Below, in pieces: positions 1 through 64,000 of a stretch of DNA of 64,000 nucleotides. Both the position numbers and the translations under genes were made by a program. The DNA is from Prolixibacteraceae bacterium (GTDB taxonomy: Bacteria > Bacteroidota > Bacteroidia > Bacteroidales > Prolixibacteraceae). Where the stretch lies: assembly GCA_028683385.1 (NCBI GenBank), contig JAQUIJ010000012.1, forward strand, positions 124,001 to 188,000, read 5' to 3'. Under the pieces are notes generated by a model. It was given only the letters and a program-made list of their open reading frames with translations. It had not been told where the DNA came from and did no database searches. Position 1 is the stretch's first letter. Every line of letters begins with the position of its first letter.

Positions 1-749
1 TTGCGGGTGTTGCCAACAATTGAACCGCCACGCGCCGCTACTTTTCTGTTTTCTTCCTGAGTTTTGGGCTTGTGTTGTTTCGAAATTTCAGTTGTAGTAG
101 CTTCAGCAAGCGTATTTAGCGCCAATTCGAGGTTGGTCATATTGTCCCGAAGACTCTCTTTTTTTAGGCTTTTGAGTTGTTTGTATTGTTTGGTGGTCAA
201 TCCCGACCAGCCATGAGTAATAATATCTGTTAACGTTGCATATTCCTGACCTTGTTTAACTCCACGTTGTTCCCATTCATCCGTCAACTCTTTGCGGACT
301 TCAATGCTTTTAAGTCGTTGATTGATCCAGTTGTTTGAATAGCCCTTCCGATGGTAATATTCTAGCATCCGGTCGATACCAAGTTCAGGATCATCCATTT
401 CATCCAATCGCTCACGGGCTACTTCGGCAAGCCACAGTTTGAAAGGCTCAGCATTTGGCGATGGAATGGATTGGATTAGCCTGAAAAGTTGCTCAACATC
501 AGCAACATCGGTTAATCTCATTTTACCATCCGGAGCCTGCATTTTCAAACCGTTACAATTTGTAACGGTTTGGTTGCCTTCAGCTAATAGTCTCTTTTTC
601 AGAACCCTCCAATATACTTGAGGATTCTCACTTTCAGTAAGGGCAGCTATAACATCCACAATTGAGATGAACCATTTTTCCTGTTCTTCATCCCAAAAGG
701 TGCGAACTTTTTTATCTTCAAATATCTTCAACGCTTCTTTCCGGGTCAT
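1..749 (-). CDS. BRO-N domain phage-type regulator (partial)
   Basis: The gene reads in from an ATG at 747-749 and runs off the left edge with no stop, giving about 249 residues. The N-terminus (MTRKEALKIFEDKKVRTFWD, then EEQEKWFISIVDVIAALTES) is the signature of the BRO-N fold found in phage antirepressors and in stand-alone Bacteroidota regulators. A middle part (about residues 120-190) is charged and helical, and the visible end has an HKPKTQEENRKVAARGGS stretch resembling DinD-like BRO proteins. The family binds DNA and is often autoregulated, which fits the palindrome overlapping its predicted transcription start. No other phage gene lies nearby, so this is probably a solitary accessory regulator rather than a prophage edge. 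Its full length and C-terminal domain lie outside the window. Confidence 0.75.
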   Translation of the reverse strand, partial: MTRKEALKIFEDKKVRTFWDEEQEKWFISIVDVIAALTESENPQVYWRVLKKRLLAEGNQTVTNCNGLKMQAPDGKMRLTDVADVEQLFRLIQSIPSPNAEPFKLWLAEVARERLDEMDDPELGIDRMLEYYHRKGYSNNWINQRLKSIEVRKELTDEWEQRGVKQGQEYATLTDIITHGWSGLTTKQYKQLKSLKKESLRDNMTNLELALNTLAEATTTEISKQHKPKTQEENRKVAARGGSIVGNTR

Positions 750-762
750 TTTGATTTGATTT

Positions 763-788
763 TAATCAGACTGATTATTTCAAATATA
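763..788 (-). promoter_or_regulatory. Promoter and palindromic operator of the BRO-N gene
   Basis: On the minus strand a perfect Bacteroidota -7 box TATATTTG (TAnnTTTG) lies at 788-781. Just downstream is a perfect 15 bp palindrome TAATCAGACTGATTA (763-777), covering the expected transcription start and ending 14 bp before the ATG. A -33 TTTG element is not evident. The geometry suggests a repressor site, plausibly for autoregulation. Confidence 0.6.
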
Positions 789-818
789 ACAATCTTTCAG
801 GAATTTAAGAGCGTAAAA

Positions 819-849
819 AAAAGCTGTCTGCAACAGGCAAACAGCTTTT
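819..849 (-). terminator. Terminator after tpx
   Basis: AAAAGCTGT (819-827) pairs with ACAGCTTTT (841-849). Read on the minus strand this is a hairpin flanked by a long U tract, 25 bp after the tpx stop, so it should end the dtd-to-tpx operon. Confidence 0.75.
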
Positions 850-873
850 GAGAAAAGATGTAAAGTTTACTTT

Positions 874-1374
874 CTATTTTAATGAAGCTAAAGCTGCATC
901 ATAATTGGGTTCGTCCACAATTTCAGGAACTTGCTGGGTGTAAATTACCTGATGTTTTTCGTCCAATACCACTACCGAACGAGAATGTAAATTGGCCAAC
1001 GGTCCGGTTGCAATTTCGAGTTTATAATCCTGACCAAATTTTCCAGTTGCAAAATCTGAAACAGTGATTGCATTTTCGATGCCTTCGGTACCGCAGAAAC
1101 GTGCCTGGGCAAAAGGTAAATCACGAGAAATACAAAGTACTGTTGTGTTTTCGAGGCCGGCAGCCAGTTTGTTGAACTGACGGACAGAAGCTGCGCAGGT
1201 TCCGGTATCGAGACTTGGAAAAATGTTAAGAACCAAACGTTTTCCGGCGAAATCTTTTAATGAAACTTTAGATAAATCGTTTTTAATCAATTCGAAATCG
1301 GGAGCTTTTGTTCCTTTAGCAGGCAGTTCACCTATGGTTTGAATTGCGTTTCCTTTTAATGTAATTTGTGCCAT
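874..1374 (-). CDS. tpx: Thiol peroxidase, Tpx/atypical 2-Cys peroxiredoxin
   Basis: A 166-residue protein of standard Tpx length. The peroxidatic cysteine is C60 in [14 protein letters not shown] and the resolving cysteine is C94 in [14 protein letters not shown]; both match the E. coli Tpx motifs closely. It reduces hydrogen peroxide and alkyl hydroperoxides using thioredoxin, probably in the cytoplasm since no signal peptide is present. It is the last gene of a minus-strand run dtd, mazG-like, deoC, tpx, 56 bp after deoC, and is followed by a hairpin terminator. The identification is secure; co-transcription with deoC is inferred from spacing. Confidence 0.96.
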
Positions 1375-1430
1375 AATTTTAAAAATGTATTAATTAAATT
1401 CTGGGTTTTGCTCATTAAAACAGCTTCGCC

Positions 1431-2285
1431 TTAAAAATGTTTTGCAGTTTTACCTGTAATTTTTTCGAGTAGATTATTAGCCAGGCGGCTGGCACCAATT
1501 CTGAATAATTCGGGAGTTAACCATTGATCGCCCAGTATTTCCTGAACAATAGTAAGATATAGGATGGCATCTTCAGGACTAACAATTCCCCCTGCTGGTT
1601 TAAACCCGATTTTCTGATCGGTTTCTTCGAAGTGCTGTTTGATGGCCAGGCACATCACAAAAGCAGCCTCGGGCGATGCTGCCTGTGGTAATTTTCCGGT
1701 TGAGGTTTTAATGAAATCGGCACCGGCTTTAATGGCCAAAATGGATGCCTGCCAGATTTGATCTACGTTCAGTACTCCGGATTCCAGAATAACCTTTAAA
1801 TGGGCATCGCCGATTGCTTTTTTTATGGCTGAGACTTCGCTGGTACAGGTATCGAAATGACCCTCAAGGAAAGCCCACAGCGGCAAAACAATGTCGATTT
1901 CGTTGGCTCCGGCAGAAACAGCCAACTGCGCCTCCTCAATTTTAAGTTTTGTAAATGTCATCGACGAAGGAAAACCTCCGGCAACGGCGGCAATTTTCAC
2001 ATTGGGAACTTTCAGGGAACTTTTCACGGTATGTGCCATATTTGGATAAACACAAATGGCGGCTACGTTGCTGATTCCGGGAAATGCTGCCGGAAATTGA
2101 TTCACTTTTTCGGTAAAGGCTGCAACTGAGCTAACTGTATCAGTTGAATTTAACGTAGTAAGGTCGATGAGCGAAAGCGCTTTTTCGAACATTTTCTTTG
2201 TATTGTTTTTAGCAGCAATTTCGCGGATTTCTTCCAGTTCAGATTGGATATCTTCGATGGATAATGGACAGGTTTCGATTGACAT
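1431..2285 (-). CDS. deoC: Deoxyribose-phosphate aldolase
   Basis: A 284-residue class I aldolase that cleaves 2-deoxyribose 5-phosphate to acetaldehyde and glyceraldehyde 3-phosphate in deoxynucleoside catabolism. The Schiff-base lysine is K193 in DFIKTSTGK, the second catalytic lysine is K229 in IGFKPAGGI, and the proton-relay aspartate is D131 in ANEIDIVLP. The protein is about 25 residues longer than E. coli DeoC, mainly from an N-terminal helical extension (residues 1-35), usual for the longer DeoC type. It lies between a MazG-like pyrophosphatase and tpx, so the operon mixes nucleotide salvage and housecleaning with oxidative-stress functions. Confidence 0.95.
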   Translation of the reverse strand: MSIETCPLSIEDIQSELEEIREIAAKNNTKKMFEKALSLIDLTTLNSTDTVSSVAAFTEKVNQFPAAFPGISNVAAICVYPNMAHTVKSSLKVPNVKIAAVAGGFPSSMTFTKLKIEEAQLAVSAGANEIDIVLPLWAFLEGHFDTCTSEVSAIKKAIGDAHLKVILESGVLNVDQIWQASILAIKAGADFIKTSTGKLPQAASPEAAFVMCLAIKQHFEETDQKIGFKPAGGIVSPEDAILYLTIVQEILGDQWLTPELFRIGASRLANNLLEKITGKTAKHF

Positions 2286-2327
2286 ATTTTTTAATGTTTA
2301 ATTGTTGTTTATTAAATTGTTGCGGGT

Positions 2328-2379
2328 TTCGGGAAGCGAGTTCCGAGTTTTTCTCGTAAAGCGCAACCCGTATCCCGAA
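2328..2379 (-). repeat. GC-rich hairpin between mazG-like gene and deoC
   Basis: TTCGGGA (2328-2334) pairs with TCCCGAA (2373-2379), with a smaller CGAG/CTCG pair inside. The segment is more GC-rich than its surroundings and directly follows the mazG-like stop codon. It may be an attenuating hairpin or a dispersed intergenic repeat; the sequence alone does not decide. Confidence 0.35.
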
Positions 2380-2382
2380 TCG

Positions 2383-2724
2383 TCATTTTAGTTTCTCGTT
2401 GTTTTGATGCCGGTCTTTGTCGCGGATGGTTTTTTTCTCCATGTTTTTCAGGAAAGCTTCGTTCAGATCAACGCCGGTTTGATTGGCCAGACAAATCAGA
2501 ACCCACAGCACATCGGCCATTTCGTCGGCCATGTCTTTTCCTTCGTCCGATTTTTTGAACGACTGATCTCCGTAAGTTCGTGCCATAATCCGCGCCAGTT
2601 CGCCAACTTCTTCAGTTAGAATAGCCAGATTGGTCAGCTCGCTGAAATAGCGAACACCAATGGTTTTGATCCATTGGTCAACCATTTGCTGGGCTTCGGA
2701 GAGAGTGATCTTATTGGTGGTCAT
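2383..2724 (-). CDS. MazG-like nucleotide pyrophosphohydrolase
   Basis: A 113-residue all-helical protein of the MazG/RS21-C6 superfamily. The metal-binding motifs are visible: an EExxE-type motif in ILTEEVGELARIM (about residues 36-48) and the second acidic motif in DMADEMADVLWVL (about 84-97). Such short single-domain enzymes hydrolyse canonical or damaged (d)NTPs to NMP and pyrophosphate. It sits between dtd and deoC, a quality-control and nucleotide-metabolism setting. The C-terminus is basic and hydrophilic (DKDRHQNNEKLK) and probably disordered. Substrate specificity cannot be read from sequence. Confidence 0.88.
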   Translation of the reverse strand: MTTNKITLSEAQQMVDQWIKTIGVRYFSELTNLAILTEEVGELARIMARTYGDQSFKKSDEGKDMADEMADVLWVLICLANQTGVDLNEAFLKNMEKKTIRDKDRHQNNEKLK

Positions 2725-2777
2725 AGTTGTTATTTAAGCTGTAAAGTTAACGAATAGTCATTGGTTGTCATTCAATT

Positions 2778-2814
2778 GTCATTTATTGTGAAACGCGGAA
2801 TAACAATAAATGAC
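2778..2814. repeat. Inverted repeat with flanking direct copies, dtd/mazG gap
   Basis: GTCATTTATTGT (2778-2789) and ACAATAAATGAC (2803-2814) form a perfect 12 bp stem with a 13 nt loop. Next to it ATGACTATAAAT occurs twice (2818-2829 and 2838-2849), the second copy overlapping the last codons of dtd. The hairpin could act as an intercistronic processing or attenuation structure. Confidence 0.5.
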
Positions 2815-2841
2815 CTAATGACTATAAATGACCAAAAATGA

Positions 2842-3300
2842 CTATAAATCCTTGTTTTTCGAATCCAAAATAATAGTCACCGGGCCGTCGTTCACCAGGT
2901 AGACTTGCATGTCGGCGCCGAAAATACCGGTTCCAACTTTTTTATTGCCAAGTGTTTTCTTGAAAGCATCGATCAGTTGCTCGTAAAGCGGAATCGCTGT
3001 TTCCGGTCGTGCCGCCCGGATGTATGATGGCCGGTTGCCCTTTTTGGTTGAGGCGTGCAAGGTAAACTGGCTAACCACGATAATTTTTCCGCCAATTTCC
3101 TGAACATCAAGATTCATCACACCTTCCGTATCGTTGAAAATCCGAAGCTGACAGGTTTTTTTTACCAAATATTCAATATCTTCTGCAGTATCAGCTTCTT
3201 CAATTCCGGCCAAAATCAATAGTCCGGTTTCAATTTCAGAAACAACAAATTCTTCTACTTCTACCGAAGCCGAGCTTACCCGTTGAATGACCAATCTCAT
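2842..3300 (-). CDS. dtd: D-aminoacyl-tRNA deacylase
   Basis: A 152-residue DTD1-type proofreading enzyme that hydrolyses D-amino acids (and glycine) mischarged on tRNAs. The start MRLVIQRVSSASVEV, the SQFTLHA motif (residues 77-83) and the cross-subunit Gly-Pro motif in NDGPVTI (137-143) are all present, and length is typical. It is the first gene of the minus-strand operon. A TAAGTTTG box (minus strand, 3325-3318) lies about 18 bp before the start and could be its -7 element. Confidence 0.96.
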   Translation of the reverse strand: MRLVIQRVSSASVEVEEFVVSEIETGLLILAGIEEADTAEDIEYLVKKTCQLRIFNDTEGVMNLDVQEIGGKIIVVSQFTLHASTKKGNRPSYIRAARPETAIPLYEQLIDAFKKTLGNKKVGTGIFGADMQVYLVNDGPVTIILDSKNKDL

Positions 3301-3350
3301 AAACTTACATTTTCAAGCAAACTTATAAAAAACAAATGGGACGATTAAAC

Positions 3351-3378
3351 TTTGACCGGTATATCTTGTTTAAGTTTG
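3351..3378 (+). promoter_or_regulatory. Candidate promoter of the TonB receptor gene
   Basis: TTTG at 3351-3354 and TAAGTTTG at 3371-3378 fit the Bacteroidota -33/-7 pattern (TTTG ... TAnnTTTG) with a 16 bp spacer, a little short. The expected start near 3385 leaves a leader of about 35 nt before the ATG at 3421. Confidence 0.5.
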
Positions 3379-3420
3379 CATTTCAACAATTAAACAAGAG
3401 TGATTATTTTCAAGCAAGAT

Positions 3421-5802
3421 ATGAGAAAGTGGATATTTATAAGTCTCCTTATTTTGGGTTTTGAAGCTAGCCTGTTGGCTCAGCAGGCGGTGTTGAAGGG
3501 ACGTGTGATTGAGGGCGTAAGTAACGAGCCAATGCCTTTTGTGAATGTAATTGTTACGGGAACTTCGATTGGAGCAGTGACCGATGACAATGGCAATTTT
3601 CAGATCAATGGTCTGAAACCTGGATTTGTGCGTGTTCAGGCTTCGTTTATTGGCTATCATTCTGCCCTCTCGTCGGAGATTGAAATCAGCAATGCCAAAG
3701 TGGCTTTTGTCGAAATCAGGATGGAAAAGCGGGATGCCGAAATCGAAGAAGTAACCGTGAGCGTTTCGCCATTTCGAAAAACGGAAGAAAGCCCGGTTTC
3801 TCTGAAAACCATTGGTATTGCTGAGATTGAAAAAAGTCCGGGAGCCAACCGTGATATTTCAAAGGTCATTCAGTCGTATGCCGGGGTTTTGTCGTCGCCT
3901 TCGTTTCGGAACGACATTATTATCCGTGGTGGCGGTCCGTCGGAAAGTCGGTTTTATCTTGATGGCGTTGAAGTTCCGAACATCAACCATTTTGCTACGC
4001 AGGGCGCGTCGGGTGGGGCGGTTGGAATCCTGAACGCCGACCTGATTCGCGAAGTAAATTATTATTCCGGGGCATTTCCGTCTGACCGGGGAAATGCGCT
4101 GAGTGGTGTTTTCGAGTTTGCGCAGGTCGATGGAAATGCCGATAAAATGAAATTCAAGGGAAGTTTGGGTGCTTCCGAAGTTTCTGCAACAGTTGATGGA
4201 CCTCTGAGCGATAAAACAACCTTCATTGTTTCAGCACGGCGGTCGTATCTGAAGTTGCTTTTCACGGCACTGAAGTTGCCATTTCTACCCACATTTAACG
4301 ACATGCAGTTCAAGGTCAGGACTCGTTTTGACGCTAAAAATGAGCTCACGTTTATCGGATTGGGCGCCATCGATCAGAATGAATTGAATCTGGATATTAA
4401 AAATCCTGATGATCAGCAAAAGTATATCCTGAGCCAATTGCCTACCAATAATCAGTGGAGTTACACGCTGGGCGCTGTTTACAAGCATTTCAGGGAGAAA
4501 AGTTATCAAACATTGGTTGTCAGTCGAAGCCAGCTGAATAACACCACAACCAAATATCTGGATAACAACGAAAGCTCACCGAACAACAAAATATTGGATT
4601 ATACCTCGGAGGAACTGGAGAACAAAATCAGGTTCGAAAACAACATGCGGATGGATGGTTTTAAGGCAAATCTGGGTGCGAATATTGACTTTGCGCGATA
4701 TACAAATACAACATTTCAGAAGCGCTTTTACGATGGAAACATTTTAAATGTCAATTACAACACGAAGCTTGATTTGGTAAAATACGGACTTTTTGGGCAG
4801 ATCAGTCATGAATTTTTAGCTGAGCGATTGACTCTCTCTGCCGGGTTCCGAATGGATGCGAATAACTATTCTTCAGGGATGAATAATCCATTGAAACAGT
4901 TTTCGCCCCGGATTTCAGCATCGTATTTGCTTGCACCAAAATGGAGTTTGAACCTAAATAGCGGTAGATATTTTCAGTTGCCAGCCTACACCACTTTGGG
5001 ATACCAACAAAATAACCAGTTTGTCAATAAAGATAATTTGAAATACATATCGGTCAATCATTTCATTGGAGGTCTGGAATTTAAACCAGCGACCGCAGTG
5101 CAATTTTCACTCGAAGGTTTCCTGAAAAATTACCGCGATTATCCGTTTTCGGTTAACGACCAAATTTCGCTCGCCAATAAGGGCGCCGATTATGGTGTGA
5201 TTGGCGATGAGGAAGTGACTTCCACCTCGAAAGGAAGAGCCTACGGAGCCGAGTTTCAGGCACGAATCAGCTCTACGAAGGGATACAACCTTAACTTGTC
5301 GTATACCCTGGTGCGCAGCGAGTTTCAAGACGGAAACGGCAAATACATTGTTTCAGCATGGGACAGCAAACAAATTTTAAGCCTCACCGGAAGCGCTTCG
5401 CTCAAAAAAGGATGGCAAATCGGAACACGTTTCCGGTTTGTGGGCGGATTGCCATACACACCTTTCGACCTCAACCGATCATCGCTTATTTCGGCATGGA
5501 ACCTTACCGGTGGCCCATATCTGGATTATTCGAAGTTGAATTCGAAGCGATTTGGGGTGTTTCATCAGTTGGATGTACGTGTTGACAAAGCTTATTACCT
5601 GAAAAATATGACGTTGAAGTTTTACCTCGACATTCAAAACCTGTATAATTTTCAGGCGCAATCGACCGATATTGTTGTGCGTGAAACAGATGCCAGCGGC
5701 AACTTCCTGACTACAGATAATGGAACCAGATATGTGCTTCGAAATGTAAAAAATCCGTCAGGAACAGTGCTGCCAACAATTGGGGTGCAGGTTGAATTTT
5801 AG
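3421..5802 (+). CDS. TonB-dependent receptor with carboxypeptidase-regulatory-like domain
   Basis: Starting at ATG 3421 the protein has 793 residues and an ideal signal peptide (MRKWIFISLLILGFEASLLA, then QQ); a GTG at 3400 would add seven residues and is less likely. Residues about 23-105 form a CarboxypepD_reg-like beta-sandwich (KGRVIEGVSNEPMPFVNVIV), followed by a plug domain (about 115-235, with NDIIIRGGGPSESRFYLDGV) and a C-terminal barrel ending in a terminal aromatic residue (PTIGVQVEF). Such receptors import large or chelated substrates across the outer membrane using TonB energy. There is no SusD partner, sigma factor or STN domain next to it, so it is not a classic SusCD polysaccharide transporter; the substrate is unknown. 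Confidence 0.92.
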   Translation: MRKWIFISLLILGFEASLLAQQAVLKGRVIEGVSNEPMPFVNVIVTGTSIGAVTDDNGNFQINGLKPGFVRVQASFIGYHSALSSEIEISNAKVAFVEIRMEKRDAEIEEVTVSVSPFRKTEESPVSLKTIGIAEIEKSPGANRDISKVIQSYAGVLSSPSFRNDIIIRGGGPSESRFYLDGVEVPNINHFATQGASGGAVGILNADLIREVNYYSGAFPSDRGNALSGVFEFAQVDGNADKMKFKGSLGASEVSATVDGPLSDKTTFIVSARRSYLKLLFTALKLPFLPTFNDMQFKVRTRFDAKNELTFIGLGAIDQNELNLDIKNPDDQQKYILSQLPTNNQWSYTLGAVYKHFREKSYQTLVVSRSQLNNTTTKYLDNNESSPNNKILDYTSEELENKIRFENNMRMDGFKANLGANIDFARYTNTTFQKRFYDGNILNVNYNTKLDLVKYGLFGQISHEFLAERLTLSAGFRMDANNYSSGMNNPLKQFSPRISASYLLAPKWSLNLNSGRYFQLPAYTTLGYQQNNQFVNKDNLKYISVNHFIGGLEFKPATAVQFSLEGFLKNYRDYPFSVNDQISLANKGADYGVIGDEEVTSTSKGRAYGAEFQARISSTKGYNLNLSYTLVRSEFQDGNGKYIVSAWDSKQILSLTGSASLKKGWQIGTRFRFVGGLPYTPFDLNRSSLISAWNLTGGPYLDYSKLNSKRFGVFHQLDVRVDKAYYLKNMTLKFYLDIQNLYNFQAQSTDIVVRETDASGNFLTTDNGTRYVLRNVKNPSGTVLPTIGVQVEF

Positions 5803-5880
5803 TTATGGATGATTTGATTCAGATAGAATTATTTTAGGATACAGGAAAGAAGATTTTAATAACGATATTCTAATTCAATA

Positions 5881-5909
5881 AAAAACGGAGGTGAATATGC
5901 CTCCGTTTT
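5881..5909. terminator. Bidirectional terminator between convergent genes
   Basis: AAAAACGGAGG (5881-5891) pairs with CCTCCGTTTT (5900-5909) around an 8 nt loop. A on one side and T on the other serve both the plus-strand receptor gene and the minus-strand TPR gene. Confidence 0.85.
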
Positions 5910-5915
5910 ATTGTG

Positions 5916-6701
5916 TTACTTACTTAGTTTTGGCTTAATCTTCATTGCTTTATCGTAAGAAATCTTGAATCGTACACTATCCATCTCATAGGCCTTCATA
6001 AAATTCGAATAAGCATTTTTGTAATCTTCTGCTTTAGCAAAATAATCGCCCATTGAATCGTAAGAATTAGGATTCAGCGGTTCAGCTTTGATGTAATTTT
6101 CAAAGGCTTCCTTTGCCTGATCCATTTTATTAAGTGTCATGTAATTGTATCCCATGTTATTATAAATTGTTCCTGGAAATTTGGTTAGCTTAAGCTGAGC
6201 CTGCAGAGTTTTATTTAATCCTTCATAATCCTTTGCAAATTGTTGATAGCTGCCTAACCATTGATAAGCGGCAGATGTTTTTGGATTCAGTTGAACTAGT
6301 TTTTCCCCAAATTCCGTAACATTAGCCATTGGATCATCTAATAGTTTTTTCAATGCTTTTTGCAGAAGAATTTCTGATTCAGTTAGTTTATAAGTACTTG
6401 CAAGTGCCTTGTTTGCAAACATCTTAAACTGATCCATATCTTTAAAATACAAATAATTGAATGCCAGCATTTGATTTGGTAAGATGAAGTTTGGATCAAG
6501 TTCACTAGCTTTTTTAAATAAATCGATTGATTTATTAATATCCACATCATTAAATGCTTTAATGCCTTCAATATAAAACTTCATAGCTTCTTTAGAAGTA
6601 GTAGTCATTGGAATATCATCCCATTTTGTTTCCTGTGGAATCGCAATACCCGAAACACACAGCAGGAAGAATAACAAAGCCCCTTTAATTAATGTTTTCA
6701 T
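5916..6701 (-). CDS. Exported tetratricopeptide-repeat protein
   Basis: A 261-residue protein with a Sec signal peptide (MKTLIKGALLFFLLCVSGIA) and then several TPR-like helical pairs, clearest at about residues 60-95 (DLFKKASELDPNFILPNQML) and 155-240 (three consecutive repeats with Y-NNMG-NY and Y-SMGDYF patterns). TPRs are scaffolds for protein-protein contact; no catalytic motif is visible. It is a single gene convergent with the TonB receptor. Location is periplasm or outer-membrane inner face. Role unknown. Confidence 0.85.
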   Translation of the reverse strand: MKTLIKGALLFFLLCVSGIAIPQETKWDDIPMTTTSKEAMKFYIEGIKAFNDVDINKSIDLFKKASELDPNFILPNQMLAFNYLYFKDMDQFKMFANKALASTYKLTESEILLQKALKKLLDDPMANVTEFGEKLVQLNPKTSAAYQWLGSYQQFAKDYEGLNKTLQAQLKLTKFPGTIYNNMGYNYMTLNKMDQAKEAFENYIKAEPLNPNSYDSMGDYFAKAEDYKNAYSNFMKAYEMDSVRFKISYDKAMKIKPKLSK

Positions 6702-6816
6702 GATACTTTGATTTAAGATTTATAACTAAATATATGAAATAAATAGCTGAAATGCAATACTATATGGTATTTTATGAATTCCAGATTGAAGGATAATCTA
6801 AGGTGGTCTTATTACC

Positions 6817-6847
6817 TTGGAGGTTTTGTGGTTTAAACGTACTTTTG
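6817..6847 (+). promoter_or_regulatory. Candidate promoter placed for a leaderless lplA transcript
   Basis: TTG (6817-6819), a 20 bp spacer and TACTTTTG (6840-6847) give a good Bacteroidota promoter. The -7 box ends five bases before the ATG at 6853, so the transcript could begin at or next to the start codon. Confidence 0.4.
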
Positions 6848-6852
6848 CTTTC

Positions 6853-7836
6853 ATGATCACACTTTGCATCAATCAAACCAGCCCTGATCCGTATTTTAAC
6901 CTCGCGGCTGAAGAGTATTTCCTGAAGAACTTCCGGGAAGATTTTTTTATGCTTTGGCGAAGCCAACCTTCGGTGGTGGTTGGGAAACACCAGAATGCAT
7001 TGGCGGAAATCAATCATGAGTTTGTACGGGAACATCAAATACCTGTCGCCCGGCGGCTTTCTGGTGGCGGAACCGTTTTTCACGATCCGGGTAATGTGAA
7101 TTTTACTTTTATCCGGAATGTGGCCAATATTTCTGAAGTCAACTTCAAGGTTTTTACTGTTCCGGTAATTGAGGCGTTGAAAAAGCTGGGTGTTGAGGCC
7201 TACACCACAGGTCGCAACGATTTGTTGATTGATGGCAAGAAAATCTCAGGAAATGCCGAGCATGTTCACCGAAACCGGGTTCTGCACCATGGGACTTTGT
7301 TGTTCGACAGTCGTTTGGAAGCCCTGAAAGGTGCGCTGAAAGTGGATTTGTCGAAGTTTGAAGACAAAGCGGTACAATCGAACCGCAGCGAGGTGACCAA
7401 CATTGCCAATTACCTTTCCAATCCGATTTCAGTGGAACAATTCACCGATTTTCTGTTCGGAGAAATCAGCATGAACTATACGGAATTTAGGGTTTATGAG
7501 CCGACTCCGGAAGATATTGAAGCAATACAGAAACTCTCTATCGAAAAATATCAAACCTGGGACTGGATTTTTGGTTACTCGCCACGCTACCGTTTCACTA
7601 ACTCGATGAATACAACAAATGGAGCGATTTCAGTTAGTTTAGGGGTAGAGAAAGGTTATGTTGCTGTAGCTTCAGTTTCGGGCGCTATTTCGGCTGAAAT
7701 CAGCCAAAAAATTGCAGAAGTTTTGGTTGGTTGTCGGCACGATTTTGAGGCGGTGAAAGCAGCGCTATTCGGCTTGAAAGACGAATTTCAGAAAAATGGA
7801 TTGTCGTTTGATGAGTTAATGAATGGAATGTTCTAG
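6853..7836 (+). CDS. lplA: Lipoate-protein ligase A
   Basis: From ATG 6853 the product has 327 residues; an upstream TTG at 6817 lies in the promoter region and is not preferred. The N-terminal BPL/LplA fold starts MITLCINQTSPDPYFNLAAE and contains the lipoyl-AMP loop VARRLSGGGTVFHDPGNVNF (about 70-90) and the catalytic lysine in DGKKISGNAEH (about 130-140). A C-terminal accessory domain (about 245-327) is present, as in E. coli LplA. The enzyme activates free lipoate with ATP and attaches it to lipoyl domains of 2-oxoacid dehydrogenases or GcvH in the cytoplasm. The EEP gene follows after 15 bp. Confidence 0.95.
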   Translation: MITLCINQTSPDPYFNLAAEEYFLKNFREDFFMLWRSQPSVVVGKHQNALAEINHEFVREHQIPVARRLSGGGTVFHDPGNVNFTFIRNVANISEVNFKVFTVPVIEALKKLGVEAYTTGRNDLLIDGKKISGNAEHVHRNRVLHHGTLLFDSRLEALKGALKVDLSKFEDKAVQSNRSEVTNIANYLSNPISVEQFTDFLFGEISMNYTEFRVYEPTPEDIEAIQKLSIEKYQTWDWIFGYSPRYRFTNSMNTTNGAISVSLGVEKGYVAVASVSGAISAEISQKIAEVLVGCRHDFEAVKAALFGLKDEFQKNGLSFDELMNGMF

Positions 7837-7851
7837 AAATATTATCAAAGG

Positions 7852-8568
7852 ATGAGAATAATAACATGGAACTGCAATATGGCAATCAGAAAAAAGGCTG
7901 ACTTTATTCTGACCTACAATCCAGATATCTTAATTGTTCCTGAATGTGAGCATCCAGACAAATTGAAATTCAATCCCGATATTCCTGAACCAAAAGATAT
8001 TTTATGGTTTGGAACTAATCAGAACAAAGGACTTGGCATTTTTTCATACAGTAATTTTCGTTTTAAATTACTTGACAATCACAATCCAGAATTAAAAATG
8101 ATCATTCCAATTGAGATAACCGGTGGCAATTATGATTTTACGCTTTATGCAATCTGGGCAAATAATCCGAAAGACCCTGATGGCAGCTATATTGAACAAG
8201 TTTGGAAAGCAGTTCTTTTTTATGACCGATATTTGACAAACAAGAAAACAATGTTGGTTGGCGACTTTAACAGCAATACAATTTGGGATAGAACGCACCA
8301 AGTTGGTAATCATTCAACAGTTGTAAAACGGTTAGAAGAAAAAGGGATTTATAGTTCGTACCATTTGTTTCATAATCAGATACAAGGACAAGAACAACAT
8401 CCAACTCTTTACATGTATCGTCACAAAGACAAGCCTTATCACATCGATTATTGCTTTGCATCGAAAGACCTGATAGACAAACTTCAATCAGTAGAGATCG
8501 GTGAGTATGATTTTTGGATTAAGTACAGCGATCATGTGCCTCTTATAGCTAATTTTGATCTGAATTAA
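7852..8568 (+). CDS. Endonuclease/exonuclease/phosphatase (EEP) family protein
   Basis: A 238-residue cytoplasmic protein with the EEP superfamily motifs in order: start MRIITWNCNMAIRKK (Asn of WNCN), VPECEHPD (metal-binding Glu), GDFNSNTIWD (Asp/Asn pair), YHIDYCFAS and the C-terminal SDHVPLIANF (catalytic Asp-His). These fit a metal-dependent phosphodiesterase or nuclease. No signal peptide is present. It is 15 bp downstream of lplA and probably in the same transcript, though no functional link is obvious. The substrate cannot be inferred; the family includes DNA-repair exonucleases and small-molecule phosphatases. Confidence 0.85.
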   Translation: MRIITWNCNMAIRKKADFILTYNPDILIVPECEHPDKLKFNPDIPEPKDILWFGTNQNKGLGIFSYSNFRFKLLDNHNPELKMIIPIEITGGNYDFTLYAIWANNPKDPDGSYIEQVWKAVLFYDRYLTNKKTMLVGDFNSNTIWDRTHQVGNHSTVVKRLEEKGIYSSYHLFHNQIQGQEQHPTLYMYRHKDKPYHIDYCFASKDLIDKLQSVEIGEYDFWIKYSDHVPLIANFDLN

Positions 8569-8630
8569 ATTCTCAATTTCAGATCTTATCAATCAACACT
8601 GCACATTTCAAGGTCTCATTTCCATTAAGG

Positions 8631-8651
8631 ATGCTGAAACAAGTTCAGCAT
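8631..8651. repeat. Short palindromic hairpin between convergent genes
   Basis: ATGCTGAA (8631-8638), loop ACAAG, TTCAGCAT (8644-8651). The flanks (GG before, GACG after) match, from memory, a short palindrome often scattered in Bacteroidota intergenic DNA. It lies between the converging EEP and RND genes and may act as terminator or mRNA stabiliser. Confidence 0.5.
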
Positions 8652-8662
8652 GACGCTAATTC

Positions 8663-11600
8663 CTATGATTTCGCAACGGAGTTTTTAAACAATAACCTCA
8701 GCATTGAAGGATAAACAATCAGCAAAAGTGGCAAAGCAATCACAAATCCACCTATAACGGCGATGGCCAGCGGTTGGTGAAGTTGTGCGCCAGTCCCGAT
8801 TCCCAAAGCAATGGGCGACAAGGCAATAATTGCCCCGATAGCTGTCATTAATTTAGGACGCAACCGGGTTGAAATGGCATAAATAACTGCTTCATTCGGG
8901 CTGCTTGTTTCGAGTGTCTGGTGAAATTGCAGAAAAGTAAATATGGAGTTTTCGCCAATGATTCCAATAATCATGATAATTCCGGTGTAGCTGCCAACAT
9001 TTAGAGGAGTACCGGTAATAAAAAGGGCGATCATGCTTCCCGAAATTCCCAAAATGGAAATGGCAATAATGAGCAACGCGACTTTGATGTCTTTAAACAT
9101 GAAAATCATGACGGTAAATACGAGCAAAACCGCAGAAAGCAAGATGATGAGCAGTTCGCTGAAGGATTGTTGTTGCTCTTCGTAAGCACCGCCGTAGCTG
9201 ATGTGGTAGCCCTGCGGCAAATTCACTTTCGTTTTAATTTCCTGCTGTAATTCTGTCATCACACTGCCCAGATCGCGGTTATTCAAACGTGCTGTAACCG
9301 GAATCATACTTTGCAGGTTTTCGCGTTCTATTTCAGCGCTTCCCGCTTCCGGAGTAATACGGGCAAGCTGTGCAAGTGGCTGTAACTTTCCACTTGGAAG
9401 AAAAATAGTTTCAGTTTTTAACCGGTTGATGGTCGTATTTATGGCATCAGGATAAATCATTCGGATAGCCGTTTGTTGCTCCTTCTCGAAAATGTTACCA
9501 ATTACACTCCCTTCCAATTGTGTCTGTAGCTGAGCCTGAAAATCGGCAGGTGTAATACCAAATTGTGCCAGTTTCTGGTTGTTGGGCTCAATATTTATTG
9601 AAGGTCCCGCAATTGTAATACCGTTGAAAACATCGGCTGTACCTTTTACGTTTTCAGTAATTTCAGCCACTTTTCGGGCCAGATCCTGCAAAACATTCAC
9701 GTTATCGCCGTATATTTTTATTTCGATGGGCTGGGTTGAGGCCATTAAATCGCCCAACATGTCGCCGATAACCTGTCCAAAATCGATTTGCAGTGCGGGT
9801 TGCGTTGATTCTACTTTTTTCCTGATTTCATCAATTACTTCTTCAGTGCTGCGTTTGCGGTCTTTCCTAAGTTGTATCAGGTAGTCGCCATAATTGGGCT
9901 CGGTAATGAAAAATCCCATTTGAGTTCCAGTTCTGCGGGAGTAAGTTTCAATTTCAGGAACTGAAGGAAACAGTTTTTCCACCTCGCGAAGCATCCGGTC
10001 GGTTTCCTGAAGAGACGTGCCGGGCGGCGAAGTATAGTCCAGAACAATACTTCCTTCATCCATTTCAGGAAGAAACCCGGTTTCCAAGCGACTGGAGATA
10101 TAGTAAACTGAAGCGATAAGCACCAGAACAAATGCGAAACTAATAACCGGACGAAGTATGAAAAAAGAAATCCATTTGCCACTTTTTCGTTCATGAAGCG
10201 CGATTTCAGGATCAACCGATTTTCGTTTTCCGGAGAGCAAAAGGTAAATAACGGGTAAGCCGATCCATGTTACTAAAAACGAACAGATGAGGGTAATCAT
10301 CATGGTATTGGCCAGAATCTTGAAATAAGCGCCGGCAACACCTGTCAGCAAAATGAAAGGGAAAAAAATCACTATGGTGCTGATAGACGACCCAATCATG
10401 GCCGGCAGCAAATAATTCACGGATTTGGAAAGAAGCTCTTTGGTTGGAGTTTCCGGATGTTCTTCGTGTGTCCGGTGAATCTGTTCGACAACTACAATGG
10501 CATCATCGATAATTAACCCGATGGAAGCCGCGATGGCTCCCAAAGTCATGATATTGAAGTTATATCCGAGGATATACAACGTGATCAAGGTCAGCGAAAT
10601 GGTCAATGGAATGGTGATCAGGATTACCGCACTCGATTTGGCCGATCGAAGAAAAATAACGCAAACCACAATGGCAAGCAAAAGGCCGATCCACAAACTG
10701 TCGCTTACACTTCGGATACTTTCGTTCACAAAATCGGCCTGAACGTAATAGGACGAAAGTGAGACCCCGCGTGGTAAAATGGTTTTATTCAGTTCTTCGA
10801 TTTTCTTTTCGACACCTGCGGTAACATCAATTAAATTGGCATTGGGCTGTTTTACTACAGCAACCAATACGGCATTTTCGCCATTAGCATTTATCCTTAC
10901 ATATTCGGTTTGCTCGGCAATTTTAATGTTTGCAATATCCTGAAGGTGCAACACCCTTTTGCCATTATTGCTGATAACCAGATTTTGTAATTCTTCAAGA
11001 TTTTTGACATTGGCATCCGTAACGGTCAGGTACATCCGGTTATAATCGTTCAGGTAACCATTGCTGCTGATAAAGTTTGATTCGGAGAGTGCCGTGGAAA
11101 TCATAACCGGAGTGACTCCCAGTGCACTCATTCTTTGCGGTTGCAACTCTACGTGAAATTCCTTCGTTTTTCCACCAATTACGCGGATTTCTGAAACTCC
11201 GGGAACCTGCGACAAATATGGCTTGACAGTGTAATTGGCGATCTGGTTAATTTCGATGCTGCTTCTTCCCTTGCCCTTGATGACATACCCAATAACCGGC
11301 AAAATGGATGGGTTCATCTTTTCAACCGATATATTTGTTCCAGGTGGCAACTCGTCTTTAATCTGATTGATGGACGATTCGACCTGTTGCTTGCACAAAT
11401 CAATGTCTTCTTTCCAGCCCATAAAAGCCGAAATTTCGCAACTTCCACGGCTGGTAATACTCCGGATGTTTTTCAGGCCCGGAACTCGCTTGATGGCATT
11501 TTCGAGTGGTTTGGTAACGGTAATCATCATCTTGCCAACAGGCTGCAACCCATTGTCGGCAATAACTTTGATTTTTGGGAAAGTCACTTCAGGAAAAAGC

Positions 11601-11698
11601 GACGATTGCATTTTGGTGTACGAAAAGATTCCGGCAGCCAAAATGATAAACAGGACAACCGCGACCGGATTTTTATGTGATACAAAAAAATTCTTCAT
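8663..11698 (-). CDS. RND efflux permease, HAE1-like
   Basis: A 1011-residue inner-membrane transporter of the AcrB/MexB superfamily. It has an N-terminal membrane helix after MKNFFVSHKNP, a first porter region (about 40-330), six helices including the proton-relay motif GLIIDDAIVVVEQIHR (about 395-411), a second porter region (about 540-840) and the last five helices ending in LLLIVYPSMLRLLF. The double Asp in the relay fits an organic-substrate HAE1-type pump rather than a heavy-metal HME pump, where that motif differs. It is the last gene of TolC, adaptor, RND, with only 3 bp between it and the adaptor gene. Substrate unknown. Confidence 0.93.
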   Translation of the reverse strand: MKNFFVSHKNPVAVVLFIILAAGIFSYTKMQSSLFPEVTFPKIKVIADNGLQPVGKMMITVTKPLENAIKRVPGLKNIRSITSRGSCEISAFMGWKEDIDLCKQQVESSINQIKDELPPGTNISVEKMNPSILPVIGYVIKGKGRSSIEINQIANYTVKPYLSQVPGVSEIRVIGGKTKEFHVELQPQRMSALGVTPVMISTALSESNFISSNGYLNDYNRMYLTVTDANVKNLEELQNLVISNNGKRVLHLQDIANIKIAEQTEYVRINANGENAVLVAVVKQPNANLIDVTAGVEKKIEELNKTILPRGVSLSSYYVQADFVNESIRSVSDSLWIGLLLAIVVCVIFLRSAKSSAVILITIPLTISLTLITLYILGYNFNIMTLGAIAASIGLIIDDAIVVVEQIHRTHEEHPETPTKELLSKSVNYLLPAMIGSSISTIVIFFPFILLTGVAGAYFKILANTMMITLICSFLVTWIGLPVIYLLLSGKRKSVDPEIALHERKSGKWISFFILRPVISFAFVLVLIASVYYISSRLETGFLPEMDEGSIVLDYTSPPGTSLQETDRMLREVEKLFPSVPEIETYSRRTGTQMGFFITEPNYGDYLIQLRKDRKRSTEEVIDEIRKKVESTQPALQIDFGQVIGDMLGDLMASTQPIEIKIYGDNVNVLQDLARKVAEITENVKGTADVFNGITIAGPSINIEPNNQKLAQFGITPADFQAQLQTQLEGSVIGNIFEKEQQTAIRMIYPDAINTTINRLKTETIFLPSGKLQPLAQLARITPEAGSAEIERENLQSMIPVTARLNNRDLGSVMTELQQEIKTKVNLPQGYHISYGGAYEEQQQSFSELLIILLSAVLLVFTVMIFMFKDIKVALLIIAISILGISGSMIALFITGTPLNVGSYTGIIMIIGIIGENSIFTFLQFHQTLETSSPNEAVIYAISTRLRPKLMTAIGAIIALSPIALGIGTGAQLHQPLAIAVIGGFVIALPLLLIVYPSMLRLLFKNSVAKS

Positions 11699-11701
11699 GT
11701 G

Positions 11702-12622
11702 CTAAGGATGAATGATATTTACCAGTGCTGTGTCGGGCAATCCGTAATTTCCGGTATTAATTATGCGGTCGAGCTTATCAAATTGCGGCGAGAGAATCTG
11801 AACTTCAGTATCGGTTACAATCCCTGTCTTTACTGGTACTTTAATGGCGGTTGAGTCGTTAATCATTTTCATGACCCAGTAGTTTTCCATCGTTTCGTCT
11901 GTCAGAACACATTTTTTATCGGTAATTTGAGTATTGGCTTTGGAGCTTTCACTGAGCTGAACAAAAGCAGTCAGATTTTCGGGTATTTGTGTGTTCGTGC
12001 GTGGTTTGACAACAAAACTCTGGGTTTGCGAAACGGCATCGATTGCTGATAGTTTAGAAGTAATTGTTCCCTGAACACGGGTAGAGTCAGGCAAAAGAAT
12101 CTCGCAATTCGTACCGATTGACGCAAGTTTGTTTTGCTCGAAAGGCACATTCAGTAAGAAAACCAGGCTGCTTTGTTCGGCAATAACGCACAGTTGATCA
12201 CCGTCGGCCACATAATCGTTGGCTTGCTTGTTAACTTCGGTAATAATCCCTGAACTGGGGGCTTTAATTGTAAGTTCACCATTGAAAGCAAATTCAGGAT
12301 TGGTTTTACTGAAATTGCTCAATGCTTCGGCTTCCTTGGTTTTGACTGAATATAAAGGACTTTCGGCCTTCACATAATCCCCAATATTGCACGATATTTT
12401 AGTAATATACCCGATTGCTGTTGACTTTACTGTATTCTTTTTTAGGTAGGAAGATGTGGCGGTTAGGTTAATGACTTTGCTTATTGTACCTGTTGTAACT
12501 GAAGTCACTGTTACCGGAGTAGTCACTTTGATAGACTCTTCTTCTGCGGGTTTGCTATTGTTGGTACAACTGCACAGTGCAAGCAAAAAGGTCAGGTTGG
12601 CGAGAAAGTTTGTCCTATTCAT
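11702..12622 (-). CDS. RND periplasmic adaptor lipoprotein, short-hairpin type
   Basis: I start at ATG 12622 (306 residues): an upstream in-frame ATG at 12655 lies inside the neighbouring palindromic repeat, and from 12622 the protein has a proper lipoprotein signal (MNRTNFLANLTFLLALCSCT). Beta-barrel and lipoyl segments are visible, e.g. AIGYITKISCNIGDYVKAES and TIKAPSSGIITEVNKQANDY. Only about 20-25 residues separate the two lipoyl halves, so the long alpha-helical hairpin that normally contacts TolC is almost absent. The protein should bridge the RND permease at 8663 and the TolC protein at 12938; how it reaches TolC without a hairpin is unclear. Confidence 0.88.
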   Translation of the reverse strand: MNRTNFLANLTFLLALCSCTNNSKPAEEESIKVTTPVTVTSVTTGTISKVINLTATSSYLKKNTVKSTAIGYITKISCNIGDYVKAESPLYSVKTKEAEALSNFSKTNPEFAFNGELTIKAPSSGIITEVNKQANDYVADGDQLCVIAEQSSLVFLLNVPFEQNKLASIGTNCEILLPDSTRVQGTITSKLSAIDAVSQTQSFVVKPRTNTQIPENLTAFVQLSESSKANTQITDKKCVLTDETMENYWVMKMINDSTAIKVPVKTGIVTDTEVQILSPQFDKLDRIINTGNYGLPDTALVNIIHP

Positions 12623-12640
12623 ACGTTTATGTTTTGTCTG

Positions 12641-12914
12641 AACCACATAGGTCACATAGTTTTCTTATTAACCTGAGTTCGATATAGTCTTCAATGTAAT
12701 TCGTTAAAAATAAGATAATAAGGTTGTTGTTGTGGGTGTTTAAATTTCTACTGAGGTTAAAAAGTGGCTGATAAGGTATTAAAACCTTATATTTTTTGAA
12801 TCAAACCTTAGTAGAAATTTTATGCACAAGTATATCAAACCTTATTAATTTACAATGCATTAACTATTCAATTTAATATCAAACTCAGGTTATTACTATG
12901 TGTTCTATGTGGTT
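12641..12914. mobile_element. MITE-like ~275 bp imperfect palindrome
   Basis: The whole tolC-adaptor gap folds back on itself. Outer arms AACCACATAG..CACATAGT..TTAACCTGAGTT (12641-12680) match in inverse orientation 12874-12914. A middle pair AATAAGGTT / AACCTTATT (about 12717-12725 and 12838-12846) is followed by a 17 bp pair with one mismatch (12742-12758 with 12804-12820) and an inner ATAAGGT/ACCTTAT (12771-12777, 12784-12790). There is no coding potential. The terminal ACCACATAG-type motif recurs in Bacteroidota intergenic DNA as far as I remember, so this may be a non-autonomous mobile repeat. It interrupts the efflux operon and could form a strong RNA stem between tolC and adaptor messages. 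Confidence 0.7.
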
Positions 12915-12937
12915 TTATTATAATCATTCTCTTTCTT

Positions 12938-14170
12938 CTATTTGAGGTAATTCATTTGATTAATGATTTGCAGTCGGTTCATTTCCGAAACAGTCAGGCT
13001 ATTTTTTGTCTGGGTATAGTTGTTCACGATGTTGAGAAAATCCGGGAAACGCACCAGCCCTTTTTCAATTTCTATTTTATAAAGTTCAATCAGTTTTTCC
13101 TGTTCAACTAATTGGCTACGAATGCTCAAAATTAGCTCGTCGGTCAGTTTTAATTGTTCGGTTAGCTGATTGATTTGCTGCTTGTATTGCGAAGTATAAA
13201 AGGTTTGGTAATCTAACCTTGAATTTTCGGCCAATGAAGTTTTTTCATACTGAAGCTTTCGCTGTTTGCCATCATAAATTGGCATGGTGAAATTCAGGCC
13301 AAAGCTGGTACCGAAGTTATGTGGAATGTTTTGGGGCAAAACGGCCATAAAACCCGCGTCGGCAAAGGCGCTGAGTTGTGGGCGGTAATTCAGATCAATC
13401 AGTTGTTTGCTGTTTACATTTTTCAAACTGTCGAGCTTAAATTTCAGCATTGCAGGCGAATTGTTGATGTTGAACTGGTTTCGAATCGTAAGTTCCGGCT
13501 TGTTTAGAATTATGGTTGTGGTATCACTAATTCCGCAAATAAAATTAAGAATTGCAAGGCTGTTTTTGTATTGGATAAATGCCTGCCGGATAGCGATCTT
13601 TTGAGCGGTTAGCGATACTGACAAGTTCATCAAATCCGTCTGCGCGTATATTCCCTGATCGGTTAAAGATTTCAGTAAGGTCTGTTCGTTTACCAGCAGG
13701 TTTAGCGTGCTTTGATTAAATTGGATCTGCGCATAATCGGCATAAGCAGTGAGGAATTGAGAAGTAATGCCTTGTTTCAAATCGGTTTCCGTAATGCGGA
13801 CATCTGCATCTATTGCCTGATTCGACAAGCTAATATCACGAAATTGATTGGCTTTGATTTTTTGATTAAAAAGTGGTTGCACGGCATTCAGTACAGCCGA
13901 ATAGTTGGCGCCATTGGTAATCGCTTCGTCGTAACCGATATTTTTAGCTGTTGGCGCATACATGGCCTGAGAAACCTGATTAATCTGTGGCTTGTAAGCG
14001 GCCTGGGTGAGCAAACTGTCTAATTTTCCGGAGAGAAGCTGGTTTCTGAAATCCTTTAAAAGCGGGCTGTTTTCGAGCCCTTTCTGAAGGTAGAAATCAA
14101 GGTTTTGGGCCTGAACTCCAATTCCGGAGACCAGAAAAAAGATAAAAATTAAAAGATTCTTTCTCAGCAT
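12938..14170 (-). CDS. TolC-family outer-membrane efflux protein
   Basis: A 410-residue protein with signal peptide MLRKNLLIFIFFLVSGIGVQ (cut near QAQN). The rest is the long-helix/beta-strand pattern of outer-membrane factors, with two pseudo-repeats: about 20-210 and 215-410, each with a short barrel stretch (e.g. PQINQVSQAMYAP and YRPQLSAFADAGFM) followed by coiled-coil helices. It forms the outer-membrane exit duct for the adaptor and RND permease encoded after it. The downstream adaptor gene is separated by a 315 bp palindromic element, so the three may not be translated from one uninterrupted message. Confidence 0.9.
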   Translation of the reverse strand: MLRKNLLIFIFFLVSGIGVQAQNLDFYLQKGLENSPLLKDFRNQLLSGKLDSLLTQAAYKPQINQVSQAMYAPTAKNIGYDEAITNGANYSAVLNAVQPLFNQKIKANQFRDISLSNQAIDADVRITETDLKQGITSQFLTAYADYAQIQFNQSTLNLLVNEQTLLKSLTDQGIYAQTDLMNLSVSLTAQKIAIRQAFIQYKNSLAILNFICGISDTTTIILNKPELTIRNQFNINNSPAMLKFKLDSLKNVNSKQLIDLNYRPQLSAFADAGFMAVLPQNIPHNFGTSFGLNFTMPIYDGKQRKLQYEKTSLAENSRLDYQTFYTSQYKQQINQLTEQLKLTDELILSIRSQLVEQEKLIELYKIEIEKGLVRFPDFLNIVNNYTQTKNSLTVSEMNRLQIINQMNYLK

Positions 14171-14229
14171 AGATGTTGTGTCTGTGAAATTCAGGATGAA
14201 GATAAAGAACTTTATCGACAGGTTGTTTT

Positions 14230-14254
14230 AAATCCCCTCTTTTGGAGGGGATTT
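14230..14254. terminator. Hairpin after the YncE-like gene
   Basis: AAATCCCCTC (14230-14239) pairs with GAGGGGATTT (14245-14254), loop TTTTG. It lies 12 bp after the beta-propeller gene (minus strand) and 60 bp before tolC. The sequence resembles a common Bacteroidota dispersed hairpin (recollection, not checked). Confidence 0.55.
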
Positions 14255-14265
14255 CGGGGAGGCTC

Positions 14266-15291
14266 TTATTTTATCGGAGCAATTTCCAAAACCACAAATG
14301 TACCTGGTTTCACTGGCGGACGGCGGCTTCCCTCCACAGGAGTGCCGAACTCAGTGGTTGATAAATACAGGTGGTGGGTGGTCTTATCAATAGTAATTGT
14401 GCGTGCGCCTATTTGTGAGGTTACGGTTTCAAGAACTTTGAAACTGTCCTTATTTTCTTCCTGAACAACTGTAATTGTACCATCGCCGCCATTTGAGCTA
14501 AATACACGTTTTGTAGCAGGATCAAAAGCTACACCGTCGCAGCCTCCGCCAATTGGAAGCGTGGTAACTACTTTTCCAGCAACAGCATCAGATACAACCA
14601 TTAATTTGTTGCCACAAACGCTGAATAATCGGTTTGTTTCCTTGTCCAAAGCAAGTCCGCTGGGTTCTTCGCCAGGAGCAATCGACCAGCTTTTTTCGAC
14701 TTTATAGGTATTGGCATTGATTACGCTGATTTCGCTTTTATCCTCAATGTTTACGTAGATAATCCCTTTGCCGTCGGTTTGCGGAAATTCGGGTTTACCA
14801 TCAAGTTGAATGGTTGCAATTTCCTTGTTCAATTTTGGATCGATCACTGAAGCATTTGAACTTCCACCGTTGAAAGTATAAACCTTTTGAGAAAAAGGAT
14901 CGAATAAAATGGCGTCCGGATTTTTACCTGAAACCGGAATTTTTTCAATAATTTCAAGAGTTTTTAAATCGAAAACAGTTACCGAATTATCGCGGCCATT
15001 GCTTGTAAAACCTTTATTTAAGCCTGGCGCGAAGGCAATTCCATGAATTCCGTTGGTATCCGGAATTTTGCCAATTTGTTTACCTGTTTTCAGGTCAACA
15101 ACAAGCGCCATTGACGCATGAGAAACATACAAGCGCCTGGCTGCCTCGTCCACCGAGAGATAATCCCAGCCACCATCTCCTTCGAGATGTATTTGGTTAA
15201 CTACTTTGTAACCTGTTTGGGCACTGAGAAGGTTACCATTACTGAACAGAACTGTAATGCAGATAATTGAAAGTAACTTTTTCATTTTCAA
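14266..15291 (-). CDS. YncE-like YVTN beta-propeller protein
   Basis: A 341-residue exported protein (signal peptide MKMKKLLSIICITVLFSNGN, cleaved near LSAQ). It contains about seven propeller blades with the YVTN-type pattern, e.g. RLYVSHASMALVVDLKTGK, KVYTFNGGSSNASVIDPKL and RLFSVCGNKLMVVSDAVAGK. YncE-like propellers are periplasmic binding or structural proteins; no enzyme motif is visible. It lies upstream of and on the same strand as tolC, but a hairpin at 14230-14254 between them argues for at least partial separation from the efflux genes. Confidence 0.85.
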   Translation of the reverse strand: MKMKKLLSIICITVLFSNGNLLSAQTGYKVVNQIHLEGDGGWDYLSVDEAARRLYVSHASMALVVDLKTGKQIGKIPDTNGIHGIAFAPGLNKGFTSNGRDNSVTVFDLKTLEIIEKIPVSGKNPDAILFDPFSQKVYTFNGGSSNASVIDPKLNKEIATIQLDGKPEFPQTDGKGIIYVNIEDKSEISVINANTYKVEKSWSIAPGEEPSGLALDKETNRLFSVCGNKLMVVSDAVAGKVVTTLPIGGGCDGVAFDPATKRVFSSNGGDGTITVVQEENKDSFKVLETVTSQIGARTITIDKTTHHLYLSTTEFGTPVEGSRRPPVKPGTFVVLEIAPIK

Positions 15292-15373
15292 AAGTTTTAT
15301 GTATTCATTAACTTTTCAAGGATCAAATGGTTTACTTATTTGTTTCGTGGATTTAGATAATACTGCCCATACT

Positions 15374-15414
15374 AAAAAAGCCTGTCGAGGTTTCAAATCC
15401 AGACAGGCTTTTTT
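15374..15414 (-). terminator. Terminator after peptidase E
   Basis: AAAAAAGCCTGTC (15374-15386) pairs with GACAGGCTTTTTT (15402-15414). It begins 10 bp past the peptidase E stop on the minus strand and is followed by a U tract. Confidence 0.85.
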
Positions 15415-15423
15415 GAATATTTT

Positions 15424-16128
15424 CTAAAGTAAAAAACTAAAATCGTCCCCCGAACCTAATTCAATCGGAGGTTTTCCTTTCCTGAAAATGCGTGCTGTCC
15501 GACTTCCAATCAGTTGCATTTTTTTATCCTCAATTCGCAACATGGTTCCTTCCCGTAATCCAAGGACATATATATCAGGATTAATTTCAAGAAATTCTTC
15601 GATGCGCTGTTCGCGGGTTTCGCCGCCATGTCCTTCAGGATTTGCATCAAGGTAATGAGGGTTAATCTGGAAAGGAACCAGGCCTGTTGTATCAAACCCT
15701 TTGGGGTCAATTATTGGCATATCGTTGGTGGTTCGTAAAGTTGGGCAGGCCACGTTTGAGCCGGCACTCCAACCAATGTACGGTGTTCCGCTCAGCACTT
15801 TTTCGCGAATTACTTCCATAAGCTGATTATCGTGCAACATCCTGACCAATTGCCAGGTATTTCCGCCACCTACCACAATGACTTCGGCATCATTTACTGC
15901 CTGAACCGGATCACTGAAATGGTGAATGCTTTTTACCTGAAAACCCAATTCAGCAAAGCGGTCAGCCACTTTTTGTTCATAAATGTCGAACGAAAATGTT
16001 ACTGCGGCATATGGAATAAAAAGTGCGGTTAATGGTTTTTCACCCAAAAATTTTTTGATTTCGTGTTTGGGATAGTCCAGGTAGGCTTCGCCTGGCATGG
16101 TCGAATTGCTGATCAGCAAAAGTTTCAT
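15424..16128 (-). CDS. pepE: Dipeptidase E (peptidase family S51)
   Basis: A 234-residue cytoplasmic serine peptidase that releases N-terminal Asp from dipeptides. The triad positions agree with the characterised Salmonella enzyme to within one residue: nucleophile S121 in IGWSAGSNVACP, D136 in TTNDMPI and H158 in INPHYLDANPEGHGG. The GGGNTWQLVRML motif (88-99) precedes it. The ATG start is preceded, 11 bp away, by the stop of an outer-membrane barrel gene on the same strand, so the two may be co-transcribed. A hairpin terminator follows. Confidence 0.94.
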   Translation of the reverse strand: MKLLLISNSTMPGEAYLDYPKHEIKKFLGEKPLTALFIPYAAVTFSFDIYEQKVADRFAELGFQVKSIHHFSDPVQAVNDAEVIVVGGGNTWQLVRMLHDNQLMEVIREKVLSGTPYIGWSAGSNVACPTLRTTNDMPIIDPKGFDTTGLVPFQINPHYLDANPEGHGGETREQRIEEFLEINPDIYVLGLREGTMLRIEDKKMQLIGSRTARIFRKGKPPIELGSGDDFSFLL

Positions 16129-16139
16129 AGGTATTTAGT

Positions 16140-16943
16140 TTAAAATGAGATTAGTTTAAATCCAAACGAGAATGGATAGATGACAGGTCCGCGACTGTGT
16201 TCGAATAAAGGCACAATATCATAAGATGCAAAAAGATTCACCCAGCGATAACCCAATCGTAATGTTGCAGCTACTTTGTAATCGTTAATCGAGTAATCAC
16301 CTGGTGATTTTAATTTCTCCCTTTTGCCATCTTTCCGGTACTTCATTTTGGTATGCGATTCAAACTTTTTGGCTCCGGTAACGCCTGTTGCAAAATATAG
16401 GCGGTTGGCTTTATTGCGAATTGGAATCTGAAACTCGACAAGTAATGGAACTTCAAGATATGCAATGGAAAGTTTTGATTTTTGGCTGGAATCATAATAG
16501 ATCACTGAAGGATGAATCTTCTTGATTTCGTCGATCGAAATGGTGGTATTGTTATCCAGATGATAGCTTTGGAAACTCACCCCTACACCAGTAACAATGC
16601 CAATATTATTCCTGGTTTGCTGGAAACCTCTGGAGTATTGCAGGATATTGAGGTTTAAGACATTTGAGCGAAACAGATCGTTGTCGAGGAAGTGGTCTTC
16701 AGAAGCCGGATACATGCTGTAATCGGCGTTTGCCATTCCATTAAATCCGAATTCAACCCCTGACCAGTGGCCTTCAAATTTTTCATCCCAATAGTTGTAA
16801 CCTTCGTTCGTTAAATCTTGCACATCAATCAATCCGGAGAGCCTGCCTTTTGGACTCTGAACGACAATGATAGAGTCATTTTCCTGTGCAAATGCCAGAA
16901 GCGAAGCGAAGGATGCCAGAAGGATGAAAAACAGGTATTTCAT
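16140..16943 (-). CDS. PorT-like outer-membrane beta-barrel protein
   Basis: A 267-residue protein with signal peptide MKYLFFILLASFASLLAFAQ. After a short linker it has the block HWSGVEFGFNGMANADYSMY (about 60-80), then alternating hydrophobic strands typical of small OMP_b-brl_2/PorT-like barrels, ending GFKLISF. It is clearly a paralogue of the next gene (17112-17963): both carry F-GHW-G-EFGFN followed by DYSMY and an AYLEVPLLVEFQIP-type strand. Located downstream of the sigma/anti-sigma pair and upstream of pepE. Function unknown; PorT-like barrels serve structural or secretion-linked roles in Bacteroidota. Confidence 0.82.
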   Translation of the reverse strand: MKYLFFILLASFASLLAFAQENDSIIVVQSPKGRLSGLIDVQDLTNEGYNYWDEKFEGHWSGVEFGFNGMANADYSMYPASEDHFLDNDLFRSNVLNLNILQYSRGFQQTRNNIGIVTGVGVSFQSYHLDNNTTISIDEIKKIHPSVIYYDSSQKSKLSIAYLEVPLLVEFQIPIRNKANRLYFATGVTGAKKFESHTKMKYRKDGKREKLKSPGDYSINDYKVAATLRLGYRWVNLFASYDIVPLFEHSRGPVIYPFSFGFKLISF

Positions 16944-16950
16944 GGGAAAA

Positions 16951-16984
16951 GTGCCTAAAGTGCCTAAAATTTGGAGTGCCTAAA
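16951..16984. repeat. Three direct copies of GTGCCTAAA before the barrel gene
   Basis: GTGCCTAAA occurs at 16951-16959, 16960-16968 and 16976-16984, beginning 8 bp upstream of the barrel gene's ATG, so they fall in its leader or promoter. They may be iteron-like protein sites or a fragment of a dispersed intergenic repeat. Confidence 0.6.
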
Positions 16985-17053
16985 GTTAAATTTTTTTGAA
17001 GTACTCAAGACACTTCGAATTTTTCTTATTGCAAAGGTAAGTAATCGAAAGCG

Positions 17054-17089
17054 AAAAAGGAGTCTATCTGCTTCGATAAACTCCTTTTT
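17054..17089 (-). terminator. Terminator between the paralogous barrel genes
   Basis: AAAAAGGAGT (17054-17063) pairs with ACTCCTTTTT (17080-17089); internal pairing CTATC/GATAA is weaker. It follows the 17112-17963 gene by 22 bp on the minus strand and separates the two barrel genes. Confidence 0.82.
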
Positions 17090-17111
17090 GGTTTTCTGAA
17101 CTATTTGCTGT

Positions 17112-17963
17112 TTAATTTAGAAAGCTAATTCCAATGGTGAAAGGTGTAAGTTCGGGTCCCATGCCTGATTGAAACAATGGAGTCAGGCTATAGTTGGCAA
17201 ACAAGCAAACGTCTTTGTATCCGATACGCGCAGTGGCTTCGTATTTGAACGAATTAAGATTAAATCCACTCCGGTCCTTATCTTTTTTGTCACCATATTT
17301 TACTTTCGTGTGCGATCCGATTTTAACGCCTCCGATGATACCTGCATTTACGAACAAACGGCCTTCGTTGTGATTTACCGGAACCTGAAATTCAAGCAAA
17401 AGTGGAACCTTCAGGTAGGTCACTGCAAGTTTTGTCTTCGAAAGGTTATCCGGATTTAGGCTAACGGGCTCGGTAATGAGTTGTCCTTTTTGCAAAGTAT
17501 AAGGGTTTTCAAAGCGGTAATTGTTAAAGCTTAAACCCATTCCGGAAACCAGTCCTACATAGTTTTTGCATAAGCCAATATTTAATTCGTAAAAGTTAAA
17601 ATCGATTTCCAATGATTTACCCTGATTAAGCGACATGAAATCTTTGTCTGCTGCATTATACATGCTATAGTCGGGCTTATCAAAGGCATTAAATCCAAAT
17701 TCAATTCCTTCCCAGTGTCCTTTGAATTTATTGGGGTCAACTTCGTGGTGTTTATTTTTTCCCCAAAGAATTTCAGTTCCATTCTCATGGTCAATTACCT
17801 TGACGTCTTTCTTGCCGATACGTACAATGGCCGTATCCTGAGTTCTCTGTTTATTAACGGTATCTGAATTAAGAATCACATCTGGAGACGAGATTGTCTC
17901 CTGAGCCGTTAAATTCAGAGTGAATGCAGCAATTGCGATAAAAGAGAGAATAATTTGTTTCAT
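17112..17963 (-). CDS. PorT-like outer-membrane beta-barrel protein, paralogue
   Basis: A 283-residue protein with signal peptide MKQIILSFIAIAAFTLNLTA and then QET. An N-terminal linker (about 25-75) precedes the conserved block HWEGIEFGFNAFDKPDYSMY (about 83-103), followed by barrel strands including LAVTYLKVPLLLEFQVP and ending PFTIGISFLN. Order and sequence match the neighbouring 16140-16943 gene, so this pair arose by tandem duplication. It lies 61 bp after the anti-sigma gene on the same strand and is the likely last gene of the sigma operon; a terminator follows. Function unknown. Confidence 0.82.
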   Translation of the reverse strand: MKQIILSFIAIAAFTLNLTAQETISSPDVILNSDTVNKQRTQDTAIVRIGKKDVKVIDHENGTEILWGKNKHHEVDPNKFKGHWEGIEFGFNAFDKPDYSMYNAADKDFMSLNQGKSLEIDFNFYELNIGLCKNYVGLVSGMGLSFNNYRFENPYTLQKGQLITEPVSLNPDNLSKTKLAVTYLKVPLLLEFQVPVNHNEGRLFVNAGIIGGVKIGSHTKVKYGDKKDKDRSGFNLNSFKYEATARIGYKDVCLFANYSLTPLFQSGMGPELTPFTIGISFLN

Positions 17964-18024
17964 GGCTTTAAGTTTTAAAATTTGCAGGTAGGACGGCGAG
18001 GCATCTTGAAATGTTACAGGTATC

Positions 18025-19062
18025 CTATTTTTTTTCCAGAGGAATTGAAAAAGCCATTAGTTTGCTTTCGAAATCAACACTGGTAATTTTCCCATTTTTC
18101 ACCTCGTATCCAATCCGTTCGCCCGAAATTTCTGATGCCAGGTTTAAACCCAGGCGGGCAATCCGCTGTGCAGAAAACAGGCCTTCTTTACCGACTTTTT
18201 GAACCCGGCTTGCCAGAAACTCTTCAACTGACATGACATTTTTCGACTCGTTTATTCTCATCACATTAATTGAACGGGAGAATGCCAGTTGTGTTTCTGT
18301 TGGTTCCCGTTCAAGTTTAGGAATTATCGGTTCGATTTGTGCCAATGTAGTCAAATAACGGGTGGTCGCGGGCGAATCTACAGGTCGAGTTTCTTCCGGC
18401 TTAATTTTGGTTTTTTTCTGAATGGTATTTACTTTTCCAGGCTTACTTTTCGCAGGATCTGCTGTTTCTTGAATTTGATTTTCTGATTCTGGGTTTTTAG
18501 CTGATGAAGTGGGAGAGGCTTTCGGTGTGACCTGAGCCAATTCCGTTTTTGTTTTTTGCGATTCAGGAGAGTTCGGAGTTTGAATAACAGAATTAATTCC
18601 CCAGGCTAGCAGAATTACTGCAGCAGCCCGGGTAACCCAGTTCATCGCAATTGTTGTTCCCGACTTTCGGTATAGCTTCCGTTTTTTCAGATATTTTATT
18701 CCTGAATCTGGTTTCAAGCGTGTTCTGGCAAATAAATCGTATTCTTTTTTCAATTCAGGATTACCGGCAAGGTATGTTTCAAATGCTTTATTTTCATCGG
18801 CATCCAAATCGCCTTCCATATATGCCACAACAGTGTTTTCAAGCCTCCTGTTTTCGTCAGCCAAACTTTTATGGAGTTGTTGCTTATCCTGAAATACAAC
18901 AGATTCTAGCGGAAGGTTAACTTCTTCAAAAAGATGAAGTTCTTCCTTCAAATCGGGATTCTGGTTCAAAAAATCCAGAAACTGGTCGATCAAACTTTCG
19001 GGTAGATTACCTTCGATGTAATCTATGAAAAAGGATTCGTAATTATCTCTGGTGATTTTCAT
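18025..19062 (-). CDS. Membrane anti-sigma factor-like protein
   Basis: A 345-residue protein whose start overlaps the sigma gene stop by 4 bp (ATGA), a hallmark of translationally coupled sigma/anti-sigma pairs. Residues 1-120 are two similar acidic helical units (YIEGNLPESLIDQFLDFL and YMEGDLDADENKAFETYL) resembling the cytoplasmic sigma-binding part of Bacteroidota anti-sigma proteins without zinc ligands. One membrane helix follows (WVTRAAAVILLAWGINSVI, about 141-160), then a Lys/Thr/Pro/Glu-rich linker (about 165-230) and a small conserved periplasmic domain at the C-terminus (about 255-345). It should sequester the neighbouring sigma factor until an envelope signal arrives. Confidence 0.8.
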   Translation of the reverse strand: MKITRDNYESFFIDYIEGNLPESLIDQFLDFLNQNPDLKEELHLFEEVNLPLESVVFQDKQQLHKSLADENRRLENTVVAYMEGDLDADENKAFETYLAGNPELKKEYDLFARTRLKPDSGIKYLKKRKLYRKSGTTIAMNWVTRAAAVILLAWGINSVIQTPNSPESQKTKTELAQVTPKASPTSSAKNPESENQIQETADPAKSKPGKVNTIQKKTKIKPEETRPVDSPATTRYLTTLAQIEPIIPKLEREPTETQLAFSRSINVMRINESKNVMSVEEFLASRVQKVGKEGLFSAQRIARLGLNLASEISGERIGYEVKNGKITSVDFESKLMAFSIPLEKK

Positions 19063-19544
19063 ACGACTACCTCCATTTTACCAATGTAATTTTTCAGGAA
19101 AACCCGTGCCCGGTATATGTAAACCTTAACCTGGGCTTCACTCAATTTTGTAATATCTCCTATTTCCTGGTAGGAATATCCTTCGTAATCGCGCAGCAGA
19201 ATTACTGTTCTTTGAATTTCAGGTAATTGACCTACGGCGATATTCAGGATTTCAGCCAAATCAGAGTATTGTTTATCGTGCACGTCTTCAGGAATTTGGT
19301 AATCGGCCATATAAGTTTGCCGTTTATCTTTCCGCAGAACATCTATCATGGTGTGGTAAGCAGTCGTGAATAAATAGGATTTTACTTTATCAAAACTTAC
19401 GTTTCCGGCGTTTCGCCACAATTTCTCGTAGCTATCCTGAACAATATCGCGCGCACGCTCTTCGTCCTTGATATTCTTTAGGATAAACCGGAAAACATTA
19501 TCTGAATAAAGATCAACCGATTGGTTGTATTCCTTTACATTCAT
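19059..19544 (-). CDS. ECF RNA polymerase sigma factor
   Basis: A 161-residue ECF sigma factor. Region 2 (about 10-75) includes DEERARDIVQDSYEKLWRNAG and the -10-binding helix region KVKSYLFTTAYHTMIDVLRK. Region 4 (about 105-158) includes LPEIQRTVILLRDYEGYSYQ and the helix-turn-helix EIGDITKLSEAQVKVYIYRARVFL (split here). It overlaps the anti-sigma gene and is followed by two barrel genes, so an envelope-stress or outer-membrane homeostasis role is likely. It starts 41 bp after the CtpA-type protease gene and may share its transcript, an arrangement that could link sigma activity to periplasmic proteolysis (inference). Confidence 0.93.
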   Translation of the reverse strand: MNVKEYNQSVDLYSDNVFRFILKNIKDEERARDIVQDSYEKLWRNAGNVSFDKVKSYLFTTAYHTMIDVLRKDKRQTYMADYQIPEDVHDKQYSDLAEILNIAVGQLPEIQRTVILLRDYEGYSYQEIGDITKLSEAQVKVYIYRARVFLKNYIGKMEVVV

Positions 19545-19585
19545 GCTGATTTGCTTACGTTTTACTTCGTAAGACGACCAACTTC

Positions 19586-21208
19586 TTATTTAGTTACAGC
19601 ACCGATTAAATTTTGTTGAATTGGAAGTTTTGTTTTTTTGATGGCTTCAAGTAAAGTCTTGTCGATGTTTTGAATGATCGGATAAAATCCTTTTTCGCCA
19701 ATGATGTTGCGGGCGATGTAAGCCTTTACCTGACTGTCGATAATCTTCGACGATACCTTTAGATCGGTGGTATTGGTTTTGACACCTTTCTTTTCAGCAA
19801 AAACGGTAAACAAATTTAAAATGTTAACCTTACCGAAATATTTTTCGAAATCGGCTGCAGATTTGAACGTAGAAAGCTCTTTCCGGTTAGAATCAGCATA
19901 ATCCAATGCGAACTGGTAAACCAAGCCCTTCTGGGTAACCTTTGAATAATATTCTGAATAACCTGATGTATCAGCCGGGACAAAGTAATCGGGCATAATT
20001 CCACCGCCGCCGTGTACAATTCGTCCGGAGAGCGTTTTGTATTTTACGGTATCAGCATATTTTATGCTATCAACTTTTTGGAATTCTCCGTGAATGGCGC
20101 GTTCCATAATGTCTTTGTAATATTCATCATTTCCCTTATCGTAAGGTTTCTGGATACACCGGCCGCTTGGAGTGTAATATCGGGCAACGGTTAGCCGAAC
20201 TGCGCTACCATCGTTAAACGGTATTTGTTCCTGAACCAATCCTTTTCCAAACGAACGTCGGCCAATAATCCAACCACGGTCGTTATCCTGAATGGCTCCT
20301 GCAAATATTTCGCTGGCCGAAGCCGAGAAATCGTCGACTAAAACAATTATTCCTTTATCGCGGTAAGCTCCTCTGCTGTCGGCCTGAAACGTTTTGCGAG
20401 CCTGAGCATTGCCTTGTGTATAAACAATTAGTTCACCTTTATCGAGAAATTCGTTTACCATTTTGATAACGGCATTGAGGTAACCTCCTGGATTTCCGCG
20501 TAAATCAACAATAACATTCTTCATTCCCTGTTGATCGAGTGCTTTCATTCCTTCCATGAATTCTTCATAAGTTTGCTCACCAAAGCGGCTAACTTTAATG
20601 TATCCGGTAGTTGCGTCAATCATGTAATTAACATCAACACTGTAAATTGGAATATCGCCACGGGTTATCGAAAATGCAATCGGAGCTTTAAATCCTTTAC
20701 GTTTAATTCCTACATTCACTATTGTTCCTTTTTCGCCACGAAGTTTTGAAAGTACTTTTTCATTCTTCAGGCCTTTAACAACAAGTGAGGTATCGTTTAC
20801 GGTTATAATGCGGTCGCCGGGCATAATTCCAAGCTTGGACGACGGTCCGCCCGAAATCACATCAACAACCATTACCGTATCGTTTTGAATAGAGAATTGA
20901 ACTCCGATTCCTCCAAAGTTACCTCTCATTTCTTCTTCGACACCAACCATCTCTTTAGCAGGAATATAAGTTGTATGTGGATCGAGATTTTTGAGCAATT
21001 GTGGAATTGTTTTTTCGATCAGCGAATCAGTTGATATGGAATCAACATAGGCATTTTGGATGAGATTGACTATTGCATCGAATTTATTGACATTGGAGGT
21101 AGCCGGAATGTTTTTCCCGGCATTGCGGCTAAGCCTGTTGCCGATTAAAATACCGAGAACCAATGTTATTGCTACTAAAACCGGAATATATAATTTAATA
21201 TTTTTCAT
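19586..21208 (-). CDS. ctpA: S41-family C-terminal processing peptidase (CtpA/Prc type)
   Basis: From ATG 21208 the protein has 540 residues; an in-frame TTG at 21235 would only add nine residues before the membrane anchor. A signal-anchor helix (LYIPVLVAITLVLGILIGNR, about 5-24) is followed by a helical segment, a PDZ domain (about 75-165, with GIMPGDRIITVND) and the S41 core. The nucleophile lies in DDFSASASEIFAGAI (about residue 295) and the catalytic lysine about 25 residues later in RSFGKGLVQEQ. These serine/lysine proteases trim or degrade periplasmic proteins from the C-terminus. Neighbours are dCMP deaminase upstream and an ECF sigma gene downstream, all on the minus strand. Confidence 0.93.
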   Translation of the reverse strand: MKNIKLYIPVLVAITLVLGILIGNRLSRNAGKNIPATSNVNKFDAIVNLIQNAYVDSISTDSLIEKTIPQLLKNLDPHTTYIPAKEMVGVEEEMRGNFGGIGVQFSIQNDTVMVVDVISGGPSSKLGIMPGDRIITVNDTSLVVKGLKNEKVLSKLRGEKGTIVNVGIKRKGFKAPIAFSITRGDIPIYSVDVNYMIDATTGYIKVSRFGEQTYEEFMEGMKALDQQGMKNVIVDLRGNPGGYLNAVIKMVNEFLDKGELIVYTQGNAQARKTFQADSRGAYRDKGIIVLVDDFSASASEIFAGAIQDNDRGWIIGRRSFGKGLVQEQIPFNDGSAVRLTVARYYTPSGRCIQKPYDKGNDEYYKDIMERAIHGEFQKVDSIKYADTVKYKTLSGRIVHGGGGIMPDYFVPADTSGYSEYYSKVTQKGLVYQFALDYADSNRKELSTFKSAADFEKYFGKVNILNLFTVFAEKKGVKTNTTDLKVSSKIIDSQVKAYIARNIIGEKGFYPIIQNIDKTLLEAIKKTKLPIQQNLIGAVTK

Positions 21209-21295
21209 TCGTGTATAATTTGTTTTGTTTACCAAACGGGCCGATGGTCTTTTATATCTAATTCAGTCCTTTATATCTTCGATGTGCCTATATGG

Positions 21296-21772
21296 TTATA
21301 GATCTATCTGAACAACTTCAATATTTGCGTTTCTTAAAAGTATTATTCCATCATCGTGATGATAGTTATCGTAAAATATTACTCTTTTTATTCCTGCCTG
21401 TATAATGAGTTTTGAACATTCCAGACAAGGAGAGGAGGTTACATATAGAGTTGCTCCGTCACTGCTATTGTTCGACTTAGCTACTTTTGTAATTGCATTG
21501 GCCTCAGCATGTAGAACGTATGGAAAGGTGCGGTTGTTTTCATCTTCACAATTATTTTCAAATCCGGAAGGAGTTCCGTTGTATCCGTCGGAAATAATCA
21601 TTTTATCTTTTACCAGTAGCGCACCTACCTGACGGCGCTTGCAATAGGAGTTTTGAGCCCATATAGCAGCCATTTTCAGGTATCTCTGATCTAGCAGAAA
21701 TTGTTTGTTTGGAGCAGATTCGCTTCCCGGTTCATTTATTGGAGTTTCAGCATTTGTATCGTTGCAACACAT
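21296..21772 (-). CDS. Deoxycytidylate (dCMP) deaminase
   Basis: A 158-residue zinc deaminase converting dCMP to dUMP for thymidylate synthesis. The zinc/catalytic motif HAEANAI has H88 and E90, and the second motif is PCLECSK with C116 and C119. RRQVGALLVKDK and DGYNGTPSGFENNCED are typical of the ComEB/dCMP deaminase family rather than cytidine deaminase or TadA. The first 22 residues, which include MCCNDTN, look disordered. It is 87 bp upstream of ctpA on the same strand and its downstream partner in this run appears to be that protease, though no biochemical link is known to me. Confidence 0.92.
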   Translation of the reverse strand: MCCNDTNAETPINEPGSESAPNKQFLLDQRYLKMAAIWAQNSYCKRRQVGALLVKDKMIISDGYNGTPSGFENNCEDENNRTFPYVLHAEANAITKVAKSNNSSDGATLYVTSSPCLECSKLIIQAGIKRVIFYDNYHHDDGIILLRNANIEVVQIDL

Positions 21773-21840
21773 ATTTATTTCGAGTTATTTGTTGGTAAAA
21801 GTAATGATTGATGTGTAATTAGTATGCCCTATATATTACA

Positions 21841-21873
21841 AAAAACGTCCATCTTTTATATGATGGACGTTTT
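21841..21873 (-). terminator. Terminator after the receiver gene
   Basis: AAAAACGTCCATC (21841-21853) pairs with GATGGACGTTTT (21862-21873) around TTTTATAT, 23 bp past the stop of the receiver gene on the minus strand. Confidence 0.85.
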
Positions 21874-21895
21874 CCAGAAACTCGGAACTGAGTTT

Positions 21896-22270
21896 TTATA
21901 ATTTGATAAACTTCTCAACTACACTCAATAGATCCTTTGATTTGATCGGTTTTGCCAGGTAATCGTCACAGCCGGCATCTAATGCTTTTTCACGGTCATC
22001 AGACATCGCAAAAGCTGTTTGGGCAACAATTGGTAGGTTTGGAAATTTCTTTTTTAATATTTCAGTCGCTTCATAACCATTCATTTCAGGCATTTGCAGA
22101 TCCATAAATACCAGATCGATGGAGTTATTTTCGCATATTTCAACCGCTTCATTACCGTTTTTTGCCCAGTAAATTGTAGCATTTAATTTACTCAGAACAG
22201 CTTTCAGGTAAAGAAAATTAGACTCAACATCTTCAGCAATCAAAATGTTAGGGTATGTTTTTTCTTCCAT
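21896..22270 (-). CDS. Stand-alone CheY-like response regulator receiver
   Basis: A 124-residue single REC domain. The phospho-acceptor is D57 in DLVFMDLQMPEMNG, the acidic pocket includes E13-D14 (ILIAEDVES), the Thr/Ser switch is at TAFAMSDD and the conserved lysine is in DDYLAKPIKSKD. There is no output domain, so it acts by protein contact or as a phosphorelay intermediate; the DLQMPEMNGYEA form is close to REC domains detached from hybrid histidine kinases. No kinase gene is adjacent. It is monocistronic, with its own terminator. Confidence 0.92.
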   Translation of the reverse strand: MEEKTYPNILIAEDVESNFLYLKAVLSKLNATIYWAKNGNEAVEICENNSIDLVFMDLQMPEMNGYEATEILKKKFPNLPIVAQTAFAMSDDREKALDAGCDDYLAKPIKSKDLLSVVEKFIKL

Positions 22271-22357
22271 ATTTCGCTAAAATCGTAGGTGATTTTTTAA
22301 CTAATCAAATATATCGAAACATTCTTTGAAATACTATTCTTTATACGATAATTTCTA

Positions 22358-22455
22358 GTTTCTAATTTGTAACGAGCATTTAGGGTCAACTTAATCTTGG
22401 TTTTAAACAAATAGAAGACTTGTTTGTCTTTTAAATTAGAATCTAAATTAGAAAC
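22358..22455. repeat. Inverted and direct AAATTAGAA repeats before the Hcp-like gene
   Basis: GTTTCTAATTT (22358-22368) is exactly inverted at 22445-22455, and TAAATTAGAA is tandemly repeated at 22432-22441 and 22444-22453 (12 bp period). They lie within 115 bp upstream of the ATG at 22473 and could be regulator sites or form a large leader stem. Confidence 0.45.
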
Positions 22456-22472
22456 CTTAAAACTTATCAATT

Positions 22473-23066
22473 ATGAAAAAGCAAGTTTTTCTCGTAATGG
22501 CTGTTCTGGTAACAGTAGGATTTGGATGTCAATTATTTGCTCAGGAGGCAACAGTTAATACTTCCAGAAGCAATATTAAAAACAATAAGTCAAGTATTGA
22601 TTCGCCAGGCACTTGTGTAGGAAAAATCCGTTGCGCCGATGGAAGTTGTATCATAAGCTTCGAGCAGGATATTGTAAGCCCAAGAGATGCAGCGAGCGGA
22701 TTGCCAACCGGAAAACGGATGCATAAACCATTTGTAATCACGAAAGAACTGGATAGAAGCTCGCCTGCAGCGATAAGAGAATCTCCCACCAAAGCTTCTA
22801 CTGGTAAAGTATCATACAGCGACCTCAGTGTTATGCTTACCTGTAATGGAAGAACGACAAAATTACCGGTGATAAATGGTCAGTTTACTTTGCCAGCTGA
22901 TGGAAAGGACAATGACTGTGATTTGGTTGTTTCATGGAGTTGGGGCGAATCAAATTCTGGTAGTAGTGCAACGCGATACGAGGCAACTTTCAATCTGGCT
23001 TTGGAAAATGGAGAATACATGGCATCGAAACATACTAAAACAGGCCATGTTACACTTATGAAATAA
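22473..23066 (+). CDS. Secreted protein with Hcp-like motif, function unknown
   Basis: A 197-residue exported protein (signal peptide MKKQVFLVMAVLVTVGFGCQ, then LFAQ). A linker rich in Ser/Asn is followed by a beta-rich domain (about 45-197). The stretch SPRDAASGLPTGKR-HKPFVITKELD-SSP resembles the T--R-H-PF-ITK-ID--SP signature of Hcp-fold (T6SS tube) proteins; resemblance is by eye only and a signal peptide is not expected for a true Hcp. Four cysteines (CVGKIRC, GSC, TC, DCD) suggest disulfides in the periplasm or outside. It is followed 26 bp later by an outer-membrane barrel gene, so the two probably work together. Confidence 0.6.
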   Translation: MKKQVFLVMAVLVTVGFGCQLFAQEATVNTSRSNIKNNKSSIDSPGTCVGKIRCADGSCIISFEQDIVSPRDAASGLPTGKRMHKPFVITKELDRSSPAAIRESPTKASTGKVSYSDLSVMLTCNGRTTKLPVINGQFTLPADGKDNDCDLVVSWSWGESNSGSSATRYEATFNLALENGEYMASKHTKTGHVTLMK

Positions 23067-23092
23067 AAACATCAACCCAAAAATCAACTGGC

Positions 23093-23992
23093 ATGAAAAT
23101 TCGGTCAATGCTTTTGTGTCTGATAATCATTTCAGGATTATCTTCTAAAACATTTGCACATCCAAGATCCGGCAACGAATTACAACAGAATGATTCTATT
23201 GTACCCGAAAGCAAGGAGAAAAATTTTCAGTTTCATATTCGGCCGAGCCTTGGTCTTACTTTTGGTGATTCTAATGCCAGTGGAACCCGTGTTACAAATC
23301 TGCAATGGCTTGGAACCGTAAATTCTGATCTCGATTATATAGGCAAGAAATTTGACTTAAGTTCAACTCTTTTCATGCAGTATGGTGAAAGCAAAGTAAA
23401 GGGGCAGCCTGCTGAGAAATTGCAGGATGCTTTTATTCTTTCAATTACGCCGTCAATACCATTGATAAAAGTTCCGAAGATCAGATTGTTCCTTGAAACT
23501 ACTGCTGAAACTAATTTGGGCAAAGGAACAATTGGAGATAATCCGACTAGTTTTCTCGATCCATTGTTTTTGTATCAAACACTTTTTCTAGGTCAAAAAC
23601 ATTATTCATATCAGAAAGAGGATAATACAACCTGGGAGCTCACCTATGGACTTGGATATGCATTTCAGCAAACGCTTAACCGGAATTTCGAAACTATAAA
23701 TATAGCTGGCAACAATCCGGGTTTCGAGTCTGGTTTTAGTGGTATCATAGAGATGAACGTTAACTCAAAAATATCTGAATCGCTGAATTTTGTGCTGAAT
23801 GCCAAAGCAGTAGCGCTTTCCAGAGAAAATTTCTTTAAGGATTTTGATTCAAGCAGAAGGTCAATTCTGGTTCGTTCAGGATTGTTCTACAAGAAAGTAG
23901 GAATGGAGTACAATTTTCATCAGGTACACGATTTGAATCTGTCGGCTGATGATTTGGTTGACCAATCGATTATGCTTACGGTTACTTTCTAA
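23093..23992 (+). CDS. Outer-membrane beta-barrel-like protein
   Basis: A 299-residue protein with signal peptide MKIRSMLLCLIIISGLSSKT (cleaved near FAHP). From about residue 45 on it shows alternating hydrophobic/polar strands (FQFHIRPSLGLTFGD, DYIGKKFDLSSTLFMQYGES, WELTYGLGYAFQQTL) and ends with a typical terminal strand (QSIMLTVTF). It has some resemblance to DUF3078-type barrels, which I cannot confirm. It lies 26 bp after the Hcp-like secreted protein gene and is followed by a strong terminator. Function unknown. Confidence 0.72.
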   Translation: MKIRSMLLCLIIISGLSSKTFAHPRSGNELQQNDSIVPESKEKNFQFHIRPSLGLTFGDSNASGTRVTNLQWLGTVNSDLDYIGKKFDLSSTLFMQYGESKVKGQPAEKLQDAFILSITPSIPLIKVPKIRLFLETTAETNLGKGTIGDNPTSFLDPLFLYQTLFLGQKHYSYQKEDNTTWELTYGLGYAFQQTLNRNFETINIAGNNPGFESGFSGIIEMNVNSKISESLNFVLNAKAVALSRENFFKDFDSSRRSILVRSGLFYKKVGMEYNFHQVHDLNLSADDLVDQSIMLTVTF

Positions 23993-24029
23993 TATCAGGC
24001 TTGAGGAGAATTGATTTTTCAGAAAAGCA

Positions 24030-24068
24030 AAACGACAAAGCCTCTGATATTCAGAGGCTTTGTCGTTT
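24030..24068. terminator. Perfect 18 bp-stem terminator
   Basis: The arms at 24030-24047 and 24051-24068 (AAACGACAAAGCCTCTGA and its exact complement) pair perfectly over 18 bp with a TAT loop. It sits directly between the plus-strand barrel gene and the 3' end of the minus-strand tRNA-Leu and probably terminates both. Confidence 0.9.
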
Positions 24069-24069
24069 G

Positions 24070-24153
24070 TACCCGAAGCCGGAATCGAACCGGCACGATA
24101 TTGCTATCACTGGATTTTGAGTCCAGCGCGTCTACCAATTCCGCCATTCGGGC
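24070..24153 (-). tRNA. tRNA-Leu, anticodon CAA
   Basis: An 84 nt class II tRNA. Acceptor GCCCGAA pairs with TTCGGGT (G1-U72 wobble), discriminator A; D-arm GGCGGAATTGGTAGACGC is typical of Leu; anticodon stem CTGGA/TCCAG encloses CTCAAAA, giving CAA; the variable arm pairs GATA/TATC; T-arm GCCGG TTCGATT CCGGC. CCA is not encoded. A terminator adjoins its 3' side. Confidence 0.95.
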
Positions 24154-24547
24154 TTGTTTGTAAACCGGCTGCAAAAATAATGGAAAAATCCTTTGCACAA
24201 AAGATTTCAGGCAAAAATTAGTTTTATTTCCAATATTCTATTTTCTATGCTTTCTTGAGTCATTATTTTTGAAGTAATTTAGCAGTAATATATTGTTTTA
24301 AATATCATATATACAGCAATATATGATATTTAAAATTTATGTTTATGAAATATTGGTAAGACAAAAATCATAGTTCTCATTTTAGATTTTATCAGTGAAT
24401 TTATAAAGGAATGCTGAAAATATGAAGGTTTTGAATGTGTAAATTTTCTTTTTATGCTTATAAGCAGGAGCAGTAATCAATAAGATGCAATTTACTTTTT
24501 TATACCTTTAGCCGGAATCTAAAAATCGCTACAGAATCCGGAAAACA
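24154..24547 (+). promoter_or_regulatory. AT-rich 394 bp intergenic region with perfect 17 bp inverted repeat
   Basis: No gene is visible between tRNA-Leu and the sigma gene. The notable element is TTTTAAATATCATATAT (24296-24312) and its exact complement (24319-24335) around a six-base loop ACAGCA. At 24503-24510 TACCTTTA is a 7/8 match to TAnnTTTG, about 38 bp before the sigma start, and may be the -7 box. The repeat is too far upstream to be a simple operator over that promoter; it could be an activator site or a terminator-like stem. Confidence 0.45.
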
Positions 24548-25147
24548 ATGGAGTTGACTGAAGACAAGGAACTGTATTTGAAATTGAAAGAAGGTGATGA
24601 ACGGGCATTTCAGACCTTGTTTCGGAAATACTATTCGGCTATGTGTCATTTTGCCAATCAGTTTCTCAACGACAGCGAATTAGCCGAGGAAATTGTTCAA
24701 GATATGTTTGTCAAAATATGGGAGAAACGTGCGATCCTTACTATTGAAACTTCAGTAAAACATTACTTTTTTCGCTCCGTTCGCAATCATTGCCTAAATC
24801 AGATTCAACATGAGAAGATCAAGAAGCAATATGCAAATAAGGTGCTTGAAGCTGCTTCACATGAAATTAATTCCGAGCAATATTATCTGGAAGTTGATTT
24901 GATCAGGCGAATTGAAAATAGCATTGATTCCCTTCCACCCAAGCGTAAAGAAATATTCAGGTTAAGCCGGGAGCAGGGCTTGAAATATAAAGAAATCGCT
25001 GACGAATTAAATATTTCGGTCAAAACAGTTGAGGCCCAAATGGGATTGGCCTTAAAATATTTACGTGAGGAATTAAAGGATTTTAGCAATCACCTGATGA
25101 CTTTATTTTTAATCCTGAAAAAAACAGATGGCTCCGATAGGGGTTAA
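24548..25147 (+). CDS. ECF sigma factor, FecI-like Bacteroidota family
   Basis: A 199-residue sigma factor with region 2 (about 15-85: DERAFQTLFRKYYSAMCHFA, SELAEEIVQDMFVKIWEKRA) and region 4 (about 125-178: LPPKRKEIFRLSREQGLKYK, then EIADELNISVKTVEAQMG). The sequence resembles the Bacteroidota subfamily that pairs with FecR anti-sigma proteins, and indeed a FecR gene starts 12 bp after it. It leads a plus-strand operon of five genes whose products, apart from this one, are membrane or exported proteins. It likely activates transcription of its own operon or of cell-surface genes in response to an outer-membrane signal. Confidence 0.94.
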   Translation: MELTEDKELYLKLKEGDERAFQTLFRKYYSAMCHFANQFLNDSELAEEIVQDMFVKIWEKRAILTIETSVKHYFFRSVRNHCLNQIQHEKIKKQYANKVLEAASHEINSEQYYLEVDLIRRIENSIDSLPPKRKEIFRLSREQGLKYKEIADELNISVKTVEAQMGLALKYLREELKDFSNHLMTLFLILKKTDGSDRG

Positions 25148-25159
25148 TCCTATACTTCA

Positions 25160-26206
25160 ATGTCTCTTAGTTGTATGAAAACAAATCAACATATTGACGA
25201 TAAAAATTGGGAGTTACTCGCTAAATCGATTTACGACGAAAATCCTGAAGTTGCAGCAGAAGAAAGCAAATCTGTTGTGAAGGAAATATTCTCGTCAGAA
25301 AGCGAAGGCGAGCAACTTTTAAAAATGACAAAGCAGGTTGACTTGTATTTTGATCTGAAAAAGTATCCGGTCGAGCAGGCATGGGGTAAAGTAGAGTCCC
25401 GGATTCACCATCGAATTTCATCTGGAAATACTATAATCCGGAAGTTGATTTCAAATCCGATATACAGGTTTGCCGCAGCGATTTTGATTGCTGCTGTTCT
25501 TCTGGTTTCCGGATATGAAGTCTTTTACAATCCTTCGGCAACCGTGGTTATGCTAGAATTAACATCGGCCAATAAGGTTTTGAATACATTTACATTGCCC
25601 GACGGTACTTTGGTGACTTTAAATAGCGATACCAAAGTGTTTTATCCAAAGAAGTTTGGGCGTAAAACCCGTGAGATTAGTATTGAAGGAGAAGCTTTTT
25701 TTGAAGTAAAACCAAACAAAAATAAACCTTTCATTATTCATGCCGGAAAAGCGCAAATCAAAGTAGTTGGTACCAGCTTTAGTGTGAGTGCATATCCGGA
25801 GACTAAATTGGTTGAAGTCATTGTTCAGACCGGTAAAGTGCAGGTTATGAATAAAATGACTGAGACTTTACAAACCGAAGAACTGATCCTGACTCCGGGA
25901 GACAAAGGGACATTGGTTTATGAGAGCAAGACGTTGCATAAAACCACGAACCAAGATCCTAATTTTTTAGCCTGGAAGACGCGCAACCTGATTTTTAAGG
26001 CGACTTCGTTACGCGAAGTAATTGAAAATTTAGAAAAAGTTTACAAAGTAAACATCAGTTTAGCCGATCCAAAGCTAAACGAACTTCTGCTCACTGCCCA
26101 GTTCAATAACTATCCTCTCGATTTTATTTTGAAAGTGATCGAAACCACTTTCAAAATAGAGGCACAGGAGATCGATGGACAGTATTTTTTAAAAGCTCGA
26201 TCCTAA
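25160..26206 (+). CDS. FecR-family anti-sigma factor
   Basis: A 348-residue inner-membrane protein. The cytoplasmic part (1-100) binds the sigma factor; a membrane helix lies at about 105-122 (YRFAAAILIAAVLLVSGYEV). The periplasmic part has the FecR domain (about 135-240: FTLPDGTLVTLNSDTKVFYP, EISIEGEAFFEVKPNKNKPF, VVGTSFSVSAYPE) and a C-terminal STN-like DUF4974 domain (about 275-345: RNLIFKATSLREVIENLEKV). In the FecIR pathway the periplasmic part receives a signal from the STN domain of an outer-membrane receptor; here the following two genes carry STN domains but no TonB barrel. Start could be 25160 or ATG 25175. Confidence 0.94.
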   Translation: MSLSCMKTNQHIDDKNWELLAKSIYDENPEVAAEESKSVVKEIFSSESEGEQLLKMTKQVDLYFDLKKYPVEQAWGKVESRIHHRISSGNTIIRKLISNPIYRFAAAILIAAVLLVSGYEVFYNPSATVVMLELTSANKVLNTFTLPDGTLVTLNSDTKVFYPKKFGRKTREISIEGEAFFEVKPNKNKPFIIHAGKAQIKVVGTSFSVSAYPETKLVEVIVQTGKVQVMNKMTETLQTEELILTPGDKGTLVYESKTLHKTTNQDPNFLAWKTRNLIFKATSLREVIENLEKVYKVNISLADPKLNELLLTAQFNNYPLDFILKVIETTFKIEAQEIDGQYFLKARS

Positions 26207-26225
26207 CTTTTATTGTTTAAATGCC

Positions 26226-27851
26226 ATGAAAACAATTCGAATTATACCCTCTTTTATATTTTTCATAATTTGTGTTTTGTTTGTTTCATTGCCAGTTCAG
26301 TCTTTTAGTCAGAAGCAAAATACCAAAACACAAAAACAAAGCACCATTCAAAATAAAGCGCAGGAACTTAAAAAAGATCAGAAGGCTGATGTTCTTGACC
26401 AAAATATAAGTATTTACGCTGAAAATGAATCACTATCGAATGTGATTGAACGTATCTGCAGCTACCTTCATCTCGACTATTCTTATAACTCAAGCCTTAT
26501 TGAAGGAAAGAATATTAGTTTGAATATGTCAAACAAGCCCATTAAATATGTGCTTAGTCAGCTGATGAAAGATTCTAAACTTCTTTTCGAGATTCAGGAT
26601 AATCTGCTGGTTGTCAGAGATCACGACCAAATGGATAAAAGTCTCGACTACGACAAGAAAATGAGAAACTACACCGATCAGGCTGGGTTTGTATTTGATA
26701 ATCCGAAGAAAAAGTCGGTTACATTCAATTTTAAATCATCCAATAATTTGATTATCATTCCGGTAGCGATTAATAATTCGGATACCCTAAATTTTATTCT
26801 CGATACCGGGGTCAGATATCCGATTATTACCGAATTGCCTTTTGTTAATAAACTGAATCTGAATTATCTACAACCGATTAGTGTTAAGGGACTTGGTGAA
26901 GGTGAACAACTGACGGCATACCGTTCGGGCAGTAATACCATTAATTTGGATGGACTGGTAGCGTATGATCAGGAAATCCATATGGTTATTAATGAAAATT
27001 TTCAAATATCACATATCCTTGGAATGCCTGTTCATGGATTGATTGGCTTTAATTTGTTTAAAGATTATGTGGTTAAAATTGACTATTCTGAGCACAAAAT
27101 TACACTTATAAAGCCTGAATACTTTGATTACAAGGAAAGAGAAAGGGATATTGTTCTTCCGCTCAGTTTTGAACAGGGCAAACCTTTCGTAACAACCAGT
27201 ATTGTAACCGATAAAAATGATGAGGTACCAGTTAAATTGTTGGTTGATACCGGTGCAAGCGACGCTATTTGGTTATCAACAAATTCGGACAGTCGGATTG
27301 CATTACCAGAAAACCACATCGAGACATTTTTGGGTCGTGGATTAAGTGGTGATTTATATGGGAAAAAGGGACGTATAGGAGCAATTTGGGTTGGACCGCT
27401 TGTTTTGTATGAACCAATTGTAGCTTTTCCTGATAACGATTTGGTTGATCAGTTAATTGGCAAGAACGATCGCAACGGTACGCTTGGCGCTGAAATTCTC
27501 CGCAGGTTTTACATCACTATGGATTATCCGGGCAAACGTTTGATTTTACGTCCCAATGGCGATCTGAAGGATGATTTTAACTACAACATGAGCGGTTTGG
27601 AGGTTACCAATCCAATGCCAGGCCTTCCGATCTTTTTGGTTAGCAATATCCGTAAAAATTCACCAGCGTATTATGCCGGAATTCTGGAAAATGACCAAAT
27701 CATTTCATTAAATAACACAAATAACAAGTCTTTGACATTAAATGATATAAATTTGTTATTCCAAAGCCAACAGGACAGACGTATAAAAATGACTGTTCTT
27801 CGCAATGGAGAACAAGTAAAAGCTGAATTTTTTCTGAAAAAAATGTTCTGA
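26226..27851 (+). CDS. STN-domain / double retropepsin-like aspartyl protease / PDZ protein
   Basis: A 541-residue exported protein (signal peptide about 1-29, MKTIRIIPSFIFFIICVLFV). An STN domain occupies about 58-135 (ISIYAENESLSNVIERICSY, KYVLSQLMKDSKLLFEIQDN, LLVVRD). Two retropepsin-like units follow, each with an intact DTG: FILDTGVRYP (Asp near 191) and LLVDTGASDAIW (Asp near 340), together giving the two active-site aspartates a pepsin-type pair needs. A C-terminal PDZ domain (about 445-540) has GILENDQIISLNN. STN domains normally signal to FecR from TonB receptors; here one is joined to a predicted periplasmic protease directly downstream of sigma and FecR genes. Activity and substrate are unproven. 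Confidence 0.85.
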   Translation: MKTIRIIPSFIFFIICVLFVSLPVQSFSQKQNTKTQKQSTIQNKAQELKKDQKADVLDQNISIYAENESLSNVIERICSYLHLDYSYNSSLIEGKNISLNMSNKPIKYVLSQLMKDSKLLFEIQDNLLVVRDHDQMDKSLDYDKKMRNYTDQAGFVFDNPKKKSVTFNFKSSNNLIIIPVAINNSDTLNFILDTGVRYPIITELPFVNKLNLNYLQPISVKGLGEGEQLTAYRSGSNTINLDGLVAYDQEIHMVINENFQISHILGMPVHGLIGFNLFKDYVVKIDYSEHKITLIKPEYFDYKERERDIVLPLSFEQGKPFVTTSIVTDKNDEVPVKLLVDTGASDAIWLSTNSDSRIALPENHIETFLGRGLSGDLYGKKGRIGAIWVGPLVLYEPIVAFPDNDLVDQLIGKNDRNGTLGAEILRRFYITMDYPGKRLILRPNGDLKDDFNYNMSGLEVTNPMPGLPIFLVSNIRKNSPAYYAGILENDQIISLNNTNNKSLTLNDINLLFQSQQDRRIKMTVLRNGEQVKAEFFLKKMF

Positions 27852-27936
27852 AACGAACATGTATTCTATAACTTAAAAATTAAGTATATGTGTGCATGTG
27901 AGTTCCATCCGGCCTTAAAAAACAAATGATTATCGG

Positions 27937-29514
27937 ATGAAAATGAAGCCAGTTTGCGGATTATTTTTGATTGTTTTCCTTTTGTCGTTTAGGATATCCT
28001 TCGGACAAAAGGAAAACAATTCCGTACTGGAAAAGAAAATAAGTATTGAAGCGTACAATGAAACGATAGCTTCTATTTTAGATCAGATTTCGTCACAGGC
28101 ACAGGTTTTTTTTTCCTATGATGCATTGATGATTGAAGCCGAAAAAAAAACTGATATTTCAATCGCCGACAAAACAATCAGGGAAACACTCGACTCATTA
28201 TTCAATGGGAAATTTGTATATAAAGTTCTTGGAGAACAAATCATTATTGCCATTCCGGAAATTGATGAGGTAAAAAAAAAGGACATTGACGTAGTAAAGG
28301 AAAAACCAAAGATCATTGTATTTCGTGGTAAAGTCGTCGATAATGATGAAAAGGATGTACTTCCTTATGCCAGCGTTTTTATTTTCAGGAAAAATATTGG
28401 TACCGTTTCGAACAATGATGGTGAATTTGAACTGAAAATTCCGGAATCGATGAAACAAGATACCATCATTATTTCATGTTTAGGATACCGGCAACAGATA
28501 CAGCCCATAGGAGAAATAACAGATAAGGGTTATCAAATTGCCTTGGAACCATCTTCTGTTCAGTTAAAGGAAATTAAGGTAACAGCTATTAATTCAGATG
28601 ATATTATAAGAAAAATCCTTTCGAAGATTTCACTGAATTATTCTCGTGATGGTGAGATTATGACTTCTTTTTATCGGGAAGTCTTAAAGCAAGACAATCA
28701 TTATATTGATGTTGCAGAGGCACTTATGGAAATTCGAAAAGCTTCTTACGATAATTCCTTCGCTCAGGATAAGGTCAAAGTGATCAAAGGTCGTAAAAGT
28801 CAGAATGTTATGCCGTTTAAATTTGTTGATTTTAAGATACAAGGTGGTCCGTACTATATTACCAAGCTGGATGTAGTAAAAACTCTCGATTCATTTCTTG
28901 ATCCTGAGTTTCGTGATTTTTACAAATTTTCTACAGAAGGTATTATTGAAGTTGATAATCGTGATACCTATGTTGTTTATTTTAAGCCGAAAGAGAAGGT
29001 TGATTATCCCTGCTATCAAGGTAAATTGTATGTCGATATGTCTTCTTTCGCGCTTGTTAGAGCCGAATTTGGCCTAAGTAGGGCCGGACTGAAATTTGCA
29101 CGCGAATCGCTAATTAAAAAGAAACCCAAAGACTTTTATGTCAGACCAATTAAAGTTGAATATAAAGTAAGTTACCGCCGGGCCGATAACAAATGGCACT
29201 TGAGCACAGCCCAGACTTCTATTAATTTTAGAGTAAAGAGCAAAGGCGATAAGGTTAATTCGGTTTTTTACAGCGATTCGGAACTGTTGGTTACTGATAT
29301 CAAGCCTGACAACCGAACCCACTATAAAAAGGATGAAATGTTTAACTCGAAAGATATATTTACTGAAGTTGTAACGAATTTTGATGACGGATTTTGGGGT
29401 GATTACAACATCATTAAACCCTCTGAAGAACTGAGGAAATCATTGCAGGATTATTCGATGAAAAACGACTCTTTATTTAACTCTGATGAAAAGAATGCTA
29501 ACCACACTAAATAA
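27937..29514 (+). CDS. STN and carboxypeptidase-regulatory-like domain exported protein
   Basis: A 525-residue exported protein (signal peptide MKMKPVCGLFLIVFLLSFRI, then SFGQ). STN domain at about 30-108 (ISIEAYNETIASILDQISSQ), CarboxypepD_reg-like beta-sandwich at about 128-205 (FRGKVVDNDEKDVLPYASVF, NNDGEFELKIPE, IIISCLGYRQ), then a 300-residue region with conserved SFYREVLKQDNHYIDVAEAL and beta-rich segments similar to DUF5686-like periplasmic parts. It begins like an STN-type TonB receptor but has no plug or 22-strand barrel, so it cannot be a transporter by itself. It lies 85 bp after the aspartyl-protease gene and 10 bp before the MG2 gene. Role inferred as a signalling or assembly component. 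Confidence 0.8.
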   Translation: MKMKPVCGLFLIVFLLSFRISFGQKENNSVLEKKISIEAYNETIASILDQISSQAQVFFSYDALMIEAEKKTDISIADKTIRETLDSLFNGKFVYKVLGEQIIIAIPEIDEVKKKDIDVVKEKPKIIVFRGKVVDNDEKDVLPYASVFIFRKNIGTVSNNDGEFELKIPESMKQDTIIISCLGYRQQIQPIGEITDKGYQIALEPSSVQLKEIKVTAINSDDIIRKILSKISLNYSRDGEIMTSFYREVLKQDNHYIDVAEALMEIRKASYDNSFAQDKVKVIKGRKSQNVMPFKFVDFKIQGGPYYITKLDVVKTLDSFLDPEFRDFYKFSTEGIIEVDNRDTYVVYFKPKEKVDYPCYQGKLYVDMSSFALVRAEFGLSRAGLKFARESLIKKKPKDFYVRPIKVEYKVSYRRADNKWHLSTAQTSINFRVKSKGDKVNSVFYSDSELLVTDIKPDNRTHYKKDEMFNSKDIFTEVVTNFDDGFWGDYNIIKPSEELRKSLQDYSMKNDSLFNSDEKNANHTK

Positions 29515-29524
29515 GATCGCGCAT

Positions 29525-32101
29525 ATGAAAACATTCACTTTATTGTTATTAATGCTTTTGTCCGGATTATTGCTTCCAGCTCAGGACCAGAGTCCAATTC
29601 CTAAAATTAGCCTCCAGATTACCAATTACTTTAGTGTTTATCCCCGTGAGAATATTTTTCTGAAGACGGATAAAACTCTTTATAAACCCGGAGAAACCAT
29701 TTGGTTCAGGTCTTTTGCTTCTCAAACAGATAATCCGTTGGTTTCCGGTGAAAGCAGTAAACTCTACGTCAGTCTTTTCGACAAAACAGGAAAGAATATT
29801 ACTAAAGGTACTTTCCGGATGAGTAATGGATCTTGTTCGGGTGACTTACAGATTCCGGATAAATTAGCTGGCGATTCCTATTTCCTGATTGCCTATTCTT
29901 CGGAGCAGAGCTCGTTAGAGCAAATCCCAATTGTAAAGTTGGAAATTGATCCGCAATACAGTAACCAGTGGGTTGTTGAGGCGTTCGCAAAGGATAGCAT
30001 TTCTATTTCGGGAAAGAAAAATGAACTTTTTGTGGTTCTCAGTGATAATTCAGGTGCTGTTCAGAAAAACGAACAGTTGCGCTATGAAATTAAAAATGGC
30101 ACTGAAACAATTGAAAAAGATAAAGTCAAGACCGATGAATCAGGCAAAGTCAGTATTCCTTTTACGATTCCGGCCAAAACCAATGGGGAACCATTTATTT
30201 GTGAACTATCTGATTCGAAAGGCGAGTGGAAACATGAAGTGTTTCTCCCTACAAACCTTGATCCTGTTGTGATTAGATTTTACCCTGAAGGTGGAAATTT
30301 GATAGCCGGAGTTCCTACCAAGATTGGATACACAGCCTTCAATAAATGGGGAATTCCAGTTAGTGTCGAAGGAGCTGTTTTGAATCAGGAAGGCCAACAG
30401 GTGACTCCTGTTAAAACTTTGACCAAAGGACTTGGTCTCTTCTCTGTCATTTATCCCGGTCAACAAAAGTTAAAGCTTCTTCTTTCAGGAACAACAGGCC
30501 AAAATCAATCGTTTGAACTACCAGCTTCAACTGCGAATGGTCTTGCTATTTCTGTTGTAAAAACCGATGCCCAATTTATCTATGCCAACCTAACTTTTCC
30601 TGATAAGCAAAAGCATACTGTAGCACTTACTGTTACTCATGGCAATAATGTATATTGGGCCGGCGACATGGAGATTGATGGAGTTGGAAGATTGAAAATT
30701 CCTGCCGATCAATTGCCTCAGGGTATTAATTTATTATCAGCATTTTCAAAAGAGGGAAACTTACTGGCTGAGCGTATTGTTTTTAAAGACAATAAACAGG
30801 AGCTTAAAGTTAACATACAGCCAGAGAAAACCAGTTTGTCTGTTGGCGAAAAAATGAAGGTAAAGGTTAAACTTACCGATGAAAACAATCAAGCTGTTTC
30901 AGCAAATGTTACAGTAGCAGTTACTGACAAATTCCGTAACGATTCGGATAAGACACAGATTGAAGAATACCTTCAGTTTGAATCAGAATTAGAATCTCCA
31001 CTTTCGTTATTTCCTGAAGCATTTAAAGACAAAGGCAGGAATGCCACACTGATGGATATTTTCCTGATTGCGAACCGGGTTAAGGGCTTTGATTGGGCAA
31101 AAATCAGGCAGTTTAAGCCTGAAAATGCTTCTTATACAAATACTGCGAACTTCAGAATATCAGGGTTTGTAACTGACAAAAGTGGTAGCAAAGTAAATAA
31201 AGCGAAAGTAAGTTTGGTGAATAATAAAAACATGCAACTGCATACAACAACTACTAATTCAGAAGGTATCTTTTCTTTTTCGAATCTGTATATGAGCAAT
31301 GTTGATGATTTTTCTGCCAAAGCAACTGATTCTGACGGGAAACATGATTTGAATGTAAATATGATCAAGAATCTTGAAGGGCAGATTTCTGTTTATATTG
31401 CCGATAATATGAAGAAATTCAATTTAATAAGTTCAGAAAAGGTTGTCAATAAGACCTATTTCGATAATAATGAGGATTTGTTCCCTAAGGCACCCAAGGT
31501 TAATAAAGCCAACACCCAAAGCTTGGATAATCAGCGAAAGCTATTAAATTCAGCAACAAGTATTCTGGACGTAATAAAAACAATAAAGCCATATAAAATT
31601 GTAAATAATCAGATTGTATTCTTTGGATCAGAGAATTCACTCAACTACCAGGGAGGCGCTTTACTTGTTTTAGATGGGCAAATGATGGGGACTGATATTG
31701 GGTCAATTCAAGGATTTTCGCCATCTGACATTGACCACATTAATGTTTCGACTAACCCAATGGATATTCAAAAGTACACTGGATTAAATTCAGTTGGAGT
31801 AATTGAAATATTTCAGAAGAAGGCAAAAACCACCGAATCGGATAGCCCAAAAGCTACGAATGAAAAATTTGACGGTGAATTCCGGATTCCAAGCGACTTT
31901 TCTGCCGAACCGGTAAACCCAAAACGAAATATGCGAACTACTTTACTTTGGATTCCAAATCAACAAGTTGATCAAAGCGGGCAATTTGAATTTGAAGTTA
32001 CCGCAGGAAAAGTGATTTCCGATTTCGTAATTGAAGTGCAGGGAATGACTCCAGATGGAAGGATGGGAAGCGGAAACGCGAGTTTTGGGGTAACCAAATA
32101 G
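29525..32101 (+). CDS. MG2-domain large exported protein with TonB-plug-like segment
   Basis: From ATG 29525 (858 residues) there is a clean signal peptide (MKTFTLLLLMLLSGLLLPAQ); an ATG at 29486 would overlap the previous gene and push the signal sequence inward. An alpha-2-macroglobulin-type MG2 domain starts near residue 37 (NIFLKTDKTLYKPGETIWFR), several further beta-sandwich units follow, a CarboxypepD_reg-like unit is near 540 (FRISGFVTDKSGSKVNKAKV) and a plug-like segment near 715-770 (ALLVLDGQMMG, GVIEIFQKK). The C-terminal part returns to MG-like beta structure. There is no thioester motif. Proteins of this kind occur with TonB systems in Bacteroidota; exact function unknown. A strong terminator closes the operon. 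Confidence 0.8.
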   Translation: MKTFTLLLLMLLSGLLLPAQDQSPIPKISLQITNYFSVYPRENIFLKTDKTLYKPGETIWFRSFASQTDNPLVSGESSKLYVSLFDKTGKNITKGTFRMSNGSCSGDLQIPDKLAGDSYFLIAYSSEQSSLEQIPIVKLEIDPQYSNQWVVEAFAKDSISISGKKNELFVVLSDNSGAVQKNEQLRYEIKNGTETIEKDKVKTDESGKVSIPFTIPAKTNGEPFICELSDSKGEWKHEVFLPTNLDPVVIRFYPEGGNLIAGVPTKIGYTAFNKWGIPVSVEGAVLNQEGQQVTPVKTLTKGLGLFSVIYPGQQKLKLLLSGTTGQNQSFELPASTANGLAISVVKTDAQFIYANLTFPDKQKHTVALTVTHGNNVYWAGDMEIDGVGRLKIPADQLPQGINLLSAFSKEGNLLAERIVFKDNKQELKVNIQPEKTSLSVGEKMKVKVKLTDENNQAVSANVTVAVTDKFRNDSDKTQIEEYLQFESELESPLSLFPEAFKDKGRNATLMDIFLIANRVKGFDWAKIRQFKPENASYTNTANFRISGFVTDKSGSKVNKAKVSLVNNKNMQLHTTTTNSEGIFSFSNLYMSNVDDFSAKATDSDGKHDLNVNMIKNLEGQISVYIADNMKKFNLISSEKVVNKTYFDNNEDLFPKAPKVNKANTQSLDNQRKLLNSATSILDVIKTIKPYKIVNNQIVFFGSENSLNYQGGALLVLDGQMMGTDIGSIQGFSPSDIDHINVSTNPMDIQKYTGLNSVGVIEIFQKKAKTTESDSPKATNEKFDGEFRIPSDFSAEPVNPKRNMRTTLLWIPNQQVDQSGQFEFEVTAGKVISDFVIEVQGMTPDGRMGSGNASFGVTK

Positions 32102-32106
32102 AATGC

Positions 32107-32143
32107 AAAGGATTCCATCTCATTTTAAAAGATGGAATCCTTT
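32107..32143 (+). terminator. Terminator of the sigma/FecR/STN operon
   Basis: AAAGGATTCCATC (32107-32119) pairs with GATGGAATCCTTT (32131-32143), followed by CTTTTAT, six bases after the last stop codon. Confidence 0.9.
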
Positions 32144-32281
32144 CTTTTATATTGGCTTCCTGCAAGAAATTCCAACGTTTTTGGGTACTTACACAAAATC
32201 GGGTTCAATAAGTAAGTCAGGACTAGAAACCATGTGTTATTGCCTGGATAATTTTATTCATTTTGAATTGATGATTTCCGA

Positions 32282-34684
32282 TTACTTGGTTGTTGCTGAT
32301 ATTTCAGGGACGTTTTGTGCCGATTGCATTAACCCAACACCCGATTCCATCGATTTTGGACAGGCTCCAAATTCATCAACGAATGTTTTGCCAACCGTAT
32401 CGAATGTTTTGGTTTGTTCCAGAAGTGATTCCATTTTCGGAATTGATTTCTCTGAAACCTGCTGGAATTCGGCTGGTTTTGCTTTGGTGGCTTCCAAAAG
32501 CGAATTCAAAACCGTTTGCCAATCCTGGAGTGTCTGAATGTAGTTGGTCAAAGGACCTTTGCTGAACGTGTCGACGCATTTTTCCAGGTTTTCCATTCCG
32601 GTTTGCAGGCTTGAAAATCCTTTCTGGCTAACATCCAGCGTATTGGCATGGTCGCAACCACATTCAGCCGGGCCAAATGGTAGTCCAACCTGCCGGGGTT
32701 CGCTGGTTGGTGGAGGTGGCGAAATTTCCGTTCCCTCATCCGAAGGTTGGTCGGTGGTTGAAGGCTCGGTTGGTTGAGTTTCTTCCGATGTGACAGGCTC
32801 CTTAGCCGGGGGCGTTTGTGTTTGGGAAGTGGGTTCTGTGGAGGTGGGAGTTGGGTTTTTACCCGGGTCGGTCTTTGGTTCCTGCGTCCCTTGTGGTGCC
32901 TGAGAACCTCTCCGGCACAGCTTTTGCCTGTTGACCAAGTCGATGATGATGTTGTTCCAGTGTTCTGCCTCCTTAACGGCGCTTTGTAATCCCCTGTTTG
33001 CTCCAATCATTTTTCCCAGATCCTGGCCAAATTCATTGGCAGCCTGAAGAGTCTCAATCGATCCTGCAATAGCTTGCTGCATGGCTTTCCCGCCAAGTTC
33101 GACAATCAGTTGCGAGATATTGCTCACCTGTGACAAGGCGTCGCCGCCCTTCATAATATCCATCACGTTCGAAGCTTTGCCGTAAATTCCTGCCGCAGTT
33201 TCTACACCAGCACCAGCAGTTGTTCCTCCGGCAAGTGTTCCAACAATCAACCCGGCAGTTTTTACGGCCAGGTTTCCGGTTGATTCAGCGATCTTACTGT
33301 CCATTTCTTCGAATTCCTTGGTTCCCACAATCCGCTCAATGGCTTGGTAAGCATCTTTTTGTCCCTCCTTGGCCGCTTTCATCATTCGCTCAAGAGTGGC
33401 AATGGTTTCGTCGTCACAGTTTACGATTTCCACATTAACGGCCGGTCCGGTTGTATTACCACAGTTTGTTTTTGCCTGAAAGGTGGTTTTTCCTTCACGC
33501 GTACCTGTTAATTCAACTGCTTCTGATAACCCGACAACCGACAGAACGGATTGATCGGTAGAGACGAAATCGACTAATTCCTCTACGTTCGATGGCTGAG
33601 CCGAAACCGGAATTTTAAGTACGCCTGAAAGTTTTTTCCCATCAACATCGAAAAGCGCAATCTGCGGGATTTCCTGGCCGTTGTTGTAATTTTCGATTTT
33701 CACGCAGGAGGCAGGTTGTGAGGTCGTATTCGTCTTTCCTTCAGGGCTGGTATATTCCACATACAGTGTACCTTTTCCGGGGGATGCCCCTGTCAGATTG
33801 GCCGATGATTCACCGTCAGGTTGAACGTTCAGAAGATTTTCGGGTTCCACCCAAAACCGAAATTTTCCACCTTCGGGTTTTCCGGATGCCATCACATCGC
33901 TTTGTTCGTCTGTTCCAAGTTCCGAACAACCATAAAGAGTGAGTTCCGGTTTGTCGGGTTCTTTATACGGAGCAATGGTTACTTCCAGGGTAGCATCACT
34001 GGTTGTATATTCCATGCCGTCAACTGTACTTCTTTGTTTGTTTTCATTCATCTTCCAGCTTGCCTGGTAACCTTTGCCGGTTTTGGTTATTTTACAGTTG
34101 GACGAAGAAGCTTCTCCTCCTCCAGAACATGTGATATTGTAATCATAGCTTCCGCCATAATCAATCCATTCACCGTCGCGGAACGTTTGCCTTTTAGGGT
34201 TTGAAACTCCTTTTATGCCAATAATAACTTCGACGAACTTGCTGTCATTAGAATAATTAAACATTACGGTTGCTCCTGGCGAAGCCTTACCAGAAACTTC
34301 ACCATTCTCTTTATCACCGGCGATTAACTTTCCATCAATAGTTTCAATATAACTTGAGGAATGTGAGCTTGAACCAGATCCGGTAACGATCATGGGTTTA
34401 GGATCTCCTGCTCCTGAATCGAACCAGAAATCATTCAAAGGGTCATCAGCCTGGTTTTCGATAACAACTGTGACTGTTCCACTTGAAGCACTTCTACCTG
34501 AAGAATGTTTTTCTTCTTTCCAAAGTTTATCTCCCGCCATAAAACTTTTAACAGTATCTCTCCGGAATGTGGAATTATTGGTAATTTTTGCGGTAAGAAG
34601 CCACAATTCCCTTTCTGTTGGATCCTGGGCAAAAGAATTCCAGTTCAGGAGGATCAGGATTGCAAAAAATAGTATTCGTTTCAT
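32282..34684 (-). CDS. Large exported protein of unknown function
   Basis: An 800-residue protein with signal peptide MKRILFFAILILLNWNSFAQ. Residues 20-450 are beta-rich and include Ig-like stretches (PQIALFDVDGKKLSGVLKIP, GTREGKTTFQAKTNCGN). A helical Gly/Ala-rich part follows (about 460-590; GLIVGTLAGGTTAGAGVETA), which could insert in or lie on a membrane, then a Pro/Thr/Glu/Ser-rich spacer (about 600-665) and a helical C-terminal domain with paired cysteines (AECGCDHAN, EKCVDTF). It is the last gene of a seven-gene minus-strand cluster of exported proteins. I recognise no family; a surface or secreted multi-domain structural protein is possible. Confidence 0.7.
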   Translation of the reverse strand: MKRILFFAILILLNWNSFAQDPTERELWLLTAKITNNSTFRRDTVKSFMAGDKLWKEEKHSSGRSASSGTVTVVIENQADDPLNDFWFDSGAGDPKPMIVTGSGSSSHSSSYIETIDGKLIAGDKENGEVSGKASPGATVMFNYSNDSKFVEVIIGIKGVSNPKRQTFRDGEWIDYGGSYDYNITCSGGGEASSSNCKITKTGKGYQASWKMNENKQRSTVDGMEYTTSDATLEVTIAPYKEPDKPELTLYGCSELGTDEQSDVMASGKPEGGKFRFWVEPENLLNVQPDGESSANLTGASPGKGTLYVEYTSPEGKTNTTSQPASCVKIENYNNGQEIPQIALFDVDGKKLSGVLKIPVSAQPSNVEELVDFVSTDQSVLSVVGLSEAVELTGTREGKTTFQAKTNCGNTTGPAVNVEIVNCDDETIATLERMMKAAKEGQKDAYQAIERIVGTKEFEEMDSKIAESTGNLAVKTAGLIVGTLAGGTTAGAGVETAAGIYGKASNVMDIMKGGDALSQVSNISQLIVELGGKAMQQAIAGSIETLQAANEFGQDLGKMIGANRGLQSAVKEAEHWNNIIIDLVNRQKLCRRGSQAPQGTQEPKTDPGKNPTPTSTEPTSQTQTPPAKEPVTSEETQPTEPSTTDQPSDEGTEISPPPPTSEPRQVGLPFGPAECGCDHANTLDVSQKGFSSLQTGMENLEKCVDTFSKGPLTNYIQTLQDWQTVLNSLLEATKAKPAEFQQVSEKSIPKMESLLEQTKTFDTVGKTFVDEFGACPKSMESGVGLMQSAQNVPEISATTK

Positions 34685-34708
34685 CAGAAAAATAGATTTA
34701 CTAATTGA

Positions 34709-35662
34709 TCACTTTTTGCCAATCAGCGGAACCAACGACCTGACGAAATCCATATCCAGCGATTCTTCGAACCGGGCTTCGTGGTAGCTGATACTGTTTG
34801 CTTTCAACCATTCTTTGGATCTTTGTTCAAGGAAATTTTTATTGGTGATCATCCTGAAAGTGATGAACTGAATGTCGGATTTGGGTTTCGATTTGTCCCA
34901 ATAGGCCGGGTTCACTTTCATGATCTTGGGAAATCCCTCCATGGTACCTACCCTCGAAATCATCCCACTCATGGTGGCAGGTTTGTTCCAGTCTGTAGGA
35001 GGAACATTAGCCCATTCTCCATCAAGCATTTCCAGAGTCATTTTTCGCTGAATCTCATCCTTATTTCTCTTGTTTTCAGCAAAAACCACATCGAAAGCTT
35101 CTTTCACAGTAACCGGAAGCCAATAATTGGGCCGACTTGGGTCGTACAAGACAAAGCATTCGCCGTCGTAAACATCGATCCCGGGGGCAATGGTTTCTTT
35201 TTTTTCAGGAACACCAAAAAAATCGGGCTTTCGCGAGAAGCCACTTGTCCATCCCGGCTGTATCGTGTTAATATAAATTGACCATTCAGGAGGTTCGATC
35301 AATCCGCGAACTTCCCTTCCATCTTTCAACCGGTACCAGGCGGCAAATTCAAAGCTAATCCGGGCTGGCACCCCATAAACACCTTCGTATTGACAGGCAA
35401 TAGAGTTGTAAATCCGGACTCTGCCGTCGAAACCTTTCAATTCACTTAAAACAGGATTATTTCGTACAAGAATCACCAGTTCGGTAATTTTCTGGAAATT
35501 GGCGGCCACCTCTGCTTTGGTGAATCCACATTCAGTACTGGCGTAATCTGTGCGTTTCAGGATTTCAAACGTACCCGGATGATCAAGAATCAAGGGAAGT
35601 TCCTGGGCTTTGGAACCAACCGCAAAAACCAGAATGGACAGAATAATCAGGACAGATTTCAT
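34709..35662 (-). CDS. Exported protein of unknown function
   Basis: A 317-residue protein with signal peptide MKSVLIILSILVFAVGSKAQ. The remainder is mixed alpha/beta, with WYRLKDGREVRGLIEPPEWS and several aromatic residues but no recognisable catalytic or binding motif. It is 24 bp upstream of the 800-residue protein gene and 35 bp downstream of the MORN-repeat gene on the same strand, so it belongs to the same exported-protein cluster. Function unknown. Confidence 0.65.
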   Translation of the reverse strand: MKSVLIILSILVFAVGSKAQELPLILDHPGTFEILKRTDYASTECGFTKAEVAANFQKITELVILVRNNPVLSELKGFDGRVRIYNSIACQYEGVYGVPARISFEFAAWYRLKDGREVRGLIEPPEWSIYINTIQPGWTSGFSRKPDFFGVPEKKETIAPGIDVYDGECFVLYDPSRPNYWLPVTVKEAFDVVFAENKRNKDEIQRKMTLEMLDGEWANVPPTDWNKPATMSGMISRVGTMEGFPKIMKVNPAYWDKSKPKSDIQFITFRMITNKNFLEQRSKEWLKANSISYHEARFEESLDMDFVRSLVPLIGKK

Positions 35663-35697
35663 AGCTATATCAATTGAATATATTTTTCAGTAAGGTA

Positions 35698-36300
35698 TTA
35701 ATACTGTGATTCTCCATTGATGCTGCAGTGTTTTTTACCGGTTTTTTCTTCGTACCAATAGTGAATACTTTGTCCTGGTTTATCTTCCCAGATAACACGG
35801 CCTTGATCGTCGTATGAAATCGAATACACCAGCTCTCCCTGAGAGTAGGTGGTTTGGTTTTTGAGTTGACCGCTTTTCGAAAAGCTTTTTGTCTGTCCGG
35901 TAAATTTAGGAGCCTGTCCGGTAAAGTTGCTTTCACTTTTTAGCGCACCATCTTCATAGTATTCTTTAGAAAGGCCACTGACATCGCCCTCGGGCTTCAT
36001 ATTTCCTTCTGTTTTTACCTGCCCGTTTTCGTAATAGGTTTTCAGGTATCCGTTAGGTTCTCCATCTTTGAAGTACTGATCGGAAACTAATTTCCCGGTT
36101 GTATTATAGAATTTATACGACCCTTCGATTTTACCATCCTTCATGGTATATTCCTTGCAAACCTTACCATTGGGATAATACTCCTTTTTTGGCCCATTTA
36201 AAGGATCATCCTGAAGAGAAGACAATTGCTCGGCCCATACCGACGAATTGCTTGTGCAGTCAATGATCAGCACCGAAATAATAATCAAAAGAGTTCTCAT
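35698..36300 (-). CDS. MORN-repeat (YwqK-type) exported protein
   Basis: A 200-residue protein with an N-terminal signal (MRTLLIIISVLIIDCTSNSS, a possible lipobox IIDC). At least five repeats of the MORN_2 type follow with spacing near 23 residues: EYYPNGKVCKEYTMKDG, FYNTTGKLVSDQYFKDGEPN, TYYENGQVKTEGN, EYYEDGALKSESNF and SFSKSGQLKNQTTY. These beta-hairpin repeats are widespread in Bacteroidota proteins, sometimes annotated as YwqK antitoxins, but a toxin partner is not visible. It is part of the exported-protein cluster; probable role is a binding or structural module. Confidence 0.82.
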   Translation of the reverse strand: MRTLLIIISVLIIDCTSNSSVWAEQLSSLQDDPLNGPKKEYYPNGKVCKEYTMKDGKIEGSYKFYNTTGKLVSDQYFKDGEPNGYLKTYYENGQVKTEGNMKPEGDVSGLSKEYYEDGALKSESNFTGQAPKFTGQTKSFSKSGQLKNQTTYSQGELVYSISYDDQGRVIWEDKPGQSIHYWYEEKTGKKHCSINGESQY

Positions 36301-36397
36301 TGTTTTACTGTTTTTCGATTTGCGAAATTGGTTGGGTTATTTTGCAATAGCCGACACCAGCGTATTTTTAATGAGTCGTTTAAACAGTTAGTCTAAC

Positions 36398-37543
36398 TTA
36401 TTTTTCTTTTCTGTTCAAGGTAAAATCAATCGTAATGGTTTGATTTTCATCGGTGATCGGATCTTTTACTTTTTTTGTATCCTTTTGCTGAAGAACTTTA
36501 TCCGTAGTTTTACCATTATATGGCCCAAAAATTACCTTTAACGGAACCCTGATATCTCTGGGAAATCTGTTGGTTTCTTCGGGTTCATTGTCGCAGGTTC
36601 CTTCTGCTTTCCTCGTGAGAATTTCTTCGCCTTGTACCGGAAGTGAAGTCCCTTTTGCCTTGAGCACATATTGTCCGTTTTCAAAAAATTCGAGTTCGAT
36701 CCGGGTGTCGTCCTGCTTTTTTCCTTTAAACATGCTGTCGTGTGAAATGCCTTGACCTTTTATCTTCATCGAACTTTTCTTTGTTGTAACAAGTCCGCCT
36801 TCACGCCCCGATTCACATTTATGACAGCCGTCTTCAATTGTTATTTTAGAGACTTCATCGGAATAAAATGTCATGCTTCCATCTGTACACGGAATGCCTT
36901 TTCGTACCAGCTTCCACTCGCTGAACGTATGATTGTTAATTACCTCTTCCTTTCGGTACTGCTGATCCATCTGATTGCAGAAAACACTATATTCTTCCAC
37001 ATTGGTTGAATCGAGGTCTGAACTGATGGTTATCGAAACCGGGCCTGCGAAGGCACAAATTTCATATTTTGATAGTTTGTCAATCAGTTGTTTGGACATT
37101 TCATTCACACCCGATTTAATTCCCTGATAGTCCATTGTAGCCCAAGTGTATCCGGCATCGGCAATGCAATTTACATTCTTCCGTTCAAGGCAAATTGCCC
37201 GTACCATTATTTTCCTGCCTTCGAAGGTTTTCAGGCTCAATTTCACGAAATAGTCCCAATTCATGTCTTTACCAATGTCTAGCAGTTCCTGTTGATTTTC
37301 ACCACCTAAAAGTTGGTTTAATCTTTCTCTTGACAACCTCGTCCGTATTCCGCTATGCTTGGTGATTTTTGCACAAGGGAAGGCATCTTTCAGGTAGCTT
37401 TCCATCACCGTTTCATACGAATCGGTGTATTTTACAGCAGTATCTCCTGCCGCAACACAAACTATCAGGAAGTTTGGCTCAATGCTTTTAGCTGATAAAG
37501 AACAGACTAACAACACCATTGCAATCAGATAGATTTGTTTCAT
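36398..37543 (-). CDS. Exported protein of unknown function
   Basis: A 381-residue protein with signal peptide MKQIYLIAMVLLVCSLSAKS. The first 170 residues after it (FLIVCVAAGDTAVKYTDSYE, LGGENQQELLDIGKDMNWDY) resemble periplasmic alpha/beta domains that bind other envelope proteins; the rest is beta-rich with several cysteines (GCHKCESG, TCDNE) likely to form disulfides. Its start overlaps the stop of the LRR gene by 4 bp (ATGA), which indicates translational coupling. No family recognised. Confidence 0.68.
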   Translation of the reverse strand: MKQIYLIAMVLLVCSLSAKSIEPNFLIVCVAAGDTAVKYTDSYETVMESYLKDAFPCAKITKHSGIRTRLSRERLNQLLGGENQQELLDIGKDMNWDYFVKLSLKTFEGRKIMVRAICLERKNVNCIADAGYTWATMDYQGIKSGVNEMSKQLIDKLSKYEICAFAGPVSITISSDLDSTNVEEYSVFCNQMDQQYRKEEVINNHTFSEWKLVRKGIPCTDGSMTFYSDEVSKITIEDGCHKCESGREGGLVTTKKSSMKIKGQGISHDSMFKGKKQDDTRIELEFFENGQYVLKAKGTSLPVQGEEILTRKAEGTCDNEPEETNRFPRDIRVPLKVIFGPYNGKTTDKVLQQKDTKKVKDPITDENQTITIDFTLNRKEK

Positions 37544-38445
37544 TCTGATATAATTTTACAGTTAGGTAGTAGTTTCCCGATTTTGCTGATTTCATCAGCA
37601 CTAATTTGTGTTTTGGCTATTCCAAGTTCGCTTAGTTTTTTCAACGGGCTTATTTCTCCAATGATTGACGGGAGTGGATTTATATCTACATATAAAGTTT
37701 GTAACCCGGTCAGGTTTGAAAATGAGGAAGGAAGCTGATTAATATTATCATTAAAAAGCCCGACATGGATCAATTTACCAAAATTCCCTAGTCGTTCAGG
37801 AAGGACAGAAACCGAGCTGCCAAAGTTGATAATGTAAAGTTCCTCTAATGGATAATCCGCTGCATTTTTCAGAATTTTCTCCAGATCGACAGCTGTGCCT
37901 TTTGTATCGCTGGTAACAATCAATGTTGTGATCCCTTTAAACATCGTCATTTGGTCAATGATCAGATTTATTTGCGGCCACGACAAGTTGAGAACCAGAG
38001 TTGGAATGGATTCGAGCCACTCGTTGTTTTTAATCGCTGGATTTTCGTCTTCCTTGTATTCCTCCACAATTTCTTCGCGCAACGGTTCGTCCAAATCCCA
38101 TTTGCCTTTGCCACCTTCCTTAACGATTTTCATCATCTGGTTCCACAATTTGTTACTGTAATCATCGTTTTCCTGCTGAATTTTGGCTGCTTCTTCAGGT
38201 TTTATGCCTTCACTCCCCGGTGGCAGGGTTTGTGGTTTGCCTTGCCGAAGGGCTGAAGTCAATTTGGCTGCCAGTTCCTGAATTTTTACATTGGCTGCTT
38301 TCGCGGCTACCGGATCGCTCCAATTGGTAGTTTTCCGAATAGCAGACATTTGGGCGCGAATGGAAGCTGCATCATTGCCTGCATTTTGGGTAATACCAGA
38401 TAAACAAATCACCAAAAACAGAAAAAGGATTTGGATTTTTTTCAT
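37540..38445 (-). CDS. Exported leucine-rich-repeat protein
   Basis: A 301-residue protein with signal peptide MKKIQILFLFLVICLSGITQ. A helical N-terminal half (about 25-150) precedes five or six leucine-rich repeats from about 155 on: LEELYIINFGSSVSVLPERL-type units with the LxxLxLxxNxLxxLP pattern (GKLIHVGLFNDNINQLPSSF, LTGLQTLYVDINPLPSIIGE, LKKLSELGIAKTQISADEIS). LRRs usually bind other proteins. It overlaps the next gene by 4 bp and sits in the exported-protein cluster, so a partner is likely encoded there. Confidence 0.82.
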   Translation of the reverse strand: MKKIQILFLFLVICLSGITQNAGNDAASIRAQMSAIRKTTNWSDPVAAKAANVKIQELAAKLTSALRQGKPQTLPPGSEGIKPEEAAKIQQENDDYSNKLWNQMMKIVKEGGKGKWDLDEPLREEIVEEYKEDENPAIKNNEWLESIPTLVLNLSWPQINLIIDQMTMFKGITTLIVTSDTKGTAVDLEKILKNAADYPLEELYIINFGSSVSVLPERLGNFGKLIHVGLFNDNINQLPSSFSNLTGLQTLYVDINPLPSIIGEISPLKKLSELGIAKTQISADEISKIGKLLPNCKIISE

Positions 38446-38484
38446 TGTGATTGGTTCTAAAACTTGTTTTATAATGGAACTATC

Positions 38485-39519
38485 TCATTCTGCGCCGATA
38501 TATACATATTTCGGACTGATGTGGTTGTAACGGTAAACATCGCTTAATTTGCTAAGATATGCCTCGATTTGCTGAAGTCCCATCATTCCGGGTTCGGAAC
38601 TGAGATCAACGCCGGTTTGTGCGGCGCTGACCTGATTGGTCAGCTTTTCAAGCCGGTAATAAGGAGTAAGAGATGCCTGAATGAAACTTTTGTATTTCGA
38701 CAAAATGTCCAGATACTTTGGGCTTTGCAGGTTGCAATAACTAATCTGGAGATTCCTGATCGAATTACTTAACGACTTTATTGCATCATCATTCTGCCTG
38801 TTCTCTTTCTTATATTCTTCATTCAGTTTGGCCTCCAGTTCATCTATTTGCGTTAGCAGGGCCTGAGCATTTTCGTCTTTCTCCAGATCCTCAAATTGCT
38901 TCATGTATTTCATCGATTGGGCTCCAAGGCTGTCGGCCAGTTGCTTTTGTTTTTGCACCAGTTTAAAATCTTTCATATCGGCAGCAGTTTTTTGCTGATA
39001 AGCTTTCGGGTCGGCCATCACTTCGGCTTTCTTTTCCGTAGCATAAGCTTCGGTCCAGGACGTTTTTCCGGCTTTATCCATTTTTTTCAGGTTTTCGACT
39101 TCGCCCATCGAAATGTTCATACTTTGTTGCATCATCTGATCGGCCAGCGCTTTTTTCTGTTCTTTGTAAGCCTTCGCCTGATCGCCGGTAGCTCCCTTGC
39201 TCTGCTTTTCCAATGCCATCATCTGCTGCATCAATTCGGGCGACACTCCCGTGCGTGCCATGGCATTTTGCTGCATCTTACTTTTATTCCGGTCTACTTT
39301 ATTTTCGATCTCATCTTTTCGACGTGAGATCTCCTCCTGCAACTGGTCGTGCACTTCCCCGACCCTCTTTATAAAACCAGACTTAGCATCATTTTCACCC
39401 TCGGCACAAATGCCCCCGGGGGGACTTGGTAATAAACCGATGAAGGCTTCGGGCATGGTTTGAGCCTTAGCGACAAATACAACTAAAATAAAAATGAATA
39501 CGGCAAGAATTGTTTTCAT
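38485..39519 (-). CDS. Exported coiled-coil protein of unknown function
   Basis: From ATG 39519 the product has 344 residues with a clear signal peptide (MKTILAVFIFILVVFVAKAQ); an upstream in-frame ATG at 39552 gives a poor N-terminus. Nearly the whole mature part is helical and charged: EVHDQLQEEISRRKDEIENK, AKAYKEQKKALADQMMQQSM, DLEKDENAQALLTQIDELEA. Heptad-like spacing suggests long coiled coils in the periplasm. It lies 39 bp upstream of the LRR gene and 144 bp downstream of the OmpA-type gene. No family recognised; a spacer or scaffold role is plausible. Confidence 0.68.
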   Translation of the reverse strand: MKTILAVFIFILVVFVAKAQTMPEAFIGLLPSPPGGICAEGENDAKSGFIKRVGEVHDQLQEEISRRKDEIENKVDRNKSKMQQNAMARTGVSPELMQQMMALEKQSKGATGDQAKAYKEQKKALADQMMQQSMNISMGEVENLKKMDKAGKTSWTEAYATEKKAEVMADPKAYQQKTAADMKDFKLVQKQKQLADSLGAQSMKYMKQFEDLEKDENAQALLTQIDELEAKLNEEYKKENRQNDDAIKSLSNSIRNLQISYCNLQSPKYLDILSKYKSFIQASLTPYYRLEKLTNQVSAAQTGVDLSSEPGMMGLQQIEAYLSKLSDVYRYNHISPKYVYIGAE

Positions 39520-39622
39520 AATCAATTTATTTAAATGAGGTAAAGTCCACATACGATCAGATTTAACCTGGCAATATTTTCAGCAAAGGATCTTAGTGTT
39601 TGAGATACTTGTGTGCGAAGTG

Positions 39623-39650
39623 GGCAGACTCCTGACTTTGGGAGCCTGCC
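39623..39650 (-). terminator. Hairpin between the OmpA-type gene and the coiled-coil gene
   Basis: GGCAG-A-CTCC (39623-39632) pairs with GGAG-C-CTGCC (39641-39650), one mismatch. On the minus strand no U tract follows it, so it may be a processing or attenuation hairpin rather than a full terminator. Confidence 0.4.
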
Positions 39651-39663
39651 TATTTGAAAAAAA

Positions 39664-40911
39664 TTACTGTTTGATGAATTCCACCCTTCGGTTAAGCGCT
39701 TTATTGGAAGGAGTGTCGTTTGGCGCCACCGGCTGGGTTTCTCCCATACCATCGGTAAACAGCCTGTCTGCATTCACTCCAAATGTTTTGGCAAGTTCGG
39801 CTTTTACTGATGCAGCGCGACGTTTCGAAAGATCGAGGTTTGCTGCATCCTGTCCGTCAGAATCAGTGTGACCAACAATTTTTACATTAACATCAGGCAC
39901 TTCATTCAATATTTTGGCAATATCGTTTAAAGTTCCATAAGATTCGGGTTTTACTACATCCTTGTTTACATCGAAATAAATTCCGTAGGTAACTAGTTTG
40001 CCTTCTGTTAACAACTTGTTCCTGGTATCGGGCGAAGCAGTGGTAATTTTTATATTACTGACATAAGAAGCGCACGAAGCTCCTCTGTACAGCATGAATC
40101 CAAATCGGGTAAACTTACTGTTGTCATAAAGGTTTGTGGGCATATCCAACACCTTTGCTCCTTTATGATATATGCGTACTCGCCGGTTTTGTACCCAAAC
40201 AATTATATGATTTACCTTCTCTTCTTCAACCGGGTTTAAAGTCGAATTTCCACTAATTCTTGGACTTCCGGACTTTATCCCATATGATTCCCATCCTGTT
40301 TTTGCGATATTGATGATCAGTCCGGTTTGGCTTGCGTAAGGATCACTCATTTCTTTATACCCGTTTTCGCCATAAATTGCAAGGCCAACAGCATATCGTG
40401 GAGCGCCTTTTTTAGGAACGACATCAAATTCAACTATGAAATTTTTAGGGAATTCTATTTCCTTTAAAAACCACCAATTACCTTCGGTAGCATTCAGATT
40501 GAGCCAGTTGCCGGGGGCAATACTTAGTGTGTTCACCTCTCCTGATTTGTTGGTGGTCCAAAGTGCCGGAAAATCACCCACAGCGTCCTGGCTGAAATCT
40601 TCATACAAAAGGACTTTGTCGCCTGGAACAAAATCGTAATTCGAAAAAGCTTTCAATGATTGCTTTGAATCTTGATTGCTGGTTTGTGACTGATCGACAG
40701 CAGTGCTGTCCTGCCCATCTTTTTTCTTTTTAAACAGGTCTTTTACCCCATTTTCAACTTTATCCAGTCCTTTGTTAATACCTTGATCAACGTTTTTGTT
40801 TGTTCTGTTGTTGGTCTGTCGTTTTAATTTATCTTTTAAATTGATTTGGGCATCAACGTTGATAAATCCCAGACAAAAAATAAATACGATAAATAATTTT
40901 ACAGTTTTCAT
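39664..40911 (-). CDS. OmpA-family peptidoglycan-binding protein
   Basis: From ATG 40911 there are 415 residues with signal peptide MKTVKLFIVFIFCLGFINVD; an ATG 69 bp upstream would bury it. Residues about 20-100 are a charged low-complexity linker (LKRQTNNRTNKNVDQGINKG); about 105-300 form a lectin-like beta-sandwich (VLLYEDFSQDAVGDFPALWT, KNFIVEFDVVPKKGAPRYAV, NHIIVWVQNRRVRIYHKGAK). The last 110 residues are an OmpA C-terminal domain with IVGHTDSDGQDAANLDLSKR (Asp and Arg for diaminopimelate binding). It should tether an outer-membrane assembly to the cell wall, and heads the exported-protein cluster. Confidence 0.9.
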   Translation of the reverse strand: MKTVKLFIVFIFCLGFINVDAQINLKDKLKRQTNNRTNKNVDQGINKGLDKVENGVKDLFKKKKDGQDSTAVDQSQTSNQDSKQSLKAFSNYDFVPGDKVLLYEDFSQDAVGDFPALWTTNKSGEVNTLSIAPGNWLNLNATEGNWWFLKEIEFPKNFIVEFDVVPKKGAPRYAVGLAIYGENGYKEMSDPYASQTGLIINIAKTGWESYGIKSGSPRISGNSTLNPVEEEKVNHIIVWVQNRRVRIYHKGAKVLDMPTNLYDNSKFTRFGFMLYRGASCASYVSNIKITTASPDTRNKLLTEGKLVTYGIYFDVNKDVVKPESYGTLNDIAKILNEVPDVNVKIVGHTDSDGQDAANLDLSKRRAASVKAELAKTFGVNADRLFTDGMGETQPVAPNDTPSNKALNRRVEFIKQ

Positions 40912-41276
40912 ACTATTGATTTTATGGTTTTTAAGATAACAATTCTTATCCCGGAATAAACTCATAATCACTTGCATCAAAACTACACGTTCTCTGTCTA
41001 TTTAAATTTTCATATTAAAGTTAGTGAACTTTAACATTCCATTCATTTCATATTCAATATATTTTCAAGTAATTTTTTGCAGTCGTAAAAGCCTGATATT
41101 ATCCGAAGTAGCTTATTTGTAGAATGGATACCAACAATCAGTTTTTAATTGAAGTATAATAAAAAAATCTGGCGATTCGGTAACGCGTTGTGTAGTCGAA
41201 AATCAATCGTAGAGTTGATGTATAAATCCTGAAATGTTGTAGGTTACAGGTTAAAATTCGAAAGAGTTTTGCGGAA
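40912..41276. other. Gene-free 365 bp region
   Basis: AT-rich DNA upstream of the OmpA-type gene and downstream of the permease gene. I see no ORF of note, RNA gene, strong hairpin or convincing TAnnTTTG promoter in it, though the promoter of the minus-strand exported-protein cluster must lie at its left end. Confidence 0.5.
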
Positions 41277-42512
41277 TTATTTCACAGGACCATTCAGGTA
41301 TTTCCCTGAGATAAACCGAATGGGATACCAGGCTGCCAAAAAGCCAATGCCTGTAACAAGTAGAAAAATAGCCAGCAGATCGCTAATCCGGATCTCGACC
41401 GGATAACTTGAGAATATGAATGAGCCATCGTTCCCGGGGATTTTAAGGATTCCGAATTCCATCTGAATCCAACAGATCAGAATGCCAAGAATTAGTCCCA
41501 AAGTAGCTCCGGCCAGCGAAATCATCCATCCCTCGAAAAGGAAAATGGTGCGAACCAGTTTCTGGTTGGCTCCCATGCTTTGAAGTATCGCTATGTCGGC
41601 CTTTTTGTCTATTATAAGCATCGAAAGCGATCCCAGGATGTTGAACGAGGCGATAACTAAAATAAAAGCCAGAATAAAGAAAATGGCCCATTTTTCGGAT
41701 TGCATCACCTTGTAAAAAAGTTCGTGTTGTTCGAACTGCGTTTTAACTGCAAACTGATTGCCCAGTATATGCGCTATTTCATCCTTGATAATATCTTCGG
41801 ATGTGTCTTTTGTCAAACCAACTTCAATTGCACTCACACGATTTTCCATCTGGAATAATTCCTGAGCAAAATCAAAAGGAACCAACACGTATTTGGAGTC
41901 AATTTCCTGTTGATTGGCAAATATTCCAGAGGCATAAATGGTGTTGTGGTTAAAGGTGTTTTCTAATGTTGGTCGTCCTTTTGATCCTTTTTGCAGGGTG
42001 TAAATGTGAATTGGATCGGTAAAGCTGAGGCCAACTGAAAGGTAATAGGCAACTCCTTGTCCAACCAATGCAAACGGAACATGATCAGCTTCGAGCAAAA
42101 AACGGCCACTGGTAATGCTGCTGGTATCTAATCTGGAAACCTGGTTGTAATTGGCCGGAACTCCCTTGATTGTGGCGAAGTACTGACGATTGCCATACAT
42201 CAAAAAGGCGTCTTCTTCGATAATTGGAGTAACTGTTGAAATACCTGTAATCTGTTTAATTTTATCGATATCGATTGAATTCAATTCAAACGACTTGCCT
42301 TTAGTAGTGTTGGTAATTTTTATATCAGGATCGAATGTGGAGAAGAGCGATTTGATTGAAAAATCGAGCCCGTTGAAAACCGATAAAATGACCACCAGCG
42401 CAAATGTGCCAACAGTTACCCCCGCAATCGATACTCCGGAAATGATGTTGATTACATTGACCGATTTTTTTGAAATCAGGTAACGACGGGCGATATAGAA
42501 GGCGGTTTTCAA
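41277..42512 (-). CDS. FtsX-like ABC transporter permease (LolC/LolE type)
   Basis: A 411-residue inner-membrane protein. An N-terminal helix (about 20-45, INIISGVSIAGVTVGTFALV) is followed by a large periplasmic domain (about 50-265) and three more helices (about 270-300, 315-345 and 372-402), the 1+3 layout of LolC/LolE and MacB. MKTAFYIARRYLISKKSVNV is a typical start for this family in Bacteroidota. In Lol systems two such permeases and an ATPase release lipoproteins from the inner membrane; no ATPase gene is adjacent. Here it follows rbfA and a methyltransferase gene on the same strand. Confidence 0.88.
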   Translation of the reverse strand: MKTAFYIARRYLISKKSVNVINIISGVSIAGVTVGTFALVVILSVFNGLDFSIKSLFSTFDPDIKITNTTKGKSFELNSIDIDKIKQITGISTVTPIIEEDAFLMYGNRQYFATIKGVPANYNQVSRLDTSSITSGRFLLEADHVPFALVGQGVAYYLSVGLSFTDPIHIYTLQKGSKGRPTLENTFNHNTIYASGIFANQQEIDSKYVLVPFDFAQELFQMENRVSAIEVGLTKDTSEDIIKDEIAHILGNQFAVKTQFEQHELFYKVMQSEKWAIFFILAFILVIASFNILGSLSMLIIDKKADIAILQSMGANQKLVRTIFLFEGWMISLAGATLGLILGILICWIQMEFGILKIPGNDGSFIFSSYPVEIRISDLLAIFLLVTGIGFLAAWYPIRFISGKYLNGPVK

Positions 42513-42582
42513 TATTTACCAATTATCTATTTACAATTTACTATTTCCCTTTTCCAATGACGAGCTACTCTTTTCCAGCCAT

Positions 42583-43404
42583 TTACTTCCAGGCTTTTAC
42601 GATTAATCCGGTTCCGCTTTTGTGTTTCATTCCGAGATCAAAAAAGTTCAGGATGAGGGCAAACGGATAAACGATGAGGTAGTAGAACGGTAAAATTACA
42701 AAGAACAGTTTACTCGCTCCGAGCATCAGAATCGGGTATTTCATCGACAGTTTCCAGGATATTTTGCCTGGGTTACCATACGAATAGCGCGCTTCAATTT
42801 TTGAGAATCCAACCGATTTCAGTTTGGTTTCAATATCTGTAATGTTGTATCCGTCGCGAACGTGTTCGTCAATAAAACCGTGAACACCATCTTCGTGATC
42901 ATGGTCATGCGAGTCGGATCCGCCCTGATCTGATGGAGTTGAAATCAGCAACAATGCACCTTTTCTCATCGAAGCATAAAAATTCCGGAAAACCTGCACA
43001 TCTTCCTCAATGTGCTCCATCACGTCAACTGAAAGGATCAGGTCGTATTTATCCGGTTCCTGAAATTGAGTGAGATCGGCCAGTTCGAACTGTACCCTAT
43101 TTGCCAGTCCTGACTTTTGCATAAATTGGTTGCAATCTTCAATCTGCTCCGGCTTGATATCAACAGCTTTAATGTTTGCCTGAGGAAACCAGCGCGACAT
43201 CCGGTAAGTGTATTGTCCAAAACCCGATCCGGCATCCAGAATAGATTTCACTTCAGGAGTAGAATGGGTACGTTTACGAAGTTCTTTGCGGATATGCCAT
43301 GCCCGAAGCAACAGCAGGTCGAGCAACTGATAAAACAGCTTGCGTAAAAGCGGAGTCTGGTTAAATACTTTTCCCAGTGAGTGTTTAATCGGATCGTATT
43401 GCAT
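42583..43404 (-). CDS. Class I SAM-dependent methyltransferase
   Basis: A 273-residue methyltransferase. Motif I for S-adenosylmethionine is ILDAGSGFGQYTYRMSRWFP (about 57-76), motif II acidic residue in IKAVDIKPEQ, post-I region ANRVQFELADLTQF and motif IV DLILSVDVMEHIEEDVQVFR. The C-terminal 60 residues are hydrophobic (LFFVILPFYYLIVYPFALIL), suggesting membrane association near a lipid-like substrate. A His-rich DSHDHDHEDGVHGF loop at about 168-181 might bind metal or substrate. It lies between rbfA and the LolC/E-like permease; substrate unknown. Confidence 0.87.
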   Translation of the reverse strand: MQYDPIKHSLGKVFNQTPLLRKLFYQLLDLLLLRAWHIRKELRKRTHSTPEVKSILDAGSGFGQYTYRMSRWFPQANIKAVDIKPEQIEDCNQFMQKSGLANRVQFELADLTQFQEPDKYDLILSVDVMEHIEEDVQVFRNFYASMRKGALLLISTPSDQGGSDSHDHDHEDGVHGFIDEHVRDGYNITDIETKLKSVGFSKIEARYSYGNPGKISWKLSMKYPILMLGASKLFFVILPFYYLIVYPFALILNFFDLGMKHKSGTGLIVKAWK

Positions 43405-43478
43405 TTTTTTAGAAAAAAGGAATGAGGAAAAAGGAAAAAGTGATCAGTCGCAGAATCTTGCATTTCTGATCACTGAGA

Positions 43479-43817
43479 CTATTCTTTTAAGAGCCGGTCG
43501 ATGTTATCGATATAATCGAGGCTGTCGTCGATGTGGAAGTCGAGTTGCGGAACTATCCGGAGTTGTTTTCCGACTTTTAGCCCAAGCAGACCTCTTATTT
43601 TTGAAGTGTGCTTTTTAATTTCAAGCAGAACTTCGGCACCTTTTTCCGATGGGAAAATACTCAGGTAAACACGTGCAATCGAAAGATCGGGCGAAATCCT
43701 GACATTGGTAACACTGAGCAGTATCCCGTGAAACAGGTCTTTCCCTTCTTTTTGAAGTATGTCGGCCATGTCTTTTTGAATTAGGCGCGATATTTTATTT
43801 TGACGAGTGGTTTCCAT
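43479..43817 (-). CDS. rbfA: Ribosome-binding factor A
   Basis: A 112-residue KH-fold protein, MBP of the 30S late-assembly pathway. Typical elements are RQNKISRLIQKDMADILQKE, VRISPDLSIARVYLSIFPSE and the C-terminal RIVPQLDFHIDDSLDYIDNI. It helps process and mature 16S rRNA during cold growth. It is first in the run rbfA, methyltransferase, permease (gaps 74 and 70 bp), a combination with the FtsX-like permease that I have seen in other Bacteroidota. Confidence 0.94.
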   Translation of the reverse strand: METTRQNKISRLIQKDMADILQKEGKDLFHGILLSVTNVRISPDLSIARVYLSIFPSEKGAEVLLEIKKHTSKIRGLLGLKVGKQLRIVPQLDFHIDDSLDYIDNIDRLLKE

Positions 43818-43973
43818 CGTATTTGTTTTTAATCGTTAAGGGCTCAAAGGTAATTAAATTTGTTCGAACAAAAGGAAACCCAGTTGGTTCAGGGATTCGA
43901 ATATCATACTACCATCATTCGAATCGTTTATTTTCTTTAAGTTCGCGCTCAGAAATTACTTTAAACTTTTACC

Positions 43974-44408
43974 TTGATTTTCGATTATAACCTTTGGGGA
44001 CTTTTTCTGGCCAGCTTTCTGGCAGCAACGGTTGTGCCTTTTAGTTCGGAAGTTGTACTTACGGCAGTTCTGGCAAACGGAACCGATATTTACTCGGCCG
44101 TAATTATTGCATCGCTGGGCAATTGGGTAGGAGGTATGAGTAGTTTTGCTTTGGGATATTTGGGAAAATGGGAATGGATTGAGAAATACCTTCGGGTTAA
44201 ACGTGAAACTATTGAGAAATGGCACGATCGTTTGTATAAAAGGGGAGCCTTCTTTGCTTTCCTGACCTGGCTGCCAGGAGTTGGAGACATTTTTGCAATC
44301 GGACTTGGTGTGCTTCGCTCAAATATTTGGATTGTTGCGATTACGATGCTCGCCGGAAAGTTTATTCGATACGTAATTTGGGCCTGGTTAAGCGGGTTGG
44401 TATTCTAA
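43974..44408 (+). CDS. YqaA-family (DedA-like) membrane protein
   Basis: A 144-residue membrane protein of the SNARE-associated/VTT superfamily: reentrant element LAATVVPFSSEVVLTAVLAN (about 15-35), then helices at about 37-60, 90-115 and 120-142, with GAFFAFLTWLPGVGDIFAIG the conserved second re-entrant segment. The start is a TTG at 43974; the next upstream in-frame codon 43962 is a stop and no ATG is available in the first 45 codons, so a TTG start seems real. DedA relatives flip or recycle lipid carriers. It is transcribed divergently from rbfA, alone. Confidence 0.86.
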   Translation: MIFDYNLWGLFLASFLAATVVPFSSEVVLTAVLANGTDIYSAVIIASLGNWVGGMSSFALGYLGKWEWIEKYLRVKRETIEKWHDRLYKRGAFFAFLTWLPGVGDIFAIGLGVLRSNIWIVAITMLAGKFIRYVIWAWLSGLVF

Positions 44409-44781
44409 ACCCGATTATTTTTTTAAATCTAATTTGCTGGTATTTTGATCAAATGGAGCCTTCGTTTTATTCGATGGGCTATAATTCCCGAAACAAAGTC
44501 GAAAAATCATAAAATATTTAACCTCCAAAGCCGTCCACACAAATAGGACGATTATAAATCCAAAGTATAAGCTTTGTCGTGCAGAGAAGATAGTTCTCTT
44601 TTACCGTCTTAAAACCGTCATTCACCTATTGATTTTGCTCGATTATCTACCCTGTTAACTATTGTTCTTGGTAAAAGCAGGAATTTTGACACGAAATATT
44701 AACAAACACTTTACATACCGGAAACGTTTCGTGTCAAAAATGTTTCCTTTCTTTGTGCTGAAATTAAAAGTAAACTCAAAA
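44409..44781. other. Gene-free 373 bp region upstream of the efflux operon
   Basis: Between the YqaA gene and the TetR start there is no gene. The right third holds the operator and promoter elements described separately; the left part is AT-rich and featureless apart from a GTCCACACAAATAGGAC-type imperfect repeat at about 44532-44550. Confidence 0.5.
44684..44739 (+). promoter_or_regulatory. Operator/promoter of the TetR-RND efflux operon
   Basis: TTTTGACACGAAA (44684-44696) and its exact complement TTTCGTGTCAAAA (44727-44739) form a 13 bp inverted repeat with a 30 bp centre; GAAACGTTTC (44721-44730) is a separate perfect palindrome overlapping the right arm. A -7-like TTTCTTTG (44747-44754, 7/8 to TAnnTTTG) lies 17 bp after TTTC. 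The layout fits binding by the TetR protein encoded 43 bp downstream. Confidence 0.6.
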
Positions 44782-45441
44782 ATGCAGGAAGAATTAAATT
44801 TTGACGATCCTAAATTTCTGGCGATTCTGGAGAGAACTCTCGAACTGTTTTCTGAATTCGGGATCAGAAACATAAACATGGATGATATTAGCCGAAGTTT
44901 GGGAATTTCGAAAAAAACCCTTTATCTGTATGTGAAAAGTAAGGAAGATTTGATTGAAAAGCTTTTCCACTTTGATGATATGAAGTGGGACAAAGAGATG
45001 TCCAAAATTAAATTTGAAGAACTGAATGCGATAGAGGGATTGATTCAGGTTAGTTTATTGGTTTTTGAAGAACTGGGAAAATTAGATTCGAAAACAAAGT
45101 TTGAGTTGAAAAAATACTATGAACCAATTTTTACTCAATTTATGGTTCGGAAACAGAACCATATTTTTACCCAGATTAGTCAAAATATTAAACAAGGAAT
45201 TGCAGAAGGATTTTATCGCAGCGATGTAAATATTGATTTAGTTGCCGGATTGTATGTGAGAAACCTGGTAGAGATGCATAAAAAAGATTATTGTTTTGTC
45301 GAAAACATCACTTTCGAGCAAGTATTTCAGGTAATGTTCGAAAGCCATATTCGCGCAATTTCAACGTCAGAGGGTATTGTGTACTTCGAAAAACGCAAAT
45401 CAGAAATTAGTCAATCGAATAAAAATATTTTTAACCAATAA
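44782..45441 (+). CDS. TetR-family transcriptional repressor of the efflux operon
   Basis: From ATG 44782 the protein has 219 residues; an earlier in-frame ATG at 44662 would lie upstream of the operator. The helix-turn-helix is at about 15-60: LAILERTLELFSEFGIRNIN, MDDISRSLGISKKTLYLYVK and SKEDLIEKLFHF, the canonical TetR arrangement. The ligand domain (about 65-215) is all-helical and unrecognised. It is the first gene of TetR, TolC, adaptor, RND (gaps 12, 30 and 18 bp), so it very likely represses its own efflux operon through the adjacent inverted repeats and is released by a pump substrate. Confidence 0.9.
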   Translation: MQEELNFDDPKFLAILERTLELFSEFGIRNINMDDISRSLGISKKTLYLYVKSKEDLIEKLFHFDDMKWDKEMSKIKFEELNAIEGLIQVSLLVFEELGKLDSKTKFELKKYYEPIFTQFMVRKQNHIFTQISQNIKQGIAEGFYRSDVNIDLVAGLYVRNLVEMHKKDYCFVENITFEQVFQVMFESHIRAISTSEGIVYFEKRKSEISQSNKNIFNQ

Positions 45442-45453
45442 AGATTACAAAAC

Positions 45454-46887
45454 ATGTTCAGAAAACACAAACAGATTCTACTCCTGGCAGTAATGTTTCT
45501 TACCGGAACATTACTTTCCAGTGCGCAGGAGCCAGTCAGGTTATCGCTTCAGGATGCCTTAAAATTGGCCATGCAAAACAACACAAACATCCTCAATTCG
45601 GATCTTGATCTGAAGATTGCACAAAAGAAGGTTTGGGAAACTGTGGCTACAGGGCTTCCTCAAATCTCGGCAAAAGGAGCTTATCAGCACATTTTTAAAG
45701 TTCCAACGATGAGTTTTGGTGGTAAAACAACTTTATCAAATACCGAAGTTCCATGGGATCCAATCACCATGAGTGGAACCATGAGTTCACTTCAGCTTTT
45801 AAGTGGAGAAAGTATTTATTTAAACAGCGAGGCTGGTACTCCAATTGAACTTGGTGTTAAAAGCAACACAACCTTTGATTTCACTCTTTCGCAGTTGATC
45901 TTTAGCGGATCGTACATAGTGGGTTTACAAGCAACAAAAGTTTACTATGGACTGACAAGGCAAAATGCAGAGAAAGCAAAGCTTGATGTCATCGAGACAG
46001 TTACAAATACCTATAATATGATTCAGTTGGCTGAGGAAAGTAGGAAGATTCTGGCACAAAACCTTGAAAACATTAATAAAACGTTGTACGAAGTTTCGGA
46101 AATGAATAAACAAGGTTTTCTTGAAAAGACAGATGTTGATCAACTTGAATTAACAGGAAACACCGTTCGTAATGCAATGAACCAGATTGACAGCAATTTG
46201 GATATGGGTTATCGTTTGTTGAAAATTCAAATGGGTATGGATGATGCTTCAAAAGTTGAATTGAGCGACCCACTGGAGTCGGGCGAATCGCTTACAGCAT
46301 CGAGCGTACAACTTTTTGCCGAATCATTCAATATCGGTCAGAATGTTGATTATCAGCTTATACAAACTTCGGAAAAGGCTGCCAAATTAGAGTTAGATCT
46401 AGCCCGGGCTAGCTATCTTCCAACCATTTCTGGTTTCTATAATCATACCGAAAAGTTAAAAGCTCCGGCATTCGATTTTTCACCCAAAGATGTGGTTGGT
46501 GTAAATTTAAGTTTGCCAATTTTTAGCAGCGGGCAACGTTCGTCAATTGTATCTCAAAAGCGCTTCGCGCTTGAGAAAGCAAAAAATACTCGGCAGTATG
46601 TTTCAAGCAGTCTGGCCATGCAATCCACCCAGTATCAGAACGACTTAAAACTGAAACTTGAAAAATATCAAAATCAGAAAAAAAGTAAGGAGTTATCTGA
46701 CGATATCTACCAGCGTACGCTTGAAAAATACAAACAGGGTGTGGCTACAAGTATGGATCTGATGACCAGCCAAAACCAATACCTGACCAATTTGACCAAC
46801 TATTACCAGGCTATCTATGATTTGCAGGGTTCAAGGTCGAAATTGGAAAAATTGTTCAACATTAATCCGAATGCCGAAAACAAATAG
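45454..46887 (+). CDS. TolC-family outer-membrane efflux protein
   Basis: A 477-residue protein with signal peptide MFRKHKQILLLAVMFLTGTL (then LSSAQ). Two outer-membrane-factor repeats follow, the first starting with VRLSLQDALKLAMQNNTNIL and the second with LARASYLPTISGFYNHTEKL; SQLIFSGSYIVGLQATKVYY and VNLSLPIFSSGQRSSIVSQK are the barrel-to-helix transitions typical of the family. The C-terminus carries YKQGVATSMDLMTSQNQYLT, also conserved. It is the outer duct for the adaptor and RND proteins encoded next. Confidence 0.92.
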   Translation: MFRKHKQILLLAVMFLTGTLLSSAQEPVRLSLQDALKLAMQNNTNILNSDLDLKIAQKKVWETVATGLPQISAKGAYQHIFKVPTMSFGGKTTLSNTEVPWDPITMSGTMSSLQLLSGESIYLNSEAGTPIELGVKSNTTFDFTLSQLIFSGSYIVGLQATKVYYGLTRQNAEKAKLDVIETVTNTYNMIQLAEESRKILAQNLENINKTLYEVSEMNKQGFLEKTDVDQLELTGNTVRNAMNQIDSNLDMGYRLLKIQMGMDDASKVELSDPLESGESLTASSVQLFAESFNIGQNVDYQLIQTSEKAAKLELDLARASYLPTISGFYNHTEKLKAPAFDFSPKDVVGVNLSLPIFSSGQRSSIVSQKRFALEKAKNTRQYVSSSLAMQSTQYQNDLKLKLEKYQNQKKSKELSDDIYQRTLEKYKQGVATSMDLMTSQNQYLTNLTNYYQAIYDLQGSRSKLEKLFNINPNAENK

Positions 46888-46917
46888 AAATTCATAAAAC
46901 TACAAATACGAAAAACA

Positions 46918-48036
46918 ATGAAAAAAATTATTTACTATTCTGCACTGATCGCTTTTTTGGTTTCGTGCAGCCAGAATACCGACAAAAAGGCGGAGCTTGA
47001 AAAGCTGAAAACGCAGCATGATCAACTAGCTACACAAATAGCCCAACTCGAAGCCGAAATTAATCCTGATGGTGTAAAAGCCGAACAGAAAGCAATTACA
47101 GTTAAGGTTACACCATCTGTCGAATGTGTTTTCAATCACTATATTCAGGTACAGGGAACGGTTGATGGCGATCAAAACATCGCAGTAAGCCCACAGATGT
47201 CAGGCATTGTAACTGGAGTTTATGTAACTGAAGGCTCATCGGTTAAAAAAGGACAGGTAATGGCTGATCTTGATGCTCAGGTTTTGAAACAATCGCTCGA
47301 AGAAGTGAACACTCAACTGCTTCTTGTTAATAGTATTTTTGAAAAACAAAGCGCTTTGTGGGATAAGAAAATTGGAAGTGAAATACAGTATCTGCAGGCA
47401 AAAAACAACAAGGAATCGCTTGAAAAGCGGGTAAATACCATCAAAGAACAGCTAAAATTGGCCAAAATTATTTCGCCAATCAGCGGTACTGTCGAAAGCG
47501 TTCCACTTCGTGTTGGTCAAATGGCCGCCGCAGGTCAACCAACTTCGGCTATTCGTGTCATCAATATGAATGTGGCAAAAATTTCGGCTGATGTAGCTGA
47601 AACTTATGCTACCCGCATTAAAGATGGAAACGCTTGTTTGGTCAATTTTCCTGATTTAGGAAAAGATATTGAGACTAAGCTGAACTTCACCAGCCGCTTT
47701 ATCGACCCAACTAACCGCACATTTAAGGTGGAATGTAAAGTTTCGTCGAAAGATGCTGAGTTGCGCGCCAACATGATTGCCTACATCAAAATTAAAGACT
47801 ACACCAACGAAAAAGCATTCTGTATACCAGTGAATTATATCCAGAGCGATCAGGATGGTAAATTCATTTATATCGCCAAACAAAATGGCAACCAATGGAC
47901 TGCCGAAAAGAGAATGGTTAAAACAGGTATGGATTACGATGGAATCATTGAAGTGGTAGAAGGACTTACTGCTGGCGAAAATATTATCACTGCCGGATTT
48001 CAGAATTTAAACCCAGGTGAAATTGTAGTTTTCTAA
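46918..48036 (+). CDS. RND periplasmic adaptor lipoprotein
   Basis: A 372-residue lipoprotein (lipobox LVSC at residue 17 in MKKIIYYSALIAFLVSCSQN). A coiled-coil stretch (about 23-48) is followed by the membrane-fusion-protein core: barrel and lipoyl segment GIVTGVYVTEGSSVKKGQVM (about 96-115), a full-length helical hairpin (about 120-175, VLKQSLEEVNTQLLLVNSIF), second lipoyl half IISPISGTVESVPLRVGQMA, and the beta-barrel and membrane-proximal domains to the C-terminus. Unlike the short adaptor at 11702 it has the normal hairpin. It links the inner-membrane pump with TolC. Confidence 0.92.
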   Translation: MKKIIYYSALIAFLVSCSQNTDKKAELEKLKTQHDQLATQIAQLEAEINPDGVKAEQKAITVKVTPSVECVFNHYIQVQGTVDGDQNIAVSPQMSGIVTGVYVTEGSSVKKGQVMADLDAQVLKQSLEEVNTQLLLVNSIFEKQSALWDKKIGSEIQYLQAKNNKESLEKRVNTIKEQLKLAKIISPISGTVESVPLRVGQMAAAGQPTSAIRVINMNVAKISADVAETYATRIKDGNACLVNFPDLGKDIETKLNFTSRFIDPTNRTFKVECKVSSKDAELRANMIAYIKIKDYTNEKAFCIPVNYIQSDQDGKFIYIAKQNGNQWTAEKRMVKTGMDYDGIIEVVEGLTAGENIITAGFQNLNPGEIVVF

Positions 48037-48054
48037 TTCCAAAAATGACCTATT

Positions 48055-51000
48055 ATGTCGAAAGAAAACAAGTTTAAAGAATTTTTTGCAACGAGCTGGG
48101 CTATTGATAACCGGACAAGCGTTTATGTACTTGCGGTCCTGATATCGATACTCGGTATGATGAATTACTATTTTATCCCGAAAGAACAGTTCCCACAGGT
48201 AGTAATTCCATATATCATTGTAAGTACTCCATATCCGGGAACTTCTCCCGAAGATATTGAAAACCTGGTTACCCGTCCGATCGAAAAACAGTTGAAATCG
48301 ATCTCGGATGTGAAGAAGATAACCAGTAACTCAGTTCCCGATTTCTCTTCAATTATCGTTGAGTTTGACCCTAATTTGTCGATCGAAACGGCTAAGCAGC
48401 GCGTTCGCGATGCTGTTGACAAATCGAAAAGTGATCTTCCGACTGACTTGCCTTCGGATCCTTCGATTATGGACGTTGATATTTCCGCGATGCCGGTGAT
48501 GTACCTCAATATTTCCGGAAACTATGATCTGGATAAATTGAAACATTATGCAGAAATTGCTCAGGATAAAATTGAAGGCCTAAAGGAAATTACCCGCGTT
48601 GATATTGTTGGTGCGCTGGATCGGGAAATCCAGGTGAATTGCGACATTTTCAAGATGCAGGCAGCAAAAGTTACTTTCAGCAACATTGAGCAGGCTGTTG
48701 CCATGGAAAACATGACCATTTCGGGCGGTACTTTAGTCAATAATGGTGTCCGTAATACGGTCCGGATTAAAGGTCAGTTTACTGATGTTCAGACCCTGAA
48801 AGATATTGTAGTTCATTCTTCAAGCGGCGCGTTTGTTAAATTAAGCGATATTGCTGATATAAATGATAGCTTTAAAGAACAGGAAAGTTTTGCCCGTTTG
48901 GATGGTAAAAATGTAATTACCCTGAATGTGATCAAAAAGAACGGTGCAAACCTGTTGGACGCTTCGGATCAGATTGTACAAATTGTTGCGGATCTGAAAG
49001 ATCGTGAGTTTCCCAAAGGCATGGATGTTACCATTACTGGCGACCAGAGCCGCCATACCCGAAATACTCTGGAAGAATTGAATAACACAATCATCATCGG
49101 ATTTATTCTGGTAACCATTGTGCTGATGTTCTTTATGGGCTTTACCAACGCTTTCTTTGTTGGTTTGTCGGTGCCACTCTCTATTTTTGTGGCTTACCTG
49201 ATCATTCCTGGGCTAGGCTTTACGATGAACATGATCGTGATGTTCGCCTTCATCTTTGCCCTCGGGATTGTGGTTGACGATGCCATTGTGGTCATCGAAA
49301 ATACACACCGTCTGCACAAGTTCAATCCCGATATTAATATAGCGGCCAAGAAGGCGGCAGGTGAGGTCTTTCTTCCAATTTTATCAGGAACATTAACAAC
49401 ATTGGCTCCATTCTTTCCATTGGCCTTCTGGCCGGGAATTGTTGGTCAGTTTATGCATTATTTGCCGGTAACATTGATTATTACGCTATTCGCTTCACTC
49501 TTTGTTGCTTATGTCTTTAATCCTGTGTTCGCCGTTTCGTTTATGAAACACGAGTACGATCACGAATTTCAGGAAGGAAGCGGTTGGAAAAAGATTAGGA
49601 ATATCATGATCATTATGCTGGTATTTGCCGCAGTATTTTATGCTACGAAAGTTTATGGTCTGGCCAACTTCATGGTTTTTGCAGTACTGATGATCTTGTT
49701 TTTCCATTTTATCCTCAAAAAAATGATCACAACCTTTCAAGAGAAAACATGGCCATGGATCATGAGTGTTTATGAAAAGCAGTTGCGGATGATTCTGAAA
49801 GGTGGACGTCCGGTAATGATTTTGGGTGGAATGATTGGACTTTTCTTTTTAACCATCTTCATTACAGGTGCAGTTAAACCTACGGTATTGTTCTTTCCGG
49901 ATAGTAACCCCAATAATATCTATGTCTATATAAAAATGCCGGGAGGTACCGATCAGAAAGTAACTGACAGTATCACAAGTATTGCGGAACAACGTGTTTA
50001 TAAGGTTATAGGTAAAAATAATCCTGACGTTGAATCTATTATTTCAAACGTAACTATTGGAGCGGAAGAACAAGGATTTGCATCAACAGGAACTCCGTTT
50101 AACAAGGGAAAAGTATCAATCAATTTTGTGGAACATAAATTCCGCACAACTGGAGTCTCAACAACTGAATACCTGGAAATTCTTAGAAAAGAGATGAAAG
50201 ATATCCCTGGAGCTGAAATTTCGGTTGACAAAGACCAAAATGGACCACCAACAGGTAAACCAATTAACATTGAAATTACCAGCGAAAATCTGGAGGTTCT
50301 GATTGCTGATGCGAATGCTTTCCGCGATCACATTAAGTCGATGAATATTCCGGGAGTTGAAGAATTAAAATCTGATTTTGAGATGAATTCTCCTGAAATC
50401 ATTGTTCAGATTGATCGTGACCGGGCTCAGCGTTTGGGAATTTCTACCGGACAGATTGGGCTTGAAATCCGTACTGCTTTGTATGGAAAAGAAATCTCGA
50501 AATTTAAGCAAGATGAAGATGAATATCCAATCATGCTTCGGTACGAAAAGGTTACCCGCGATAACATTGATGCTTTGGTGAACCTGATGATTACCTATCG
50601 GGACATGAATTCGGGTATGTTACGCAGTGTTCCGTTGTCGACCGTGGCTAAAATTGATTATACATCATCTTACGCCGGAATCAAACGACTTGATCAAAAG
50701 CGCGTGATCACAGTTTATTCAAATGTTCTTTCAGGTTATTCGGCAAATGATATTGTTCCAATTATTAAGCGTGAAGCTAAGAATTTCACGTTCCATGAAG
50801 GTACTAATATCAAACTGACGGGAGAGCAGGACGATCAGGCAGAAACAGCTACATTCCTTTTGAAAGCGATGATTATTGCCCTTGGAGCAATATTCTTTAT
50901 CCTGATAACTCAGTTTGGCTCGGTTAGTAAATCACTTATTATTCTAAGTGAGGTTATTTTCAGCATCATAGGTGTTTTACTGGGAGTTATGATTTTTCAC

Positions 51001-51447
51001 ATGGATTTGGTGATCATGATGACCGGACTTGGAGTTGTTGCATTGGGAGGTATTGTCGTCCGAAACGGAATTCTGATTGTCGAATTTATAGATTCGAAGA
51101 AAGCAGAAGGTATGCCAACGCGACGTGCAATTATCGAAGGTGGAAAAACCAGAATGACACCCGTAATTCTGACCGCCACAGCAACCATGCTTGGCTTGGT
51201 CCCGTTGGCTGTGGGTATGAATATTAACTTCACAACAATGTTTACTGAATTGAACCCACACATTTACTTTGGTGGCGACAATGTGGCATTTTGGGGACCA
51301 TTGGCCTGGTCAATCATATTCGGATTGAGCTTTGCTACATTCCTAACCCTGATGTTTGTCCCTGCTTTGTACGAGCTGGATTATACCATCAAACTGAAGA
51401 TGAAAAAACGCAAAAATCTGAAACGAATTAAAGCATTAAACAAATAG
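48055..51447 (+). CDS. RND efflux permease, HAE1 family
   Basis: A 1130-residue AcrB-type inner-membrane proton antiporter, last gene of the TetR operon. The relay motif GIVVDDAIVVIENTHRLHKF is at about 407-426 and ALGAIFFILITQFGSVSKSL near 945. It is about 100 residues longer than AcrB, mostly from an additional membrane/loop stretch at about 500-580 (IRNIMIIMLVFAAVFYATKV, FAVLMILFFHFIL). Porter domains lie at about 35-330 and 600-880. HAE1 pumps export amphiphilic drugs, bile acids or lipids; the actual substrate is unknown. Confidence 0.94.
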   Translation: MSKENKFKEFFATSWAIDNRTSVYVLAVLISILGMMNYYFIPKEQFPQVVIPYIIVSTPYPGTSPEDIENLVTRPIEKQLKSISDVKKITSNSVPDFSSIIVEFDPNLSIETAKQRVRDAVDKSKSDLPTDLPSDPSIMDVDISAMPVMYLNISGNYDLDKLKHYAEIAQDKIEGLKEITRVDIVGALDREIQVNCDIFKMQAAKVTFSNIEQAVAMENMTISGGTLVNNGVRNTVRIKGQFTDVQTLKDIVVHSSSGAFVKLSDIADINDSFKEQESFARLDGKNVITLNVIKKNGANLLDASDQIVQIVADLKDREFPKGMDVTITGDQSRHTRNTLEELNNTIIIGFILVTIVLMFFMGFTNAFFVGLSVPLSIFVAYLIIPGLGFTMNMIVMFAFIFALGIVVDDAIVVIENTHRLHKFNPDINIAAKKAAGEVFLPILSGTLTTLAPFFPLAFWPGIVGQFMHYLPVTLIITLFASLFVAYVFNPVFAVSFMKHEYDHEFQEGSGWKKIRNIMIIMLVFAAVFYATKVYGLANFMVFAVLMILFFHFILKKMITTFQEKTWPWIMSVYEKQLRMILKGGRPVMILGGMIGLFFLTIFITGAVKPTVLFFPDSNPNNIYVYIKMPGGTDQKVTDSITSIAEQRVYKVIGKNNPDVESIISNVTIGAEEQGFASTGTPFNKGKVSINFVEHKFRTTGVSTTEYLEILRKEMKDIPGAEISVDKDQNGPPTGKPINIEITSENLEVLIADANAFRDHIKSMNIPGVEELKSDFEMNSPEIIVQIDRDRAQRLGISTGQIGLEIRTALYGKEISKFKQDEDEYPIMLRYEKVTRDNIDALVNLMITYRDMNSGMLRSVPLSTVAKIDYTSSYAGIKRLDQKRVITVYSNVLSGYSANDIVPIIKREAKNFTFHEGTNIKLTGEQDDQAETATFLLKAMIIALGAIFFILITQFGSVSKSLIILSEVIFSIIGVLLGVMIFHMDLVIMMTGLGVVALGGIVVRNGILIVEFIDSKKAEGMPTRRAIIEGGKTRMTPVILTATATMLGLVPLAVGMNINFTTMFTELNPHIYFGGDNVAFWGPLAWSIIFGLSFATFLTLMFVPALYELDYTIKLKMKKRKNLKRIKALNK

Positions 51448-51471
51448 TAAGTTTTTGGATAAATAAATAGG

Positions 51472-51505
51472 ATAGGGGCTGGCTCATCAAGAGTTAAGCC
51501 CCTAT
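51472..51505 (+). terminator. Terminator of the TetR-RND operon
   Basis: ATAGGGGCT (51472-51480) pairs with AGCCCCTAT (51497-51505), followed by TTTTATTT. It ends right before the convergent aldo/keto reductase stop and may serve both. Confidence 0.85.
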
Positions 51506-51507
51506 TT

Positions 51508-52653
51508 TTATTTTACTTTTGGCCGATACAATTCTGTATGTGTTTCCTGAATCAGGTCAACCAACGGAATATTTGCCGGACAACGGGATAAATCTATCCT
51601 TTTCAAATTCTCTTCTGTAGGGAAATTGCCGGGGAACCAATGGTCTTTTTCCTGAAACATGTTGTACCGGTATAGCCCGAAGTCTTTCATGTCGTAGCAT
51701 TTCCAGAGTGTTCTGAAGCGAAGTATTTCAGGAATATTCAATCCTGAAGGATCATTCTCCATTACGTATGCATCAAAGTCGGAATAAGGATCGAGTTGTT
51801 TTTGTTCGTCAAGAACTTGTTTGATCTGGTCATCTTCAGGAGAAAAAGGCGACGGTGCCGGGAAAATACCGTTGAGGTGGTCGAATTGCGCTGTTACGGG
51901 CAATCCAAAGGTTAAAGTATGAATAGCCGAATGGCTCAGGCAAAAACGCGCATTCCATTGAATAGGATGAAGAGGTGCCGTAAATTCAGTCAGTTTTTTC
52001 GATGGATGGAAAAGCTGACCTCCTTTGTCGTTGGGCGAAATAATAAACACGCCCATGTCTTTCGATTCAGCAAGATCAATGGCTGGTTTATTTCGCTGGA
52101 AAAAATAATAATAATGCAGATTTACGAAGTCGAAAAGGTCTGTTTCTATGGCTTTCAGAATAACATCAAGCGGTGCATGAGTACTGAATCCGACATGTTT
52201 GATGATTCCCTCTTCTTTCATTTTCAGCAATTCTTCAACCGGACCACCTTTGGCACATGAGGTTTCCAGAATACTCATGGTATTAATTCCATGCCAGGCA
52301 TAAAAATCGAAATAGTCGGTTTTCAAAGCCTTTAATTGACTGAGAACCATTTTTCGTGTGTCTTCGGCTGTTTTCGGATTCCCTTTTGTCATTAAAAAGT
52401 ACGAATCACGTTTTAGTTTAAGCTCATCATTCAGAACACGTCCATAAGCATGCTCACTTTTGCCATATCCATGGGCGGTTTCAATTAAGTTGATTCCTTG
52501 TTCCATGGCTTTTTGAACGGTATCACGACATTGATCAAGTGTATCCTGAGGAATTTCCTCGCGAGGTTCAACTCCGGTATGTTTAAAGCGCATACCACCT
52601 AATGTGATAACACTCACCATTTTGTTTGTTTTACCGAAGCGGCGATATTCCAT
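51508..52653 (-). CDS. Aldo/keto reductase, variant active site
   Basis: I start at ATG 52653 (381 residues, MEYRRFGKTNKMVSVITLGG), the usual family start; ATGs at 52689 and 52734 would add an unlike N-terminal extension. The TIM barrel has the tetrad motif GINLIETAHGYGKSE with Glu where the canonical DTAxxYG has Asp, the tyrosine in HGYG, the lysine in YFLMTKGNPK and the histidine in FYAWHGINT. The C-terminal 90 residues resemble the ferredoxin-like extension found in some family members, but the cysteine ligands of a 4Fe-4S cluster are missing except C in SRCPANI. Substrate unknown; it is convergent with the efflux operon. Confidence 0.87.
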   Translation of the reverse strand: MEYRRFGKTNKMVSVITLGGMRFKHTGVEPREEIPQDTLDQCRDTVQKAMEQGINLIETAHGYGKSEHAYGRVLNDELKLKRDSYFLMTKGNPKTAEDTRKMVLSQLKALKTDYFDFYAWHGINTMSILETSCAKGGPVEELLKMKEEGIIKHVGFSTHAPLDVILKAIETDLFDFVNLHYYYFFQRNKPAIDLAESKDMGVFIISPNDKGGQLFHPSKKLTEFTAPLHPIQWNARFCLSHSAIHTLTFGLPVTAQFDHLNGIFPAPSPFSPEDDQIKQVLDEQKQLDPYSDFDAYVMENDPSGLNIPEILRFRTLWKCYDMKDFGLYRYNMFQEKDHWFPGNFPTEENLKRIDLSRCPANIPLVDLIQETHTELYRPKVK

Positions 52654-52841
52654 TTTAGGACGGTATAAAGAAAAAGTATTAAAATTCATGTTCAGTATTT
52701 GAAAAGAATTAGTGAAAATAAATATTCTCAGCAATCAATCGTGATAGATTAATTATTGAGGTGGCAAAGTTCATACGGAATTAACCCACTGGAGAGGAAA
52801 GGGTTCAGGATAAATTGAAAATTGATTGGTTTGCCGTTTAA

Positions 52842-53528
52842 TTAGTTTCGTGTTTGCTGCATTAAAGCTTCTGCAACGATTAAATCTGTTGGATTGGTGA
52901 TTTTTATATTTTCACGGTTTCCTTCAACAAGATATATCGGGAATCCTGCCTTTTCAGTCACTGATGCATCGTCGGTAAATGCAGGATCGAATTCCTGTTT
53001 AAAAGCTTCCAGAATTTGCTCGCTTCGGAAAGTTTGCGGTGTTTGAACACTAAAATACTGGCTTCTGTCCACCGAAATATTCAGATTGCCTTCTTGTTTT
53101 CGAAGCGATTCGTTGACTGGTAATACAGGAATTGCATTTCCGCTTTTTTGAGCCGTTTCGAGACATCTTTCGAGGGTTTCCTTACTCACCAGAGGTCTGA
53201 CTCCATCGTGAATAAAAACGATTCCCGCTTCTGTAATTTGACTCAGTCCGTTTTTTACCGAATGAAAGCGGGTTTTGCCTCCGGAAACAACTTGATGTGC
53301 CAGGGAAAATGAATGCTTTAGACATAAGCCTTTCCAGAACGGCTGTTGATCTTCAGGAAGTACAAGTATGATTTTGCTTTCAGGATAGAAGTCGTAAAAA
53401 ACCTGGATGGTGTGCATCAGAACAGGCTTTCCGCACAACTCCAGAAACTGTTTCGGAATTTGGGTGCCCATTCGGCTTCCCGAGCCTCCGGCAACAATAA
53501 TGACATAGTTTTTTATACGTTCTTCCAT
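52842..53528 (-). CDS. ispD: 2-C-methyl-D-erythritol 4-phosphate cytidylyltransferase
   Basis: A 228-residue MEP-pathway enzyme making CDP-ME for isoprenoid synthesis. The nucleotide-binding start VIIVAGGSGSRMGTQIPKQF (about 10-29), the conserved VFIHDGVRPLVS (about 103-114), the DRSQYFSVQTPQTFRSEQIL region and the C-terminal DDASVTEKAGFPIYLVEGNR are all present. Located as a single gene on the minus strand between an aldo/keto reductase and tRNA-Val. Confidence 0.95.
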   Translation of the reverse strand: MEERIKNYVIIVAGGSGSRMGTQIPKQFLELCGKPVLMHTIQVFYDFYPESKIILVLPEDQQPFWKGLCLKHSFSLAHQVVSGGKTRFHSVKNGLSQITEAGIVFIHDGVRPLVSKETLERCLETAQKSGNAIPVLPVNESLRKQEGNLNISVDRSQYFSVQTPQTFRSEQILEAFKQEFDPAFTDDASVTEKAGFPIYLVEGNRENIKITNPTDLIVAEALMQQTRN

Positions 53529-53613
53529 TACTGCAAAAGTACTATTTCATTGCGAATTCCGGGATGTACTAAAGTTGTTTCTTTATTTTGTTGCAATTCT
53601 GTGGGCTAATCCT

Positions 53614-53673
53614 ATTCTTAAAAGCCATAAATCCGGAGAAGCATAGCTTACCGGATTTATGGCTTTTAAGAAT
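53614..53673. terminator. Perfect 23 bp-stem terminator between ispD and tRNA-Val
   Basis: The arms at 53614-53636 (ATTCTTAAAAGCCATAAATCC plus GG) and 53651-53673 are exactly complementary over 23 bp; the 14 nt loop contains a further AAGC/GCTT pair. It follows the tRNA-Val 3' end by 8 bp on the minus strand. A stem of this length and perfection is unusual for a plain terminator. Confidence 0.85.
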
Positions 53674-53680
53674 TTCTATG

Positions 53681-53755
53681 TGGGCGGTACTGGATTCGAA
53701 CCAGTGACCCCTACCCTGTCAAGGTAATGCTCTAAACCAACTGAGCTAACAGCCC
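53681..53755 (-). tRNA. tRNA-Val, anticodon GAC
   Basis: A 75 nt tRNA. D-arm GCTCAGTTGGTTTAGAGC; anticodon stem TTACC/GGTAG with loop TTGACAG gives GAC (T-G wobble at 27-43); T-arm ACTGG TTCGAAT CCAGT; discriminator A at 53681. The acceptor GGGCTGT against ACCGCCC leaves one mismatch (U5-C68). CCA is not encoded. Confidence 0.93.
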
Positions 53756-53815
53756 TTTTCGAGCCACAAAAATATAAATTTTTTACAATGTTTCTTTATT
53801 GGTGAATAAATCGGC

Positions 53816-53883
53816 TAAATTTGAGATTTTAGAATCAGAAAACTATTTTTGTTTTTTAATGTATTGGGTTATTCGTGGGTTAA
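53816..53883 (+). promoter_or_regulatory. Promoter and phased repeats before the transmembrane regulator
   Basis: TAAATTTG (53816-53823) is a perfect -7 box. About 40-60 bp downstream, in the predicted leader, GGGTTAT (53866-53872) and GGGTTAA (53877-53883) repeat with an exact 11 bp spacing. Read on the minus strand they are TTAACCCACGAATAACCC, nearly the same as the pair before the glycosyltransferase operon. Position downstream of the start suggests autorepression. Confidence 0.6.
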
Positions 53884-53927
53884 TTTTCCTAATAAATGAT
53901 TGGTTTTGAGTAATTAAAATATTTGGA

Positions 53928-56486
53928 ATGAACAGAGAAATTCGTTGCATTGGTATTCTGTTTTGCTTGTTTTGTTCAGTTTTGGCAATTAGTGCTAAAG
54001 CTATAGACAATACAACCGGCAAATTATACGATGAAACCATCTTCGTAATTTCGAATTTCTCAGGTGTAGATGCTAATCTCAACGAAACCCGCGGCATTAA
54101 AGAACTTCTCGATCAAAACATTGGTGGGTTCAGGTTTTATCTTGAATGGGAAAAGCAGCAGAATCAACTCATGATTAAAAAGGCCGACGGAACTTCCATT
54201 TCGCTTAGGCAGACTATGCACGAAATCAAGAACTATTTGGAGTACAAGCCAGATAAAATACTGACTCTTTTTCTTGATTTCAGCACAAACATTAACGAGT
54301 TAACCGATATCTTTCAGGAATTGGGTATCAATCAGTATTTGTATACCTATGATGCAAAGGAAGGCTGGGCTCCTGTAAAAACCATGATTGAAGAAAATAA
54401 ACGGCTGGTTGTTTTTTCAATGCAGGAGCACCGCAACAGTCCGGATTGGCTTCATTATGTGTGGAACCATGCTGTTGAACCTTATTTTTCGATTTGGGAA
54501 GCTCCGGTTTTTAAAGGCGAATTTCTTAAAGGCGACCCTAAAAATAGCCTGTTGATTTATAACGATTACAACTTCCCAAGGAAAGGTGAAAACATAAACA
54601 ATGCAAAATACGAAACCAATCAAAATCCTTACCTGATTGAGCACATCAAAAATACCTGGACAAATACTGGCAAAACACCTAATTTCATTATGCTTGATCG
54701 TTATGAAAACTGGGTTGTTGGTATAGTTTCCTATTTAAAAGGATTTAAAACGATTAAGGGGACGATCACATACAATACACAGATTCTTGATTACGTGAAC
54801 TGGGATAAAATAGGTAGTCTTACCAGCGGAAAATACTGTTTCCCTGTTGGCCCGGGTGATAACCTGACATTGACACCTAAAAGTCCCGGATTTCGGTTTA
54901 CTCCGGAAACCGTCACATTTAACGAGCCCAGTCAAAGCATTATTCAGCATTTTGTAGCTACGTCGATGGAAATTACGGACAATCTGGAAGGTCATTACAC
55001 TTTTGCCAAAGAAGGCCATGATTTTAGTATTAATGGATTTGATGGAAAGGCGTATAACGTTAAGTTCGAGAACGACTCTGTCCGATCGACCGTTGCGCTT
55101 TTTGATGAAAAAAAATATATCATTCTCCCGGGTGCCGAATCATTCAAAATTCGGGATCACGATTTTACTGTGGCAGCCTGGGTGAAGATTAAAGAGTATT
55201 TGCCAAATAAGGAAGATTACTGCATCCTTGGAACAAAGACGAGTTCTTATCAACAGGGGATTCACCTCTTGATAAGAAAACAGAAGCCATATTTTGGATT
55301 TTTCAATAACGACTTACAGGGGAAAACAAATCTTGAGGCCGGTAAATGGTATCATTTGGTTTGGAGATACAATAAATTAAGCGGTGAGCAAGCCATATTC
55401 CTGAATGGAAAGCTGGATAGTCGTTCACTTGGGCATCCGGCATATAAAGGTCGCGATAATCTGTACATTGGACTGGCCGGTTTCAGTAAGGCTTCCTATA
55501 TGTACGGAGCTATCGATAACCTTAGTATCTGGTCGAGAGCGCTTGGCGAAGAAGAAGTTTGGGGAATGAGCAAAGATGTGATTGAAATTGTTCCTGTAAA
55601 GAATGTTTTAATTCTTTATCCAATTTTATCCAGAAGCCTCATTGCGCTGGTGATACTCTTTTTAATGGTGTTTGCCTACTTTAAAATCCCTTTCCGGAAA
55701 CTGAAGAAACATCCAACGACTGCCGATAAAATCAGGAGTATTGAGAATGCCATTTTTCATAAGCCCGAAACAAATTACATTCAGCTTTTTGGTGATTTTA
55801 AAGTACTTGACAAGAACGGTATTGACATCAGCAGTCAGTTTACTCCCAAGCTGAAACAGCTTTTCCTGATTATTCTTTTATATTCTCAACGCAATAAAAA
55901 TGGTATTTCAACGAAAGAGCTGACCGATATTCTTTGGTCGGGTCATTCGTCTCAAAGCGCCAAAAACAGCCGTGGCGTCACCATCCGAAAATTGCGTCTG
56001 ATCATCGAATCACTCGATTCTGTTCAGATCAATTTTCAAATCGACCGCTGGTCAATGGCTTTTGACGGTAATGTGTACTGCGATTACGTGGAGTGTTTAA
56101 AACTGCTGAAGCGGGAAAAAATTCACGATACCGATTTTAACCTGAATTTCTATCACATCATTCAGGAAGGTGAACTATTTAAAGGTGAATCGTACGACTG
56201 GCTCGACGATTTCAAAGGCTTTGTCGGGAACAATATTGTTGATATTCTCCTGAAATTTATCAATGAACTAACTGTTGAAAGCGATAATGAGTTAATCCTG
56301 AAGTTGACTGACCGTATTCTGGTGACTGATCCGGTAAACGATCAGGCATTGGCCTACAAACTAAAAGTTTTGATCAAACAGAACAATTCTAATCTGGCTC
56401 GTTATACTTTTGATCGCTTTTGCCTACTCTATGAAGAGCTTTATGGCGAAAAATTCTCGATGAAATTTGAGGAATTAATTGCCTGA
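53928..56486 (+). CDS. Transmembrane one-component regulator: PLC-like, LamG-like, SARP-type winged helix
   Basis: An 852-residue protein with an N-terminal signal sequence (MNREIRCIGILFCLFCSVLA). Residues about 28-270 resemble a phosphatidylinositol-specific phospholipase C barrel (LLDQNIGGFRFYLEWEKQQN; ILTLFLDFSTN) but at the place of the usual catalytic His the sequence reads ISNFSGVD. About 350-550 is a LamG/concanavalin-like sandwich (FTVAAWVKIKEYLPNKEDYC, WYHLVWRYNKLSGEQAIFLN, IDNLSIWSRALGEEEVWGM). One membrane helix follows (about 562-584, SRSLIALVILFLMVFAYF), then a cytoplasmic winged helix (about 614-710, IQLFGDFKVLDKNGIDIS; TKELTDILWSG; SRGVTIRKLRLII) and a BTAD-like helical domain (about 715-850). 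I infer that sugar or lipid binding outside controls DNA binding inside. Confidence 0.8.
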   Translation: MNREIRCIGILFCLFCSVLAISAKAIDNTTGKLYDETIFVISNFSGVDANLNETRGIKELLDQNIGGFRFYLEWEKQQNQLMIKKADGTSISLRQTMHEIKNYLEYKPDKILTLFLDFSTNINELTDIFQELGINQYLYTYDAKEGWAPVKTMIEENKRLVVFSMQEHRNSPDWLHYVWNHAVEPYFSIWEAPVFKGEFLKGDPKNSLLIYNDYNFPRKGENINNAKYETNQNPYLIEHIKNTWTNTGKTPNFIMLDRYENWVVGIVSYLKGFKTIKGTITYNTQILDYVNWDKIGSLTSGKYCFPVGPGDNLTLTPKSPGFRFTPETVTFNEPSQSIIQHFVATSMEITDNLEGHYTFAKEGHDFSINGFDGKAYNVKFENDSVRSTVALFDEKKYIILPGAESFKIRDHDFTVAAWVKIKEYLPNKEDYCILGTKTSSYQQGIHLLIRKQKPYFGFFNNDLQGKTNLEAGKWYHLVWRYNKLSGEQAIFLNGKLDSRSLGHPAYKGRDNLYIGLAGFSKASYMYGAIDNLSIWSRALGEEEVWGMSKDVIEIVPVKNVLILYPILSRSLIALVILFLMVFAYFKIPFRKLKKHPTTADKIRSIENAIFHKPETNYIQLFGDFKVLDKNGIDISSQFTPKLKQLFLIILLYSQRNKNGISTKELTDILWSGHSSQSAKNSRGVTIRKLRLIIESLDSVQINFQIDRWSMAFDGNVYCDYVECLKLLKREKIHDTDFNLNFYHIIQEGELFKGESYDWLDDFKGFVGNNIVDILLKFINELTVESDNELILKLTDRILVTDPVNDQALAYKLKVLIKQNNSNLARYTFDRFCLLYEELYGEKFSMKFEELIA

Positions 56487-56723
56487 GATAAAATATTTTT
56501 TTAGCAGGGTTAATTTTAATTAAAAATCAATTATTCCGCTAAAAATCAATGATTTTATCATTTTTTAATAGCCTTTTTAGGGCTAATATTAACCTGAAAT
56601 TAACCTTGCCTTAACCCGCCCGTAAACACTAGCTAAAGCCTCACTAATTGGTCGATATTACATTTGTACAAAGATTCTAATTCCGGTATTCCCGGGAATA
56701 GAGTCTGTCAAAACGATTATTTT
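56487..56723 (+). promoter_or_regulatory. Promoter of the cytochrome-SUMF operon with three phased TTAACC repeats
   Basis: TTAACC lies at 56589-56594, 56600-56605 and 56611-56616, each exactly 11 bp from the next, one DNA turn apart. A perfect -7 box TACATTTG is at 56659-56666 with no good -33 element, as expected for an activator-dependent promoter; the repeats then lie about 57-84 bp upstream of the start. A single GGGTTAA occurs at 56507-56513. The site pattern fits a SARP-fold regulator, and one is encoded immediately upstream. Confidence 0.65.
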
Positions 56724-58250
56724 ATGAAGATTTGGAATTCTGTTCGTAGTTTGTTTAGCGGCAAGAGAGCTTTTGTGGTAGTGATTTCAATAGGATTGAT
56801 TATTGGGGTGGTTTTCATGTTTGCCGGTAGCAAAGCCGTACATTATACATCAACCGACGAATATTGTTTTTCATGTCACGTTCATCCGCATGCTGAACAG
56901 AGCTGGAAACTTTCGCCTCACTACGATAACAAATCCGGAATAATTGTTCATTGTGTCGAATGTCATCTTCCGCCGGAAGGACATGGAATGTTATTTGCTA
57001 AAGCCAAACATGGAGCCAAAGATGTTTATGGCTACTTGTTTAAAGATTCTGCCGACTATAAATGGGCTGCAAAGCGAAAACTTGAAATGGCCAGGAAATA
57101 TACGTATGTTGAATCCTGCGTAAAATGTCACAAAAACTTATTTCCAAAAACACTTACAGTTGACGGAGAAAATGCCCATTTGAATTATCTGACAAGTAAG
57201 GAAGAAGTCACTTGCCTCAATTGCCATCTGAATGTTGGTCATTTTGACCCCAACGCCAAGCACGAACACGACGCCAACTTTGGAGTGAATATTACTCAGA
57301 ATACACAAATTTATGCAGAAGCGACCCCGGTTACCAGTTTTGCCAACTTCACCGAAAAAGTTCCTGGAACCGGTTTGAGTTTCGATATGGTAGCTATACC
57401 TGCAGGCCAGTTCATTATGGGAAGTTCGAAAAAAGAGCCTTTTCATAAACCTGATGAAAGTCCGATGCATCCGGTAAAAGTGTCGCGATTTTTTATGGCA
57501 AAAATAGAAGTAAGCTGGGACGAATACCTGGAGTTCTTTAAAGCAACATCGTCGCAGGGTCGCAAAGAAGCTGAAGTAAATAAAGATGTTGATGCAATCT
57601 CAGGCCCAACACCTCCGTGGGGTGCTCCTGACCAGGGATGGGGAAAAGGCTCGCGTCCGGCCATTACAATGACCTGGAAAGCAGCAAATACATATTGCCA
57701 GTGGCTATCGAAAGTTACCGGTAAAAAGTACAGGCTTCCAACAGAAGCTGAATGGGAATATGCAGCCAGAGGCGGAACCAAAACACCGTATTTTTTTGCC
57801 GGTAGTCCGAAAGACTATACTTCTGAAGGATTTTTCAAAAAGATATTTGGCGCCGATACCACGACAATTAGTTCTTATGTAGCTTATAAAGCGAACAGCC
57901 TGAGTCAGACCGTTGAACCAGCTTCAGTAAAGGCAAATGCTTTTGGCCTGAAGAACATGTTGGGCAATGTGTATGAATTCTGCTCCGACTATTATTCTCC
58001 CACGGCTTATGCTGCCTATAAAAAGGGAGCTGTTAATCCGAAGGGACCCAAAAGAGGGAAGGAGCATGTAATCAGGGGAGGATCTTTTAAAAGTGATGCC
58101 CGTGATGTACGGAGCGCCGCACGCGATTTTACCAAAACCACAGAATGGTTGGTTACCGATCCACAAATGCCTAAAAGTGTTTGGTGGTATTCCGACTGTG
58201 TTGACATTGGTTTTAGGGTAGTTTGTGAAGTAGATGAAAATGTAAAATAG
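56724..58250 (+). CDS. NapC/NirT-type tetraheme cytochrome fused to a SUMF domain
   Basis: From ATG 56724 the product has 508 residues (an ATG-like upstream codon at 56664 would put the membrane anchor too far in). A signal-anchor helix (about 15-37, AFVVVISIGLIIGVVFMFAG) precedes a NapC/NrfH-like domain with four CxxCH sites: CFSCH (48-52), CVECH (77-81), CVKCH (132-136) and CLNCH (164-168). From about 210 on is a SUMF/formylglycine-generating-like domain (FDMVAIPAGQFIMGSSKKEP, PVKVSRFFMAKIEVSWDEYL, YRLPTEAEWEYAARGGTKTP, HVIRGGSFKSDARDVRSAAR). The FGE cysteines are absent from the GGSF segment. A quinol-linked electron route to an unknown periplasmic reaction is inferred. Confidence 0.9.
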   Translation: MKIWNSVRSLFSGKRAFVVVISIGLIIGVVFMFAGSKAVHYTSTDEYCFSCHVHPHAEQSWKLSPHYDNKSGIIVHCVECHLPPEGHGMLFAKAKHGAKDVYGYLFKDSADYKWAAKRKLEMARKYTYVESCVKCHKNLFPKTLTVDGENAHLNYLTSKEEVTCLNCHLNVGHFDPNAKHEHDANFGVNITQNTQIYAEATPVTSFANFTEKVPGTGLSFDMVAIPAGQFIMGSSKKEPFHKPDESPMHPVKVSRFFMAKIEVSWDEYLEFFKATSSQGRKEAEVNKDVDAISGPTPPWGAPDQGWGKGSRPAITMTWKAANTYCQWLSKVTGKKYRLPTEAEWEYAARGGTKTPYFFAGSPKDYTSEGFFKKIFGADTTTISSYVAYKANSLSQTVEPASVKANAFGLKNMLGNVYEFCSDYYSPTAYAAYKKGAVNPKGPKRGKEHVIRGGSFKSDARDVRSAARDFTKTTEWLVTDPQMPKSVWWYSDCVDIGFRVVCEVDENVK

Positions 58251-58263
58251 AAAACACATCCAG

Positions 58264-59610
58264 ATGGAAAATAAGATAGGTTTAAACAGAAGACGGTTCC
58301 TGGAGTCAACTGCGCTGGCAAGCATTGGATTATTAGGTGCAAGTGTCGCCATTTCGGGATGCAAAAAGGCAAATAATGCCAAAATACTTGGATTGCCACC
58401 CATTTTAAAGGCTGCGCCAAAAGGTAAAAAATTACGCGCTGGATTAGTTGGTGTTGGCAATCGTGGAACCGGGGCTGCTTTAAATTTTATTAGCTCAGGA
58501 CCAGATTTGCATATTGTTGCTTTGGCTGATGTCTTTCAGGACAAAGTTGATGCAGGTCGCGAACGGTTTGCGAAACTAAAAATGGAAATTCCTGCCGAAA
58601 ATTGCTTTTCAGGATTTGATGCCTACAAAAAATTGATGGCACTGCCCGATGTCGATGTGGTTATTCTGGCCACTCCACCGCAGTTCAGACCTGAGCATTT
58701 GAAGGAAGCCGTTTTGCAGAATAAGCATGTTTTTATGGAAAAGCCTGTGGCTGTCGATCCCGTTGGAATTCGGTCGATCATTGCCAGTGGCAAAAAGGCC
58801 GAGGCCATTGGTCTGAATATCGTTACAGGTACTCAGCGACGCCATCAGGAAGATTACATTGAAACCTATAAACAAGTGGCCAATGGAGCCATTGGAAAAC
58901 TTGTTTCGGCCAGGGCATTCTGGAATCAGAACCACGTTTGGTTCCGTACCCGCGAGGAAGGTTGGGACGACATGACTTATATGGTTCGTAACTGGAACAA
59001 TTTCTGCTGGTTATGTGGCGATCATATTTTAGATACACACATTCACAACATCGATGTGATCAACTGGTTTGTAGGCCGTCCACCGGTAAGCGCCGTTGGC
59101 TATGGAGGCCGTGCACGACGAATAACCGGTGATCAATATGACTTTTTCAGTGTCGATTTCGACTACGGAGATGGCTTTTTCTCGCACAGCATGTGTCGTG
59201 AAATCGACAATTGCGCCAACAATACAGGCGAATTCATTATGGGAACCGAAGGATATACCAATTGCGTGAACACCATTTGGAATTTAGACGGATCGGTAAA
59301 GTGGAAGTTTGAATATCCGAAAGATGAAAATGGGAACGAGACCAGTTCGTTGAAAATTCCGGCTTACGTGCAGGAACACATGCATTTGGTTCATTCCATT
59401 CGCACAGGAGAATATGTAAATGAGGCTGAAACTACTGCAAATTCGACGCTTACTGCAATCATGGGAAGAACGTCGGCTTACACCGGTAAAAAAGTAACCT
59501 GGGAAGAAATTTTTAAATCCGACATGGATCTTGGGCCAGAGAAAATTGAATTTGGTCCGGTTGACATGCAGTTTGAAGTGCCAGTGCCGGGAACTGCACA
59601 CAAAGCATAG
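58264..59610 (+). CDS. Tat-exported Gfo/Idh/MocA-family oxidoreductase (lipoprotein)
   Basis: A 448-residue protein. The N-terminus has a twin-arginine motif (NRRRFLEST) and a lipobox-like SGC with C33, so it is folded before export and probably lipid-anchored. The Rossmann domain starts RAGLVGVGNRGTGAALNFIS (about 59-78); the family lysine is in HVFMEKPVAVDP, and the catalytic His candidates are in DTHIHNIDVINW. Export with a bound NAD(P) cofactor is known for such Tat members, e.g. in glycoside 3-dehydrogenation or epimerisation. It is 13 bp after the cytochrome-SUMF gene and should work with it; that cytochrome could accept its electrons (inference). Confidence 0.9.
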   Translation: MENKIGLNRRRFLESTALASIGLLGASVAISGCKKANNAKILGLPPILKAAPKGKKLRAGLVGVGNRGTGAALNFISSGPDLHIVALADVFQDKVDAGRERFAKLKMEIPAENCFSGFDAYKKLMALPDVDVVILATPPQFRPEHLKEAVLQNKHVFMEKPVAVDPVGIRSIIASGKKAEAIGLNIVTGTQRRHQEDYIETYKQVANGAIGKLVSARAFWNQNHVWFRTREEGWDDMTYMVRNWNNFCWLCGDHILDTHIHNIDVINWFVGRPPVSAVGYGGRARRITGDQYDFFSVDFDYGDGFFSHSMCREIDNCANNTGEFIMGTEGYTNCVNTIWNLDGSVKWKFEYPKDENGNETSSLKIPAYVQEHMHLVHSIRTGEYVNEAETTANSTLTAIMGRTSAYTGKKVTWEEIFKSDMDLGPEKIEFGPVDMQFEVPVPGTAHKA

Positions 59611-59698
59611 ATCGAGTAAAATAAATTAATACAATAGATTTCAATACACACGTGCTTTTTCATCCTATTAACCGGGATGCTTTTCTAAACCAACCAAC

Positions 59699-59738
59699 AC
59701 TGCCAGCAAGGGAGAATTAATCCTCCTGAGCTGGCAGT
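59699..59738 (+). terminator. Terminator of the cytochrome-SUMF/Gfo operon
   Basis: ACTGCCAGC (59699-59707) pairs with GCTGGCAGT (59730-59738), followed by CTTTTAAT. It ends transcription before the next regulated promoter. Confidence 0.8.
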
Positions 59739-59805
59739 CTTTTAATATCAGGCGCGATTGAGCTTCCTTTGTAAAATGACATTTTCAAACTTAAAAACTA
59801 TATCT

Positions 59806-59842
59806 TTAACCCACAATTAACCCTGATTAGACTGTAAGTTTC
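59806..59842 (+). promoter_or_regulatory. Two phased TTAACCC repeats and -7-like box before the glycosyltransferase operon
   Basis: TTAACCC at 59806-59812 and 59817-59823 repeat at exactly 11 bp. TAAGTTTC (59835-59842) is 7/8 to TAnnTTTG and 11 bp after the second repeat. The pair TTAACCCACAATTAACCC matches the pair in front of the transmembrane regulator at 16 of 18 positions. Confidence 0.6.
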
Positions 59843-59882
59843 TTTCAGGAATAAAAAGAAAACTGCCAAAACAAACAAACCT

Positions 59883-60806
59883 ATGTTTTCACTCATAATT
59901 CCGGTTTATAATGAGGAGGGGCTGATCGAGGAATTGGTAGCTCGTTCGGTTAAAGCGCTTGAGTCGTTTACTACAAACTATGAAATTTTATTTGTTAACG
60001 ATGGCAGTGTTGACTCCACCCTCCGGAAGCTGATTGAAGCACGAAAACAATACCCAAGAATAAAGATTGTTGACCTGTCCAGAAATTTCGGACACCAGGC
60101 GGCTTTTACTGCCGGGCTGGAAATGGCTTTGGGAAACTATGTGGCCATGATGGATGGTGATCTTCAGGATCCACCTGAACTACTTGCGGAGATGTACCGA
60201 ATGATTAATGAAGATGGATTTGACATTGTTAGTGGAAAGCGGCAAGGGCGTAAAGGGAAGCGACTGAGAGTTGCCACTAATTTATTCCATGCATTTTTCA
60301 AAAAAGTATCGGGAATCGAGGATATGGAAAATTCGGGTAATTTTTCAGTCATGAACCGTTCGGCAGTGAATGCCATTATTCAGATGAAAGAAACGATCAG
60401 GTACTTACCTGGATTGCGTTCGTTTATTGGATTTAGGCAGGGCTATGTTGAATATATTCGTGAAGCCCGTTTAGAAGGAGAACCCAAAATGACTCTTGGA
60501 AAATTAATTGTTTTGGGCGCCGACGCTATTTTCTCCTTTTCAAAGTTTCCGATTAAGGTTTGCCTTTTTCTGGGTACCATCGGAACCATCGTTTTTTTCA
60601 TTGCCGGAATCTATGCTTTGCTTGGTAAAATTCTTGGATTTGCACTGTTTGGTTGGTCTTCAACGGTTTTAAGCATTTATTTCCTCGGATCGATTCAGCT
60701 CATTTTTCTGGGAGTTGTGGGCGAATATGTGTATCGCATCTATAAAGAATCTCAAAACCGTCCTATCTATCTGGTCAAGAAATTTTACGATGCCGACGCT
60801 AAATAA
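59883..60806 (+). CDS. Glycosyltransferase family 2, polyprenyl-phosphate type
   Basis: A 307-residue DPM1/GtrB/ArnC-like enzyme. The GT-A domain starts MFSLIIPVYNEEGLIEELVA, with nucleotide motif FVNDGSVDSTLRKL, metal motif DGDLQDPPELLAEM (about 92-105) and acceptor motif SGKRQGRKGKRLRVATNLFH. Two C-terminal helices (about 233-260 and 270-292) anchor it in the inner membrane. Such enzymes transfer a sugar from UDP/GDP to undecaprenyl phosphate. Its TAA stop overlaps the ATG of the next, GT39-like gene by one base, a classic donor-maker/transferase pair. Confidence 0.92.
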   Translation: MFSLIIPVYNEEGLIEELVARSVKALESFTTNYEILFVNDGSVDSTLRKLIEARKQYPRIKIVDLSRNFGHQAAFTAGLEMALGNYVAMMDGDLQDPPELLAEMYRMINEDGFDIVSGKRQGRKGKRLRVATNLFHAFFKKVSGIEDMENSGNFSVMNRSAVNAIIQMKETIRYLPGLRSFIGFRQGYVEYIREARLEGEPKMTLGKLIVLGADAIFSFSKFPIKVCLFLGTIGTIVFFIAGIYALLGKILGFALFGWSSTVLSIYFLGSIQLIFLGVVGEYVYRIYKESQNRPIYLVKKFYDADAK

Positions 60807-62884
60807 TGGAAGAAAGAAAACTGAAGATAATTTTTATAATTCTCGCATTGGCAATGCTGTTTGCAATGCTAATGATCAGTCGTGATGCCGGCATTTCGGG
60901 CGACGAGGAAGTTCATTACAAGCAATCTGAAATGGTATATCGCTATTTCAGTAGTCTGGGTGCCGACCAATCCTCACTAAATACACCACAAACTCACCTA
61001 AAATACTACGGACAATCGTTCGATAATTTGGTTACCATCTTCATTCACTGGTTTGGCATTGAAGATATATACACTTTCAGGCATCTGATGAGCAGTATCT
61101 CTGGTTGGCTTACCATTCTGGTAACGGCTTTATTTGCCGCATACATTTCCGGATTTGGAGCAGCAATTCTGGTATTGCTCCTGTTCGCGGTTTCGCCCAC
61201 ATTCCTGGGTCATGCCCAAAATAACCTGAAAGATATTCCTTTTGCTTTAGCATACATCTCAAGTATTTATTATTCGCTTCGCGTTGTTTTTACTGAAGGT
61301 AGACCAGCCAGAAAAGACGTTTTACTGTTGATTTTAAGCATCGCTTTATCTATCGGAATTCGTGCCGGTGGAATTCTGGTAATTTTTTACCTCGGCTTTT
61401 TCATGTTCCTGAAACTTATTTTGGATGTAATTCATCGGAAAATAACTGATTTCGAAAGCATAAAATGGCAACTGATTCTATTTTTCGGAATCTCTATTTC
61501 TGGATATTTGTTGTCATTGATTTTTTGGCCTTATGCGTTGCAAAATCCGATACTCAATCCTTGGAAATCGTATCAACTGATGACTCATTTCCCAACAACT
61601 GTGAGGCAAATCTTTGAAGGAAATTTCGACTGGTCCGATTTTCACCCTTGGTACTATTTGCCTAAATACATGGCGATTACTATTCCAATTGTTGTTTTTG
61701 CCGGGATATTGCTGTTTTTTGTGACTATTAGGAAACAGTATTCCGACAAACAGAAAATTCAATTGCTTTTGGTGGGTTTCAGTATTCTGTTCCCAGTTGT
61801 TTTTGTTTTACTGAAACACTCTAATTTATATGGTTCGTGGCGTCATTTTTTGTTTGTTTACCCCGGAATTATTCTCATCGCTGCTCTTGGATTTTATGCC
61901 CTTTTTAATCGCTATAAACAACATATTGTTAGGCTTTTAGCCATTGTTTTATTCCTGATGTTGGCAATTCATCCCGTTCGGTTTATGGCAGCAAACCACC
62001 CGTATTATTACCTGTACTACAATCAGTTTACTGGTGGACTGAAAGGTGCTTACGGAAATTACGAAACCGATTATTATTACCACAGCATGCGTCAGGGAGC
62101 CGAATGGCTTCAGGATTACTTGAAAAGCAAGTCCAATAATACCAAAATTGTTGTTGGCGCAAATTTTCCTTGCCAATGGTTTTTCAGAAATGATAAAGAC
62201 ATTGATTTTGTATATTTTCCCTGGCAAAAGCGTAGCGAGTATAATTGGGATTACGCCATTGTTGCAAACAGCTATATTCCACCATTCCAATTAAAAAATA
62301 AAATCTGGCCGCCATCCAATCCAATTCATACTATCTTTGCTGACGGAATCCCGATTTGTGCAGTCATTGAGAGGGTTACAAAAACTGATTTTGAAGGTAT
62401 TCAGGAACAGAACAAGGGCGATAACATTAAATCTGCGTTGTTATTTGAAAATGCAGTGAGGTTTGACCCGCAAAATGAGTTGCTCTGCTATAAATTTGCC
62501 GAAGTTTTACTGGCAACAGGGAAGGTTGTTGAAGCTGATAAGATGCTGGCTAAGTGTTTGGAAATTAATCCGGATTATGAAATGGCTCTGATTTTATTGG
62601 GAGACGAAGCACTGAAGAGTGGGGACGTTCAAAAAGCTTCCAACTTTTATGAACGTACGATTCAGGCAAACCGAAAGTATTATGGCGCTTACCCAAAGCT
62701 GGCTGGAATTTATGCTGAAACCAATGTTCTGAAGGCTCGTCGGATTCTGAAAGATTGTCTGAAACTGAACTCAAGATACAAACCAGCCTTGGAAGCTTTG
62801 GCTGATACCTACCGGAAATCGAATCCGGAGATTGCGCGGAAATATGATGAAATGAGCCAGAAAGTTAGTAACTCAAAAAATTAA
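60806..62884 (+). CDS. GT39-like membrane glycosyltransferase with C-terminal TPRs
   Basis: A 692-residue GT-C-type protein. After a first helix (LKIIFIILALAMLFAMLMIS) the first luminal loop has SRDAGISGDEEVHYKQSEMV, carrying the acidic motif expected of polyprenyl-sugar-dependent transferases (PMT/ArnT family). About ten membrane helices extend to residue 410, a periplasmic domain lies at about 415-530, and residues about 545-690 are tetratricopeptide repeats (FAEVLLATGKVVEADKMLAK, LILLGDEALKSGDVQKASNF). It presumably transfers the sugar made by the upstream GT2 enzyme to a periplasmic acceptor, with the TPRs recognising the acceptor (inference). Confidence 0.86.
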   Translation: MEERKLKIIFIILALAMLFAMLMISRDAGISGDEEVHYKQSEMVYRYFSSLGADQSSLNTPQTHLKYYGQSFDNLVTIFIHWFGIEDIYTFRHLMSSISGWLTILVTALFAAYISGFGAAILVLLLFAVSPTFLGHAQNNLKDIPFALAYISSIYYSLRVVFTEGRPARKDVLLLILSIALSIGIRAGGILVIFYLGFFMFLKLILDVIHRKITDFESIKWQLILFFGISISGYLLSLIFWPYALQNPILNPWKSYQLMTHFPTTVRQIFEGNFDWSDFHPWYYLPKYMAITIPIVVFAGILLFFVTIRKQYSDKQKIQLLLVGFSILFPVVFVLLKHSNLYGSWRHFLFVYPGIILIAALGFYALFNRYKQHIVRLLAIVLFLMLAIHPVRFMAANHPYYYLYYNQFTGGLKGAYGNYETDYYYHSMRQGAEWLQDYLKSKSNNTKIVVGANFPCQWFFRNDKDIDFVYFPWQKRSEYNWDYAIVANSYIPPFQLKNKIWPPSNPIHTIFADGIPICAVIERVTKTDFEGIQEQNKGDNIKSALLFENAVRFDPQNELLCYKFAEVLLATGKVVEADKMLAKCLEINPDYEMALILLGDEALKSGDVQKASNFYERTIQANRKYYGAYPKLAGIYAETNVLKARRILKDCLKLNSRYKPALEALADTYRKSNPEIARKYDEMSQKVSNSKN

Positions 62885-62976
62885 AATTAGTAATCTGGCG
62901 AATTCCATATGGCAAAAACAAATTATAAACATATGAACTGATACTGAAATTAAAATAACTTTTAAAATTTGAAGCA

Positions 62977-63234
62977 ATGAAAAAATCACTTATGTTGGCT
63001 CTTGTAGGCCTAATGTTTGTTGGTGGAATGACAAAATTGTATGCTCAGGAAGATTCGGCTAAGGTTGCCGAAGAACCAAAAGATACTATTTCGATTGACA
63101 CGATGGACCCTGTTTATTACGAAGATGAAGCAACCAAGGAATCATCAAATACGATGACTTATGCCATTATTGGCGGAATTGTTGTGATTGGTGGTGCGGC
63201 TTTCTTTTACATTAAAAAGAAAAAAAGTAATTAA
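62977..63234 (+). CDS. Small signal-peptide plus single-helix membrane protein
   Basis: An 85-residue protein: signal peptide MKKSLMLALVGLMFVGGMTK (cut near YAQED), an acidic segment (AKVAEEPKDTISIDTMDPVY), then one membrane helix (MTYAIIGGIVVIGGAAFFYI) and a KKKKSN tail. It lies 92 bp after the glycosyltransferase pair and before a terminator. No family recognised; it could be an accessory or acceptor subunit, or unrelated. Confidence 0.72.
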   Translation: MKKSLMLALVGLMFVGGMTKLYAQEDSAKVAEEPKDTISIDTMDPVYYEDEATKESSNTMTYAIIGGIVVIGGAAFFYIKKKKSN

Positions 63235-63253
63235 TTGGTAAACACCATAAATG

Positions 63254-63282
63254 AAGCTCTTCGGAAACGAGGAGCTTTTTTT
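63254..63282 (+). terminator. Terminator after the small membrane protein
   Basis: AAGCTC..TCG pairs with CGA..GAGCTT around GAAA (63254-63276), then TTTTTTT. It follows the 85-residue gene by 20 bp. Confidence 0.82.
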
Positions 63283-63407
63283 GTGCTTATTCTGTTTGTG
63301 AGTTCAGATCGTCAATCAGTGTCGGCAAATTTTAACTTTCGGGGTTTTGGTTTTAAAATTTTATTTCAGTAACCTGCTTAATTTCTTTTTATTAAATGCG
63401 TACATTT

Positions 63408-63423
63408 TACTTATTAGTAAGTA
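63408..63423 (+). promoter_or_regulatory. TetR-type operator before the partial TetR gene
   Basis: TACTTATTAGTAAGTA is a near-perfect 16 bp palindrome (seven of eight base pairs symmetric), the classic size and form of a TetR-family half-site pair. It ends 28 bp before the ATG at 63452, in the likely promoter, and suggests autoregulation. Confidence 0.72.
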
Positions 63424-63451
63424 TATTTGTCTCGAATAAAATAAATAAGTG

Positions 63452-64000
63452 ATGTCGGTAACACGCGAAAAAATACTGGAACTTGCTGAAGAATTGATAC
63501 TCAACAAGGGATATAATGGGTTCAGCTATCAGGACATCTCGACTGTAATGGGAATTAAAAATGCAGCAGTGCATTATTATTTTCCCAGTAAAGATAACCT
63601 TGGTGTCAGCATTCTTAAAACCAATGTTCAGCGATTCGAGGAAATGGTTGAGAACATGCAAAACCGCAATTTTGACGAATGGCAGCAGTTGGAATCGTTC
63701 ATGAAAATATACCTGAAAAGCAACCGCGAAAACAAGATTTGTCTTATTGGCTCGCTTGGAACTGATATTAATACCCTGAGTAACCCGATGCGCGTTGAGT
63801 TGCAGAAAATGGTTGACCGGATTATCAACTGGCTCACATCGGTGCTGCAAAGTGGTCGTGAGAAAGGACTTTTCCAGTTCAATATTCCGGCACGTGATCA
63901 GGCTCTTTCTATTTTGTCATCGCTGGTTGCCGGTCTTCAACTGGCACGTATCCTGAACAAATCAGATTTTAAGAACATACATCAATCCATTTGGGAAGGC
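63452..64000 (+). CDS. TetR-family transcriptional regulator (partial)
   Basis: From ATG 63452 the frame stays open for 183 codons to the right edge. The helix-turn-helix is at about 5-50: REKILELAEELILNKGYNGF, SYQDISTVMGIKNAAVHYYF and PSKDNLGVSIL, typical TetR/AcrR family. The ligand domain begins normally (FMKIYLKSNRENKICLIGSL; GLFQFNIPARDQALSILSSL). The target genes are unknown but may lie beyond the window; the operator in front suggests autoregulation. The C-terminus is missing because of the window edge. Confidence 0.93.
   Translation, partial: MSVTREKILELAEELILNKGYNGFSYQDISTVMGIKNAAVHYYFPSKDNLGVSILKTNVQRFEEMVENMQNRNFDEWQQLESFMKIYLKSNRENKICLIGSLGTDINTLSNPMRVELQKMVDRIINWLTSVLQSGREKGLFQFNIPARDQALSILSSLVAGLQLARILNKSDFKNIHQSIWEG

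Follow-up and report, generated by a model that had tools for sequence, protein, structure and literature searches.

ToxR and CadC carry an N-terminal cytoplasmic winged helix, a single transmembrane (TM) span and a C-terminal periplasmic domain, and to our knowledge few membrane one-component regulators of Bacteroidota beyond SusR and HTCS have assigned targets. SARP regulators of Streptomyces, e.g., AfsR, recognise direct repeats spaced by 11 or 22 bp; by the SARP rule stated in PMC10936776, the 3' repeat lies 8 bp from the -10 box. SusR-like regulators, as described in PMC3878776, are membrane proteins that combine a periplasmic sensor with a cytoplasmic DNA-binding part, control neighbouring carbohydrate genes and have direct-repeat operators.

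The locus described here lies in a window of 64,000 nt (the whole stretch of DNA analysed) from the Prolixibacteraceae bacterium GCA_028683385.1, contig JAQUIJ010000012.1, whose genome is 5.9 Mb. Its -7 boxes were predicted from TAnnTTTG, which we take to be the Bacteroidota -7 consensus. The following features were delineated:

53680-53755: tRNA-Val gene, divergent from the regulator
53820..53851, + strand: predicted regulator promoter TTTG-N20-TATTTTTG (sequence match)
53867..53883, - strand: predicted operator pair of the regulator's own promoter, in inverted orientation to the gene (pattern match, relatives)
53928..56486, + strand: predicted membrane one-component regulator, 852 aa (domain searches, hydropathy, winged-helix profile comparison)
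56589..56649, + strand: predicted main operator, six 11-bp-phased half-sites (pattern counts, period-11 conservation)
56659..56666, + strand: TACATTTG, predicted to be the -7 box for the cytochrome-SUMF operon (consensus TAnnTTTG)
56724..58250, + strand: 508-aa fusion protein with four CxxCH motifs, joining a NapC/NirT-type tetrahaem cytochrome and an FGE/SUMF-like domain (domain search, sequence)
58264..59610, + strand: Gfo/Idh/MocA oxidoreductase, 448 aa (domain search), with a Tat-like RR and a lipobox-like sequence at the N-terminus (by eye)
59801..59822, + strand: possible third operator, a TTAACC pair at 59806-59822 that overlaps TATCTTTA (59801-59808), the predicted -7 box of the glycosyltransferase operon (weak conservation)
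59883..60806, + strand: GT2 glycosyltransferase, polyprenyl-phosphate type by resemblance (domain search)
60806..62884, + strand: membrane protein with several spans, TPR repeats and a weak match of PMT type; its gene shares one base with the GT2 stop codon (domain search, hydropathy)

As in SARPs, the regulator's OmpR-type winged helix has another domain on its C-terminal side, and the direct repeats of its putative operator are spaced by one helical turn, with the final repeat near the -7/-10 box. The SARP spacing rule is followed in analogy, with 11-bp steps and 9 nt to TAnnTTTG, although the -7 consensus differs. In SARPs, however, the module is N-terminal, whereas here it is C-terminal (approximately 612-706 of 852, after the TM) and tethered behind a probable periplasmic sensor; there are six half-sites versus two in the afs box, no BTAD match by Pfam, and a different phylum and promoter consensus. 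Like ToxR and CadC, the regulator would be a one-component protein with a single span between its periplasmic sensor and an OmpR-type winged helix in the cytoplasm, but its topology is reversed, with the winged helix C-terminal and an extra domain added. A membrane sensor, a cytoplasmic DNA-binding part, putative control of neighbouring genes and direct-repeat operators are common to this system and the SusR-like regulators of Bacteroides, compared by description; the 11-bp arrays differ from SusR motifs, given in PMC3878776 as pairs of sites with 67 or 77 bp between them. On the best reading, the regulator is known in kind, as a membrane-tethered SARP-like activator with an oligomeric operator, and not in its present form.

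The sequence-only reading had reported TTAACC(C)-type repeats with exactly 11-bp spacing in three promoters, and the sequence bears this out. On the plus strand, TTAACC begins at 56589, 56600 and 56611 and again at 59806 and 59817; on the minus strand, it occupies 53878-53883, with ATAACC (one mismatch) at 53867-53872. The first and third pairs, at the regulator's own promoter and before the glycosyltransferase, are identical at 16 of 18 bases in their 18-bp forms. TTAACCN{4,6}TTAACC matched three times in the window, versus 0.03 from dinucleotide shuffles. Across the 5.9-Mb genome, all three exact matches to TTAACC-N5-TTAACC fall in this locus (two for the reversed control pattern), whereas 33 matches with one mismatch, four of them here, compare with 92 for the control. 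A locus was assigned to 26 of the other 29 one-mismatch matches, and 23 of these 26 lie inside open frames of at least 148 codons, with at most three phased TAA steps in any of them versus six at the main array. Only L050, L055 and L059 have the pair in short open frames; L059 alone is array-like, and it was not linked to this regulator. The triple-half-site pattern with one mismatch gave four matches (two exact, both in the main array) versus seven for the control. Repeats of this kind are not confined to the membrane regulator, since a four-step TTAAC array also occurs between genes elsewhere, close to a response regulator of OmpR type. A chance origin of the repeats was rejected on the whole-genome counts and controls.

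The main operator proved larger than the three repeats initially reported. It comprises six TAA-centred half-sites in exact 11-bp steps upstream of the cytochrome/SUMF-Gfo operon: TTAACC three times, then GTAAAC (56622), CTAAAG (56633) and CTAATT (56644), with 9 nt separating the last from the -7 box at 56659. Across 21 anchored promoters, half-sites averaged 1.58 bits of information, spacers 0.54 and flanks 0.42; half-sites 2-5 had invariant TAA cores, although these were not part of the anchor. The distance from a TAA half-site to the -7 box was 9 nt in 23 of 27 promoters, with spacings of 7-11 allowed. At L129, counted among the 23, this spacing is kept without an array.

The period-11 operator array is conserved before the cytochrome-SUMF operon across relatives, the compared genomes being related and most counts consequently not independent. 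Period 11 was best in 42.3 of 51 orthologous upstream regions and in 37.0 of 57 (not best in about 20) in a second set that shares genomes with the first. Neither refuting outcome of this kind named in the sequence-only reading, lack of conservation upstream of the orthologous operons or equal frequency elsewhere, was borne out. Controls gave 7.9 of 171 for shuffled sequences, 7.9 of 58 upstream of GFO and at most 3.0 of 40 upstream of PMT. Of the 14 regions that follow the regulator in the Parabacteroides/Bacteroidaceae group, period 11 was best in 8.1, and some members showed no array; the paralogue within the Prolixibacteraceae genome itself (L094) showed no period-11 array. When pairs with at most one mismatch were counted in positions 50001-64000 of the window plus 29 fetched loci, 51 matches (overlapping pairs included) fell within the three promoter windows versus four in the other 414,463 bp, and three of these four were also assigned, by reading, to regulator-system promoters, contig breaks being among the reasons. 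Exact pairs in 26 relatives numbered 37 among the matches listed, versus 56 for the reversed control; by our own tally, 24 of the 37 sit in regulator-system promoters and 13 elsewhere, and eight of the 26 genomes hold no exact pair. A pair at one mismatch was missing from seven of 27 cytochrome-SUMF promoters. One of the seven has a contig start just upstream and one belongs to an operon apart from the regulator; in the remaining five, the half-sites are still phased but include a 12-bp step or match the letters less well.

The architecture of the 852-aa protein, a membrane-spanning type that is common among Bacteroidota, agrees with the earlier proposal of a membrane regulator with a winged helix. 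A signal peptide or hydrophobic segment (residues 5-23) precedes a periplasmic part with a weak TIM-barrel-like match (55-122) and a LamG/ConA-like domain (395-544; Laminin_G_3 matched in 18 of 18 members). A TM segment (571-589, by hydropathy) leads to the cytoplasmic winged helix (approximately 612-706) and a C-terminal domain (approximately 725-852) that is probably helical. Compared with 12 OmpR-type domains by hhalign, the winged helix scored 30.9 (E 4.8e-5, probability 68%), versus at most 21.9 for other domain pairs and 19.3 for the best of 40 column shuffles. Pfam HMMs gave no match to it, so its relation to OmpR-type domains is distant. The SARP label put forward earlier fits the SARP-like module, but the domain order is different, and with an E limit of 1 no BTAD (PF03704) match after the winged helix was obtained for any of the 18 members (Pfam HMMs, with HMMER filters dropping most weak matches). 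An ordinary SARP was rejected on these two grounds. The genome's only BTAD match is on another contig, and one Parabacteroides homologue weakly matched the SARP AfsR model over the winged-helix part (E 0.039, far below the cut-off). Domain searches found no histidine kinase, receiver or AraC domain in the regulator or its members, setting them apart from hybrid two-component systems. Among solved structures, the regulator profile matched through its LamG part only (pentraxins and similar), and the C-terminal part alone matched none. The listed titles and opening lines of abstracts of open-licence papers contain no account of this regulator family or operator; papers on BT2160/BT2158 deal with glycoside 3-dehydrogenases and with a regulator resembling SusR, and serve as context on another regulator.

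Taking these observations together, we consider it likely that the protein is a membrane-tethered SARP-like one-component regulator that activates the cytochrome/SUMF and Gfo/Idh/MocA operon through the six-half-site array and represses its own gene, with GT2 as a possible third target. Its periplasmic part, i.e., the LamG/ConA-like and perhaps the TIM-barrel-like domain, is the probable sensor, and the signal would most likely be a glycan. In the cytoplasm, the OmpR-type winged helix and the further domain would allow several protomers to sit side by side on 56589-56649, one per 11-bp turn. The array covers the -33 region, and protomers there could hold RNA polymerase at the -7 box and so activate the operon.

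Residue 687 of the regulator is a recognition-helix position, and half-site letters change by lineage along with it. The final C of the half-site was found in 66 of 72 cases with Arg687, in two of 24 with Ser687 and in five of 66 with Asn687 (seven of 90 for Ser/Asn together); three of the 57 regions compared had no TAA triple. A Draconibacterium-type domain, for instance, combines Asn687 with a TTAAGA array. Together with its helix, the identity of this residue (Arg versus Ser/Asn) is a candidate specificity code for the putative binding. More tentatively, and with somewhat greater doubt than belief, we propose that membrane-tethered SARP-like regulators form one family across Bacteroidota, encoded next to secreted Gfo/Idh/MocA redox operons. 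Its members would read about six one-turn half-sites by a simple code in which residue 687 and its helix set the last bases, and their anchor could tie array occupancy to receptor clustering. If true, periplasmic ligand binding would be converted through such clustering into a steep, oligomer-dependent switch. The probable controlled unit is a widespread redox operon, a tetrahaem cytochrome/SUMF-like fusion with a probably secreted Gfo/Idh/MocA enzyme. Regulator, operator, promoter geometry and candidate code can here all be read from sequence, and the set spans lineages from environmental Prolixibacteraceae to gut Parabacteroides; it could thereby point to what many unannotated regulators control.

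Direct repeats with a spacing of roughly one helical turn are bound by OmpR-type regulators too, and this genome encodes at least 12 Trans_reg_C domains, one of them near the four-step TTAAC-type array. It is nevertheless improbable that a different OmpR-family response regulator encoded elsewhere binds the array and the adjacent membrane protein is a bystander: exact pairs are confined to this locus, the half-site letters shift across lineages with the adjacent regulator's recognition helix, and at paralogous cytochrome-SUMF operons without a regulator in the fetched neighbourhood the TTAACC pair was found at none of five loci. The own-promoter pair at 53867-53883 lies at about +11 to +28 by the predicted regulator promoter. 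In all 10 promoters that have this inverted pair together with a -7 box, the pair begins 23 nt after the start of the box; in one of the 10, the start codon is 90 nt further on. Such placement suggests autorepression, in which protein bound to two inverted half-sites just past the start site would block transcription. The self-regulation proposed earlier is backed within the genus, where the site occurs in nine of 14 promoters examined (11 with a 12-bp step allowed; absent from three), and not outside it (none of eight). The pair points towards the divergent tRNA-Val gene, present in 20 of 21 neighbourhoods scanned (the remaining one starts at a contig end), and could in principle serve that gene instead of the regulator. 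This is very unlikely, as the distance to the tRNA varies (226 nt in L067 versus 110-114 nt in seven others) and the pair lies about 90 nt from the tRNA's -7-like box, compared with 9 nt at the cytochrome-SUMF promoter; the fixed spacing to the regulator promoter led us to reject tRNA-Val as its owner.

The glycosyltransferase arm of the regulon held up less well. Its pair is exact in this genome, but only seven of 25 GT2 promoters have one with at most one mismatch, and conservation is weaker. The pair overlaps a -7-like box, and the 9-nt spacing of the oxidoreductase operon is absent, with no -7 box at 9 nt downstream. Since TATCTTTA itself is kept in genus relatives, the chance that the pair is a fortuitous extension of the -7 box (TATCTTTAA...) and not an operator is only a little short of even. 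Against this, it is one of the only three exact pairs in the genome and closely resembles the own-promoter pair. The membrane regulator may thus act on GT2 as well, as a third target that is weaker and was acquired more recently.

The sequence-only reading had placed TTAACC direct repeats with an 11-bp step in three promoters within 6 kb, and inspection of the sequence together with a pattern search found its coordinates correct. The main site, before the cytochrome–SUMF gene, exceeds that description, comprising six half-sites (6-base, TAA-centred units) in constant 11-bp phase. A predicted −7 box, TACATTTG, of the Bacteroidota type, begins nine nucleotides past the last half-site. The locus comprises:

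53928–56486 (+), regulator, 852-aa membrane protein: N-terminal hydrophobic segment; LamG/ConA-like domain, hit by Pfam in all 18 members; weak TIM-barrel-like match in 8 of the 18; transmembrane helix at residues 571–589; predicted C-terminal winged helix
56589–56649, six half-sites: three TTAACC, then GTAAAC, CTAAAG and CTAATT in 11-bp phase (read from the sequence)
56724–58250, tetrahaem NapC/NirT-type cytochrome fused to a SUMF-like domain
58264–59610, Gfo/Idh/MocA gene
59883–60806, glycosyltransferase gene (GT2)
60806–62884, membrane protein gene with a weak PMT-type match
62977–63234, 85-aa protein that starts like a signal peptide and whose C-terminal segment matches models of LPXTG-type cell-wall anchors, an oddity for a Bacteroidota

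Anchoring on the last half-site plus the −7 box gave 21 promoters from 26 neighbourhoods; one without the cytochrome–SUMF gene, three without an anchor and one from a near-identical genome were left out. Mean information was 1.58 bits in the half-sites, 0.54 in the spacers and 0.42 in the flanks, and the TAA cores of half-sites 2–5 were invariant; the last core and the −7 box are fixed by the anchoring, and among competing anchors the one giving the largest number of phased TAA was used. A half-site lay 9 nt from the −7 box in 23 of 27 cytochrome–SUMF promoters (spacings of 7–11 allowed). These 23 include L129, a locus of genome G098 where the operon stands beside tRNA-Cys with no adjoining regulator and no phased array upstream, one natural case that fits array and regulator occurring together.

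A regulator homologue (orthologue or paralogue) was present in 74 of 120 family genomes and a cytochrome–SUMF homologue in 98, often two per genome. Most nearer genomes preserve the order regulator, cytochrome–SUMF, Gfo/Idh/MocA, GT2, PMT; Draconibacterium, Maribellus, Mariniphaga and the like have the regulator transcribed divergently from the operon. The expected conservation of repeats upstream of orthologues was found at the cytochrome–SUMF promoter, where 20 of 27 promoters carry a pair (two half-sites, at most one mismatch), against 9 of 22 regulator and 7 of 25 GT2 promoters (own tally). The seven misses comprised one contig start, L129 and five promoters in which the letters are weaker or a step measures 12 bp. 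Five paralogous cytochrome–SUMF operons carried no TTAACC pair. The Gfo–GT2 gap, only ~270 bp here (59610–59883), measures ~1.5–2.1 kb in 12 of the 16 genus loci where both genes were seen; that of L067 contains a second Gfo/Idh/MocA-like gene, whose 437-aa product has a start that looks Tat-like by eye.

Exact TTAACC-N5-TTAACC occurs three times in the 5.9-Mb genome, each time at the regulator locus, and the reversed control occurs twice; the genome-wide check proposed earlier did not refute the reading. Allowing one mismatch gave 33 pairs (four at the locus) versus 92 for the control; loci were available for 26 of the 29 elsewhere, and all but three of the 26 sit inside open frames of at least 148 codons. 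Among 26 relatives, 37 exact pairs were listed versus 56 for the control, at least one in 18 genomes; by our own tally 24 of the 37 fall in promoters of the regulator system. Across 50001–64000 and 29 fetched loci, 51 pairs with at most one mismatch fell inside the three promoter windows versus four in the other 414,463 bp. Similar repeats may serve regulators other than the membrane regulator, because an intergenic four-step TTAAC-type array (steps 11, 10 and 11 bp) in this genome (L059 1480–1517; G000:C42 near 54534) precedes TATCTTTG by 22 nt. An OmpR-type response regulator domain is encoded ~2.3 kb away, and the array is possibly that regulator's operator.

A letter-blind test scored, for each upstream region, which period from 6 to 21 yields the best three-fold repeat. 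Among 57 cytochrome–SUMF regions (80 loci of a named genome set, less 21 without a hit and two partial), period 11 was best in 37.0 (ties shared), the runner-up reaching 4.8; the controls gave 7.9/58 upstream of the Gfo/Idh/MocA gene, at most 3.0/40 upstream of PMT and 7.9/171 for shuffled sequence. Upstream of the regulator it won 11.2/61, not a clean control because these regions are partly shared with the divergent operon. In the paralogous operons, period 11 tied for best in two of five, with low scores. An earlier set (periods 7–20; 56 given, five dropped) gave 42.3/51. Because some genomes belong to both sets, and relatedness makes genomes non-independent, counts are given without probability.

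The C-terminal part of the regulator, taken to be cytoplasmic, had no Pfam match. Its winged-helix region could be aligned to 12 OmpR-type domains encoded in this genome (hhalign 30.9, E 4.8e-5, probability 68%; 40 column shuffles at most 19.3, other domain pairs at most 21.9). The earlier label holds only in its wider form, SARP-like; SARP membership was rejected: there is no BTAD match by Pfam, the DNA-binding domain is not N-terminal and the protein is membrane-bound. ToxR/CadC was rejected for its opposite topology, and a SusR-like operator since SusR has two sites 67 or 77 bp apart (PMC3878776). Under the SARP rule as given in PMC10936776, repeats are spaced by 11 or 22 bp and the final one lies 8 bp from −10; the array resembles it in repeat spacing and in a last unit near the −7/−10 box. 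By this analogy, the regulator most likely works like a membrane-tethered SARP, side-by-side protomers on the array holding polymerase and so activating; what is sensed, whether control is positive or negative, and the oligomer are all inferred. Among the titles and abstract openings listed by searches of open-licence papers, none describes this regulator or operator.

The regulator's own promoter carries an inverted pair, which begins exactly 23 nt past the −7 box start in 10 of 10 promoters with both. The pair occurs in 11 of 23 scanned promoters; L071 has the pair without a matching −7 box, L065 the box without the pair. Within the genus it appears in 9 of 14 at 11 bp (11 with a 12-bp step allowed), and outside it in none of eight. 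At about +11 to +28, this site would repress. The proposed glycosyltransferase-operon arm fares less well: the pair is present, but it is poorly conserved and overlaps a −7-like box.

Half-site letters vary by lineage. Relatives of the window have TTAACC, Draconibacterium and Maribellus mostly have TTAAGA, and Marinilabiliaceae have TTAATG/TTAATA. Of 57 cytochrome–SUMF upstream regions, 54 contain a TAA triple; the final base was C in 66/72 half-sites where the adjacent regulator has Arg at recognition-helix residue 687, 2/24 with Ser and 5/66 with Asn. This covariation is a stronger tie between the array and its neighbouring gene than position offers, but counts as support rather than proof because the pattern follows clades. 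L179 (titled Cytophagales) and L196, at ~44% identity, both retain Arg687 and TTAACC.

Parabacteroides and Bacteroidaceae show phased steps of the TTAG/TTAA type past the regulator gene. Period 11 won 8.1 of 14 such regions (a fifteenth locus, ending at the regulator gene, is outside the count), and nine hold a run of at least three phased TTA, with none in L191 and L214; in L180 the best repeat is a different one. The L185 region precedes a Gfo/Idh/MocA–sugar isomerase-like–Gfo operon, that of L180 a sugar isomerase-like gene. The regulator family may pair with Gfo/Idh/MocA-like genes in general, because relatives of a paralogous membrane regulator (L258, L260, L261, L262) also precede such a gene; upstream of it lies a conserved TTACCCC repeat with a best period of 12 bp.
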